A DNA stretch of 64,000 bases from Tetragonia tetragonoides (Eukaryota > Streptophyta > Magnoliopsida > Caryophyllales > Aizoaceae). The notes under the pieces are model-generated. The model made no database searches and was not told the origin of the DNA. It was given only the letters and a program-made list of their open reading frames with translations. The stretch covers positions 51,564,807 to 51,628,806 of the forward strand of contig CM076139.1 of NCBI GenBank assembly GCA_038025085.1, written 5' to 3'. The translations under genes were made by a program, and so were the position numbers. This document shows positions 1-64,000 of this stretch, one piece after another (within the stretch, counting starts at the first letter, position 1; each line of letters opens with the position of its first letter).

Positions 1-615
1 TACATTGTTGTAATATCGTTATAGTTGAGTATGCTTTTATGTAACTTTTTCTAAAAAAAAATTGTTACTTAGTCAACTTATTATTAGATAATGTCGGAGT
101 GGGTGTTTATTATTAATGGCTTTGTTCGAATAAAATTTTTACCTCAAATCAAGATTGTCTCTCTACGTGAGATAGTTTGTCCTTTGTTATTCTTATGATA
201 CATAGTTAGCAATGGCATTGGTGACTTCTTATGATTGTTACAATCTAAAACAAGTTAAGCTAAAGTTCAACCATTGTCCATTGTCAGACAAGATTCGTTC
301 AATTACAAATCTTGACCTCTAAATCATGTTTGCGCCAGAATCATATGTTCATAACACTATACTGTATTGAATTGTTTTGTAGTTGGTGAATCTATATATG
401 ATTGAATAAGTACATCTGTGATGGTGTTGTACATTTCTTTGGTGTTACTATCACCAAGCTGTTCTGCTCACGCCTGCTCAATCAAGCAAAATACTAGAAC
501 AGCTGTGATATAAATACATCTATGAATGCATATAGAAGAGCTAGCAACGAATTCATAGGAGATACCTATGTACATTTACCAATTACTAGCACGTCTTCAT
601 GCTCTTAAGAATAGA
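1..615. other. Intergenic, 3' flank of the E1-alpha gene
   Basis: AT-rich sequence downstream of the stop codon of the minus-strand gene at 616. I see no coding exon, RNA gene or clear repeat here. It presumably contains the 3'UTR and polyadenylation region of that gene. Confidence 0.5.
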
Positions 616-3600
616 CTATACAGGCACATTATGTGGAAACTCTTTTGGGTGTGATTTCAAGGTCTCCCTTAACAATCTTTCCTGTTCCTGTAGATTTTGG
701 GGCAGAACATCGTAGACGTCAGTGAAGAGATCTGCCACTGGTGGCTTGTCAAGTTTCTCCGCGACTTGAATTGCATGCATTAGCTGCAAGATTGTAGTGG
801 TCAGAACTTTTGCAAAATTGAAAAGAGATCCAGATCAAAAATAACACACAAAAACTGAAGTTAACATAATAGATGAGATTATAGGTTCTGCAAAGTGCAT
901 AAAATCTTCCTGTGTAAGAGTTTGTAAATGCAAAACAATACTGTGAAGCCTATCCTCTATGTAAATACTCCTTCCATTTAGGAATAGTAGTCATATCACA
1001 AGTTCAATTCACAGTAGATAGTACTCCGTAATTACTGAGGAAATATGTCATTAGTCACTTTTTTTCCATCTAGTTTTCCTCGACCTACCTCACCTTCGGT
1101 TTATGCTCCATCTAGTTTCCCTCATAAGTCATAAGAAAGCAAAATTACATGATACCTGCATATGAGTTACAAAGAACTTTTCATAGTGCAGCATTTAGTT
1201 ACCTGCTTCTTGACACTGCTTCGCAGCTCTGATTCTTTCTTTTCGCTCCACCATCCATTGCTATCAATCCATTTTCTAAATCTCGTTACAGGGTCTCGTA
1301 CCTTCCTCCACCACTCAATTTCTTCAACTGGACGATACTTTGTGGAATCATCTGAAGTAGAGTGGTGACCTGCCCTATAAGTTAGAGCCTACAAAGGGAT
1401 GAGATCAATGGTGAGCTTACCTTGTATATTCGACTATCAGATCTCATGAATGCCCTAAACTCACCTCGATCAAGATGGGTCTTTTTTCAGTCACCGCCAT
1501 TCTACGGGCTTCACGCACTGCATTATAGACTGCAAGGGCATCATTGCCTTCGACTCGGATGCTTCTGACGCCATAACCTTGTCCTCGAACAGCTACTCCA
1601 TCACCTGCAAAAGAGGCGTTTTTTTTCTCTCAAAATTGGCATGCCTCTTATAAGGAGCACGAGTGACTCAAAAGTAAATGATTGAAGTTAAGAGAGATGG
1701 TAGTTACCCCGCAGCTGGTCTGCGATAGGTGTACTAATTGCCCAACCATTGTTCCTGCAGAAAAATATAACAGGAACCTCCAGGACGGCTGCAAAGTTTA
1801 AAGCAGCATGGAAATCTCCCTGACATAATGTGGCAAACGTACACGAAAGCTACGAATTAGACTTTCTGCTCATACTCCATAGAAGATAGTCGGGCTAAGC
1901 AATACAATAGATATATGAGTGAGTCACTATGAAACATTACACCATACTCTCTAACAAGAAAAAAATCATAGTAGCACAAATAGAATACATATGACCCTAG
2001 TATGTTACTCCACTCAATGAAATTGGTCTTATGACCAAACTTTTGTGTTTAGTGAGCGCACACTGATCCTTTACTCTCCTCGAATTCCCGAATAAACAAG
2101 TAACTCGGTTGATAAGGCCTTCAAGTTATGTCCGCATCTATAGAGTCAGGATAGATGGAAACAAAGGGGAAGAAACTTGGAGCAAATGAAAGGAATTTTG
2201 GTCTTCAAAATACCATCATCCAAACAGAGGAAAGTCTCCATAGACATAGATAGAGTGAAGGAAGGACAGCAAGAGAATAGGGTCGCACAATTTCAGTCCA
2301 ACCAGTGTTTTTAGTTACTTACAGTGCTAGTGCCACCATCTCCAAAGTAAGTGATTGTACACGCATCTTTACCATCCATTTTCAACGAATATGCAGCACC
2401 AACTGCATGAAGTAATTGTGTACTGGGAAAGAAGCAAAATGTAGCAAATCCAACATGAGAAACTCTATTTATTTCTTTATGAAAATCAAAGTCTGTTAAA
2501 ACTCAAAGCTAGAAAATCACCCGACTGTTGAGGCTACAGTGATGTAATTGAGCTTGTTCGACCCATAGTGTATCGGCATCTGCCTGCCTTTTCCGTAATC
2601 AGCTATGTTGCTCAAGCATTGATTTGCAAATTCTTGCAGGGTGAAACCACGCCATAACAGAACCCCTGGCTCCCTATACTGCATATAGCATAAACGAACA
2701 CTAATTTCAGGCGTAAAAATAATTGAAGATTGTGTGTCCTGATCATGTCTGAAGTTGCTTGTGATAAGTCACCTGAGGGAAGATGAGATCATCCATACTG
2801 AGCGCAGCAGCTGAAGCGATATTGATGGCTTCTTCCCCAATGGTAGTGAGATAGAATGAGATTCTTCCTTGCCTCTGCGCTTCGTAGAATATGGTATCCA
2901 TTACTTGTAAGGTAACCATTTTTTCAAACATGTTAACAGCAAGATCCTCGTTAACCTGTTAAGATATAGAGTCGCATTAGGATCGTGTTTGAAGTACGTT
3001 TTTTTTTCTCCTTGAAAACGGAATGATCAAGAAAACATAAAATGTACATCAGGAATAATTAGTGAAACTAATGAAGTAGAAGTGTTTACCTGCACGGACT
3101 CTCCCAAAAGGCGGCCATCGTCATCAAGGACCCTGTAGCATTGCAACCTGCTACCATTGGTTTCGGATATGAACCTCATTTCAGAGGTTATTCCAACCCT
3201 ACCACCCGGAAATTCCAAGGCCTGCCATTCCAAGCAGGGAGTATTATCTAGTGTACATGTACACCATGGGTATAAACTGTTAAAAGTACAATGAGAAAAG
3301 ACTTGAACTTTGGTGGTTATTCTGAAGTTATATCCTATATGGCCATTACTTCAAAACTAGCTTTAATCAAAAATGTTAACAGATTCTCCAAAGAATGGTT
3401 AAAACCTATTATACTGATTAAGAAGAGACTAAACAGACACCACAGTCCACAAATTGTCAAATTCCCTAGCAAATGGCTTGTTGGACCAGTAATCCAGTAT
3501 AACATCACCCACAAAAGAAACAAAAAACAAATAAGCTTATACCCCTACATTATCATATACAATGGCATGACCACTTACTCTGTTTTAATTTTATATAATA

Positions 3601-6085
3601 AGGTTAAGGACTCATAGGGAAAAATGTAATGGAGTACTAAAAGAAGGCCACTTTGAGTTAAAATGTGTGGAGTGCTTCAAATTACTAGTCAACTCAATAA
3701 TAGTGGTAAAAAAAGTTGACCAACAAGGATTCCAATCCCCATCTTTGGTTGTACTATAGCGGAATGCTTAATAAAGAACTTAAAATGAGAGAAAATCATT
3801 AAAATAGAGAGAACAATTATTAATCGAGTGGTGCTAACTACCACCGTCCATTTATCTAAATATCACCAATAATTCTCATGAGTTGCCATGGTTACCCTTG
3901 TTTTAATTTTCTCTCTTCCTTTCCATATTCTCATTTTCTCTCTCTTTATTTGGTTTCCTTCCTTACTACATGGATATTAACAACACACCAAGGGTGTTAG
4001 ACGTTGTATCCAGCACCCCTCAAGAGGTGTTGGATGCAACGTCCAACACCCCCAAGAGGTGATGTAACGTCCAACACTCGTGGATTAGTGCGGGAAACAA
4101 GGTCCAACACCAATTTTCAACATTTGAGTTACGAGGTGTTGGATGTTGTGTCCAACTCCCTCCATAGGGTATTGGCCAGCACTTCTATCGGTATCCAAGG
4201 GGTGTTGGATGCTCCATCGAACACCCATTTTTAAAGAGGAGAGTTTTTTGATGTTTAAAAGTTACATAGTAAGGGTATAATCATGTAAAAGTTTGGTGGT
4301 ATTTACTTAAATAGGGGGTGGTATTTATGTTTCACAACCAAGGTATCCACCGTCAACCACATTGACTATTTAGTTAAATAGGCGGTATTTAGCACATAGG
4401 GAATACTATATCTTGTGTTAGACTACTCTCTTTTTTCTTTTTAATTGGATAGAAATGGTTTTGTTTGCTCTCATCATCTCACCAAAATCTCATCTCATCA
4501 AAATCTCATGTTAATCTCATCTCGTCAAAGTCTCATCTCGTCAAAATCTCATCTCACCAAAATCTCATCTCGTCAAAAACTCATCATGCCAAAATCTCAT
4601 CTCTTCAAAATCTCATCTCACCAAAATCTCGTCTCGCCAAAATCTCATATCGTCAAAATCTCATCTCGCCAAAATCTCATCTCGTCAAAATCTCATCTCA
4701 TCAAAATCTCATATGGTCCAAATCTCATCTCGCCAAAATCTCATCTCGCCAAAATCTCATCTCGTCAAAATCTCATGAAATTCTCATCTCATCAAAATCT
4801 CATCTCATCTTGTCAAAGTCTAATTTGAAACCATCTCATCTCTACTCATCAAAATCTCATTATGATTATCTCATCAAAAGTTCAACAAAGTCTCATCTCA
4901 TCTCGTTAAAATCTCATCTCATCTCATCAAAATCTCCTTATAATGTCAACTCATCAAAATATCATCTCGTTAAAATCTCATCTCATCTCGTCAAAATCTC
5001 ATTATAATCTATTTTATCAAAATTTCATCTTGTCAAAATCTCATCTTATCAAAATCTCATTATAATAATCATCTCATTAAAATCTCATCTCATCTCATTA
5101 AAATCTCATCTCATCTCATCTCGTTTCATCAAATCTCATCTCATCAAATCTAATTTCATCAAAATCTCATTTCATCAAAATGACATTATTGTATGGAATT
5201 GATGCTTTGTATGTTTCTAAATGGTGACTACTTTTACTATTTTCAGAGCAAGTTCATGCCAAAAATAAATAAATAAATAAATAATTTTTTTTTCTAAAAA
5301 CCCAGTTTTGATTTTTGAATGCTCCCCATCCCAAACCATTGTTAGCCAATCAAAAAATTAACAAGGGTCCAAATAGTAGCATACCCAAGTTGATGCAAAA
5401 TCTCTCTCCCATAACTGATTTGGAATATTGTCCGTTTGAAAAAGGCCATTGCAACCAGTGCAACAGGGTATTTCAGTTACATAACTTCATATACAATTAT
5501 TAACATTTTTTTTTCCGGTAAGTACATCTTTATACACAAAACCTCGATGAGGTCGGACCTACCCACACTAAAATTTGGTCACTACTTAGCTAGGTAGCCA
5601 TATAAAGGGTCAATTATTATGAACCCCGTAACCTTTATTACAATAAAAAGTTACAATCGTCATACCAAAAGTTACATAAAACAATCTTATACAAGTTTGA
5701 AAACTCAACTACCATATAATTATCATATGATGCATCAAAACCCATCGACAAAAACAAACAAAAAAAAAAAGGAAAAAGAAAGGGATGAGAGAAAAGGGGA
5801 ACCACCAACCTGATCATGATCATGAGCACCATAATCAGAATCCTGCTGTGTTTGTGCCTCCGTTGATTCAAAACGCCGAGAAACAAAAAGGGTTGCTGGG
5901 TTTGCATGAAATTTTTGTGGTGGCCATGGAAGAGATGAATAAACTCGTTCACTAATCTTTGAAGAATTCAAGATATAATAATTGTGATTATCACAAACAC
6001 TAACTTGACTAATCAATAAGTTTGATCTTAATTTGCAAACTTGATTTAGAGCTCTTAATCTTGATATTGCCAATAAACTCACCAT
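616..6085 (-). CDS. BCKDHA: Branched-chain 2-oxoacid dehydrogenase E1 subunit alpha, mitochondrial
   Basis: Thiamine-diphosphate-dependent E1-alpha of the mitochondrial complex that oxidatively decarboxylates the keto acids of Leu, Ile and Val. I splice nine exons (minus strand, 5' to 3'): 6085-5810, 3221-3090, 2955-2773, 2678-2521, 2422-2323, 1819-1708, 1604-1465, 1388-1203, 783-616. All use GT-AG borders and keep frame, giving 484 aa, close to plant homologues (about 470). The first exon (92 codons) is Arg/Ser-rich and ends in acidic residues, as expected for a mitochondrial presequence plus linker. The body shows [12 protein letters not shown], the ThDP motif GDGG...RNNGWAIS, and the conserved phosphorylation-loop segment GHHSTSDDS. 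The ATG at 6085 is the first in frame with the presequence. No broken residue was seen. Intron 1 (3222-5809) is unusually long because of repeats. Exon borders are my reading; a cDNA could shift some slightly. Confidence 0.93.
3831..4395. mobile_element. Mutator-type MITE in intron 1 of the E1-alpha gene
   Basis: The left end GTGCTAACTACCACC and the inverted right end GTGCTAAATACCGCC (reverse complement of 4381-4395) form imperfect terminal inverted repeats, continued by TTTATCTAAAT / TTTAACTAAAT. The CTAAATACCGCC core is shared with the ends of the large element at 34.6-40.0 kb, which suggests the same family. The interior (about 3990-4235) holds repeated palindromic GGTGTTGGATG / GTCCAACACC units. 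I could not identify a clean 9-bp target duplication. Confidence 0.55.
4478..5185. repeat. Intronic minisatellite, 16-bp unit
   Basis: About 700 bp of tandem repeats with consensus AAAATCTCATCTCGTC and variants (ATC/GTC/GCC at the unit end; some units shortened to ATCTC). It lies in intron 1 of the E1-alpha gene, so the transcript carries the purine-rich complement. The long open frames it creates in several phases are repeat artefacts. Confidence 0.9.
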
Positions 6086-7357
6086 TGCTATTTATTTGCT
6101 ACTTGAGATGAGAAGTGAGGATATAGAAGATATATAGTTATGAATTCTGATGAGAGAGAGTTTGAGTCAGAAAGTTTGAAATTGAGTTGATAATTTCCTC
6201 AGATTTTGGTAATTTTATTTCTCTCTCCAATATAGTCATATAAATCATTTGAATTGACAGGTGCATTGGATCCACTTGGACAAGATATCCAACTATCGTA
6301 CGGGTTCTATTATATATCTGTTTGTTTTTTGTTTTTTTTTTAAAGTTGACGGGAAATATCATACGGATTAGGATGATGATATTATTTTCCTTGGATTTGG
6401 ATGTGCTTATCTCATCATGAATCATGATCAATCCATGAGCTAATTAAGATTTACCTAATGAAAAATAATTATTAAGTTAAAAAAATAGATTTATTGTATC
6501 TTTTTTTGGTCAAACTGTTGACTTTTCTTAAGATATATTTTGTAGTATTATTTGGCATACGAAATATTTTTCTGTGAATCAAAGCTTCAATGCTGGGAAA
6601 CAGAAAATCTAAGATATGTAAACAAAATTTGAGAGAATAAAATGATCAAAGATGTATCTTGAATAATCACAAAATTTCAAAGATCATATGTAAATATGAT
6701 AATTACAATGGAGTATAAATCATTATTATAAATCATTATTGCTTACGTACCAGATATCCCCTAATTTCGTATCTCTTAGACTCTTTTCACTCATCCTTCA
6801 GGTGAGAATGATGCCAAGGTTGCAACACAAAAACTCATATGAGGCGCCTCAAACAAGCATGATGTCATGTTTGGTTATAGAGGTGACTTCATGCTGAAAC
6901 GACCCTATAAGAAATATTTTGGGCGAAAAATATCACAATTGAAAAAAGACGGACTCACGTATATCACTAATGGTCTAATAGAAATAATAATATCAAGGTG
7001 AAAAATATCACTAATGGAGAGACATCAACGAAAATTACCCTTTTTCCTATTTTCTAGAAAATGGAGAGATCCGAACTCTGGCCGGGTTACCGAGCTACCG
7101 TGAAGGAAAAAAACATAGTTTGATTTTCTAAGTATGTGCAAACTTAATATACAACCTCAAAAAACGTACAAACTTATTATATCATATATAGCTCTTAACT
7201 AGTTAGCACATAATTTCTTTCACTAATTACAACTAGTTAGTATATATGTACATGGAGTACTAAATTTAAGACTACCCCTCAAGAAGAAAATGATACTTAA
7301 AACTACTTATCCTAGTTTCTTTTCTTCATTGAGGTGAATGAGGTCCCAAGTAGATAC
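6086..7357. other. Intergenic between E1-alpha and NAC genes
   Basis: It contains the promoter and 5' leader of the minus-strand E1-alpha gene (just above 6085) and the 3' flank of the NAC gene. Around 6820-6905 there is a degraded relative of the small hairpin element at 14533-14668 (shared ACAAAAACTC, AACAAGCAT and ATAGAGG blocks). No coding potential was recognised. Confidence 0.5.
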
Positions 7358-9996
7358 TCAGTTTGGACAACTGATCTCATCATGATCATCCTCAAGGGAC
7401 AAAAACACTTCGTCCAAAGTTGAGAGCTCCACCTCCACCTCGTTGTTGCTATTGGGAGTTCCTTCATGGAAGGTATTCATTAAATTGGAATTGCCACAAA
7501 TTTCTTGTACCCGGCAAAGGACCCATTTGTTGACGTCCTAATCAATCAAACAACAAAAATAAATAAATCTAGAGTTAGTAATTAAGGAGTATTAATGCAT
7601 CCAAATGTGAGGTCATGGTGCACATAAAACAATAATTATGGGATATTGTTGATATATATAGAGGAGTACATGTGTGAACAGTAGTATACCCTCCACACAA
7701 AAACTTGTATCAAAAGATGGTCTTCATTCTTTTCGTAACTTTTGGTGAGACAAAAGTTATTGTTAAGTGAAATAAAAGAGGACAGGAATAATCTTTACTG
7801 AACAAAGGACACTGTTTATAATAAATGACCCTACATTATTTCTATATATAAAATAAAAAAAAAAAACCCCATTTTATTGTATTAATAGAGATCTTCTATC
7901 TCATTTTATGTACCACTCTCTATCCCAATTTTATCCTGACCAGAGGCGAAGCCACAGGGGGCTGGCGTAGGCCCGGCCCCAGTGGCCCAGCCCAACTTTT
8001 CTTTTTTTTTTTTTCTCTGGCCCCTATAAGATTATATAGTAAAAAAAGTGCACCTAAAATAAATGAAAAGCAAATTGGTGCAGTGGTTGGGATAGCTTTA
8101 TGATTTGCTCGTCTGTTTCAGCGACCTGAGTTCTACTCGGCTTTCCTTAACTTTTTAACTTGTTTTGGAATTTTCTTATTTTTTTTTGGTTACTTCAATA
8201 GCTTAGAATTTCTTAGTTAATTTTTGTTACTTCAATAGCTTGGGAATTTCTTAATTTTTTTTTTTGTTACTTCAATAGCTTGAGCCTTGCATCCAGAATC
8301 CCAAGTGAGGATATCATTTGTGGATGAACACAATTCCAAACTATTATATTCAATATTAAGAGAAAAAAAAAAAAGGGAGCCATTTTATTTTAAACATAAT
8401 GAATTTATATATTAAGATAAAGCATATTTTCATTTTCAATAAGCCTAATATCATTTTTAGCACTAACTTTCATTGTTTTATCATCATATTTCAAATTATG
8501 TACAATTTTTTAAATTCTTAAAATGTTGATCTGTTCAATCAAGATTGATTAATAGATAAATAAGTAAGAGATTATTGAAATATATATTTTGGACTCTCAT
8601 GTTGATGATTTTCCTTTATGAAAAAACACAAGATATTAAGTAAAGATTTATTTTTTGAACTAAATTTTTTTACTCAACTTTTTTTTGTATGTAATTTTCG
8701 GCTCTCTATTTAAAAAATCCTGGCTTCACCCCTGATCCTGATCATCGGTAATTTTGTCATGCATCCTAATTTAATAGTAAAATAAATTCAAAAACTGATG
8801 TGTCAAATGTATAAAAAGGCGATACAGGAAATGACGCACAAAGTAGGACAGAAAATCCTTACCAATTTTATTGTGAGTTTATCTCACACAAGATTTGCTA
8901 TATATATATATATATATGCTAATCAAATGCAATTTGCAATACTTACTGGCTGCTTTCTTCTAGTTTTACGATGAATTTCGCCTCTGAATACATTGCTGCA
9001 TAAGTGATATTCTTGCATCAACCAGCCAGTTTTGACCCCTGATGGAAAATTGCCCACATAGAACACTAAGTATTTCTTGAATCCCAGTAAATTGTTGCAA
9101 ATTCTATCAAATATTGGTTGATCCACATCCACTTCTATCCAGTATCCATTTTGGGTTACGCGGTTTTCTGTCATTTTGGTGTAGAAGTACCATTGCCCAT
9201 AGCTTTCAAATGCTGCACGTATCACAAATTTACAATGATGAAAGTGAAGCATATATAGTATATATAGGGACTATTCTTTTCACATGAATATAACATACTT
9301 CGTAATTGATTTGAACTCAACATAACGAATTTGAACGGAATTGAAATGATTTTTTAATTTAACCTCGACCTTTAACTCTTTATACGGGCAACGTACGTAC
9401 AAGGCTGTTCGGACCCGTTCAAATCCTTTCAATTAATATTGGGTTCCTTACATTTCAACTAACACATGAATATATTATCGTAATTTAGTGAAAAAATTTC
9501 CAATTCATTTTTAATTTTCCGCAAATAATTGAGTTCAAGGTGTCCTCCTCCTATATATTGCAAAAAAAAAAAAAAAAATTAATGAAATTAATTCAACATA
9601 CAAATCACATACAATTGTGTACAAATCATCATCATACAAGTTGAAACTTGAACTATAGTCTATAATTAAGTACAATTTTGTTTTTTTTTGGATCATACAA
9701 TTTACATAATTAAGTACATATTAATATATGAAAATTATATAGGAGCGAGAACTACATGAAGAAGACACAACCAAAAAAAAAAAAAACTTAATTAATAAAA
9801 TTATAAAGTTATTACCATGATATTGAAGTTGCCAAGGATCAGTAGAGGAATGATAGAAATCGAGGTCGGGAATAAGATGAGGATGAGAAGTGGAGGGTAG
9901 TTTAGCAAGTTGTTTAGGGTACAAAAAATGAAGCAGAAGCTCTTCATCAGTTGGGTCAAACCTAAGCCCAGGTGGTAGGTTCATAATTTTAACCAT
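7358..9996 (-). CDS. NAC104: NAC-domain transcription factor, XND1/NAC104 type
   Basis: Nuclear transcription factor. In Arabidopsis, XND1 restrains xylem vessel differentiation and programmed cell death. Three exons: 9996-9816, 9212-8947, 7537-7358, joined phase 1 then phase 0, giving about 208 aa. NAC subdomains are in order: LPPGLRFDPTDEELLLHFL (A), IPDLDFYHSSTDPWQL (B), QWYFYTKMTENRVTQNGYW (C), KKYLVFYVGNFPSG...WLMQEYHL (D) and DVNKWVLCRVQE (E, start of exon 3). The short subdomain C and the acidic tail LSTLDEVFLSLEDDHDE match the XND1 group rather than longer NACs. The start could be 9996 or four codons later at 9984 (MNLPPG); further in-frame Met codons upstream look like 5'UTR. Intron 2 carries a hAT element, and the first exon has a near-identical second copy at 11955-12135. 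Confidence 0.88.
7941..8734. mobile_element. Non-autonomous hAT-like element in NAC intron 2
   Basis: The ends CAGAGGCGAAGCCA and TGGCTTCACCCCTG are inverted repeats. The flanks ATCCTGAC (7933-7940) and ATCCTGAT (8735-8742) form an 8-bp target duplication with one mismatch, typical of hAT. No transposase is encoded. Positions 8070-8145 contain a tRNA-like stretch (GGTGCAGTGGTTGGGAT, then CCTGAGTTCTACTC), possibly an absorbed SINE promoter. Confidence 0.8.
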
Positions 9997-10753
9997 ATAG
10001 GATAAGGTACTTTTAATTATATACTCTCTATATATATGTTGTGAGCTTTGAATTTGGTGTGAGTGATAAAATAAGTTTAACATATCATGCATATATATAT
10101 AAGAGAAGAGAGAGAAAGAGAGAGAGAGAGAAAGAGATGAGGGTTATGTTGATTGTGGTTGAAGGATGATGGAAATGGAAGAAGGTGGCTACTTTTGATT
10201 GATCATCAGATTGCAGGAATTAAGATGCTTCTACATAACGGGGGAGGCCCTTGACACGATTGCTTGTTTCTTGCCTTTTTCTTTCGGTAATTTGCATTTT
10301 AGGCTTTCTCATCAATAATAATAATCATGGGTAGATCTTTGTGTAATGGCCTGTATTCTCTACAATTTTTCATAAAAGTATTTCGTAAATTTCAGTTCAC
10401 TTAGTTTCAGTTAATTTTAGTTCACTTCAGTCTATTTTAGTTCAAATCAGCAATTTTCACTTCACTTCACTTCTATAAATTTCAGATTAGTTTGATAAAC
10501 CGAAATACAATTTCAGTCTTTATAATTGCAGATTCAGGCCCTGATCTCTTCAACGAAATGGTGCGGGACACTGAGGAACGGAACGAAACGGATTGGAACG
10601 GAACGAAACGAAACGACGCGGTGTGGTTAATTCAAAAAAATGTGAGACAACATGAAGTATAGAATGTGGAACGGAACGGAACGGAACAAATTGGAACGAA
10701 ACGAAACGGAACGGAACAAAATGCAGGATAGAAACGACGAAAAGAATAGGGCC
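9788..10753. repeat. Local direct duplication, copy 1 (NAC exon 1 plus promoter)
   Basis: This segment spans NAC exon 1, its 5' region and an adjoining MITE. It recurs almost unchanged at 11927-12780, apart from about 115 bp (roughly 10090-10205) missing from the second copy. The two copies flank a 1.1-kb Mutator/OTU fragment. Confidence 0.85.
10537..10753. mobile_element. Tourist-like MITE with GGAAC repeats
   Basis: The ends GGCCCTGATCTC and GAATAGGGCC are inverted, and the interior is rich in GGAACGGAAC. It is the same family as the intact copies at 25350 and 48734, but degraded. A counterpart (12566-12778) occurs in the second NAC exon 1 copy, so the insertion predates that duplication. 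Confidence 0.6.
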
Positions 10754-10774
10754 TTGATACGGGCACGCCAATTA

Positions 10775-11918
10775 GCTTGAATAGTGTCCACAAATTTTGG
10801 CGAACACTCGTTATTAGTGATGCAGTGGAGATAGCTACGCTTGACATGATTGAGCATCCATCTGAGGATCATCGGTACTTTCGCTCTCTCGTCGATGAGG
10901 TTAACTCAAGCGACCCGGCAGTTGTGCGCAACATATCTGTCCTTATCCATGAGCAGCTTCATCCTGATGCAGCGAGTTACGTCGAGCCGGAAGCGAACAC
11001 GACAGTCAGAGGTCGACCGAGAGGGAGTTCCTCTACCAGACGTGATCCTAGTTCATGGGAGTACAGCCAGAGGGGTCGTGGTCGCCCTAGGTCATCCAGT
11101 TCGAGCCGCGGGCGTGGTCGTAGCTCATCCTCATCGAGTAACGTCGTGCGGAGTACTGGTATGAAATAATTTTTTAACATGTACATAATGTTGTTAAGTA
11201 CTTTTTGATAAGTACTATTAATGACTTTTTATTATATTGTCTTGCAGATGGACACGGAATAGATATCACTGAATTCTATCATGTTAACAAAATTTCGGGA
11301 ATCATCATACCTTTCATTGAAGGATATCTCGATGTGGTTGGGGATGGTAATTGCGGTTTCCCCGTCATTGCGGACTACGTTTTCGGAGACCAAGAGCAAT
11401 GGCGATGAACGAGAGTTTGCATTGCAAACGAAATCTTAGCTAACCGAGCATTGTACGAACACATATACGTTCACGGGGTCGACGCTGGTTACCGCCGTAT
11501 TATGTGGGACGGAGGTGCGTGTCACGATGATCACTGGATGACAGTAGTTGTGGATTTGTTCCCGATTGCCAATATCTTCAATGCAGCGATTATGTTTTTC
11601 GGATACGGCAACGGAAGGGGGTTATATGCTTGTTTCACTGTGCTACCGTTGCAAGCACCTTCGACTGTTACACGTCCAACTAGGGAATTTGTCATAGGTC
11701 ATTTAGGTGATTCTTACAGGCATTATATCCGTCTGAATTTAGGGTCAGATTTCCCTGTTCCTCCGATATACGCATTATGGTTTACTTCCCGTTCTGATAG
11801 TGTCGCTGGTTGGGAGCAAATGTATGTTAGGCGAAGAGCACATTGGGATCATTTAGCGAGGTTGACGTAATTGAATGTTTTGCATGATTGTTATATTTTT
11901 CTACTTATATCATTGTCG
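10775..11918 (+). pseudogene. Fragment of Mutator transposase linker plus OTU cysteine-protease-like domain
   Basis: The C-terminal part of a MULE transposase of the FAR1/OTU-fusion type. It starts just after where a SWIM finger would be (the frame leading into NSVHKFWRTL), passes a Ser/Arg/Gly-rich linker (RGRPRGSSSTRRDPSSWE) and an apparent intron (11158-11247, G|GTATGA...TTGCAG), then enters an OTU domain with the catalytic-type DGNCGF and, near the end, RHYIRL. A TGA at 11406-11408 interrupts the frame, which continues correctly afterwards (ILANRALYEHIY...) to TAA at 11870. The tail, including about 48 bp of 3' sequence, matches the end of the transposase gene at 37.6-37.8 kb. It lacks the DDE core and is surely non-functional as a transposase. 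It sits between the two copies of NAC exon 1. Confidence 0.85.
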
Positions 11919-11926
11919 GGAATGAT

Positions 11927-12780
11927 AGAATTAATAAAATTATAAAGTTATTACCATGATGTTGAAGTTGCCAAGGATCAGTAGAGGAATGATAGAAATC
12001 GAGGTCGGGAATAAGATGAGGATGAGAAGTGGAGGGTAGTTTTGCAAGTTGTTTAGGGTACAAAAAATGAAGCAGAAGCTCTTCATCAGTTGGGTCAAAC
12101 CTAAGCCCAGGTGGTAGGTTCATAATTTTAACCATATAGGATAAGGTACTTTTAATTATATACTCTATATATATGTTGTGAGCTTTGAATTTAGTGTGAG
12201 TTATAAAATAAGTTTTAACATATCAGATTGCAGGAATTAAGATGCTTCTACATAACGGGGGAGGCCGTTGACACGATTGCTTGTTTCTTGCCTTTTCTTT
12301 CGGTAATTTGCATTTTAGGCTTTCTCATCAATAATAATAATCATGGGTAGATCTTTGTGTAATGGCCTATTCTCTTCAATTTTTCATAAAAGTATTTCGT
12401 AAATTTCAGTTCGGTTAGTTCCAGTTAATTTCAGTCTATTTTAGTTCAGATTAGTAAATTTCACTTCACTTCACTTCACTTCACTTCACTTCACTTCACT
12501 TCAATAAATTTCAGATTAGTTTGATAAACCGCAGTACAATTTCAATCTTTATAATTGTAGATTCAGGCACTGCGTACCCTTCAACGGAATGGTGCGGGAC
12601 GCTGTGAAACGGAACGAAACGGATTGGAACGGAACGAAACGAAACGACACGGTGCGGTTAATTCAAAAAAATGTGAGACAACATAAAGTATAGAATGCGG
12701 AACGGAACGGAACGGATTGGAACGAAATGAAACGGAACGGAACGGAATGCAGGATAGAAACGACGAAAAGAACAGGATCT
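11927..12780. repeat. Local direct duplication, copy 2 (NAC exon 1 plus promoter)
   Basis: Near-identical repeat of 9788-10753 in the same orientation, including exon 1, the 5' region and the degraded GGAAC MITE (12566-12778). It also contains a (CACTT)n run at about 12468-12503 that is expanded relative to copy 1. Confidence 0.85.
11955..12135 (-). pseudogene. Duplicated first exon of the NAC104-like gene
   Basis: This 181-bp segment reproduces NAC exon 1: same length, same ATG pair (12135 and 12123) and an intact splice donor (G|GTAATA at 11955/11954). It has one visible amino-acid change (LQYH to LQHH). It lies about 2.1 kb upstream of the original exon on the same strand, so it has no exons 2-3 of its own. 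It could still act as an alternative first exon splicing across the inserted fragment into exon 2 at 9212. I call it a pseudo-exon because no full gene follows it. Confidence 0.75.
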
Positions 12781-13462
12781 CAGTAAAAATAAGTTCAGTT
12801 CAGAAAAAAGCAATCCAGTTTAGTAAATTTCTGTTCACTTCAACATTGTGCAGATAAATAAATTGAGTAAAAAAAAATGAAAATAACATGATCTAAGACT
12901 GTTCTATAGCCGATAAGACAAATAAAGTAACCATTTTCATTCAGTATGTAATATTTTTGTTTGAAAAGTACTACTTAGATGAATTTTACCCTTAACTGTT
13001 TATTAGGGTTTTGTGTTTGTTTGGACCGCACTAATTATGTTGGACTCGTATGTTTATATGCCATGGGCGTATATACTCCTAAGAGTACCCATCACCTAGT
13101 GCAATCTTATTAACGTGTGATGTTGCACCATATAATTTCCACAAGGCCTATGATCTCTAATTAGCTTCAGTCTGTATTATATCTAAGCCACTAAAATATC
13201 GTAAAACCATAATGAAAATAAACCTATGAATTCCTCAAATTTTGGCTTTTGATTTTTTGATTAATTATCACTTCATCAAATAAGCCTACTCTAGCATATG
13301 TATTTTTTTTTTTTTTTTTTTTTTTGCCTTTCTAGAAAAAACTTAGATTAATAAGTGACCTTCCTCTGTTAAGTTACGTTATCATACCTATCCTATGATG
13401 AACATATATACATCATTATGATATTATACTTCCTCATACAAAATTTCCCTAGTTAAAAAAGT

Positions 13463-13975
13463 GTGTGATTTCCTCAAATATACATCATTCACAAACTAAT
13501 TCCCAAATTAGCTTCGTTTCAAAACTATTTTCCCACATATATACCACGTAGGATTGGAAAGGCAAAGCCGTTGTGGCCCACAGCGGCTTTGCCTTTCGCA
13601 AAAAAAAAAAAAAAAAAAAATTAAAATAAAAAAAAAAATTAAAAAAAATAAAAATAAATAAAAATTGGCAAAACCGCTGTGGCCCACAGCTCGCTAAAAA
13701 AAAGTTAGTGATCGGACTGTGGCGTGAAAGCGAATTTTTTTTGGCGAAAGGCAAAATTGGCAAAGCCGCTGTGGGCCACAACGGCTTTGCCAATTTTATT
13801 ATTATTTTTTATTTTATTTTATTTTATTTTTTTTTTTTGGGATAGGCAAAGCCGCTGTGGCCCACAGCGGCTTTGCCTTTCCGATCCTACGTGGTGTATA
13901 TGTGGGGAAATAATTTTGAACCGAAGCTAATTTAGGAATTAGTTTGTGAATGATGTATATTTGAGGAAATCACAC
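13463..13975. repeat. Foldback element with GGCAAAGCCGCTGTGG palindromes
   Basis: The outer arms of roughly 125 bp are inverted repeats: GTGTGATTTCCTCAAATATA at the left, and its complement ending ...GAAATCACAC at 13975. Flanks AAAGT / AAAGT could be a 5-bp target duplication. Inside are four further GC-rich near-palindromes built from GGCAAAGCCGCTGTGG and its complement (about 13559, 13668, 13757, 13845), separated by A- or T-rich spacers. The whole would fold into a long hairpin. It has no coding capacity; the element family is unknown to me. Confidence 0.8.
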
Positions 13976-14141
13976 AAAGTTATAGATACCATGATCAAGG
14001 TTCAAACGTCATACATTCCTTAATTTTCACTATCTAATATTTATCTCGTATCGAATATCAGAACATGTATACAAAAATTCATCAAGTAATTACTTGGTAA
14101 ATCATTGCCTGAAGTTTGAACATGCTTGGGGCCAATGCTAA

Positions 14142-14430
14142 GGCTCTGTTTGATGCAACTTAATTTCACTTAAATTAAGTTTAGTTCAGTTTAGTTTAGT
14201 GTCATTAATTTCAGTTCAGTGTGGCATGCCATTAAGTTTAGTTAACTTTAGATTATTATAATAATAGTTATCATAAATATAATAAATGTTACTATAATGT
14301 TTATAATAGTTATAATAATTAAGTTCACTTAAGTTCAGTTTAGGGCACTTAAGTTCAGTTCAGTTAAGTGTCATTAAGTTCAGTTCAGTTCAGTTTAGTT
14401 ACGTGAAATTCAGTTGAATCAAACGAAGCA
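14142..14430. mobile_element. Tourist-like MITE (TTCAGTTCAGTT-rich)
   Basis: TAA target duplications (14139-14141 and 14431-14433) flank inverted ends GGCTCTGTTTGATGCAACTT and AGTTGAATCAAACGAAGC(A). The interior is built from TTAAGTTCAGTT-type repeats. A sister copy lies at 24350-24680. The TAA duplication and end sequence fit PIF/Harbinger-derived MITEs. Confidence 0.75.
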
Positions 14431-14532
14431 TAAACCTGTTTGCACCGAATCAGCTCAAGAAGGGATAAAGTGCTCCCAACAAGTAGTTTCTTTATTTAAG
14501 AGAATCGAACCTTCGACCTTGTTTAGGCGATG

Positions 14533-14668
14533 CACAAAAACTCGTATAAGGCGGTCTCAAGGTGAGGTCCCCTCTAACAAGCATAATGTCATGCTTATAT
14601 CATGCTTGGCTATAGAGGGAGCCTCACCTTGAGGCTGCTTTATATAAAAGAGCTTTTGTAGCCATTGT
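14533..14668. mobile_element. Small hairpin MITE with 8-bp target duplication
   Basis: AGGCGATG occurs exactly on both sides (14525-14532 and 14669-14676). The 136-bp body has inverted arms (GGTCTCAAGGTGAGG / CCTCACCTTGAGGC), so it folds into a hairpin. An 8-bp duplication suggests a hAT-type origin. A decayed relative lies near 6820-6905. Confidence 0.65.
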
Positions 14669-15054
14669 AGGCGATGAGACTATAAAAGTAGCAAACCACA
14701 CACTTACACCAACCACTTGTTGGTAAAGTTGGAACATATTTTTATTGTTACGAAGTATGTGCGTGGGTGGGTGGCATTGTTAGCTAGTAAACCCAAGTGT
14801 AAAATTGGATCATGATAATTTCCCCAAGCCTATCTCAACTTTCCAGCTACAAGAAGCAAAAACCATGTAAAAATCTATACCATATAGCATATATGCATGG
14901 TTTCCACTTTTGCCTTTTTCTTTTGATCTCTTGAACAAAGAAGCCAACTTATTAACATGTAAAAACATATGAAAATGCTGGCAAAACCTAGAGCAAAGCT
15001 GGCTATAGCTTTCTTATCCCTTTGTCTTTACTTAGCTAACAGCGCATAATAGGT

Positions 15055-15259
15055 GAGGATGACGTGGGATAAGTAGCAAATGTCCCACTCTCACAACCCA
15101 GTGGTCAGGGGTTCAAATTCTTATACTTGTAGGGAGAATGAATTTTTTTGTAGGGAGCTTCCTCTGCTTGAGCCCGTCGACCTATCTATCCTGTCCAACG
15201 CTTGTGGTTTGCGACTTTACGGGCTATTGCATGCGCTCCAATAGCCAAATGAAAAAAAA
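15055..15259 (+). mobile_element. tRNA-derived SINE
   Basis: The direct repeats AGCGCATAATAGGT (15041-15054 and 15260-15273) flank a 205-bp unit. The unit has a pol III box-B-like GGTTCAAATTC about 60 bp in and ends in an A-rich tail (GAAAAAAAA). The long exact target duplication and A tail are hallmarks of SINE retrotransposition. Orientation is plus, judged by the tail. Confidence 0.8.
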
Positions 15260-15631
15260 AGCGCATAATAGGTAAGTAAAAAAATGTCAATCTATGAAAT
15301 GAAAAGCAGCAAGAAATGTGGACGGTTGGAAGTTCTCATGAGAAACACATGTCAATAGAAGCAGTAAAGTTTGTGAAAGGGGAAAATGATAAAGTAGTTG
15401 GGAAGTGACAGTACCACTCTACGTTTGCATTGAGGAATATCTTTGTCGTGATATAGAGCTCCCATGGGCCATGGAGCACTAGCTACCAGTGTTACATCAT
15501 GAACTCTCTACATGTCTTTGAAAAGCAGAAGTGTTCATCTTTCGTTTCGTGTAGCGGTGACAGAAACCCTAGCTTTTACTTTGTCCCCAAAAGAGAGAAA
15601 TATCATAATTTCTTTTTAGTAATTTATCTTA

Positions 15632-15960
15632 GGAGGCGGTCTCATATATTGAGGTGACTAAAAGTATCACTTTTTTGTCTGGATGTATTATTTTTTTAGT
15701 ATGGTAGTATTTTATCATGTTTAGACTTTAGAGGCAGAGTTGTTCACGGGCGGGACGACCCTATAGACCTTGACAAGAGCAGGCTTGAATGGTGTGTTTT
15801 GGTGATTTTAAAAGGACCCCAGCCCGGGCCCTATTATTTGCCCGTCTCATGGGTCAAAAAAATCATGTCAAACCCAGCCCGCATCCGGCCCAAGCTTGCT
15901 TTTAAACAGCTCTATTTACAATTATCAATCGAATATATCATACATGCATGAGACCGCCTC
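15632..15960. mobile_element. Nested MITEs (GGAGGCGGTCTCAT ends)
   Basis: GGAGGCGGTCTCAT near 15632 and ATGAGACCGCCTC near 15960 are inverted ends. Inside, about 15735-15913, a second pair AGAGTTGTTCA / AACAGCTCT resembles the hAT-like ends of the element at 43628, suggesting one MITE inserted into another. No coding potential. Confidence 0.6.
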
Positions 15961-16299
15961 ATAAAAGTGTTTATAATCTCCTTTTCATTTCTCATCCCTG
16001 GTTAGAAATAACTGTCATATGTAACTCATTCTGCTAGTATACAGATGATAATGTCGAAAATATTAAGAATATGGTTGCATTCTCATTGCCATATGGAATC
16101 ATGGATGATAAAGAGCCACAAAACATTTGGCAAAGTATATGAAGATATGGATAAAGTAATAAAACTATATGACTCCGTTAAAGTATATATTTATTTACAT
16201 TCTATCTCCAATCTGTTCGTGATTTGTTTCAGTGATACAAAAGAAAAACCAGGCGAAATATAATGGCTTTGCTCCAAGCACTTGTTTCAGTGAACCTAA

Positions 16300-19200
16300 T
16301 TACAGGGAATGTATAGCCTTGACCTTCTGAATAGCTTGTTTGATCTTGGTAGATGGCTCATCATACAAAGAGGTTGGGTCAATCTCAGAAGCACAACTAG
16401 ACTCCCCAAGGAAAGCTCGGAACGAGTCTGCCACAGAATAAGAGAGAGATTTGAGATTGTATCCCCCTTCCAAGAAGAAGATGCATCGCCCTCCGCATAG
16501 TTCTTTGGCTAGTTGCTTTATACTAGCAGCAAGCATGTAGTATGTTGCAGTTGTGAACTGAAGATTTGCTAGAGGATCCAAGAAATGCGCGTCGTAGCTG
16601 CATATAAATCAAATCAAAAGAAATGCACACAGCATGAAACAAATCAAGATGGTTATAATAAATTGTAGGTTCCAAGCAAATCGTTAACTTTGATCAAATG
16701 ATCATATAAATCAAGGTAATGTAACTTACCCAGCAGATACAAGGATTATGTCTGGCTTAAATCTTTGAGCACCTGGCACAATGACTTCATCAAAGATGGT
16801 CCTCATAGCAACATCACCAGATCCTCCTGGAAGTGGCAAATTTAATGATGTACCTTCACCTTGACCACGGCCTACCTCATGAATCTTACCAGTACCTGGG
16901 TAGCTTCCATCCTATATATAAACAGAGTAGACATAAGAAATTAAAATCATCAACTAATTATATACAATAAAGATGTCGAATTTCTTCAAATTTGAATAAC
17001 CCAAGTATTTAGATTGTCAGATAAGGCACAACAGATGTCGGTTTTCACCCTCCAATCACAGATGCATGTAACAGATTTTTCCATGAAATTTACCTTCTGC
17101 AGTAAACCAACTCAGTTTAAATTCTTCTGGTAAAAAATCTTTTCTCTTTTTTATGGAGGTTGCATAGGGAAGCAGAACAGCTTTCCCATGATATAGCCAG
17201 GTAATGTATTGAAAACAAATAGACGAAGAATACTGACCACCAACATAGTATGTTAGGAGCACAAAATGAATTCACTTTCACCATCTTCGACTTTTGTAGG
17301 TAGAACACTTGTAAATGATTCAAATCTTATGACGAAATAAACATAAAACAGCCATGAAAAACCCATTAATAATTTTGCAGGATCGCAGCAGTTTGAAGAA
17401 ATAGCTAAATAAATTATGATGAGATCACCACTGATGTAGCCTTTTTTATGAATACTTGTCTAGAAGTCTTCATTACTAGCCTCATTAATTTCTTGCCACT
17501 TGATTAGTACCTTTATTTATTTATTTTTTTCTGCCATTCCCTGATTCTTGCTATTTCAACAGCCAGCATGCATGAACTACTGCTGGTGTAATTCTGCTTC
17601 GGAGCACTTGGTTATCACATATAAGATTTAACAAAATAAATGGGTATTTGTTTTTAATGTTTCTTGCTAGCTCTGTTAACCAAACTTGGAAGTTTGCAAT
17701 GTGAAAAAACAATTTAAAAACTTCACCTCATGTCAACTAAAGTGAGAAGAGTAATGAAGTATACATGATGTCATGAATCATGATGCAAATCAGAAGTTCA
17801 GAACTAAAGCTCAAAGGCATGTAGAACTAATTCTGTAAACTAATTCATGTGTATGCAGTGGTGCAAAATGCAGTAAAAATAGTGTACCTTATGAGTTGAG
17901 AGGAAAAAGATATCTGGATCCTCATAAAAAGCGTCATGTGTACCATTACCATGGTGAACATCAAAATCAATGATAAACACGCGCTTTAACCCATGTACAC
18001 GCTGAGCATAGCGGGCAGCAATAGCAATGTTTCCAAAAACACAGAAGCCCATAGGCCCATCCGGAACAGCATGGTGACCCGGAGGTCTTATCAAAGCAAA
18101 TCCAACTGGAGGATCTGGAGAGTTTTTAGACGCAGCCACCTAAAGTATTCTGATGAAATTCAATTCAGAGGCAAAGCAGTCACAGACTTTCTGGCTAACT
18201 AGTAAGAATCCCCACAGCCAGTATTAGAAAATAAAGTTGTCAAGGAAACACCTCAAACTGAAAACGCAAATACAGAGAAAGGATTCCTTCAAAACGGTAA
18301 ATGCAATAACTAGGAGACCTCACCACTGAATCAACTACAGCAAGTCCTGCTCCAGCCGCAATCAACGAGTCCTGGAAAGTCTGCAAAACAGTAAAATGTT
18401 GTAGAGGTGCAAATCACATACACAGTTGACAGAAGACTAAATGACCAATCTTAGACGGAAGTTTATCAGATAACAGATCAGAGAACAATGGAGTAGTGTT
18501 TGCAACTGATAAGTATTTGTCCCACCACTTCTTGTGGTATTGCACTAAGATTAACAGCAAGGAAGATAAACTATCAGTCTTCTGTAGAAGAACTCCATTC
18601 ACAATCATAAATTCATAATGAATACAATGATCTGCTGGTTCAAGTAGGTTTCACTTTTCAGTTAGTTTTTTATATTCCTATCCTTGGTTCAGAGGAATAC
18701 ATCATAAGGATCCATTTATACAAGTAATCAAAAGCACTTCATGAGTAAGCCTTTCAGACTCTTTTTGAATTTTGCCTATTCGTTTTACATAATTCCTGGT
18801 GGTCTTAACAATTAAAGAATAAACTTGGTGCTCTTACTGAGGCAGTAGCATATGTCGGTGCAGAACCATCAATTACTATAATACCTTGTTCTGAAACTTG
18901 CTCCATGGCCTACAGAACAAAATTGTTGAAGAAATTTATCAAACTCAAACACATAAGAGAAGGAATAAAGCATTTAGAATACAAGACATTATATAGCAAA
19001 CCCAATAATTTCATGGGGGTAAAAAGCTGCACTATCAGATGAGTAGAACCCTCCAAATCATTAATTCATGTGAGTGTTGTGTGACTAGTGTCAACATTTT
19101 CAAAGGAGACAGCAGAAAGGATCTTCAGACTCAATCAGACCTGCCTAGTGTCCTGTCTCCCCCCCCCCCCCAAAACCCACGCATGAAGTACAAATGAGCA

Positions 19201-21124
19201 TAGCACATAGAAACAAGAGTATTACATGAATTATAAATGTTATTCAAAGGTTATGAATCACCATACACAATCCCACTAGTTTGATTCGGTTTTGAGTGGT
19301 ATACTCTTTCAAGTTTAAAGGTTACTAGTTCAGATTGGTGAGGAAGAAGGGTATAAATCAACCCTTCTTAAGGGCTTTTCAGACAGAGGATACAAGGATA
19401 CAGCCACCTAAGATTCCAAAGAAGGCTTACATACAGGCTACAGCTACCAGTCTACAACCTTAATAATGTAGAAATCTAATTCAGGAAAATTTTCCGTGTT
19501 CAAATCTCTTGTGGACACATGAACCACATTAGGAAGAGAAGTCAGAACATACATACAATTATACACCACTTACTTAGATTTGAATCGGACAGAAAACTAA
19601 CCATCAGAAAACACTACACTTGTGAGCTTACTGCATGCAACACTTTTCACCTCTCGAATGATGAGAAAATATTAAAAAACAAATCCAGACTACAATAATG
19701 ATGATTACCTTCTCGAGACCTAATACGTAGGCACGTAGATGGACACTACTTATATCTTCCACTGATGCTGGTCTGAATTGATTTAGCTCAATGATCTCGT
19801 TGCTCCGAAACTGCAATATGCATCAACCAATAGTTAAGATATAAAAAAAATAATAATAATAATAAATAAATAAAAGGTTTCCCTTCTTTTGATTAACATC
19901 ATTTAACTGGTGAACGTGCTTAGAGCAGATTACTACTAAAAACAGGATAACCAGTATGGTTGATTGGCTGTTTTGTGTCAACTTACAAGAAAACCAACCC
20001 TGATCATAATGCAAGACAATTCAGCTACCATTGAGAAAGGAATTGATCACGCAGCACCAACCCTGTTGCCCTATGTTTCTCAGACTCTTTGTTTCACCTC
20101 AAGTACTCCAACATACTACACATAATTTTCAATAGCTGGCTGATCCTAAACCTAGACAAGAGCCGCTGTTGTAACTTATAGCCAATTTGAGCAATTATGG
20201 TGGGTTCTACTATGCTTCATCTTTACCAAGTTCATCAGTCTTTAATATTGTTTCCTGTTAAGTTTAATTCATTAGAAAGTACTATCTATTTTTATTGATC
20301 TAAGAACCTATATGGAAAGAAACAACTTCCAGCGAGCTACAGGCTGAAGATGATTATGGCCAGTCTTTGTCTTATTCAATTACAACATTGCGCAGATTTG
20401 TTAGTCCTTGAGCATCAAGACTAAAGAAGGCTTATTACCTTTGGAGTGAGCTGCATATTCTCAAGAATATTAACAATTGCAGGAACTCTGAGATTAGACT
20501 CTGGATGTCCTAACTGCATCAAATCAAATGTAATCCCATTTCAGCGACAGTATCTAGATGCCTATCACAAAAACTACCAACCCAAGTGACAGACTGACAG
20601 GAAGGTTTTAAAATAACATGAGCGAGATACCATTACAGGTGTACACACTTGGACACCACAAACCAAACAGCCAAAGGAAACAAAACTTTAAAATTTACTA
20701 AGGGATAAAGCGTGAAGTGTGGTCATAGCCACATGCCAAATTGGTACTTCTCTCCTGCTGTATATTTGAATTCTTATCAATACACTTTTCTTTTATCTAA
20801 AAACACCTGTGTTCAACAGTTCAAGTAATATTGTATGCTGGTAGCCTCTTGAGTAATACAGTGATACGACAACAAGACATACGGCCAGCAATATACCTTG
20901 TTATGACCGGAGGCAGGAGCGACACTGTAGATCACTTTAGCGTTGGCTAGGTTTACATCCGAAGGTACATGAAGCTCCTTCTCCACATCATATGAGCATG
21001 AAATGGAACTTCTCCTTCGTAATGTCAGGTTGTTAAAAGCTGTATGCCTTACAAGACCACTGCAGGATCCTAACATGACCGAAGTGTTCCAGGTGCACAA
21101 CGTGTTTTCAAATAAAGGCAGCAT
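16300..21124 (-). CDS. HDA14: HDA14-type class II histone/protein deacetylase
   Basis: Zn-dependent lysine deacetylase. Arabidopsis HDA14 acts mainly in chloroplasts on non-histone proteins, and the Ser/Arg-rich first 45 residues here look like an organellar transit peptide. Eight coding exons: 21124-20897, 20513-20439, 19810-19709, 18909-18838, 18380-18324, 18139-17888, 16911-16730, 16597-16300; total 421 aa (Arabidopsis 423). Key residues are present: LIRPPGHHA (catalytic His pair), FDVHHGNGT (Zn-binding Asp and His), SAG|YDAH across the last junction (Zn-binding Asp), and LEGGYNL (transition-state Tyr). The ATG at 21124 follows a splice acceptor at 21130; an upstream 5'UTR exon ends at 22000. 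All borders are GT-AG and in phase. No defects seen. The promoter and 5'UTR exon are duplicated at 47 kb. Confidence 0.94.
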
Positions 21125-21999
21125 ATTATCTATTGCAGACAGAAATTCTCATCACTAAGATGAGCATACCAAAGTAAACTCAACCATTACCACCAGAAGA
21201 AACATGCATGAATCAATGAAAAGAACCAAATGAAAATATATCAAAATGGAGCTTACTGAAAGGATTAAAACAATGGCTAAAATGTTACCATTGCAATGCC
21301 GCAATTGTTATATACTTATATCTGCTGCAGTTTATTACTCTGCTAGTTACTTTTTTTTCTTTGCTTTTCCCTGATAGATTCATGGAAGATATTATAATTA
21401 TGAGAACACTTTTGTTGTTGAATTCTAGTTTCAGTGCCAAGAACCAACAAACACAGCCTAGTAATTGAAAACCTTGTAAGTTACTCTCTCAAGACCATTT
21501 GTATGGAGAGGATATAGTTGAAGACAACAAACATTAGTCATTGGGGTGAAGGTCTGTCTATTAACCAAAGAATAACAGGAGGATAAGGCAATAAGCTTTG
21601 TTAACACAATAAACCATTCAAAATACAAACCCACTTATGAGATATGTCTCCCAAAAGAACCACCAACTTTGTTCTATCTCAACTCTCAACAGTGTTCATA
21701 TTGAACTCTCAACATATGAATCATAATTCTTTATAATTTGGGGGCAAAAGATAAATAAATAAATAAATAAAAAAAGCAAACATTTTTATACTACCCACGA
21801 AAAATTAAAGCAAACCCAACAATCAGCAATATCTCAATTTCTCAGGGGACCAAAGTCAATTAAACAATTTATCAGTATGAAACCTAAAATCATGTCAAAA
21901 ATGATCAACATGATCATGAATTTCAGACAAGTTACGCGTAGGGAATTTAAAGGGTAATGAAAGGAATGAGAGAGTGAGAGAAAGAGAGAAAGAGAATAC

Positions 22000-22100
22000 C
22001 ATAAAGACGATAAACGACTGGTGGTGAAGGAGCACCGCAGTTGCTGAGTTGAATTGATGCTCGGCAGAAAATGCTGAATTTATCAGTGCCACCCCTTGTT
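22000..22100 (-). promoter_or_regulatory. 5'UTR exon and core promoter region of HDA14
   Basis: A splice donor TTTATG|GTATTC lies at 22000/21999, which fits joining to the acceptor at 21130 five bases before the HDA14 ATG. The upstream extent (about 22100) is a guess, set by the conserved block shared with 47062-47160. Met codons here in the joined frame (for example at 22216) lie in what looks like promoter, so I treat the exon as untranslated. Confidence 0.65.
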
Positions 22101-24349
22101 ATGGTTGGAAAGCAAACAAACTCCAAACAGCCCCAAAATAAAAGGGTAAGTGGGGTAACAGTGGAGGTAAATTTTAAACAAAAAATTACAAATAAAAAAA
22201 AGGAAAAAGTATTCAATATTGGAAATGAGATGAGCTGGACTGATAATTATTTAAAACTCGTCCAAATATATTTAATACTAGATATGAAACCCGTGCGTCG
22301 CACGGATTATGTGTTAATTTTTGAAAATAAATACACTCATATGAGGATCGAAGTATGTTGGCAATTTTGCTCCGGTTGTTTGGATTCGTGTTGGACATGA
22401 AGATAATCTTGTGCATTACAAGGTTTAGTGAAAAGTTTATATTCAATATTTTCACTCATATGCATATATGCACCAATTGGAAAAAAAAAAAAAAAAAAAA
22501 TTGCCACAATCTCTTTGTTTTTCTTCTACATTTGTCATTATTTTATTAAAACTTTTGAAGTAATTTTTTTCCTCTTATGTGATGCTCTATGAATTATTAA
22601 ACTTTGTTAAAACTCTACATTTTATAAGTCAAGCTCTTTTGTCATCCTAAACTTTAATTATTTGTGAACTTTACATGTTCGTTTATGTGGCGATATGCTA
22701 CTGGCCGGAGGCTAAGTAGTTCTTCATATTTTTGAATTAATTTGTCAAAATGACATATATTATTTGCTATTTTGTATATTAGTTTTATACTTGTATATAA
22801 TATTTAGTGGAATTAGCGTTGTATACTAAGTTAATCCGAATCGCTCCTTTCCATTCTGCATTGCATCTCATTTTGTATTTTGTTTTTTATCACATTCTGT
22901 GTCCATTATGTCATTTTGTTCCGTTATCTTTCATGTCATTTTATTCTGTTTTATTTAGTTTTACACTATTTCGTTGAAAAGAACAGGACCTTGGGATTTG
23001 TTCTTTTCACCTCAAAAGCTACAAAATACCTAATATTACAACTTAATAACACCAGAAATACCTCCTTAATTTTATATCGTATAATTATAACTTATTCTTT
23101 TTACTTGATATTATGTCTTAATTATACTTTTGTTATTTATTTAGCTTAGTAGCTCTCATAAGTGGTACTTTTAATTAATCTTTAATGATTCGATAAGGTG
23201 GACGAGTCAGATGCGGTCACAAAATAGAAAATACCTCATTTGTTTATATAGTAGATGTATGTTCGTCCGTTTTCGTGGTCAATTTAACGTGTTAATTAAT
23301 CATATCGATCGAAAATCATAAGTATAACTATCACTTATGAAAAATTATTTAGTAATGTATGATTAAGCATTAATATAATCATTCTAATATCATTAATGTC
23401 GTATAATAGGATTATTATGCATTATATGGGGCACATTGAACTATTCTTACTCTTATCACCAATTTCAATTAATTTTTTTTAAATATTTTACCATACAAAC
23501 TAAATACTTTTTAAATGAACATAATATTTCTTTTTTAGTATTCATTGGTTGATTATCTAATTCCCCATAGTTGATTTTTTATTTTATAAAATTTATAAGC
23601 CAATACTTGAAATTTAGGAAATAGCATTTCAAACTTTTTATTTATCACGTTTTCTATCTTGTTGTGTTGGTGGTGGTGTATTGTGTTTCTACATATTGGA
23701 AAAAAGATTTGTTTGCTATTTTTTTAGGAGCAGTAGATGTTGTTTCATATATCATAAAAGTGAACATATTTTATTAGTAAAATTGACAAATTTCTCAAAT
23801 GACTAAAACTGAAAATATAGCTAGCTTATCTTTCTTGTTATTTTTACTTAATATTAAGATGTTGGTTTAGAACCGGAGAGAGTAGCATAATGTTGCTGTG
23901 AAAGTTTTTTTTTTCTCTTTTTTTTTTAATGCATTTTTTTTCCTATGATGTGTTAAGTTAATTATTATAAAGGATATGACCATGGGAATATAATTTCCTA
24001 TTTAGTATCTGGAGATAAAAATATCGTTACTATAGTTTTGTCTTATGTTTTCTAATAGAAATTTAACTTTTAAAAAATTATTTTATTTTAGGATTTTATA
24101 TGCTTGCTTAAGTGGTGTGTGCCTAAGTGACTTGGTTAGGTGACATTGTCATTGAATTTTTTTATTGACACTCCTTATACTCCTGCGCAATGTAAATACA
24201 TAAGATATAGGACAAATCATAATATCTAACTATTTCACTAAAAAAAGGTCTTTATTAAGTCGATGTGTTCTATACGGTCAAAAAATTTCGTGCTTAAGTA
24301 TCACGCCCTATACTGTCAAAAAGCCTCCTTTATATAAAGTATAGATTAA

Positions 24350-24680
24350 GACTCTGTTTGATTCAACTTAATTTCACTTAAATTAAGTTCAGTTCATTTA
24401 TGTTCTGTTCGGTTCAGTGCACTTCAGCTCAGTTCAGTCTAGTTCAGTACCATTCAGTTTTGTTCACTTTAGTTCAGATTATTATTATTATAATAATAAT
24501 AATCATAATTATAGCAAATAATTTAGTCAATTCAGTCCAGTTCAGTTAAGTTTAGTTCAGGGCAATTAAGTTCAGTTCAGTTCAGTTCAGGCAATTAAGT
24601 TCAATTTAGTTCAGTTCGATCAGTGTCGTTAAGTTAAGTTAAGTTCAATTACGTTAAATTTAGTTTAATCGAACGGAGCC
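24350..24680. mobile_element. Tourist-like MITE (TTCAGTTCAGTT-rich), second copy
   Basis: TAA duplications at 24347-24349 and 24681-24683 flank ends GACTCTGTTTGATTCAAC and TTTAATCGAACGGAGCC. Same family as 14142-14430. Unit B lacks the surrounding 1.7 kb. Confidence 0.75.
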
Positions 24681-25349
24681 TAAGATGGGTATCATTTCAG
24701 AGTTTATGTGCTCTTTCTATTGGTATAAGAAGTTTGAATTTTTGAAGCGTGGAATAAAAGTTATAGGTCGAATTAATATTTAATTGTCCCAAATGATTAA
24801 CTGCTATAACTTCAATATTTTCTCTTATTCTATATTCAATTATGTTATATTATTAATGGTTAATTTTAGTGTCTCGCTAAGTATTATGGAGTAACATGCA
24901 TGGAGTAGGGAAAAAGAAGGAAAAAAACAAAAACAAAAAACAAGAACGTTAATGTTGTACAACCGTGTCATAGAGTAGTAGAAATTCAATGTGATATTCC
25001 CTCAAATAAGATAAATAAAAAAGTTCAATGTAGTATTTGTTTCACATTGTCACGGAAGACTGGAGGTAGTGATTTTAGACATTTTATTTTTTTAATTCTT
25101 TAATCTAAGAGATTTGCTTAGGTGAACGCGTTCAATGCTGTCAGAAAAATATCTTTTTTATACCAAAAAAAAAAAAAAAAAAAAAACAAAAAAAAACTCA
25201 TTAGCATAAGTAAACGGATTTTTTTTTAAAAAATGTGGCAAGTATAGGAATCATGATAGTTAATCACAAGTGATTTATCGAGGCTGCTTATTCTATATCA
25301 CTTGCTCAATGATCTATAGAGCATATACAGTATAATCCATGAACAGTAA

Positions 25350-25541
25350 GGCCCTGTTCTTTTCGTCGATTTCATGCTGCATTCCGTTCCGTTCCGTTCC
25401 TTTCCGTTCCGCATTCTGTACTTCATTTTGTCTCACATTCTTTTGAATTATCCGCGCCGTTCCGTTCCGTTCCGTTCCAATCCGTTCCGTTCTGTTCCGT
25501 TCCTCACCGTACCGCACCATTCCGTTGAAGAGAACAGGGCC
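25350..25541. mobile_element. Tourist-like MITE with TTCCG repeats
   Basis: A TAA duplication (25347-25349, 25542-25544) flanks perfect inverted ends GGCCCTGTTC and GAACAGGGCC. The interior is mostly (TTCCG)n on both sides of a unique core (CTGTACTTCATTTTGTCTC). The unit B orthologue is 48734-48915. Confidence 0.85.
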
Positions 25542-26193
25542 TAAGTGAGAGCACTATTAATTGTTAAGTTTTTCATTTAGTTGACACTAAAAGATCTCCA
25601 TTTTTTACTTTGTATTAGTTGCCATTTTTCAAACAATTAAAAAGATCTTTGAGGTGACATAGCTCCAATGAACTCGTTTACGTGTACGCACCCTATGCTG
25701 TCAGAAAATGCCTCCAGATATTATGATTATGATTATAATTGGGCGCTCCATATGCTCATGTGAAATGGCATCATATGATATATAACAAAATGGGTCTTGT
25801 TTTAAAGTGCGTGTCACGATCTGTTCATTGGTGTAAGATATTTGAATTTTTGAAATATGAAGCAAAAGTAACACCGTTCTTAATGTTTTATTACCTTCAA
25901 TGATTTACTGCCATAACTCTTATATTCTCTCTTTCCTTAACTTTTATTTATGATTTATTATTGTTATTTTTTTTTTAAAAAAGGTTCACTTAAGTAGACG
26001 CGTCCAATGCTGTTTGAAAATGCCTCTAATATATAGATATTATGATTATGATTAGACTTTATTTGGAAATATGTTTTGAAATCTTTTCAATGACATAGTG
26101 TTATAATCATGAATTTATTTCAAAATAAAAGATTATATGACTAAAGTTACATATAAAGTTACATATAAACTGAATTTAATTGAATTAAACTAA

Positions 26194-26379
26194 GGCCCTG
26201 TTCTCTTCAACAGAATGTGCGAGACGGTGAAGAACGGAACGGAACGGCGCGGCGCGGTGCGAATAATATAAAAAAATGGGAGACGAAGTGAAGTACAGAA
26301 TGCAACACGGAACGGCGCGGAACAGAACAGATTAAAACCGAATGAAATGCAGCATGAAAACGACAAAAAGAACAAGGCC
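26194..26379. mobile_element. Tourist-like MITE with GGAAC repeats, inverted relative to 25350
   Basis: TAA (26191-26193, 26380-26382) flanks GGCCCTGTTCTCTTCAACAG and AAGAACAAGGCC. The unit B orthologue is 49560-49746. The homologous flank in unit C (about 59.8-59.96 kb) lacks the insertion, giving an empty site. Confidence 0.85.
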
Positions 26380-26737
26380 TAAGCTGAATTAAAGTGAAAT
26401 TGAGTTGAGAAGAACAAAGCCAGATTAAGGTTGACCCACTTTCATCTTTAGGTCATGGCCAACTACATAAAAATACAGTGATCCATTTAACAGAACATCA
26501 ATGATTTTGACCCATATTAAGTAAATATGGACACGAGCATACCCTATTTTCTCAAACTTTTTTTTAGTGAATTTTATGATGACATTGTTGTTAGTGAAGT
26601 GAACTCCTTTTTACTAAATTTCATATAATAAAGAAAACAAACTTACACTATTTTTTTTCTTTTTGATTTGAACTTCATTTTCAAAGTGAACTTCACTTTA
26701 ATGAACTAAAATGAAATTAGTGAACTGAATTTTACTA

Positions 26738-27420
26738 AGGGTATCTTCAATGGAAAGTTTTTATAAAGATTTATAAAGAAAGATTTTTTAAGAAAACCTC
26801 ATCCCCATAGTGACAAACCTAAAAACCTACTATTGCACAGATAAACCTGATTTGTGGGTTATTATGTGGCATCGGCAACAAATCTTTTAGAGGTTTATAG
26901 CATAGAGAACTAACGGGACGTTTGTTTAGTGGGAATAGGAGGTGGGATAGGGATTAGAAAATTAAGATTGTAAAATCCCATGTTTGGTGTAAGGGATGGA
27001 GAATAGAGAAGGAGAAGGGATGGGGATACAAAGGCCTCTAATCCCACCTTTTTAATCCCATAGGGGGGCTGGTAATTGGAGGTGTGATAAGGATTTTAAA
27101 AGTCAAATTACTATCATGCCCCTTAAAAATTACTGCAGATTTTGTCTCCTCTTTTATTTAATGGTATTTTGGTAAACTAACTTTACAATCCCCAATCTAT
27201 TCCCTAATCTAATACCCACATAACAAATATGGTAATGGGATTAACAATACAAATTTCCTATCCACTCAACACACAAATTCCATCCCCATCTCTATAGTTT
27301 CACAATCTCATTCCCCCTTTCCAAACGCCCTCTAGAGATTTATAAAAATGAGATTTTTAAATTATGACATGGCATAGAAAAAAACCTTCCTAACACTTTG
27401 TAGCATTGGAGATGCTCTAC
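26738..27420. mobile_element. Nested MITEs
   Basis: The outer ends GGGTATCTTCAATGGA (about 26738) and GCATTGGAGATGCTCT (about 27420) are imperfect inverted repeats. Within them, GGGACGTTTGTTTAGTGGGA (about 26918) and TTCCAAACGCCCTC (about 27332) form a second pair. Unit B (50105-50480) keeps the outer element but has lost about 300 bp of the inside. Confidence 0.55.
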
Positions 27421-27544
27421 AAACTATATAAAGAAGTTCCAATACTTCCAAAGATTAAAAGCCTAAAGCACATATCTTTCTTGGTCTTTTTAGATATAAA
27501 TCAGTGCATATTCCCTAAGATATTACCTTAACCCCCAAAAAAAG

Positions 27545-28473
27545 AAAGAAAGGTAACATTAGAGTGACCGGGCAAATGGAAACCAGCGGCAAGCAAGCAG
27601 AGCAAAAACAATGGATGGCGAAGGTGACGCTCAAGTGGTTGCATTACAGTGTTAGGTAAACCCTTTTGGTCATCAATCAATTTAATATTAATTTGAGCCC
27701 CTTTGTTTTCACCTTTTGTTTTTTGACATGTTACATACCTGGATTCAGCAAAGAGAAATTCATGATTGTACATCACATGATAGAAATTTGTGGGAAAATC
27801 TGGTTAATTTTCATGATTCAGTTTAGAAGGATCAAAACTGTATAAAAGATGAAAACTAAAATGACATGTCATCAACAACAATAATGTTTCTCACCAAAAA
27901 AAAAAAAGAAAAAATAACAATAACAACAATGCTTGCTGGGAGTTCTATATTCCTTCGTGGACCGACTCAGTGCGGTGCGAATAGGATTAATCATGATCCA
28001 AAAGACTTATGTTGAACTTGTGGTCCAATTCAATAAGTAAAGCTTGTGAGTTCTCGCAGATACCGTAGTCTGTAGATTACATTTACAAATAATCCCCCTG
28101 CTTTATAATAAAAATTCCATTTATTTCTGCAAGTTTGGTTAGAAGGGTTCTATATGCATGTTTGGTTGTTGTTATAATATATTTGGTGTTTGGGGCACTG
28201 AGTACTGAGTAAGCAAGTGAGCACTACATCCTCATTAAAGACTATCATGAAATATTGTCTCCAACTTGGGTTAACCATATCACATAACATATAGTACATG
28301 ACATGGCTAGTGGGTCCTGGGCAAAAAAAGCCATTGTATTTAGTAGAGTACTACGAAGAAGTGTCTCTCCTTTCTCTCTGTTTATCACCATACATTTCTT
28401 ATCTTATTCTCACGCTCGGATCAGATATTTTTACTAGCAATTTCCTCAACATTGCATTATTTGCTTCACCTAC

Positions 28474-28504
<31 letters not shown>

Positions 28505-28599
28505 GAGCAAAGTTTCATCAACATATTGCTCACCGACACACACGCAGAGAAAGAAAGTGGTTTTAGTTTCTCCTCACAGAGATGGCAACGTCCTTTGGT
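27545..28599 (+). pseudogene. Relic NLR unit: upstream region plus first six codons
   Basis: 27550-27610 repeats the block GACCGGGCAA(A/T)TGGAAACC found upstream of NLR-A, -B and -C. At 28561-28599 the leader GGTTTTAGTTTCTCC is followed by ATG GCA ACG TCC TTT GGT, the same first six codons as NLR-B. Coding similarity stops exactly there, where a MITE begins at 28600, and nothing of the rest of the NLR is seen behind it. Unit B holds the same relic at 51347-51364, so it predates the segmental duplication. Confidence 0.7.
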
Positions 28600-28744
28600 T
28601 CCCCCTTAACTTGATCTTAACTACTGTCCTCTTTGTCTCTCTCTCTCTCTCCTCTCTTTCTCTCTCTGTTATCATGTTTGTCCCCATCATTTCCTATAAA
28701 ATCCCAAACAAGAGGGCAATAGCTAAGATCAAGTTAAGACCCCA
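28600..28744. mobile_element. MITE abutting the relic NLR start
   Basis: CCCCCTTAACTTGATCTTAA at the left and AGATCAAGTTAAGACCCC at the right are inverted arms of about 35 bp, enclosing a CT-rich core. It starts immediately after codon 6 of the relic. The unit B copy is about 51365-51509. Confidence 0.7.
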
Positions 28745-30388
28745 CTTTAATTTCTTAGCATCACAAGACCACTAGATGGCAAGATAACTCCAAATCAAGA
28801 TAGCACTAATCTCATTCAACACCATCACCGAATTCCAGCAACCCAATTGTGCACAAACTCCCAAGTCAAGATTCAAGGTGTTAATTCATGATGATCAGTA
28901 TTTAGTAGCATTATTTATAGGTGTCACTTGATGAAAGCTTCTGAGCCAATCACAAATAAAATCTAGCACCATAGACGCCTAAATCAAATTTCAAACCACC
29001 AAATAATAGTCTCTCAGTGTTTGATGTTCTTTCTATCGTCCTTCAACAATCGAATTTCCACGCTGAATTTCACATATTGGGTTGTAAAATTTTGTGTTGC
29101 AGAGAGAGAAGCGAGATAGACAGAGAGAGGAGTTTTGAGTTCCAATTGTGGAAGGAGGGAATTAGAATTAGGGTGATGTCTTTTGGAGGGAGCTATGTTG
29201 GGTTTCATTAAGGGCAAAATGAAGAATTCAAGGAGGGCTAACGAAAAATCATAAAGGAGTAGACAGAATAAACATTGAAATTTCATAAGTATATTCTCTA
29301 GATTTTATTATGTTTTGGGCACGCATTGAAAAAGTCATAACCACAAGGGCACCAATTGGAATTTTACAATATTTAATAAAACAAGTTACAAGAAGTTTAT
29401 ATTCGTGCATCTTTACTGCCTACCATATCTAAGTCTACAACAAATCTCAAAAATTGATTGAGATGGAGTATCTTTTTCTCTCTTGGACATCGAAATTTCA
29501 AATGTTCAATATGAATGTCGTTTGTTGAATTAGTTTGGTTAAACCTTCATCGATTTCAAACTGATTATGATTCACGTTTTAAGTACCCTGAATAGATTAT
29601 CTACTGATCAGATAATTTTTTTTTTGATATTTTGATTATCCACCACCAAGAGTAAGTATTGTGTGGAACTAACTTATATTAAAATGATATCACTTTCCAG
29701 AAATTTGTTATTTTAGATAAAAAGAGTATTTGGGAAAATATTGTGACAAAAATATTTGCGTAATTTACGTTAAGTAATTCTGAAAAAAAAAAAAAAAAAA
29801 GTCTCAAAAAGGGAAAAGAGCCAAAACTAAAAGGACCCATATGGTCTGATGTGAGAATTGAGATTGACCGGGCAATTGGAAACCAGCGGCAAGCAAGACA
29901 AGCAGCGCGTTGATGGAGGTGGAGCCACCCAAACCAAAAACAATCGCTGGAGAAGGAAAGAAAAAAAAAAGAAAAAAAGATTGAAATTGAGACAATTTCG
30001 TGAAGCTGAGGGTGTTTATATTACAGTAAATTGAAAGGTCAGTCTTTTAATTAGCTTTTCAAATTGCATGATTTGTATCCATCTATTGTCATTAATCATT
30101 ATTTGAGCCCTTTATGTAAATAAAGTATTCATCTTTTGTTTTTCACTTATTACAGCAAGAAAAATCCTGATGAACTTCATGAAAATTGGTGGGATTTGTA
30201 TTTCTTTTTTGGGATGACATCTAGCTAAATTATCACAATTCAGCATATTACAGACCCTGACAAGAAGACATATGTACTTAGTTTTAATGCTTTAAGAAAA
30301 AAAAAAAAGAATTGGAAGGGTGTGCATAAAGCCATAGAAAATATGTGACATGTCATCCATCATGCCATTGAAAATGCCATTGAAAATG

Positions 30389-30512
30389 CCAACTTTAAGA
30401 TTTTAGGCTATGTCACACAAAAGAAGCGTGCTATTTCTCAATTTGGAAGAAACATTAGTGCTTAGTGCCAAATTAAGGCTCAAGATTGCACTTTCATAAG
30501 TAAGCTCAAAAG
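30389..30512 (+). pseudogene. ABCG transporter exon remnant upstream of NLR-A
   Basis: The sequence closely follows the ABCG fragment at 44507-44636 (CCAACTTTAA, GTATGTCACACAAAAG-like block, then GAAGAAACATTA and TTAGTGCCAAATTAAGGCTC), with small deletions that destroy the frame. The encoded region corresponds to the ABCG segment GYVTQKD...VEETLMFSAKLRL just after the Walker A exon part. The same remnant lies upstream of NLR-B and NLR-C. Confidence 0.8.
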
Positions 30513-30779
30513 GTATATTAAACTACTCAAATATGCACTTCAAATGTAATATGAAGTTGTAGATGGTCACTGCGCATCAAAGAGAAATATAGCCTATTTG
30601 TTTTCACATGTTTCGTACAACCAATCCCAGTCTTTACCCTGTCAAGGTGAGAGTTAGTGACCGTATAATGTTAATGTTAATGTTAATGTTAATGTGGACA
30701 TTGGTATAATCGCTGATGCAAGAGATGAAGGCTTGACAATCCTCCTTCAGATTCAAGAAATTCCACGGGAGCAACATTT

Positions 30780-30915
30780 TATAGGAGACCAATGATTTTC
30801 GGGTAAGTGAATATTTTTAAGAGAGTGTATAGGAGACCAATGTTTTATAAGAGAGTGTATAGGAGACCTATAAGAGAGTGTATAGGAGACCAATGTTTTA
30901 TAAGAGAGTGTATAT
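30780..30915 (+). repeat. Minisatellite in the NLR-A leader
   Basis: Tandem copies of a roughly 30-bp unit containing AGAGAGTGTATAGGAGACCA plus ATGTTTTATA. It lies 150-280 bp before the NLR-A ATG. Shorter versions occur at the same place before NLR-B (53185-53310) and NLR-C (61880-62010), with different unit numbers. A (TTAATG)n run at about 30670-30693 also varies among units. Confidence 0.75.
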
Positions 30916-31059
30916 ACATAAAGCTACAAAATATCAGTGGTTGTATAAGAAAGGAAACCCACATCCTCCAATAGCCTTATCACAATTCCATCCACAGAGT
31001 GGTTTTAGTTTCTCCACAACTGCCCAGAAACCCACAGAGAGACAGACAAACAGAGAGAG

Positions 31060-34000
31060 ATGACAGCGTCCTTTGCTACCGGTGTTGTTTCCGGAGTTGC
31101 TTCCAATGTTATTGCAAAACTGTTGGAATATGCTGCCGAAGAAGCTGTTAGACAGATCGCCCCCTACTTCGGTGGGGAAAGTAGGCTAAGAAAGCTTGAG
31201 CAGACAATGGTGATGATCCAAGCTCGGCTTGTGGATGCCGAAAGGCGGGGAGAAGGCGAGAATGAACAAGTGGTCAAGAAGTGGCTACAAAGTCTCAAGT
31301 GTGTACTCTATCGGTTAGAGGACTTGCTTGAAGTGGTCGCCATGGCTAATACCAAGAAGGAACAGATGCGTGGAGGTAAGCTCACCAAACCAGTTCGGCT
31401 TTTATTTTCAAGTTGTAGTTCTTTGAAAATTAATAAGAAAATGACCAAAGAGGCTAAGGCTATAATGGAAGAGATGGAAGCCATTACATCTCTTATGAAT
31501 AGCCTTCACTTTAGGGAGCTTCCCATCAATGAACGGCGTCGTGTAGTTGATGTGGACAGTAGTAGAGAAACACACTCTCTTGTTACAGAGGACATGATTG
31601 GCAGAGATGAGGATAAAAAGAAAATTATATCCATGCTTTTAGATTCTGAGATTGGCGGGGATAATGTTTCCGTGATCCAGATTGTTGGGATGGGTGGGTT
31701 AGGGAAGACTGCTCTTGCCAAACTCGTCTTTAATGATGATGTCGTTAAATCGAATTTCGAGCAAAGTTGGTGGGCTTGCATCTCTGACATCTCTAGCTTA
31801 AAAGAGCTTGCAGGAAAAATTCTTCAGGCTATAACCAGTGACAATTATCACCAATTAAACTTGGAGGAGATCCAATCTAATCTCCGTCAAGCGGTTAATG
31901 AAAAGAGATACTTGCTGGTATTTGATGACATTTGGGATGAGAACCAGAGGATTAGATGGCCTGATTTGAGGAGTTTTTTGTGCGGTGGTAAACAGGGAAG
32001 CAAAATAATTATAACTTCAAGGTCTAAAATAGTCGCCCTAAAGGTGGTTACAATTGAGCCCTTTGAGTTGGAAGGCTTGCCAGAGGACAAGTCTTGGGAG
32101 TTATTCAGACGACTAGCATTCAAAGAGGGACAAGAGGAGAGGAACCCATATCGGGCAGACATTGGTAGAGAGATCGTCAAGAAGTGTGCCAATGTTCCCC
32201 TCGCTATAAAGACTATTGCATCCCTTCTATTTTCGATGGATACCGATATAGAGTGGGAAACTTTCAGGGACAAGGACCTGGCAATGATAGAACAATCTAA
32301 AGATGATATTTTGCCGACTTTGAAGTTGAGCTACGACCGCCTACCATCAGAGTTAAAGCAGTGCTTTGCTTATTGTTCGTTGTTTCCGAAGGATCATAAC
32401 CTGTCGAAGAAGGAACTGATTTATCTATGGATGGCACAGGGGTTCCTTAGGTCATCGAGTGGACAAGAAAGCACAGAGGATGTTGGTCATGGATATGTCA
32501 TGCAACTCATGAGGAGATGTTTCTTTCAAGATGCTGAATATGACGTGTTTGGTGAGATTGGAGGCTGTAAGATGCATGATTTAATGCATGACTTGGCACA
32601 GCTTGCTGCAGATGGAGAAATTCTTTTGGTGGATGAGCCTACACAGAATATCAATGACAATGTTTTGCATGTGAACTTAGGTACCTCCTTGGTGAAGGCT
32701 CCATCAAGGTTGCTTGATGTTAAGCGAATTCGATCTTTTCTGAGCCTACATCCGAATTTTCGAATTTCGAGTGAAGTCTTTTCAAGCTTGAAGTGCTTAC
32801 GTGCACTGTATTTGAAAGATTGTGATGAGCCTCTTCCAGATTCCTTAGGGGAGCTGAAGCACTTGAGGTATCTCAAACTTGATGGTGAGCTTAAGTCTCT
32901 CCCTGAGAGCATTACAGGGCTGCTGAATTTGGAGGCTTTGGATGTCTATTATTGTATTAAGCTTAAAGAATTGCCAAGGGGCTTCTGCAAATTGATCAAG
33001 CTTAGGGCTTTGGGTGTTCCTTGTTGGATTGATGATATGCCGCCTGGGTTCGGGCAATTAACGTCTCTGAGAGCACTAAGTATGTTTGTAGTGGGGGAAA
33101 GTACTGGGTTAAATGAACTGGTTACATTGAAGCACCTTGCTGGATTGTTGGAAATTAGATTTCTTAAATATTGTACGAATGCCTTCTCAGAAGCCATTGG
33201 TGGAATTTTGAAGGACACAGATAAATTTTCTATCTTTAAAATGGAGATTTGATGGCGGTGATGAGGAGGAGGAATCACTGAGAAGTTTGCAGCCCCCTCC
33301 ATCTCTCAAAAGGCTAGAAGTTTTGAATTGGATGGGAGTGAGGTTTCCAAGTTGGGGGATGGATGAGCTCCCTTGCTTGCTCTCCAACCTTGTTCAGATT
33401 AAATTGTATGGATTCAGGAGATGCCAACATCTGCCACAGTTGAGTCAACTGCCTCGTCTCAAGATTCTTGTTCTTGAAAAGCTTGATGCGTTGGAATACA
33501 TAGAGAGTCATGGTACTGAGAATAACCGTGACGCTTCTTCTGAAGCAGATGCAATAGAATACTTCCCATCTTTAGAGAGGCTGGAGTTGGAAGATTTGCC
33601 AGAACTTAAGAGATGGTCAAGAACTGAAGAGGAGGACGATACCAGTGGTAGTATTATTCATCATCATCCACAAAATGAGAAACATCACGTGCCCATGTTT
33701 CCACGTCTTTCTCATCTCGAACTATTGCAATGCCAAAAGCTGACGTGGATGCCTCTTGCGCCAAGGCTTGAGACACTAAACGCACATCACGTCCATGGGA
33801 AGGTTATAAAACATCTGCTGGAATTGGCATCTCCCACTCCGATGTCGTCTCTCCGGGATTTGAGACACATACCAGACTCGATTCAACATCTCACCCAGCT
33901 TCGTCAATTAACAATCTCTAGTAAATTGATGGCACTTCCAGAATCATTTTTTAACCTCGTCTCTTTAACAAAACTTGAAATCCGGGAATGTCCTACCCTG

Positions 34001-34471
34001 ATAGCACTTCCAGAATCAATTGGCAACCTCACCTCTTTACAACAACTCAAAATTGAAGATTGTCCTACCTTGGCTGGATTGCCAGAGTCACTTCGGAACC
34101 TCACCTCTTTACAATCACTTGAGATAGTGCGTTGTCCAGCGCTGGATAGAAGATGCGAGAAGCCTGATGGCCAAGATTGGCCCCTCATTCAACACATCCC
34201 CAATGTGGAATACATAGAGAGTCATGGTGGGAATAACAGTGACGCTTCTTCTTCTGCAGTTGCAGCAGACAGGGATTTTACTAATTTTCGAAAAAATGTA
34301 GCATTTTTATTGCCATTTGTTGAGGTAGAATTGAGAAGTTTACAGCCCTCTCCATCTCTCAAAAGGCTAACAGTTGGGTATTGGAAAGGAGTGAGGGTTC
34401 CAAGTTGGGGGATGGATGCAAGAAGCCTGATGGCCAATATTGGCCCCTCATTCAACACATCCCCAATGTGA
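31060..34471 (+). pseudogene. NLR-A: CC-NBS-LRR resistance gene broken by a frameshift
   Basis: Intronless CNL-type immune receptor gene. The first frame (31060-33252) gives 730 aa: a CC domain with RLEDLLEVVAMANTKKEQ near residue 90, then NB-ARC with P-loop GMGGLGKTALAK, kinase-2 LLVFDDIWDE, RNBS-B GSKIIITSRSK, GLPL-type NVPLAIKT, RNBS-D CFAYCSLFPKD, MHD motif KMHDLMHD and early LRRs. Compared with NLR-B, two bases are missing near 33218-33222, so the frame ends at TGA 33250-33252. The remaining LRR region continues in another frame to 34471. The tail beyond 34200 contains a second partial copy of an LRR segment (SLQPSPSLKRL...SWGMD) and of the C-terminal block, absent in NLR-B. A truncated CC-NB protein could still be made, but a full LRR receptor could not. 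Start chosen by alignment with NLR-B/C. Confidence 0.92.
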
Positions 34472-35044
34472 AATTCTACAAGTAGTGAACTCCCTCTATA
34501 GGTAAACCATTTTTGTTTTATCCCATTCCCTGACATTTCTTTTCCCTCTTATATTTACCCTTTACCATTTACATTTTCACCAAACTCTCAAACCACCAAA
34601 TACAAAGAAAAAGAACATGGGGGCAGTAAAAGAAGTGAATTGCTAAATACCGCCCCTTTTTACTAGCTACCGCCCCCCCCTTTCCAATTTTACCCTCACC
34701 CACCCCTCTTCCTCACTCACTCTCACTCATCCACTCTCACTCATCCTCTCTTCCTCACTCACTCTCACTCATCCTCTCTTCCTCACTCATCCTCACCACC
34801 ACACCATCACACCGGCAACCACCACCACCACCACCACCAACATGTCAAGTGCTAGCGGCAGCGACGGCAGAAGTTTCGACGGCGAGGGAGGCGGCGACCG
34901 ACGGCGCGGGGGGTAACTTTTCGAAATTTTTTTTTTTTTTTGTTTGAATTGAATTTTTTTTGCCTTGAATTGAATATTTTTTGCCTTGAATTGAATCGTG
35001 AAGTTATGAATTGAACTTGTGTTTTTTTTTTTTTTTTTTTTTTT

Positions 35045-35240
35045 TTGCGTCGATCGTCTGCCGATCTCGACTCACCCAAGGGTGAGTCGTCAGCCGATCT
35101 CGACTCGCCCAAGGGTGGTCGCCGGTCGCAGACGACTCACCCTTGGGTGAGTCGAGATCGGCCGACGACTCACCCAAGGGTGAGTCGCGATCGGCCGACG
35201 ACTCACCGGGTGAGTCGTCTGAGACCAGACGACCGACACA
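35045..35240. repeat. Left subterminal palindrome cluster of the Mutator element
   Basis: Several overlapping copies of GACTCACCCAAGGGTGAGTC, itself a near-palindrome, with GATCGGCCGACGACTCACC spacers. The mirror cluster is at 39535-39755. Clustered palindromes at both ends are candidate transposase-binding or hairpin-forming sites. Confidence 0.8.
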
Positions 35241-35249
35241 AAAAAAAAA

Positions 35250-35252
35250 ATA

Positions 35253-35319
<67 letters not shown>

Positions 35320-35343
35320 TATTTTTATTATTATTATTATTTA

Positions 35344-35378
<35 letters not shown>

Positions 35379-35387
35379 TATTGTTTA

Positions 35388-35419
<32 letters not shown>

Positions 35420-35421
35420 TA

Positions 35422-35453
<32 letters not shown>

Positions 35454-35488
35454 TATCATTATTATTATTATTATTATTGATTATTGTT
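35250..35488. repeat. (ATT)n microsatellite in the Mutator element
   Basis: About 240 bp of ATT repeats with scattered extra T. A shorter complementary AAT tract lies at about 39416-39510, so the pair forms part of the inverted arms. Open frames across it (poly-Tyr/Leu/Ile) are not genes. Confidence 0.9.
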
Positions 35489-35515
35489 TAATTAATTAAA
35501 AATGTGAAATGATAG

Positions 35516-37440
35516 ATGGGAGGAGCCGGTAAATCGGTGCCTCGGTTATTTAGTGAACTAGCTGGTTCAGGACCGCGTCACACGAGGACGCGCGGGATTG
35601 ATGCCTCTGTACGGAGACAGAGAGAGGCAGTTCGGATGAGGGAGATGACTGCTGAGCAAGACGATTACGCAACTAGCGAGTTCTACTCCGGTGAGCAAGA
35701 CGATGATGAGATTGGCGTCGAATTATCCTCAGATTGGCGCGTGGTGAAGGGCAGAGGCGGTAGGTTTGTTAGTACTGGGTCGTCCAGTACTGGCAAACGA
35801 TCTAGAGCGGAGGACGACACTACGTGGCTTGTTACAGCGCCTGTGGAGGGTGGGCCGGCGGATGATAGCGTCATACCGAGCTTCCTGGGCCACGTAGCGT
35901 CTCGTATGTGGAATGGAGAGATGAGGGGTCTCTTGAAGTGTCAGAACCGATGGACTGTCTGTCAGCGGCTGAGTCAGTGGCGAGCGGAGATGTCGGTCGA
36001 GATGAGGGCCCAGATCGAGGGGACTGGGTTATCACACCTGGCAGACATTATGTTCAGACATATTGACTTCCCCCTGATATCTGCATTCGTGGAAAGGTGG
36101 CAGCCGGATACGAACTCGTTCCACATGCCGTTCGGAGAGATGACGATCATGTTGCACGATGTATGGCATATTCTTCGGATTCCTGTAGACGGACAGCTCG
36201 TTTTCAATGAGGGACGGGATGGGCAGCTGCAGATGGCGGCCATGGAGGTTCTCGGGGTCAGCCGAGAGGAACTGATGTGTAGCCACTGGCAGGGCGGTGC
36301 GGTCCTCACGGAGTCGGTTTTTGAGCTTTGCCGTGAGCAAGTGGAGGACAACCAGGCGATAGCTTGGATGTGGTTACTTATTGGATCCACCTTGTTTGTC
36401 GACAAGAGTGGTAACCGTATTAGACCCTCCTGCGTGATGGAGGTGATGGACGACGGTGTCGATATGGTGCATGACTTCTCTTGGGGATCTGCTGCCCTCG
36501 CCTTCCTATATCGTCAGCTCGGTATAGCTAGTCGCGGGGATTCTCAGGGCATCTGCGGATGCCTAACTCTCCTCCAGGCATGGATATACGAGTACTTTCC
36601 CTGCTTCCGACCTCATCGGGAGCGGATGGTTGTCGGGGACGACGAGGCTCCCCGTGCGTCCGTATGGAGTGCCCTGGCTGAGGGAAAGGACGTGGTTCGA
36701 CTGCACTCCTTACGTACACGCTTGGATCATCTGTGAGCGACAGAGGTACGTCATTTAGTTATCGGTGTTCATGATTTATTTCGTCGTTTGCTATGTTTTT
36801 TTACTTCACCGTAACTTTCAACATTTCTACGTAGGTGGTGTGGCTGCCGTACGGTTCTAACCCGGCAGTATCTGTACCGAGGACTGTATTCATGGGGTGG
36901 CTACAGTATCGGGATATTATCGAACCGTACATGCCTGGTCGTTGTTTACGACAAATCGGGTACGTACAGAGTATCCCGACCCCGATCTTTAGGCCAGTCA
37001 AAGCGATCAGGTCATGGAGCAGTCGTTCGTACAAGGTTGTCTTCCCCGAACGGATCTCATCTGATGCTTGGCGTATGTTCCCGGGATTTTACATTCTTAG
37101 TCTCCATGGGTTTCAGGCATCCACGTCAGATCCCACAGCATGTACGGATGACTACCTCGCATGGTACTACCTTCACTCCCACCCTCGGCTGATACCTGAC
37201 GCTGCAGCACCTGTGATTCCTCCACGATCCAACAGCGATTATGTAAGTGATTAACTAAAATATATATATATTTACGTATTACATATCTCTGAACTCACAC
37301 TCATTGTTACTTTTTTGTAGTGGGTGAATCGTCTAGCCGTCTTATATGAGAAGGCCATTACTTTGATTCCTCCGGAGCAAGCGGAAGATTCTCGATCCCA
37401 AATGGACGAGTATATGAGAGATTGGCGGGCTGCCAAATGA
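35516..37440 (+). pseudogene. Plant mobile domain (PMD, MAIN-like) gene with a premature stop
   Basis: Encodes a PMD protein, the domain found both in transposons and in the host proteins MAIN/MAIL1. Three exons: 35516-36745, 36835-37242, 37321-37440 (donors GAG|GTACG and TAT|GTAAGT; acceptors GTAG and TTGTAG). The product would be about 585 aa, with an acidic/Ser-rich N-terminus (about 100 aa) and then the PMD core (for example MPFGEMTIMLHDVWHILRIP, WMWLLIGSTLF, LTLLQAWIYEYFP, VVWLPYG). An in-frame TGA at 36734-36736 follows RTRLDHL, and the frame resumes at once as ATE|VVWLPYG, so this is a point nonsense change near the end of exon 1. Unless read through, the product is 406 aa. A possible leader exon (ATG 34842, donor 34912) does not join in phase, so I start at 35516. 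Confidence 0.85.
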
Positions 37441-37668
37441 TGTATTGACCCTAGATGAATTTGTTATATATTTATATAAGAGTTTCATTGTTATTGTTAT
37501 TTATTTGTGTTATTGTAATTTGTTGTTTGTTATTTACATTTTTTGTTTTATTGTAATTTGTTGTTTTATTTACCTCCAATAATCACGACCACTCTCCACA
37601 TGCAAAATATAACAATCACACAAAAATGTGACAATGATATAAGTATAACAATCATGCAAAACATTCAA

Positions 37669-39829
37669 TTACGTCGACCTCGCTAAACGATCCCAATGTG
37701 CTCTTCGCCTAACATACATTTGCTCCCAACCAGCGACACTATCAGAACGGTGGGTAAACCATGCTTCGCATATCGGAGGAACAGGGAAATCTGAGGCTAA
37801 ATCCAGACGGATATAATGCTCGTACGAATGACCTAAATGACACATGACAATTTCCCTACTTGGACGTGTAGCAGTCGAAGGTGCTTGCAACGGTAGCACT
37901 GTGTAACAAGAATATAACCCCCTTCCGCTGCCGTATCCGAATAACATAATCGCTGCATTGAAGAGGTTGGCAATCGGGAACAAATCCTCAATTACTATCA
38001 TCCAGTGATCATAGTTACACGCACCTTCGTCCCACATAATACGGTGGTAACCAGCGTCGACCCCTTCAATGTATAGGGTTTCGTACAATGCTCGGTTAGC
38101 TAAGAGTTCGTGTGCGGCATGTGCACTCTCCACCCTGCAAGTCGTAGTGTTGCCAAGGTGTAGCACCTTATTCGTCCACGCAGCCACAAACATCTCTTTG
38201 TATCTCAGCCAGGTCTCCTCTACATAGGATATCACGTGAGGGTAACTCCTCCAACTATCCTTCATCATACGCACTGCTCTATCGTAGGCAGCTTCTGTGG
38301 AAGCTTCCATGATAATTTTCCACTTCCCGTTCTTGAACCTCTGCGCGACAAGCTTATCTTTTCCACAAAGTCTGTACACTTTGTCTTCAACGACTTTGTT
38401 AATGTGCCATGTACAGAGCAAATGGGCACTCTCGGGAAATATCTCTCTAATAGGTGTCATCAACCCTAGCTCACGATCGGTCACAATTGCTGTTGGGTGT
38501 ACATCATTTCCAATAAGCATCCTCAACTTATCTAAGACCCACGCATAGCTTGCCTGAGTCTCATCCTTCATAATGGCATAAGCTATGAGGAAGTTCTTAT
38601 TGCTTGGAGTCATCCCCACTATCTCAAGAAACGGCATCTTATACTTGTTTGTTTTGTACGTGGAATCTAAGCCAATCAACCAAGGAAAAGACCGAAGTAA
38701 CTGAATTGATGTAGGGTGTGCCATGAACACGTGAGTTACCTCATTAGTAGCTGGGTCGGCTCTTGTCCAATGTACGTACTTATTCTCCACAGCTAAATGA
38801 TGAAACTGACCAATGACATCTCTCTCTTCAAAATCAAGTTTCCTTATACGATCTCTGTGGTTGTACACATGTCGTCTAGTTGCATTGTCCTCGGGAAATT
38901 TTTCCTGAATAGCGGCCAAGATAGCACATGGCTTTGTTTGTGCCGAAGTCATGTCACGTACGAGTTTCTTTGACCCAGGACTAAGACCACTCATCTGACG
39001 ATATCCCTCACGATACACAGCAAAGTCATGGTTGTGCGTACCCCTAGTCCCAGGCAATGTGACAATCATCCAACTACTGGACCCATACACTTGCCGAGCT
39101 CTTAACTGGAACGTACATTTACAAGCCTTTGTTTTCGATTTCTTCCGAGCAGCAGTATCTAAGTCTCTTAATTCCCCTCTGTAGCGTTCACCTCGATTGC
39201 ATTTTAACAATTTTACGCTTCCACTCTTCTTGTGTGACGAAATTATCAACTCAAACCCGATAGTAAGGGCAATTTGTTTTGCCCAATTAATTGCATCTGT
39301 ATCACTATCAAATAACTCTTCAGTGACGAAATGCGTACTGTAATCAACACCATCACCACCGAACCGCTCCAAAGGAACCGAACGAAAACAATGTTAGCTT
39401 AATCTTAAATTCAAACAATAAATAATAATAATAATAATAATAACAATAAATATTAATAATAATAACAATAAAATAATAATAATAATAACAATAATAATAA
39501 TAATAAATAATAATAATTTTTTTTTTTTTGTGTCTGTCGGTCGTCGATCTCGACTCAACCCAAGGGTGAGTCGTCTGTTACGGGCGACCAACCCAAGGGT
39601 GAGTCGTCTGCTACAGGCGACCAACCCAAGGGTGAGTCGCCTGTAGCAGACGACTCACCCTTGGGGAGTCGAGATCGACAGACGACTCCCCTTGGGTGGG
39701 TCGCCTGTAGCAGACGACTCACCCAAGGGTGAGTCGTAAATCTCAGACGACCGTGCAAAAAAAATGCGCAAAAAAAATTAATTTTACCTCCGCCACCGTC
39801 GACGGCACTTCCTGGTCGCCGGCAGACAT
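37669..39829 (-). CDS. FAR1-type Mutator transposase fused to a partial OTU domain
   Basis: Transposase of the element. Exon 1 39829-39788 (MSAGDQEVPSTVAE) lies in the terminal region; exon 2 39366-37669 joins in phase 0 at a pyrimidine-rich acceptor, giving 579 aa. In order: FAR1-like DNA-binding region with KACKC...GTHNHD (about 95-130), MULE catalytic domain with LIGLDSTYK (first Asp, about 248), IVTDRELGL (second Asp, about 311), CTWH (C2H signature) and CRVESAHAA (Glu, about 427). Directly after this the sequence jumps to HELLANRALYE, the middle of an OTU domain, through EHYIRLDL to the end. Compared with the 10.8-11.9 kb fragment, the SWIM finger, linker, an intron and the OTU Asp-Cys loop are missing, yet the frame is kept. 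The catalytic triad is intact; transposition activity is uncertain. Confidence 0.88.
39416..39510. repeat. (AAT)n microsatellite, right arm of the Mutator element
   Basis: AAT repeats with occasional C, complementary to the ATT tract at 35250-35488, inside the transposase intron. Confidence 0.8.
39535..39755. repeat. Right subterminal palindrome cluster of the Mutator element
   Basis: Repeats of ACCCAAGGGTGAGTCGTCTG and its complement, mirroring 35045-35240. It lies in the intron of the transposase gene, so the transcript would contain strong hairpins. Confidence 0.8.
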
Positions 39830-40010
39830 CCGCGGGTTGCTTGAGTGAATGTTGATAAAGGTTGGGTATGAGAGTGGGTGGTAGAGTGGGAGAGAAGTGG
39901 TGTGAGAGTTAGAGAGGGAGAGAGGGAGAGGATGAGTGAAAAATTAAAAAAGGGCAAAATTGGAATTTTGGGGGGCGGTACCTAGTAATTTAGGGGCGGC
40001 ATTTAGTAAC

Positions 40011-43000
40011 ACCCACCATGAAATGTACATGACATGTGAGTCTGTGACTGTGACTAATTTTTCTGTTCTACAGATCATTTGTTCTTAAGTCATCACATTT
40101 CAGTCTTTGAGTTACTATACATTCTCATCTCTGCTTGTTTTTGCTAATTGTGCTATCCAAGCATTTAAGTACTACTACACTTATTTCCCATTTATTGAGC
40201 CAAACATGTTTTCTTGTTCTGCTGCTTATTTTAATCCTAACCTGCCTTTTTTAGCTTTGTTCGTTTGTCATGGTTGATCAGCATGAACAGTTCATGTCAC
40301 TACATGGGAAAAGCAACTTTGGGAATGCTGTTTAGTTTTTTATTAACCTTCTTAATCAATTGCATGCTGTTTCTTTGTTTTATTAATTTTTTTTTTTAAA
40401 TCTGTCGTGGACATGATGTTATACTACTTGAGTCTGGATAACCAATTCAAGATGTACATCTGGTGGAGAAATAGGCAAATACTTGTTGAAGCTAATGACA
40501 ACCGTGTATTTGGCCTTTCGGTACTGGAGAGAATATTTGCTTAACTTTGTTAAAGCCATTAAACGTCCTTGTAAATCATAAGGTTAAACTTGTGTATGCA
40601 TATGGCATTGTTCATGCAAAATTGTAAGAATCAGACTTCTGTCAACTTGGGTAGTTGGGTTAAGATCGATAATTTTAAATCTTAACCAAAATTCTATTCT
40701 GTTGTGATTCCGCACTTGATTGTTTCTCTGATCAAATCAGAAATTTTTCCGTTGTGACAGGCATAGGTTATCTGATCTCATTAGGGGCTGTCATTCCTTC
40801 TTACACAGTTCTGTTGTTGGGTTCTAAAAACAAGATTGCTGCAAATTTGCAAGTTTGTCCTGCAGAAGTCGTTTTTGGCTAGTAGGAATGATTTCAAGCT
40901 CCTGTTCTACTGTACATAGCATTATAGCAATATAGCATTGCTCTTTTATAGTAAGCAGTATATGGTTGCCAACTTGCCACCAATGATGGCTTAATCATGG
41001 AAACACAATTTCTCCATTTGTTTTGCTTCTGAATTTTGGAAAACGGAAAGAGTCATTACTCAGAGAAACTAAGATATTCAGTAGCTCCTTTGCAGAGGTT
41101 TTTAAGGCTAAATCCAGGTATATTTCAGATTTTGAAATTAATGAGTTCATTTTATGACATGATTTTAGGCATGTTATTTTTCAGCCCTAAATGACTTTGC
41201 ACATGTTTTGGTTGTCTCAGGAAAGCGAAAAGGTGCTGCAGTCAACCATCAATGATCCTGTATTCCTGTTCATGGTTAGCTTTTCTATATACGACCAGCA
41301 GCCTTGTTTGAGATTTACTTAGTATGTTGCACTAGCAGCTCTGTATATCCCTGCAATCTGCCTGTGCATCCCATCTTGAAGAAATATCTCATGCTAATGA
41401 AGGATGTTTTTCATCTGTCAATTTCAGGTTTTGAGCTATTGGAAATGAGGTCATACTTTGTATTCAAGTCGACCCTTGGTAGCAAAAAGAGGTTCATGCT
41501 AGACACCGATATGGAACTTATGTTATTTCAAGTTTTCAACCTTTCACTTCTTAGTCATCCCATGAGTTCTTAGTCATCCCATGAGTTCTTCTGCGATGTG
41601 TATATATATATAGTGTTACCTGATCATTGAGCCATTTCATCTGCTTGTGTTGACTCTTTTGTTATTTTGTCCCTTTTTATTTGATTGTAAGGCTAATTAG
41701 CCATTCGCTCCATACATTATTGTGAGGTTTAAAGTGCTACTACAGTTTGGACAAATTTGAAAAAAACAAGTGTGTGCTTGAGTTCTACGGCTTCTACTTC
41801 TATTCTCTTCTTATTCTGGCCATTTCATGATATATTGTGCTATGCACAGATAACTTGATTTACTGAAGCGCAAGCCTCTCAGCTTCAAAGCGTACCATTT
41901 GTCTCCCATTTTTTCTCACGGTCTGACCAACTTCAGCTAACTTGTACAGTATTCGTCTGCCATCTGAAACTCTATGTATGCTGTTCTATCTAGTTCTGCG
42001 ATGAAGTAGTTATTCTATAAGAACCTGATGAATAACCGCAACTTTTTAGGTACGAAAATGAAAGACTTCAGTAAATCTTCCTGAGTTTTCAACCTTCATC
42101 TTATGTGATTTTTCCTTAGATCAAAAAAGTAATTTCACACTTTCACTCTATGATAGTCTGAGTGAGTGAGGGTTAGGTTGGAACTTCTTTTTGGTTGACA
42201 TACATGTTTAACAGAGACATCACCAAGTTTATGATCAAGAATAGCTTGAATTGTAACTTCATTTCCTTCAAAGAATGCCTGGGATTCTCTCTAGAAAATT
42301 TGCAGGAAGTTGATGGAGCCCTCGTGGAACAATGCTTGCTGCTTTCCATTTGACAATTCCTTGCATTTTCCTTCAAGTTGAATTGATTCAGCTGGAGAAG
42401 ATTGTTGAGAGAAATCAGCTTGAAGCTCGATGAGGCATTTGGTGAATTTAGAACATTAGCTACTACTAGTAAGGTATTACAGAGTACCAGATTAACAACC
42501 GATGTTGTTTCGTAGGAAATGTAACATTTGATGCCTGAGAGAACAAGACCTACTTGACATCGAATGGTTTGTATGACTCTCGGGTTGCCAATTAAGCACT
42601 CAATCTGAGCTTGTCGATAGTTTCGAGTTTTTAGTGTGAAATTTTCTCTTCAATTCTTTCACACCAGCAAGAGCGGTTCATGATGGATATCATGGCAATG
42701 GAACTCCTCTGTTTATACTATGTCCTGATTGCAAATTGCAATAGCCGTCTACATCGCTTCAGAAGTTAAGTTTTTGAGAACGAATCATTGTCACTAACCA
42801 TATGTTGTGGAGTAATGTTGTTTAGGACTAACACATCATTCATCGTCCCAACCAATAATGCAATGACATAAAATACCCGAATTACAACAGTGTATTCAAA
42901 AAATAAAAATAAAAATATTCTCATTCTGTGTTCTCTGTTTCCTACATTGCAAGCATTCCCCTAAGAATTGATGGTAAATCATAGTACTATGACAACGAAT

Positions 43001-43627
43001 GCTCCAAAGCCTCCCACCTAAATCATCGAATAAAAGACCCAGCGAGCACAAAAGCAAATCCTCTTTGTAGCAAGCAATTCTGATAGTTCAATCATGAACG
43101 AAGAACAATTCACCAACATAGCAAAATGTGACATGCTTGGACACAAATGCATTCCCTTCCCTTCATTTACCTCTACAGTAAAGAAGAGATGTGAAAGTTC
43201 AGACGAAAAGTCTGCAATGTCCCTTTGTACTACATGAGACGCTAGACGAAAGCTTGACTAATTTCATGAGCCCTGAAATTAACGATCAGGAAAAAAGCTT
43301 AGTTCTTGACCCTACCATGTTAAGATCCATAGTACTCCTAATAGTTTCCATGAAACTTCTTTTTTTTTTAAAATAAAGTTTCCATGAAACTTCAAAAGGG
43401 CAAAAATAAGAGAGAGAACACTCATAATAATGAAAGAAAAAGTATACACTTCATATATTATAAATAAATATTGTGACTACTAATTCAAACAGAACTGAAT
43501 AATAACTTTTAATGTTTGGTCAAGCTGTGCCTGAGAACTTAGAAGCAAATACAGTAGAAACTGAGCCAAACAGCACTTTAACAATTTCTTTTATTCAGGT
43601 TTTGCCTTATAGGCTCAATGGCACACC
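40011..43627. other. NLR-A 3' flank and gene-free spacer
   Basis: 40013-about 42100 matches the NLR-B 3' flank (56617-57845 and 59503-59660), including a well-kept block at 41428-41520 (GAGCTATTGGAAATGAGG...). I do not recognise any protein in it; it may be 3'UTR. From 42.1 to 43.6 kb I see only non-repetitive AT-rich DNA. Confidence 0.55.
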
Positions 43628-44173
43628 TAGAGCTGTCAAAAGCTGACACGATACGACAACACGACACGAACCGGACACGAATGTAGCGGGTTAGTGTTGA
43701 GAGGTTTCGACCTGTTTAATTAAATGGGTTGACACGAGTAACACGTTTAGTTAAATGAGTTAGGTTAAGGTTGAGATTTCCAACACGAAAGCAACCTGTT
43801 TACGACCCGTTTAATTAGAATTTGTCTTAAGTTCAAATAATTTGTAACAAGTAAATAATGTAATAGAATCTCACCTATCTTGAGCATTTTAATACTTTTA
43901 GGCTATTGAATGTACACTATATATGGTTAGAACTTTTAATTTAGGTAAATTTTTATGTTTTTTCTCATATTTCATTTAGTTTAAAATATAAGTAAAGATA
44001 AATGGGTTAACAGGTCATTAAACAGGTAACACGATTATTAAACAGGTCATGTGCAGGTCAAGGATTTTCGACACAATTATTAAATGGATTAGGTTTGGGT
44101 CAAGACATTCTCGACACGTTTAACCTTGACACGAACACGAACACGACACAACCTGACCTATTTGACAACCCTA
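43628..44173. mobile_element. hAT-like MITE
   Basis: Inverted ends TAGAGCTGTCAAA and TTTGACAACCCTA. Flanks GGCACACC and AGCACACC agree at 7 of 8 positions, a hAT-size duplication. The interior is a family of ACACGA / GGGTTGACACG / CAGGTCA repeats. Confidence 0.75.
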
Positions 44174-44181
44174 AGCACACC

Positions 44182-44636
44182 CGTGAATGCGTTGGCCTGG
44201 GATTATTTTTGCAGAAATTACAAACAAGGGTGTGAGATTGAAGCAGTAGCTACAAAATCTACAGCCATGGGAATGAAAACCCATTTAGCATCTTCAAGAG
44301 AGAGAATGATCCAACATGCTCTTCGTCTTCCGGTATCCGAACTGTGCTAAACCAGGTAAACTGCAAGGCAAAGCCATGGGAAATCCTTGCCATTGTGGGG
44401 CCCAGCGGCGCCGGAAAATCCTCTTTGCTTGAAATATTAGCAGGTAAGCTCATCCCACAAACTGGGTCAGTTTTCATCAACAGCAATACCATTCGAAAAG
44501 CCAACTTTAATAAGATTTCAGGGTATGTCACACAAAAGGACATGCTCTTCCCACTACTTACTGTGGAAGAAACATTAATGTTTAGTGCCAAATTAAGGCT
44601 CAAACTTCCACCTTCAGAATTAAACTCAAGGGTGAA
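44182..44636 (+). pseudogene. ABCG10-like half-size transporter fragment, truncated by a LINE
   Basis: The start of the nucleotide-binding domain of a plant ABCG transporter: TVLNQVNCKAKPWEILAIVG, Walker A GPSGAGKSSLLEILAGK, then ISGYVTQKDMLFPLLTVEET (Q-loop) and LMFSAKLRL, ending at SRVK. The preceding 150 bp (CEIEAVATKS...) look like the more variable N-terminus in a shifted frame, the shift lying near 44335. The signature motif, Walker B and all membrane segments are missing because RTE LINE sequence starts directly after SRVK. ABCG10-like is a best guess among the ABCG groups. Confidence 0.82.
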
Positions 44637-46785
44637 GTTACAGAGCGGCAAAGAAGGAGGCAAAGAAATCAGTAGCAGAAGCCAAAAGTAAAGCCTATGA
44701 GAGCTTGTATCAAAAATTGGCTACTAAGGAGGGAGAACAGGACGTTTACAGGTTGACGAGAGCTAGGGAGAGGAAGATTAGAGACCTGGACCAAGTTCGT
44801 TGCATTAAGGATGAGGTGGGACGAGTTCTGGTGGACGAAACAAACATCAAGAGGAGGTGGCATGGGTATTTCAATGAGCTTTTTAACAATGTTGGAGACG
44901 TAGACATTTCGTTGGGAGATCTTAGCACATCCGAGCAACACCGTAACTACAGCTTTTGTCGTCGTGTTACGAATGAAGAAATCAGAGGGGCCATGAGGAC
45001 GATGAAGAGTGGAAAGACAGTAGGACCAGACGAGATACCCATAGAGGTATGGAAGAGTTTGGGGGAGGTAGGTTTATTGTGGATAGTTAGGCTTTTCAAC
45101 ATGATCCTCAAATCTGCAAGGATGCCGGAGGAGTGGCGGCTCAGCACATTGATTCCTCTATACAAGAACAAAGGAGATATTCAAAACTGCAACAACTATA
45201 GAGGTATTAAGTTACTCAGTCACACCATGAAGCTATGGGAGAGAGTGATTGAGAAGAGACTGAGGAAGAGTACTCTTATCTCAGAGAACCAATTCGGTTT
45301 CATGCCAGGGAGGTCAACAACAGAAGCGATTCATCTGATTAGACGTTCTATGGAGTACTACAGAGATAGACAAAGGGACTTGCACATGGTTTTCATTGAT
45401 TTGGAGAAGGCGTATGACAGGGTACCTAGAGAAGTTATGTGGAGGTGCTTGGAATCCAAGGGGGTTCCAGTCGCCTATATCCGAGTGATTAAGGATATGT
45501 ATGAAGGAGTGAGGACTAGGGTCAGGACGACAGGAGGGGAAACTGAGCAATTTTCTATAGATATTGGGTTACATCAAGGGTCATTGTTGAGTCCCTTCTT
45601 ATTCGCAACCGTTATGGATGAGCTCACTAAGACTATCCAGGGGGGATGTGCCTTGGTGTATGTTGTTTGCCGACGACATTGTTTTGATAGACGAGACTAG
45701 AGAAGGTGTTAACGCCAAACTAGAACTTTGGCGGGATACACTAGAGTCAAAGGGATTTAAGTTAAGTAGGACAAAGACCGAGTACTTGGAAGGCAAATTT
45801 ACAAGAGATGGGGTTGCCTCGGATAGGGAGATTAAGATTGGTACTGAAGTGGTACCGAAGAGGGATTGTTTCAAATATCTCGGTTCAATCATACAGGGCA
45901 ACGACGAGATTGACGATGACGTGACTCATTGTATCAGAACAGGGTGGCTAAAGTGGAGGAGTGCAACGGGAGTTCTATGTGACAGAAAAATTCCACTAAA
46001 ACTTAAAGGCAAATTTTATTGTACAGCCATCAGGCCAGCTATGCTGTATGGGGTGGAGTGTTAGCCGGTGAGGCAGGTGCATGTGCAGAAGATGCGGGTG
46101 ACCGAGATGAGGATGCTTCGTTGGATGTGCAACTCTACAAGAAGAGATAGAATTAGGAACGAAGTGTTGAGAGACAAGGTGGGAATGACCGATATTGACA
46201 ACAAGATGCGAGAAACAAGGCTTAGGTGGCTTGGACATGTGAGGAGGAGACATCGAGATGCACAGGTGAGAAGGTGTGAGAGAATTACACTTAGAGATTG
46301 TAAACGAAGAAGAGGACGCCCGAAGAAGACGTGGGGAGAGGTAATCAGGCAGGATTTGACCCTTCTAGATCTTACCGAGGACTTGGTCCTAGAAAGGAAA
46401 TTATGGCGTAGCGGGATTCGTGTAGAGGATCCGCGTTAGATTAGGGTTGTGCATTGGCCAGTACTAGAGGTTGATTCATTTTGTTTATAGCATGTAGCGT
46501 CTCCTTCACTTTATGTTGCTCAATTAGTAGAATCTTGTGTTAATATGTTTACTGCTTTACTTCCCTTGCCCTTTTGATCATTCGTTTTGGCTTTAAAAAA
46601 AAAAAAAAACAGGCTTTTTGAAATGCATTTAAAAAAAAAATAAAATAAAATAAAATTTTTTGGGTCTTTCGGAAACAGTCTCTCTTCTAGGCGACTAGTT
46701 AGGAGTAAGACTGCGTACATCTGGACTTCCTCAGACTCCGCCCTAGACGGGATACCTACTGGCTTGTTGTGTGTGTTGTGTGGTG
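44637..46785 (+). mobile_element. RTE-clade LINE, 5'-truncated and inactivated
   Basis: Starts within the connector before reverse transcriptase ([20 protein letters not shown]), followed by [17 protein letters not shown], the RT core ([55 protein letters not shown]), the catalytic FADDIVLID, and the C-terminal region with RWLGHVRRR and RRGRPKKTW, ending at TAG 46437-46439. A frameshift near 45650 separates the RT core from FADD, and TAG at 46062-46064 replaces the Trp usual after GVEC. The 3'UTR carries the CGGAAACAGTCTCTCT and ACTGCGTACATCTGG motifs and TGTTG-rich end typical of plant RTE LINEs. The endonuclease domain is absent. Confidence 0.88.
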
Positions 46786-47061
46786 AAGTTACTGATGCAT
46801 GAGCTAGGGCTAGAACAGGTGGCAGGAACCCGAGTTGGCAACGAAGCAAACATTTTTATACTACCCACAAAAAATTAAAGCAAACCCAACAATCAGCAAT
46901 ATCTCAATTTCTCCGGGGACCAAAGTCAATTAAACAATTTATCAGTATGAAACCTAAAATCATGTCAAAAATGATCAACATGATCATGAATTTCAGACAA
47001 GTTACGCGTAGGGAATTTAAAGGGTAATGAACGGAATGAGAGAGTGAGAGAAAGAGAATAC

Positions 47062-47160
47062 CATAAAGACGATAAACGACTGGTGGTGAAGGAGCACCGC
47101 AGTTGCTGAGTTGAATTGATGCTCGGCAGAAAATGCTGAATTTATCAGTGCCACCCCTTG
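47062..47160 (-). pseudogene. Orphan HDA14 5'UTR exon and promoter
   Basis: Near-identical to the HDA14 first exon at 22000-22100, with the splice donor ATG|GTATTC intact at 47062/47061. No HDA14 coding exon follows; about 200 bp downstream on this strand the sequence becomes LINE DNA in antisense. If active, the promoter would transcribe across the LINE and ABCG remnant from the opposite strand. Confidence 0.75.
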
Positions 47161-48733
47161 TTATGGTTGGAAAGCAAATAAACTCCAAACAGCCCCAAAA
47201 TAAAAGGGTAAGTGGGAAAAACAGTGGAGGTAAATTTAAAAAAAAAAATTACAAATAAAAAAAAAAAAAAGTATTCAATATTGGAAATGAGATGAGCTGG
47301 ACTGATAATTATTTAAAACTCGTCCAAATATATTTAATACTAGATATGAAACCCGTGCGTTGTACGGTTTATGTGTTAATTTTTTAAAATAAATACACTC
47401 ATATGAGGATTGAAGTATGTTGACAATTTCACTCCGGTTGTTTGGATTCGTGTTGGACATGAAGATAATCTTGTGCATTACAAGGTTTAGTGAAAAGTTT
47501 ATATTCAATATTTTCAGTGATATGCATATATGCACCAATTGAAAAATAAAATAAAATTGCCACAATCTCTTTGTTTTTCTTCTACATTTGTCATTATTTT
47601 ATTAAAACTTTTGAAGCAATTTTTTTCCTCTTATGTGATGCTCTATGGATTATTAAACGTTGTTAAAACTCTACAACTTATAAGTCAAGCTCTTTTGTCA
47701 TCCTAAACTTTAATTATTTGTGAACTTTACATGTTCGTTTATGTGGCGATATGCTACTGGCCGGAGGCTAAGTAGTTCTTCATATTTTTGAAATAATTTG
47801 TCAAAATGACATATATTATTTGCTATTTTGTATCATAGTTTTATACTTGTATATAATATTTAGTGGAATTAGCGTTGTATACTAAGTTAATCTGAATCGC
47901 TCCTTTCCATTCTGCATTGCATCTCATTTTGTATTTTCTTTTTTATCACATTCTGTGTGTCCATTATGTCATTTTGTTCCGTTATCTTTCATGTCATTTT
48001 ATTCTGTTCTGTTTTGTTCTGTTTTACACTATTTCGTTGAAAAGAACAGGACCTTGGGATTTGTTCTTTTCACCTCAAAAGCTACAAAATACCTAATATT
48101 ACAACTTAATAACACCAGAAAATACCTCCTTAATTTTATATCTTATAATTATAACTTATTCTTTAATTGTCCCAAATGATTTAATTGTCCCAAATGATTA
48201 ATTGCTATAACTTCAATATTTTCTCTTATTCTATATTCAATTTATGTTATATTATTAATCGTTAATTTTAGTGTCTCGCTAAGTATTATGGAGTGACATG
48301 CATGGAGTAGGGAAAAAGAAGGAAAAAAAAAGAAACAGAAAACAAGAACGTTAATGTTGTACAACCGTGTCATAGAGTAGTAGAAATTCAATATGATATT
48401 CCCTCAAATAGATAAATAAAAAAGTTCAATGTAGTATTTGTTTCACATTGTCACGGAAGACTGGAGTTAGTGATTTTAGACATTTTATTTTTTTAATTCT
48501 TTAATCTAAGAGACTTGCTTAGGTGGACACGTTTAATGCTGTCAGAAAAATATCTTTTTTATATAAAAAAAAAAAAAACCTCATTAGCATAAGTAAACGG
48601 AATTTTTTTTTAAAAAATGTAGCAAGTATAGGAATCATGATAGTTAATCACAAGTGATTTATCGAGGCTGCTTATTCTATATCACTTGCTCAATGATCTA
48701 TAGAGCATATACAGTATAATCCATGAACAGTAA

Positions 48734-48915
48734 GGCCCTGTTCTTTTCGTCGATTTCATGCTGCATTTCGTTCCGTTCCGTTCCAATCCGTTCCATTCCG
48801 TTCCGCATTCTGTACTTCATTTTGTCTCACATTTTTTTTAATTATCCGCGTCGCGCCGTTCCGTTCTGTTTCGTTCCTCACTGTCCCGCACCATTCCGTT
48901 GAAGAGAACAGGGCC
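48734..48915. mobile_element. Tourist-like MITE with TTCCG repeats, unit B copy
   Basis: TAA at 48731-48733 and 48916-48918; ends GGCCCTGTTC / GAACAGGGCC. Orthologue of 25350-25541 with fewer TTCCG units. Confidence 0.85.
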
Positions 48916-49559
48916 TAAGTGAGAGCACTATTAATTGTTAAGTTTTCCATTTAGTTGACACCAAAAGATCTCCATCTTTTACTTTGTATTAGTTGCCATT
49001 TTCAGACAATAAAAAAGATCTTTGAGGTGACATAGCTCCAATGAACTCGTTTACGTGTACGCACCCTATGCTGTCAGAAAATGCCTCCAGATATTATGAT
49101 TATGATTATAATTGGGCGCTCCATATGCTCCTGTGAAATGGCAATGCATAAGATATATAAAAAAATGGGTCTTGTTTTAAAGTGCGTGTCACGATCTTTT
49201 CATTGGTGTAAGATATTTGAATTTTTGAAATATGAAACAAAAGTAACACCGTTCTTAATGTTTTATTACCTTCAATGATTTACTGCCATAACTCTTATAT
49301 TCTCTCTTTCCTTAACTTTTATTTATGATTTATTATTGTTATTTTTTTTTAAAAAAAGGTTCACTTAGGTAGACGTGTCCAATGCTGTTTGAAAATGTCT
49401 CCAATATATAGATATTATGATTATGATTAGACTTTATTTGGAAATATGTTTTGAAATCTTTTCAATGACATAGTGTTATAATCATGAATTTATTTCAAAA
49501 TAAAAGATTATATGAGCAATAAAGTTACATATAAACTGAATTTAATTGAATTAAACTAA

Positions 49560-49746
49560 GACCCTATTCTCTTCAACGGAATGGTGCGGGACGGTGAGGA
49601 ACGGAACGGAACGGCGCGGCGCGGCGCGAATAATATAAAAAAATGGGAGACAAAGTGAAGTACAGAATGCAGAACGGAATGGCGCGGAACGGAACAGATT
49701 AAAACCGAATGAAATGTTGCATGAAAACGACGAAAAGAACAAGGCC
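49560..49746. mobile_element. Tourist-like MITE with GGAAC repeats, unit B copy
   Basis: TAA at 49557-49559 and 49747-49749; left end mutated to GACCCTATTC, right end GAACAAGGCC. Orthologue of 26194-26379. Confidence 0.85.
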
Positions 49747-50670
49747 TAAGCTGAATTAAAGTGAAATTGAGTTGAGAAGAACAAAGCCAGATTAAGGTTG
49801 ACCCACTTTCATCTTTAGGTCGTGGCCGACTACATAAAAATACAGTGATCCATTTGACAGGACATCAATAATTTTGACCCATATTGAGTAAATATGGACA
49901 CGAGTATACCCTATTTTCTCAAACTTTTTTTTAGTGAATTTTATGATGACATTGTTGTTAGTGAAGTGAACTCCTTTTTACTAAATTTCATATAATAAAG
50001 AAAGCAAATTTACACTATTTTTTTTCTTTTTGATTTGTACTTCTTTTTCAAAGTGAACTTCACTTTAATGAACTAAAATGAAATTAGTGAACTGAATTTT
50101 ACTAAGGGTATCTTCAATGGAAAGTTTTTATAAAGATTCAATGGAGGTGGGATAAGGATTTTAAAAGTCAAATTACTATCATGCCCCTTAAAAATTACTG
50201 CAGATTTTGTCTCCTCTTTTATTTAATGACATTTTGGTAAACTAACTTTACAATCCCCAATCTATTCCCTAATCTAATACCCACATAAACATGGTAATGG
50301 GATTAACAATACAAATTTCCTATCCACTCAACACACAAATCCAACCCCATCTCTATAGTTCCACAATCCCATTCCCCCTTGCCAAACGCCCTCTAGAGAT
50401 TTATAAAAATAAGGTTTTTAAATTATGACATGGCATAGAAAAAAGTCTCCTTAACACTTTGTAGCATTGGAGATGCTCTAAAAACTATATGAAGAAGTTC
50501 CAATACTTCCAAAGATTAAAAGCCTAAAGCACATATCTTTCTTGGTCTTTTTAGATATAAATCAGTGCCGGTGAGGTTTCTATATGTTTGGTTGTTGTTA
50601 TAATATATTTGGTGTTTGGGGCACTGACTACTGAGTAAGCAAGTGAGCACTACATCCTCATTAAAGACTA

Positions 50671-51130
50671 GAGAAAATTGGCCAAAATCCCCAAGATCTT
50701 TACACTTTTTGATAAGAACACCCAAAAAAAAAAAGTTTGTCAAGAACCCCCAAACTAAATGAAAAAGCTGTGGTTTTACCCCCAAGCAGTACTGTTCCGG
50801 GCAAATGAAATTTTTTTGGACTGTTTTACCCTCACGTGCTATGCACGTGTTTCACTTAATGAAAATTGATTTTTTTTATTTTTTATTTTTTTACTCCATC
50901 TCTCTTTCTCTCAACCGACCAATTTTCAAAAAAAAAAAAAAAAAAAAAAATTCAATTGAAACTCGTGCTCTGCACGTGAGGGTAAAACGGTCCAAAAAAA
51001 ATTTCATTTGCCTGTTGGGGGTAAAACCACGACTTTTTCATTTAGTTTGGGGGTTCTTGACAAACTTTTTTTTTTCTGGGTGTTCTTATCAAAAAGTGTA
51101 AAGATCTTGGGGGTTTTGGCCAATTTTCCC
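50671..51130. mobile_element. Mutator-type MITE with long inverted repeats, unit B only
   Basis: A perfect 9-bp duplication TAAAGACTA (50662-50670 and 51131-51139) flanks a 460-bp element whose arms of about 165 bp are inverted repeats (GAGAAAATTGGCCAAAATCC against the complement of GGTTTTGGCCAATTTTCCC). The empty site, a single TAAAGACTATCATG, is seen in unit A near 28237. The inner part has GTGAGGGTAAAACGG and A/T-runs; no coding region. Confidence 0.93.
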
Positions 51131-51346
51131 TAAAGACTATCATGAAATATTGTCTCCAACTTGGGTTAACCATATCACATCACATATAGTACATGACATG
51201 GCTAGTGGGTCCTGGGCAAAAAAGCCATTGTATTTAATAGAGTACTACGAAGAAAGAAAGAAAGAAAGAGAGCAAAGTTTCATCAACATATTGCTCACCG
51301 ACACACACGCAGAGAAAGAAAGTGGTTTTAGTTTCTCCTCACAGAG

Positions 51347-51364
51347 ATGGCAACGTCCTTTGGT
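51347..51364 (+). pseudogene. Relic NLR start codon region, unit B copy
   Basis: ATG GCA ACG TCC TTT GGT followed directly by a MITE (about 51365-51509). Identical in layout to 28582-28744 in unit A. Confidence 0.7.
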
Positions 51365-52799
51365 TCCCCCTTAACTTCATCTTAGCTACCGCCCTCTTTG
51401 TGTCTCTCTCTCTCTCCTCTCTTTCTCTCTCTGTTATCATATTTGTCCCCATCATTTCCTATAAAATCCCAAACAAGAGGGCAATAGCTAAGATTAAATT
51501 AAGACCCCACTTTAATTTCTTAGCGTGATAGACAAAGAGAGGAGTTTGGGTTCCAATTGTGGAAGGAGGGAATTAGAATTAGGGTGATGTCTTTTGGAGG
51601 GAGCTATGTTGGGTTTCATTAAGGGCAAAATGGAGAATTCAAAGAGGGCTAACGAAAAATCATAAAGGAGTAGACAGAATAAACATTGAAATTTTTTAAG
51701 GATATTCTCTAGATTTTATTATATGTTTTGGGCACGCATTGAAAAAGTCATAACCACAAGGGCACCAATTGGAATTCCACTATATTTAATAAAACAAGTT
51801 ACAAGAAGTTTATATTTGTGCATCTTTACTGCCTACCATATCTAAGTCTACAACAAATCTCAAAAAGTGATTGAGATGGAGTATCTTTTTCTCTCTTGGA
51901 CATCGAAATTTCAAATGTTCAATATGAATGTTGTTTGTTAAATTAGTTTGGTTAAACCTTTCATCGATTTTAAACTGATTGTGATTCACGTTTTAAGTAT
52001 TCTGAGTAGATTATCTACTGATCAGATAAATTTATTTTTGATATTTTGATCATCCACCATCAAGAGTAAGTATTGTGTGAAACTAACTTACATTAAAATG
52101 ATATCACTTTCCAGAAATTTGTTATTTTAGATAAAAAAAGTATTTGGGAAAATATTGTGACAAAAATATTTGCGTTGAGTAATTTCAAATTTACGTTTAG
52201 TAATTCTGAAAAAAAAAAAGAAAGTCTCAAAAAGGGAAAAGAGCCAAAACTAAAAGGACCCATTTGGTCTGATGTGAGAATTGAGATTGACCGGGCAATT
52301 GGAAACCAGCGGCAAGCGAGACAAGCAGCGCGTTGATGGAGGTGGAGCCACATCCACCCAAACCAAAAACAATCGCTGAAGAAAAGAAAAGTAAAAGATT
52401 GAAATTAAGACAATTTCGTGCAGCTGAGGGTGTTTACATTACAGTAAATTGAAAGGTCAGTCTTTTAATTAGCTTTTCAAATTGCATGATTTGTATCCAT
52501 CTATTGTCATTAATTATTATTTGAGCCCTTTATGTAAATAAAGTTTTCATCTTTTGTTTTTCACTTATTACAGCAAGAAAAATCCTGATGAACTTCATGA
52601 AAATTGGTGGGATTTGTCATTTTTTTTTTGGGATGAAATCTAGCTAAATTATCACAATTCAGCATATTACAGACCCTGACAAGAAGACATATGTACTTAG
52701 TTTCTATGCTTTAAGAAAAAGAAAAAAAAAAGAATTGGAAGGGTGTGCATAAAGCCATAGAAAATATGTGACATGTCATCCATCATGCCATTGAAAATG

Positions 52800-52922
52800 C
52801 CAACTTTAAGATTTTAGGCTATGTCACACAAAAGAAGTGTGCTATTTCTCAATTTGGAAGAAATATAAGTGCTTAGTGCCAAATTAAGGCTCAAAATCCC
52901 ACCTTCATAAGTAAGCTCAAAA
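52800..52922 (+). pseudogene. ABCG transporter remnant upstream of NLR-B
   Basis: Same decayed ABCG segment as 30389-30512 (CCAACTTTAAGATTTTAGGC to TTAGTGCCAAATTAAGGCTC), frame destroyed by small indels. It lies about 530 bp upstream of the NLR-B start. Confidence 0.8.
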
Positions 52923-53456
52923 GGTATATTAAATTACTCAAATATGCACTTTAAATGTAATATGAAGTTGTAGATGGTCATTGCGCATCAAAGAGAAATA
53001 TAGCCGATTTGTTTTCACATGTTTCATTCGTACAACCAACCTCGGCCCTTACCCTGCCAAGGTGAGAGCTAGTGGCCGGATAATGTTAATGTTAATGTTG
53101 ACATTGGTATAATCGCTGATGCAAGAGATTAAGGCTCGACCAATCCTCCTTCAGATTCAAGAAATTCCACGGGAGCAACATTTTATAGGAGACCAATGCT
53201 TTATAAGAGAGTGTATATTTTTAACGTTTTCTGACCAATGATTTTCGGGCAAGTGAATATTTTTAAGAGAGTGTATAGGAGACCAATGTTTTATAAGAGA
53301 GTGTATATACATAAAGCTACAAAATATCAGTTGTTGTATAAGAAAGGAAACCCACATCCTCCAATAGCCTTATCACAATTCCATCCACAGAGTGGTTTTA
53401 GTTTCTCCACAACTGCCCAGAAACCCACAGAGAGACAGACACAGAGACAGGAGGAG

Positions 53457-56400
53457 ATGGCAACGTCCTTTGGTGTTGCTTCCGATATTCTTTCTGGTGT
53501 TGCTTCCGATCTTATGATACAAGCTGTTAGACAGGTCGCCCCCTACTTCGGTGGGAAACGTAGGCTAAAAGAGCTTGAGCAGACATTGCTGATGATAAAA
53601 GCTGGGCTTGCTGATGCCGAGAGGCGGGGAGAAGACGAGAATGAACAAGTGGTCAAGGAGTGGCTACAAAGTCTCAAGCGTGTACTCTATCGGTTAGAGG
53701 ACTTGCTTGAAGAGGTCGACATGGCTAATACCAAGAAGGAACAGATGCGTGGAGGTAAGCTCAGCAAATCCGTTCGGCTTTTATTTTCAAGTTCTAGTCC
53801 CTTGAAAATAAATGAGAAAGTAGCCAAAGAGGTTAAGGAAATAATGGAAGAGATCGAAACCATTAATTCTCGTAAGAATAGCCTTCACTTTAGGGAGCTT
53901 CCCATCAATGAACGGCGTCCTGTAGTTGATGTGGACAGTAGTAGAGAAACACACTCTCTTGTTACAGAGGACATGATTGGCAGAGATGAGGATAAAAAGA
54001 AAATTATATCCATGCTTTTAGATTCTGAGATTGGCGGGGAAAATGTTTCCGTGATCCAGATTGTTGGGATGGGTGGGTTAGGGAAGACTACTCTTGCCAA
54101 AGTCGTCTTTAATGATGATGTTGTTAAATCGAATTTCGAGCAAAGTTGGTGGGCTTGGATCTCTGACATCTCTAGCTTCAAAGAGCTTGCAGGAAAAATT
54201 CTTCAGGCTATAACCAGTGACAATTATCAACAATTAACCTTGGATGAGATCCATTTTAAGCTCTATCAAGCGGTTAATGAAAAGAGATACTTGCTGGTAT
54301 TGGATGACATTTGGGACGAGGACCTAATCAGATGGCTTTATTTGAGGTTTTTTTTCCGCCGTGGTAAACAGGGAAGCAAAATAATTATAACTTCAAGGTC
54401 TAAAATAGTCGCCCCAAACGTGTTTACAGTTGAGCCCTTTCAGTTGGAAGGCTTGCCAGAGGACAAGTCTTGGGAGTTATTCAGACGACTAGCATTCAAA
54501 GAGGGACAAGAGGAGAGGAACCCATATCGGGCAGACATTGGTAGAGAGATCGTCAAGAAGTGTGCCAATGTTCCGCTCGCTATAAAGACTATTGCATACC
54601 TTCTATTTTCGATGGATACCGATATAGAGTGGGAAGCTTTCAGGGACAATGACCTGGCAATGATAGAACAATCTGAAAAGTATATTTTGCCGACTTTGAA
54701 GTTGAGCTACGACCGCCTACCATCAGAGTTAAAGCAGTGCTTTGCTTATTGTTCGTTGTTTCCGAAGGATCATAACCTGTCGAAGAAGGAACTGATTTAT
54801 CTATGGATGGCACAAGGGTTCCTTTGGCCATCGTATAGACAAAGCCCAGATGATATTGATCATGGATATTTCATGCAACTCATGAGGAAATGTTTCTTTC
54901 AAGATGCTGAATATGACGATTTTGGTGAGATTGAAGGCTGTAAGATGCATGATTTAATGCATGACTTGGCACAGCTTGCTGCAGATGGAGAAATTCTTTT
55001 GGTGGATGGGCCTACACAGAATATCAATGACAATGTTTTGCATGTGAACTTATGTACCCCCTTGGTGAAGACTCCATCAAGGTTGCTTGATGTTAAGCGA
55101 ATTCGATCTTTTCTGAGCCTACATCTGAATTTTCGAATTTCGAGTGAAGTCTTTTCAAGCTTGAAGTGCTTACGTGCACTGTATTTGAAAGGTTGTGATG
55201 AGCCTCTTCCAGATTCCTTAGGGGAGCTGAAGCACTTGAGGTATCTCAAACTTGTTGGTGAGCTTAAGTCTCTCCCTGAGAGCATTACAGGGCTGCTGAA
55301 TTTGGAGACTTTGGATGTTCATTTTACTGAGCTTAAAGAATTGCCAAGGGGCTTCTGCAAATTGATCAAGCTTAGGCATTTGGATGTTCCTGTAAGGATT
55401 GATGATATGCCGCCTGGGTTCGGGCAATTAACGTCTCTGAGGGCACTAAATATGTTTGTAGTGGGGAAAAGTAATGGGTTAAATGAACTGGTTAAATTGA
55501 AGCACCTTGCTGGACCGTTGGAAATTGAATTTAGTAAATATTGTACGAATGCCTTCTCAGAAGCCATTGGTGGAATTTTGAAGGACACAAAGGTAAATTT
55601 TCTAGCTTTAAAATGGGATGAAGAAGGCGGTGATGAGGAGGAGGAATCACTGAGAAGTTTGCAGCCCCCTCCATCTCTCAAAAGGCTAAAAGTTTCGTAT
55701 TGGAAAGGAGTGAGGTTTCCAAGTTGGGGGATGGATGAGCTCCCTTGCTTGCTCCCCAACCTTGTTGAGATTGACTTCTATGGATGCAGTAGATGCCAAC
55801 ATCTGCCTCCGTTGAGTCAACTGCCTCATCTCAAGACTCTTGTACTTCGGGATCTTGGTGCCTTGGAATACATAGAGAGTCATGGTACTGAGAATAACCG
55901 TGACGCTTCTTCTGAAGCAGCCGCAATAGAATACTTCCCATCTTTAGAGAGGCTGGAGTTGAAAGATTTGCCAGAACTTAAGAGATGGTCAAGAACTGAA
56001 GAGGAGGACGATACTAGTGGTAGTATTATTCATCATCATCCACAAAATGAGAAACATCACGTGCCCAAGTTTCCACGTCTTTCTCATATCGAACTATTGA
56101 ACTGCCAAAAGCTGACGTGGATGCTTCTTGCGCCAAGGCTTGAGACACTAGACGCACATCTGCTGGAATTGGCATCTCCCACTCCGATGTCGTCTCTCCG
56201 GGATTTGAGACACATACCAGAAGTGAATCGTCAATTAATAATCTCTAGTAAATTGATGGCACTTCCAGAATCATTTTTTAACCTCGTCTCTTTAACAAAA
56301 CTCGAAATCCGGGAATGTCCTACCTTGACAGCACTTCCACAGTCAATTGGCAACCTCACATCTTTACGAAAACTCCAAATTATAGATTGTCCTGCCTTGG

Positions 56401-56552
56401 CTGCATTGCCAAAATCATTTCCTAACCTCACCTCTTTACAATTACTTGTGATAAGGAAATGTCCAGAGCTGAAGAGAAGATACGAGAAGCCTCATGGCCA
56501 AGATTGGCTCCTCATTCAGCACATCCCCAATGTGAACTTTGAAGAGGATTGA
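53457..56552 (+). CDS. NLR-B: full-length CC-NBS-LRR (RGA-like) resistance protein
   Basis: Intronless CNL, 1031 aa, a cytoplasmic intracellular immune receptor that detects pathogen effectors. CC domain residues 1-125 with EDVID-like RLEDLLEEVDMANTKKEQ. NB-ARC: P-loop GMGGLGKTTLAK (about 203-214), RNBS-A FEQSWWAWISD, kinase-2 LLVLDDIWDED (about 279-289; the Trp is typical of the CC class), RNBS-B GSKIIITSRSK (about 306), GLPL-type NVPLAIKT (about 371), RNBS-D CFAYCSLFPKD (about 427), MHD KMHDLMHD (about 495). Irregular LRRs run from about 540 to the end (for example LPDSLGELKHLRYLKL, LPESFFNLVSLTKLEI). The open frame extends upstream to 53238, but the ATG at 53457 aligns with NLR-A and NLR-C and follows the shared leader. 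All motifs look intact, so this is the likeliest functional NLR here. Ligand specificity cannot be read from sequence. Confidence 0.95.
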   Translation: MATSFGVASDILSGVASDLMIQAVRQVAPYFGGKRRLKELEQTLLMIKAGLADAERRGEDENEQVVKEWLQSLKRVLYRLEDLLEEVDMANTKKEQMRGGKLSKSVRLLFSSSSPLKINEKVAKEVKEIMEEIETINSRKNSLHFRELPINERRPVVDVDSSRETHSLVTEDMIGRDEDKKKIISMLLDSEIGGENVSVIQIVGMGGLGKTTLAKVVFNDDVVKSNFEQSWWAWISDISSFKELAGKILQAITSDNYQQLTLDEIHFKLYQAVNEKRYLLVLDDIWDEDLIRWLYLRFFFRRGKQGSKIIITSRSKIVAPNVFTVEPFQLEGLPEDKSWELFRRLAFKEGQEERNPYRADIGREIVKKCANVPLAIKTIAYLLFSMDTDIEWEAFRDNDLAMIEQSEKYILPTLKLSYDRLPSELKQCFAYCSLFPKDHNLSKKELIYLWMAQGFLWPSYRQSPDDIDHGYFMQLMRKCFFQDAEYDDFGEIEGCKMHDLMHDLAQLAADGEILLVDGPTQNINDNVLHVNLCTPLVKTPSRLLDVKRIRSFLSLHLNFRISSEVFSSLKCLRALYLKGCDEPLPDSLGELKHLRYLKLVGELKSLPESITGLLNLETLDVHFTELKELPRGFCKLIKLRHLDVPVRIDDMPPGFGQLTSLRALNMFVVGKSNGLNELVKLKHLAGPLEIEFSKYCTNAFSEAIGGILKDTKVNFLALKWDEEGGDEEEESLRSLQPPPSLKRLKVSYWKGVRFPSWGMDELPCLLPNLVEIDFYGCSRCQHLPPLSQLPHLKTLVLRDLGALEYIESHGTENNRDASSEAAAIEYFPSLERLELKDLPELKRWSRTEEEDDTSGSIIHHHPQNEKHHVPKFPRLSHIELLNCQKLTWMLLAPRLETLDAHLLELASPTPMSSLRDLRHIPEVNRQLIISSKLMALPESFFNLVSLTKLEIRECPTLTALPQSIGNLTSLRKLQIIDCPALAALPKSFPNLTSLQLLVIRKCPELKRRYEKPHGQDWLLIQHIPNVNFEED

Positions 56553-57836
56553 ACTTCCTCTACATGTATATGAACTTTGACACGAAGATTTCTGTTCTCT
56601 CTTTCTCTCGGGCAGTAAATAAAATGTACATGATCATTTGAGTTTTTTGAGTATATTTTCTTTTCTACTTTTTCTTTCCTACAAATCCTTTGTTCTTAAG
56701 TCATCACATTTTACTCTTTCAGTTTCTATACATTCCCATCTCTGCTTGTTTTTATCCCAGCATTCAAGTACCACTACACTGTGATTTCCATTTGTTGAGG
56801 CAAACATGTTTCTTTTTTCTGTTGTTTATTTTATTCCTAACCTGCCTTTTGTGGATTTGTTCATGTCACTACATACGATTATAGGAATAGCAGCTTTGGG
56901 AATGCTGTTTAGTTTTTCATTAACCTACTTAATTTGTCGTGGACATGATGTTATACTACTTGAGTCAGGATAACCAATGCATGATGTACATTGGTGGCAA
57001 AATAGGCAAATACTTGCCGAAACTAATAACACCCATGTAAATGGCCATTCGGTACTAGGGTGAATATTTGCGTAACTTTGTTAAAGCCATTTAAACTTAT
57101 TATAAATCACAAGGTTAAAGCGAAAAAGTACTGCAATCAACCATCAACTATCCTGTTCATGGTAAGCTTTTCTACATACTTGGACCAGCAGCCTTATGTG
57201 AGATTTACTTAGTACTCGTATGTAGCACTATAACCCTGCAATCTGCTAATGTGCCTGTGCATCCCAGTTTGAAGAAACATATCATGCCAATTGATATTTT
57301 CGTGTGTTAATTCCAGATTTTGAGCTGTTGGAAATGAAGTCATACTTTGTATTCAAGTCGACCCGAGGTAGCAAAAAGAGATGCATCTTAGACACCGATA
57401 TGAAACTAGTCTTATTTCAAGTTTTCAACCTTTCACTTCTTATCCCCTCAGTTCTTCTGCAATGTATATAAATAGTATTACTCATTGAGCCATTTCATCT
57501 GCTTCTGTTGACTCTGTTGTTATTTTGTCCTCTTAAATTTGACTGTAAGGCTAATTAGCCATTCACTCGATACATTCTTGTGAGCTTGAGTTTAAAGTGC
57601 TACTACAGTTTGGACAAATTTGGAAAAACAAGCAATGTGTGCTTGAGTTCCACCTTCTATTCTCTTCTTATTCTTGTCATTTCATGGTATATTGTGTTAT
57701 GCACAGAGCTCTTGTTCTACTGAAGGGCAACTGACAAGCCTTTCAAGCTTCATAGCATACCACATGTCTGCCATTTTCTCACGGTCTCACCAACTTCAGC
57801 TAACTTGTACAGTATTAGTCTGCCATCTGAAACTCT
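56553..57836. other. NLR-B 3' flank
   Basis: Matches 40013-42000 of unit A. No gene recognised. Confidence 0.5.
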
Positions 57837-57845
57837 TTATATATA

Positions 57846-59493
57846 GGGGAATTCCAATTGGTGCCCTTTTATTATTGACTTGTCCAACTGGTGCCCCTAA
57901 GACAGAAAAAAGTCCGGTCCGTGCCCTTTTTGTTTCAAAACGTACATTCCGTGTCCTTATTTATTGTTTTCCGTTTAAGTAAATTTTATTTCTCCATTTT
58001 ACCCTTAATGAAACGCAGATAAAAGGTCATTAAACGACACCCCTTAGGCGTTAATTTCTTTCATCTCACTCTCTCTCCTCACATTCTTTCATCTCACTCT
58101 CTCTTCTCACATTCTGTCTCTCTCACTCTCTCTTTTTCACTTTCTCTCTCTTCGAGTATCCGCCATTAATGGTGACTTGAGCTTTGAGGACTCCAAAAGC
58201 TTAGGCAAGCTCGATTTTGAAGATCATGATCGGCTACGGCGAGCTCGATATGCGAAGATTACGCCATTTTGACCGTCGATCATCTTACATGCAAGCACAA
58301 TTTTTCGCCGATTGTTCTCTCTCCTCTCCAATTACCCCAAACCTCCATTGACGAGCCACATTCGAGCTGTATTCTTCGACTCCGAGGTCTGATTTCCCCA
58401 AAATTCGTGAGTAATTTTATTTTTATTGCGATTTTAGTTTGCGATGTTGCTTCGCCAATAATCAAAACCCAAAAAAAAGAAGAAAAAATTACGTTCTTTT
58501 CTTTTGTTCATCATCCTCACCACCGCCTCACCATCATCTCTCTGATTTCTCTCTCCTCACACCCCTCCCTCTCCTCTAGGCTTGTTCGTCCAGTCACGAA
58601 AATCTAGGTTCGTTTTTGAGCGATTTGCAAGATTGTGGGTTTTATTGAGCTAGATTATCTTTGAGCGATTTGCAAGATTGTGGGTTTTATTGAGCTAGAT
58701 TATCTTCTCCTCCGCCCCTATTACTCCATTGAAGCTATTCCCTGAAGCTGTTGGGGTCGAAAATTGATTTGGGCGAAATCGATTTTGGCAAAATCAAATT
58801 GGGCGTTTTGTTTTGGTTCGAAATTGTGAGATTTTGAAGATTGAAGCTCATGAACGAAGAACCTTAAATCGATTTGGGCGTTTTTGATTTTGCTCGAAAA
58901 TCTGGGTTTTCTTGATCTGGGTTTCGAATTCCACCATTGACGGGGGCCGAAAATCTTGTGTTTCTGAGATTTATTTTGGGCGAGGAATTCTGTTCTAGGT
59001 TCGTTGACGAAATGCAGAGCAATATTCTGTAAAATTCTTGTTTTGTTTGATGAAAATCTGGATTGTTTGTGTGAAATCGCAAATAGAAGTTGTTGGGCTC
59101 ACTGTTGTTTCTCGTTTGTTTATTGATTCTGAATTTTCCATCTGTGTGTGAGATAATTCTGGTCTCAACCAGCTCAATTTGTTGTATTGCTGGAAGAGTA
59201 TTTGTTCGTTGAATTTGCTGGGAGGGAAAATGAGGGGTTTTTGGGGGGAAATTGAGCAAAAAATGGGGGGAAAAGAAGAGGGGCAATTTTGTCAGCATAT
59301 TTTGCTCGAAAAAGACAAGGGACATAGACGGCATTAAATTCAGTAGCCACGTCATCACTTTATAACGGAAAAGAAAAAATAAGGACACGGAATGGATATT
59401 TTAAATTTAAAAGGGCACGGACTAGACTTATTTCTGTCTTAGGGGCACCAGTTGGACAAGTCAATAGTAAAAGGGCACTAATTGGAATTCCCC
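57846..59493. mobile_element. Non-autonomous Mutator-type element with perfect 9-bp duplication, unit B only
   Basis: TTATATATA occurs at 57837-57845 and 59494-59502. The ends GGGGAATTCCAATTGGTGCC and the complement of GGCACTAATTGGAATTCCCC begin inverted repeats of about 130 bp (57846-57975 and 59365-59493). The interior resembles a plant gene 5' region: CT-rich tracts near 58070-58150, then exon-like GC-richer sequence to about 58420 with a possible donor CGTGAG|TAATTT area, and a 44-bp tandem duplication at about 58617-58705 (GAGCGATTTGCAAGATTGTG). No transposase and no protein I recognise. Unit A has no insertion at the equivalent point. Confidence 0.92.
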
Positions 59494-59502
59494 TTATATA
59501 TA

Positions 59503-62155
59503 TATGATGTTCTATCTAATTCTTTATTCTGCAATCAAGTAGTTACTCTATAAGAACTTGATGAACCTTAACTTTTTAGGTAAGAAAATGACAGATTTAA
59601 GTTAATCTTCCGAGTTCTAGCTTTTCGAGGTTCATCATATGCGATTTATCCCTTATAGATCAATAAAAAGAAGGTTATGCTCCTTTCTTTTCGCTTGAAA
59701 TCATCTGAATTGATTTAAAGTGGATTTTTTCAACCTACATTTAAACATTTAAAACTCGTTCAAACATATTTAATATTGAACTTATTTGAAAGTATGTGTA
59801 TGTTGTGAAATCTTTCCAATGACATAATTATCGTCATGAATTTATTTTGGAATAACAGTTATCTGAATGATAAAGTTACACATGAACTAAACTGAATTGA
59901 TCCAAAGTGAAATTAACTTGAGAGATAAAGATTGACCCACTTTCATCTTGAGTAAGGGATTTGGCCCGAAAATCATGTGCTTAAGGGGTGAGTCTCAACG
60001 CGAAATCAAGGTGATACTGAATAAAAATCAACAATTCAGAGAATACTGGACAAAAAGTGAAACTTTTTAGATGGTTTTTACCAAATTGTGTTATTTTTTT
60101 TTATAAAAAAAACAGCCCGCCCACCATAGAACGTTCTTATGCTAACTAATAAAAAAGATACAACAATATTTTCGAAAAATGCTTTATGTACCCCCCGTGG
60201 GCCACTAAGTAATCTGCCAATGTAATGTTTATATTTTACTTAATATATTTAATAAAACAAGTTACATGAAGTTTATATTCGTGCAATCTTTACTGCCTAC
60301 CATATCTAAGTCTACAACAAATCTTCACTCAAAAAAAGTCTACATCAAATCTCAAAAAGTGATTGAGATGGAGTATCTTTTTCTCTCTTAGACATTGAAA
60401 TTCCAAATGTTTAATATGAATGTTGTTTGTTAAATTAGTTTGGTTAAATCTTCATCGATTTCAAAGTGATTATGATTCACGTTTTGAGTACCCTGAGTAG
60501 ATTATCCACCGACTAGATAAATTTATTTCTGATACCTTAATCGCCCACCACCAAGAGTAAGTATTGTGTGAAACTAACTCACATTAAAATGATATCACTG
60601 ATAGAATTGTAGTGGTCACTAATTATGTACAGTGACCCTAGCTAAGTTATGATAAGACCATACAAGTTTTTTGTGTAACAAAAAAAACTAAAATAAAACA
60701 CAGGACCATGTGGCTCAAAGTGTCAAACAAAGTCAACAAGTGGTTGGTGTGATTAGTTCGACAATGTCATCCCTTAAGTAACGTCAAGACTTCGAATCTT
60801 GTCAATGGAAAAGTTATTAGTGAGAACACTTTATCCTTTCGTTGCCGATTTAGTGCGAACATGACTAATCATGGCTCAAAGAGCTTAGGTCAACCTATGT
60901 TAAACCAAAAAAAAAAAAATCTCAAAAAGAGAAAAGAGCCAAAACTAAAAGGACCCATTTGGTCTGATGTGAGAATTGAGATTGACCGGGCAATTGGAAA
61001 CCAGCGGCAAGCGAGACAAGCAGCGCGTTGATGGAGGTGGAGCCACATCCACCCAAACCAAAAACAATCGCTGGAGAAGAAAAGAAAAGTAAAAGATTGA
61101 AATTAAGACAATTTCGTGCAGCTGAGGGTGTTTACATTACAGTAAATTGAAAGGTCAGTCTTTTAATTAGCTTTTCAAATTGCATGATTTGTATCCATCT
61201 ATTGTCATTAATTATTATTTGAGCCCTTTATGTAAATAAAGTTTTCATCTTTTGTTTTTCACTTATTACAGCAAGAAAAATCCTGATGAACTTCATGAAA
61301 ATTGGTGGGATTTGTCATTTTTTTTTTGGGATGAAATCTAGCTAAATTATCACAATTCAGCATATTACAGACCCTGACAAGAAGACATATGTACTTAGTT
61401 TCTATGCTTTAAGAAAAAGAAAAAAAAAAGAATTGGAAGGGTGTGCATAAAGCCATAGAAAATATGTGACATGTCATCCATCATGCCATTGAAAATGCCA
61501 ACTTTAAGATTTTAGGCTATGTCACACAAAAGAAGTGTGCTATTTCTCAATTTGGAAGAAATATAAGTGCTTAGTGCCAAATTAAGGCTCAAAATCCCAC
61601 CTTCATAAGTAAGCTCAAAAGGTATATTAAATTACTCAAATATGCACTTTAAATGTAATATGAAGTTGTAGATGGTCATTGCGCATCAAAGAGAAATATA
61701 GCCGATTTGTTTTCACATGTTTCATTCGTACAACCAACCTCGGCCCTTACCCTGCCAAGGTGAGAACTAGTGGCCGGATAATGTTAATGTTAATGTGGAC
61801 ATTGGTATAATCGTTGATGCAAGAGATTAAGGCTCGACCAATCCTCCTTCAGATTCAAGAAATTCCACGGGAGCAACATTTTATAGGAGACCAATGCTTT
61901 ATAAGAGAGTGTATATTTTTAACGTTTTCTGACCAATGATTTTCGGGCAAGTGAATATTTTTAAGAGAGTGTATAGGAGACCAATGTTTTATAAGAGAGT
62001 GTATATACATAAAGCTACAAAATATCAGTTGTTGTATAAGAAAGGAAACCCACATCCTCCAATAGCCTTATCACAATTCCATCCACAGAGTGGTTTTAGT
62101 TTCTCCACAACTGCCCCAGAAACCCACAGAGAGACAGGTACAGAGAGAGAAGGAG
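59503..62155. other. Start of partial unit C and NLR-C upstream region
   Basis: 59.5-59.66 kb completes the unit B 3' flank. About 59.8-59.96 kb matches the 26.05-26.45 kb block of unit A without its MITE. From about 60235 the sequence follows 29370 onward (unit A) and 51783 onward (unit B) up to the NLR start. At about 60650-60920 there is a unit C-specific insertion with a box-B-like GACTTCGAATCTTG and an A-tail, possibly a SINE. No intact gene. Confidence 0.6.
61499..61620 (+). pseudogene. ABCG transporter remnant upstream of NLR-C
   Basis: Essentially identical to 52800-52922. Its presence before all three NLR genes shows the fragment was captured before the cluster expanded. Confidence 0.8.
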
Positions 62156-64000
62156 ATGGCAACGTCCTTTGGTATTGTTTCTGGTGTTGCTTCCAATGTT
62201 ATTGAAAAACTGTCGGAATATGCTGCCAAAGGAGCTGTTAGCCAGATCGCCCCCTACTTCGGTGGGGAAAGTAGGCTAAAAGAGCTTGAGCAGACATTGG
62301 AGATGATACAAGCTCGGCTTGCTGATCCCGAGAGGCGGGGAGCAGACAAGAAGTGGCTACAAATCATCAAGCGTGTACTCTACCGGTTAGAGGACTTGCT
62401 TGAAGAGTTCGCCATGGCTAATACCGACAAGGAGCAGATGCCTGGAGGTAAGCTCACCAAATCCGTTCGGCTTTTATTTTCAAGTTCTAGTCCCTTGAAA
62501 ATAAATAAGAAAGTGACCAAAGAGGCTAAGGCTATAATGGAAAAGATGGAAGCCATTACATTTAGTATGAATAGTCTTGGCTTTAGGGAGTCTCCCATCA
62601 ATGAACGGCGTCGTGAAGTTGATGTGGACAATGTGGACAGTAGTAGAGAAACACACTCTCTTGTTACAGAGGACATGATTGGCAGAGATGAGGATAAAAA
62701 GAAAATTATATCCATGCTTTTAGATTCTGAGATTGGCGGGGAAAATGCTTCCGTGATCCAGATTGTTGGGATGGGTGGGTTAGGGAAGACTACTCTTGCC
62801 AAACACGTCTTTAATGATGATGTCGTTAAATCGAATTTCGAGCAATGTTGGTGGGCTTGCATCTCTGACATCTCTAGCTTAAAAGAGCTTGCAGGAAAAA
62901 TTCTTCAGGCTATAACCGGTGACGATTATCACCAATTAACCTTGGAGAAGATCCAATCTAACCTCCGTCAAGCGGTTAATGAAAAGAGATACTTGCTGGT
63001 ATTGGATGACATTTGGGATGAGAACCAGAGGATTATATGGCCTGATTTGAGGAGTTTTTTGTGCGGTGGTAAACAGGGAAGCAAAATAATTATAACTTCA
63101 AGGTCTAAAATAGTCGTCCCAAACGTGGTTACAGTTGAGCCCTTTGAGTTGGAAGGCTTGCCAGAGGACAAGTCTTGGGAGTTATTCAGACGACTAGCAT
63201 TCAAAGAGGGACAAGAGGAGGGGAATCCATATCGGGCAGGCATTGGTAGAGAGATCGTCAAGAAGTGTGCCAATGTTCCGCTCGCTATAAAGACTATTGC
63301 ATCCCTTCTATTTTCGATGGATACCGATATAGAGTGGGAAGCTTTCAGGGACAAGGAAATAATGGAAGAGATCGAAACCATTGCATCTCTTATGAATAAC
63401 CTTCACTTTAGGGAGCTTCCCATCAATGAACGGCATCGTGTAGTTGATGTGGACAGTAGTAGAGAAACACGCTCTCTTGTTACAGAGGACATGATTGGCA
63501 GAGATGAGGATAAAAAGAAAATTATATCCATGCTTTTAGATTCTGAGATTGGCGGGGAAAATGTTTCCGTGATCCCGATTGTTGGGATGGGTGGGTTAGG
63601 GAAGACTACTCTTGCCAAACTCGTCTTTAATGATGATGTCGTTAAATCGAATTTCGAGCAAAGTTGGTGGGCTTGCATCTCTGACATCTCTAGCTTAAAA
63701 GAGCTTGCAGGAAAAATTCTTCAGGCTATAAGGCCTATAACCAGTGACAATTATCACCAATTAAGCTTGGAGGAGATCCAATCTAACCTCCGTCAAGCGG
63801 TTAATGAAAAGAGATACTTGCTGGTATTGGATGACATTTGGGATGAGGACCAGAGGATTAGATGGCTTGATTTGAGGAGTTTTTTGTGCGGTGGTAAACA
63901 GGGAAGCAAAATAATTATAACTTCAAGGTCTAAAACAGTCGCCCAAAACGTGGTTACAGTTGAGCCCTTTGTGTTGGAAGGCTTGCCAGAGGAGAAGTCT
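62156..64000 (+). CDS. NLR-C: CNL with two tandem NB-ARC modules (3' end outside window)
   Basis: Open without a stop for 615 codons to the window edge. Residues 1-130 are a CC domain (MATSFGIVSGVASNVIEKL; RLEDLLEEFAMANTDKEQ). Module 1: P-loop GMGGLGKTTLAK (about 205), kinase-2 LLVLDDIWDEN (about 280), RNBS-B, GLPL-type NVPLAIKT (about 374), ending in EWEAFRDK (about 400) before RNBS-D and MHD. The frame then runs straight into KEIMEEIETIASLMNNLHF, a segment that normally ends the CC domain, followed by a complete second entry: GRDEDKK, P-loop (about 477), kinase-2 (about 555), RNBS-B and on. The junction is near 63353-63357. Small in-frame indels distinguish it (+3 codons VDN; +3 codons RPI; 6 codons missing in the CC). 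The ATG at 62156 follows the conserved leader. It may encode an unusual CC-NB-NB-LRR receptor or be a recombination by-product; the remainder must be seen. Confidence 0.88.
   Translation, partial: MATSFGIVSGVASNVIEKLSEYAAKGAVSQIAPYFGGESRLKELEQTLEMIQARLADPERRGADKKWLQIIKRVLYRLEDLLEEFAMANTDKEQMPGGKLTKSVRLLFSSSSPLKINKKVTKEAKAIMEKMEAITFSMNSLGFRESPINERRREVDVDNVDSSRETHSLVTEDMIGRDEDKKKIISMLLDSEIGGENASVIQIVGMGGLGKTTLAKHVFNDDVVKSNFEQCWWACISDISSLKELAGKILQAITGDDYHQLTLEKIQSNLRQAVNEKRYLLVLDDIWDENQRIIWPDLRSFLCGGKQGSKIIITSRSKIVVPNVVTVEPFELEGLPEDKSWELFRRLAFKEGQEEGNPYRAGIGREIVKKCANVPLAIKTIASLLFSMDTDIEWEAFRDKEIMEEIETIASLMNNLHFRELPINERHRVVDVDSSRETRSLVTEDMIGRDEDKKKIISMLLDSEIGGENVSVIPIVGMGGLGKTTLAKLVFNDDVVKSNFEQSWWACISDISSLKELAGKILQAIRPITSDNYHQLSLEEIQSNLRQAVNEKRYLLVLDDIWDEDQRIRWLDLRSFLCGGKQGSKIIITSRSKTVAQNVVTVEPFVLEGLPEEKS

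What the first reader, a model, noticed from the sequence alone, without database searches (positions are those of the whole stretch)
62156..64000. NLR-C encodes two consecutive NB-ARC modules in one open frame
Seen: the reading frame set by the ATG at 62156 passes through a full CC domain and a first NB-ARC up to the GLPL region. It then re-enters the end-of-CC linker and a second P-loop, kinase-2 and RNBS-B, with no stop to 64000. Known: plant CNLs normally have one NB-ARC; the ARC2 subdomain and MHD motif that hold the switch are lost from module 1 here. Inference: this could be a dual-nucleotide-switch receptor, or a decoy or inhibitor form, made by in-frame recombination.
Basis: partly seen in the sequence, partly recalled or inferred. 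Interest (0 to 1): 0.82.

Follow-up and report, generated by a model that had tools for sequence, protein, structure and literature searches.

The report
Plant immune receptor with duplicated nucleotide-binding domain
This looks like a complete plant disease-resistance-type gene in which a very recent in-frame duplication gave the protein two nucleotide-binding domains in a row; the arrangement is rare but already known from cloned rice resistance genes, so it is a fresh and unusually clean example rather than a new kind of receptor.

Summary
The frame from ATG 62156 runs past 64000 and, read on in the window's own assembly, ends at window-equivalent 66313. It gives 1385 aa: CC, NB-ARC module 1 (NBD + ARC1, no ARC2), CC-NB linker, complete NB-ARC with ARC2/MHD, LRRs.

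The join, 63353-63357, is a 5-bp microhomology (AAGGA) between the end of ARC1 and the CC-NB linker. Of 40 genome matches scored, only the window's own spans it. The modules differ at 38 substitutions and two 9-bp indels. Both keep the conserved NB residues (57/63 and 58/62).

CC-NBS-NBS-LRR (CNNL) proteins are known: rice Bph9/BPH18/BPH26, Pib. Reviews say that in Bph9 NB2 restrains the CC, while NB1, without ARC2, does not. I propose the same division here. A dual switch is not excluded, but module 1 lacks the MHD/ARC2 lock.

Similar NB-NB fusions arose separately elsewhere, and a triple NB-ARC frame lies on C16 of this genome. Expression, reads and function could not be tested. New member of a known kind.

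The parts
62156..64000 (+). CNNL gene ('NLR-C'), ATG to window end; continues in one open frame to a stop at window-equivalent 66313 (1385 aa)
62189..62437 (+). CC domain (Pfam Rx_N, residues 12-94)
62687..63355 (+). NB-ARC module 1: NBD + ARC1, residues 178-400, profile 2-220/248; no ARC2/MHD
   Evidence: fold
62768..62794 (+). P-loop of module 1 (GMGGLGKTT, residues 205-213)
62999..63016 (+). kinase-2 of module 1 (VLDDIW, residues 282-287)
63272..63289 (+). GLPL-equivalent of module 1 (NVPLAI, residues 373-378)
63353..63357 (+). join: 5-bp microhomology AAGGA between end of ARC1 and CC-NB linker (codons K400/E401)
62528..63357 (+). first copy of the duplicated block (CC-NB linker to end of ARC1)
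   Evidence: 93.3% over 839 columns with 63353-64182
63353..64000 (+). second copy of the duplicated block (continues to window-equivalent 64182)
63506..64000 (+). NB-ARC module 2 (residues 451-696, complete; ends at window-equivalent 64243), followed outside the window by WH_DRP 711-783, MHD 775-781 and LRRs
63584..63610 (+). P-loop of module 2 (GMGGLGKTT, residues 477-485)
63824..63841 (+). kinase-2 of module 2 (VLDDIW, residues 557-562)
61500..62076 (+). 5' flank of the gene, 99-100% identical (ungapped columns) to that of NLR-B (52802 on)
53457..56552 (+). NLR-B, intact single-NB paralogue (1031 aa CNL), resembling the re-entry side of the join
31060..34471 (+). NLR-A, single-NB paralogue, frame broken in the LRR part

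Best explanation
A CC-NBS-NBS-LRR (CNNL) resistance-type receptor made very recently, in a cluster of recombining CNL paralogues, by an in-frame microhomology-joined duplication of the segment 'CC-NB linker + NBD + ARC1'. Shown: sequence, frame, join, domains, paralogue relations. Inferred, by analogy to rice Bph9: the second NB-ARC, with ARC2/MHD and LRR, is the ADP/ATP switch that restrains and releases the CC domain; the first NBD-ARC1 is a folded insert between CC and switch that may bind nucleotide (P-loop, kinase-2, GLPL-type motif intact) but cannot lock ADP through MHD, so it acts as a spacer or modulator of CC release or of oligomer geometry rather than as a second switch.
Against: No transcript, protein or phenotype evidence. 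BPH18/26 NB1 has a degenerate P-loop and lacks GLPL, whereas here NB1 is intact, so the analogy may not carry over; in Bph9 NB1 is nevertheless reported as essential, which speaks against a mere spacer. In the recent cluster (A, B, both C modules) dN/dS is 1.6-5.1, against 0.18-0.39 for both modules with 15 older paralogues, so there is no sign yet of purifying selection on either module since the fusion. Away from the join the A/B-like sites are mixed: two more go the same way, one the other way, and most differences are private. The model of module 2 in the cut window protein is poor (pLDDT 25-47 per block), so the arrangement of the two modules is not modelled.
Confidence: 0.6

Rival explanations
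1. A very young recombinant without function: a by-product of unequal exchange in an NLR cluster that will decay or be lost.
For: Very low divergence between the modules (1 synonymous change over the NB block). Changes are near the neutral ratio: 5 synonymous of 39 private codon changes in the cluster (binomial 0.15) and 1 of 20 between the modules (0.06), with an assumed 20.7% synonymous sites (one search counts 145 of 690). Neighbour NLR-A is already frame-broken.
Against: 1385-aa frame without stop or frameshift, motifs kept in both modules. Older fusions of the same design (P0142/P0145, module identity 76-78%) keep both modules intact.
Confidence: 0.25
2. A dual-nucleotide receptor: both NBDs bind nucleotide and both take part in oligomerisation, giving a changed activation threshold or a stacked assembly.
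For: Both P-loops, kinase-2 and GLPL-type motifs intact. NBD + ARC1, the parts said to hold ATP in ZAR1, are complete in module 1. The design with two intact P-loops recurs in P0142, P0145, P0168. NB1 of Bph9 is reported as essential.
Against: Module 1 lacks ARC2/MHD, the ADP lock; in Bph9 NB1 does not restrain the CC. No assembly model or biochemistry.
Confidence: 0.09
3. Decoy or dominant inhibitor of neighbouring CNLs through the extra NBD-ARC1.
For: Module 1 is close to the NB block of neighbours A and B (97.0% and 94.6% nucleotide identity), so hetero-association is conceivable.
Against: The protein is not truncated: it has CC, ARC2, MHD and LRR. No data for it.
Confidence: 0.02
4. Assembly artefact: two genes joined in silico.
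For: Near-identical paralogues and flanks in the region are where mis-joins happen; reads could not be examined.
Against: No N in the 10-kb locus. The join sits at only 5 bp of shared sequence, which I judge far too short for an overlap join; it is in frame and at a domain seam; the modules carry private differences.
Confidence: 0.04

Closest known systems
Rice Bph9 / BPH18 / BPH26 (CC-NBS-NBS-LRR)
   Same: CC, partial first NBS without ARC2, complete second NBS, LRR in one protein; cloned resistance genes (PMC5041133, PMC10419156, PMC10707318: passages)
   Different: BPH18/26 NB1 lacks GLPL and part of ARC1 and has a non-consensus P-loop, and BPH18 has three exons; here NB1 has a consensus P-loop, a GLPL-type motif and complete ARC1 in one uninterrupted frame, and the duplication is recent
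Rice Pib
   Same: CC, NB-ARC1, NB-ARC2, LRR; [quoted passage not shown]
   Different: NB-ARC domains interrupted by introns; the BPH18 paper calls its P-loops unconserved and its first NBS partial
JGI metagenome proteins P0145, P0142, P0168
   Same: NB-NB-WHD-LRR with both P-loops intact, with CC in P0142/P0145; P0168 has its seam, placed by eye, at the matching residue (EWLKFQT | against EWEAFRD |), 193 against 194 residues after the P-loop
   Different: separate duplications (tree); P0142/P0145 seam lies about 39 residues further on; P0168 has no CC in the sequence held; source organisms unnamed
Triple NB-ARC frame of the same genome (G000:C16:37827650-37830826, minus strand)
   Same: NBD-ARC1 units joined, by eye, from the end of ARC1 into the linker before the next NB, in one frame; last unit complete with WHD
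   Different: not among the 72 matches of this protein, so a more distant NLR lineage; three modules; no Rx_N among the 25 of 30 Pfam rows shown; LRR frames separate downstream
CNNL classes in NLR catalogues (sunflower, soybean, Brassica rapa, Eucalyptus)
   Same: same architecture code (PMC6115920, PMC4709456: passages)
   Different: catalogue entries; seam and module integrity not described in the passages seen

Membership tests
CNL (CC-NB-ARC-LRR) receptor | Rx-type CC domain at the N-terminus | tested here: met
   PF18052 residues 12-94, 36.7 bits against cut-off 27.7
CNL (CC-NB-ARC-LRR) receptor | complete NB-ARC with ARC2/WHD and MHD | tested here: met
   module 2: PF00931 3-247/248, PF23559 1-71/71, MHD at 775
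CNL (CC-NB-ARC-LRR) receptor | C-terminal LRR | tested here: met
   PF23598, PF25019 above cut-off
CNNL (CC-NBS-NBS-LRR) class | two consecutive NB-ARC stretches in one frame between CC and LRR | tested here: met
CNNL of the Bph9/BPH18 type | first NBS lacks ARC2/MHD, second complete | tested here: met
   BPH18 and Bph9 passages
CNNL of the Bph9/BPH18 type | first NBS with degenerate P-loop and no GLPL | tested here: not met
   GMGGLGKTT and NVPLAI intact in module 1; so filed as CNNL only, not as Bph9-type
CNNL of the Bph9/BPH18 type | confers resistance; NB2 restrains CC | not testable with these tools
   needs plant assays
STAND nucleotide switch (module 1 on its own) | NBD + ARC1 + ARC2 with MHD | tested here: not met
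   profile 2-220/248; the one WH_DRP stretch is at 711-783, after module 2
Assembly artefact | gap or long shared overlap at the join | tested here: not met
   no N; 5-bp overlap
Assembly artefact | reads that contradict the join | not testable with these tools
   no reads held

The most novel reading that the evidence does not exclude
NBD-ARC1 is a recurrently duplicating cassette in plant NLRs: separate lineages, including two in this one genome (two and three modules), stack extra NBD-ARC1 units with intact P-loops ahead of the switch, with the cut falling near the border of ARC1 and ARC2. If the extra unit binds nucleotide, these would be receptors with an added, MHD-free nucleotide site that tunes CC release or builds an enlarged resistosome.
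Probability: 0.12. Interest if true: 0.72.

Novelty: new member of a known kind. Interest (0 to 1): 0.36.

Why it matters
The join is so young and clean that its single-NB neighbour NLR-B is a natural control: removing one module recreates the usual layout. The role of an extra NBD-ARC1 in an NLR, studied for Bph9 whose NB1 is said to differ greatly from the NB motifs, could be tested here with an intact one. It also shows how domain-level NLR diversity can arise: in-frame microhomology joins in a recombining cluster.

Tried and rejected
Rejected: (a) gene ends or breaks soon after 64000: the frame runs to 66313-equivalent. (b) A repeated read or plain self-copy: the modules differ at 56 aligned columns, 38 substitutions and two 9-bp indels. 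(c) Module 1 decaying: conserved columns kept as in the paralogues. (d) One ancient CNNL lineage: the tree of 49 NB rows pairs the modules of P0168, of P0006 and of P0020, shows P0142/P0145 as one older event, and puts C inside the window's own cluster. Inside that cluster C_m1 groups with A (98/80) rather than with C_m2, which fits exchange between paralogues but rests on few sites.

Limits and results against my reading. The protein searches list the best 120 of 4815, 6279 and 5837 matches, so counts are no census. The domain scan covered 327 rows, the 326 held proteins (one of them the window's P0001) and the full protein; 11 rows had 'NB-NB'. I dropped P0004, P0167, P0218, P0278, where the two stretches abut or overlap and look like one NB split by the program; two rows (FULL, P0001) are this gene; five database proteins remain. 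Of these P0006 (Dionaea; foreign stretch after module 1; module 1 keeps 50/62) and P0020 (Persea; incomplete start) may be gene-model fusions. Other double-NB rows have CC or WHD between (16 CC-NB-WHD-CC-NB-WHD and a few variants) and are not this design. The scan selects for a nearly complete NB1 without WHD, so the shared seam is partly built in; BPH18 shows that other seams exist. One search read one strand only and so missed 8 minus-strand loci, and skipped 5 of 9 outside paralogues; one search repeated both on both strands: of 20 loci only L001 (this gene) has two P-loops in one frame, and dN/dS uses 15 outside paralogues (L006 and L019 dropped, no clean end; L001, L002, L007 are C, A, B). 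One search scored 124 of 466 candidates; by reading those rows only the window gene and C16 have several matches in one frame. The promoter scan covers bacterial-type sites and tells nothing here. Foldseek TM-scores by query are low (0.21-0.36 in the 50 rows shown) because over a third of the model is low confidence. Literature was searched in open-licence PMC papers only; I make no claim that anything is unpublished.

Full report
What is there. The ATG at 62156 opens a frame without a stop to 64000. The window lies at G000:C1:51564807-51628806 of a 752.8-Mb, 27-contig assembly. Reading on in the assembly (L021) the frame ends at window-equivalent 66313 and gives 1385 aa. Pfam orders it as Rx_N 12-94, NB-ARC 178-400 (profile 2-220 of 248), NB-ARC 451-696 (3-247), WH_DRP 711-783, then LRR families. 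P-loops lie at residues 205 and 477, kinase-2 at 282 and 557, MHD-type motifs at 775 and 779. So the gene is a full CNL with an extra NBD-ARC1 unit between CC and switch.

The join. The block 62528-63357 recurs as 63353-64182 at 93.3% over 839 columns, 18 of them gaps. At the join, the 5' parent reads as the end of ARC1 (GACAAGGACCTG in NLR-A) and the 3' parent as the CC-NB linker (GTTAAGGAAATAATGG in NLR-B); the product is GACAAGGAAATAATGG. A 200-base probe across the join gave 40 scored matches of 50 candidates in the genome: one, the window itself, spans it; nearly all others match within bases 1-105 or within 101-200 (one runs 10-109). The two families overlap by five bases, 101-105, AAGGA. 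In both parents this AAGGA has the same codon phase, so the product is in frame at once. This looks like a microhomology-joined event, not an assembly overlap.

The parents. NLR-A (from 31060), NLR-B (from 53457) and this gene are parts of one recent segmental array: 29110-34207 with 51522-56534 at 91.0%, 52210-54649 with 60907-63354 at 94.1%, 56244-57119 with 66005-66880 at 97.6%. In ungapped columns the flanks of B and C are 99-100% alike over 61500-62076 and over window-equivalent 66126-66671, while the bodies differ (84-93% in windows from 62077 to 62652, 45-88% from 64519 to 66125). The two modules differ by 38 substitutions and two 9-bp indels; over the NB block by 1 synonymous and 19 non-synonymous changes (dS 0.007, dN 0.036). 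Just after the join, module 2 matches B at four sites (63357-63377) where module 1 matches A; of the later sites that split A from B cleanly two go the same way and one the other, and most differences are private to one module. Exchange between paralogues is thus more likely than simple copying inside one gene, but the number of sites is small.

How it most likely works. In ZAR1 the winged helix (ARC2) carries the MHD motif that is needed for ADP binding and keeps the receptor closed; NBD and HD1 (ARC1) stabilise bound ATP (PMC8813719, passages). For the CNNL protein Bph9, reviews state that NB2 restrains the CC, that NB1 lacks ARC2 and does not restrain it, that both NBs are essential for resistance, and that the LRR activates (PMC10419156 and PMC10707318, passages). 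I take the same scheme here: module 2 with ARC2/MHD and LRR is the switch; module 1 is a folded insert that may bind nucleotide but cannot be locked by MHD. Shown: the anatomy. Inferred: the roles.

Known kin. BPH18, BPH26 and Pib are CC-NBS-NBS-LRR proteins; their first NBS lacks part of ARC1 and all of ARC2, and the P-loop of BPH18/26 is non-consensus; four of 480 japonica NBS-LRR genes are said to have two NBS (PMC5041133, passages; Pib also PMC4917536, passages). PibH8 (PMC12533315, passages) and a Pm40 candidate (PMC8508864, passages) have two NB domains, as does an NLR considered for Rwt4 (PMC10027608, passages). A sunflower paper tabulates CNNL as 4 in sunflower, 5 under Gm (soybean), 2 under Br and 1 under Ca, none in the other columns seen (PMC6115920, passages). 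Eucalyptus has CNNL models, two of them named as differentially regulated (PMC4709456, passages). All papers were seen as passages found by term, none as a whole.

Recurrence. Among 326 held proteins, five database proteins have two NB stretches with no CC or WHD between them: P0142, P0145, P0168 and, less surely, P0006 and P0020. The module tree shows separate events apart from P0142/P0145, which share one. P0168 has its seam at the residue matching this gene's seam (193 against 194 residues after the P-loop; re-entry 73 against 78 before the next). In the window's own genome, 20 loci close to this protein held only one frame with two P-loops, this gene. An NB-ARC search (124 of 466 candidates scored) showed one other frame with several matches: C16:37827650-37830826, three NB-ARC units and one WH_DRP in 1059 codons, units 2 and 3 identical at 223 of 225 residues, LRR frames (PF23598, the second below cut-off) separately downstream. 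Its seams, placed by eye, also run from the end of ARC1 into the linker. The scan favours such seams, so their recurrence is a lead, not a statistic.

Verdict. Complete at sequence level and well explained: a new member of the CNNL class, with an unusually intact first NBD-ARC1 and a resolved birth. The dual-switch and decoy ideas remain open but are not the best reading.

Noticed in passing
L026 2151-5327, minus strand (G000:C16:37827650-37830826): Open frame of 1059 codons with three tandem NB-ARC units and one winged helix, from a more distant NLR lineage; units 2 and 3 are 223/225 identical. LRR-type frames follow separately, so an intron or a break lies between.
   Followed up: partly
window 31060-34471: NLR-A is broken: two bases fewer than NLR-B in the LRR part split it into frames of 730 and 394 aa.
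   Followed up: partly
window 21774-34207 and 46844-56534: Nested segmental duplication in pieces, about 91-97% identical, carrying NLR-A and NLR-B.
   Followed up: partly
window 37669-39372 (-), 35516-36736 (+), 44705-45700 (+): MULE transposase, plant mobile domain and reverse transcriptase frames between the NLR copies.
   Followed up: no
window 4474-5181: 16-bp tandem repeat, about 45 copies (TCATCTCGTCAAAATC), overlapping a repetitive 180-aa ORF.
   Followed up: no
NB block of NLR-A, NLR-B and both modules of the gene at 62156: dN/dS above 1 among the recent NB-ARC copies, against 0.18-0.39 with older paralogues; numbers are small and near neutral.
   Followed up: partly
window 63253-63357: The last 105 bases of module 1 are identical to paralogues on C9 and C11 but 98% to neighbours A and B, which hints at conversion or shared ancestry across chromosomes.
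   Followed up: no
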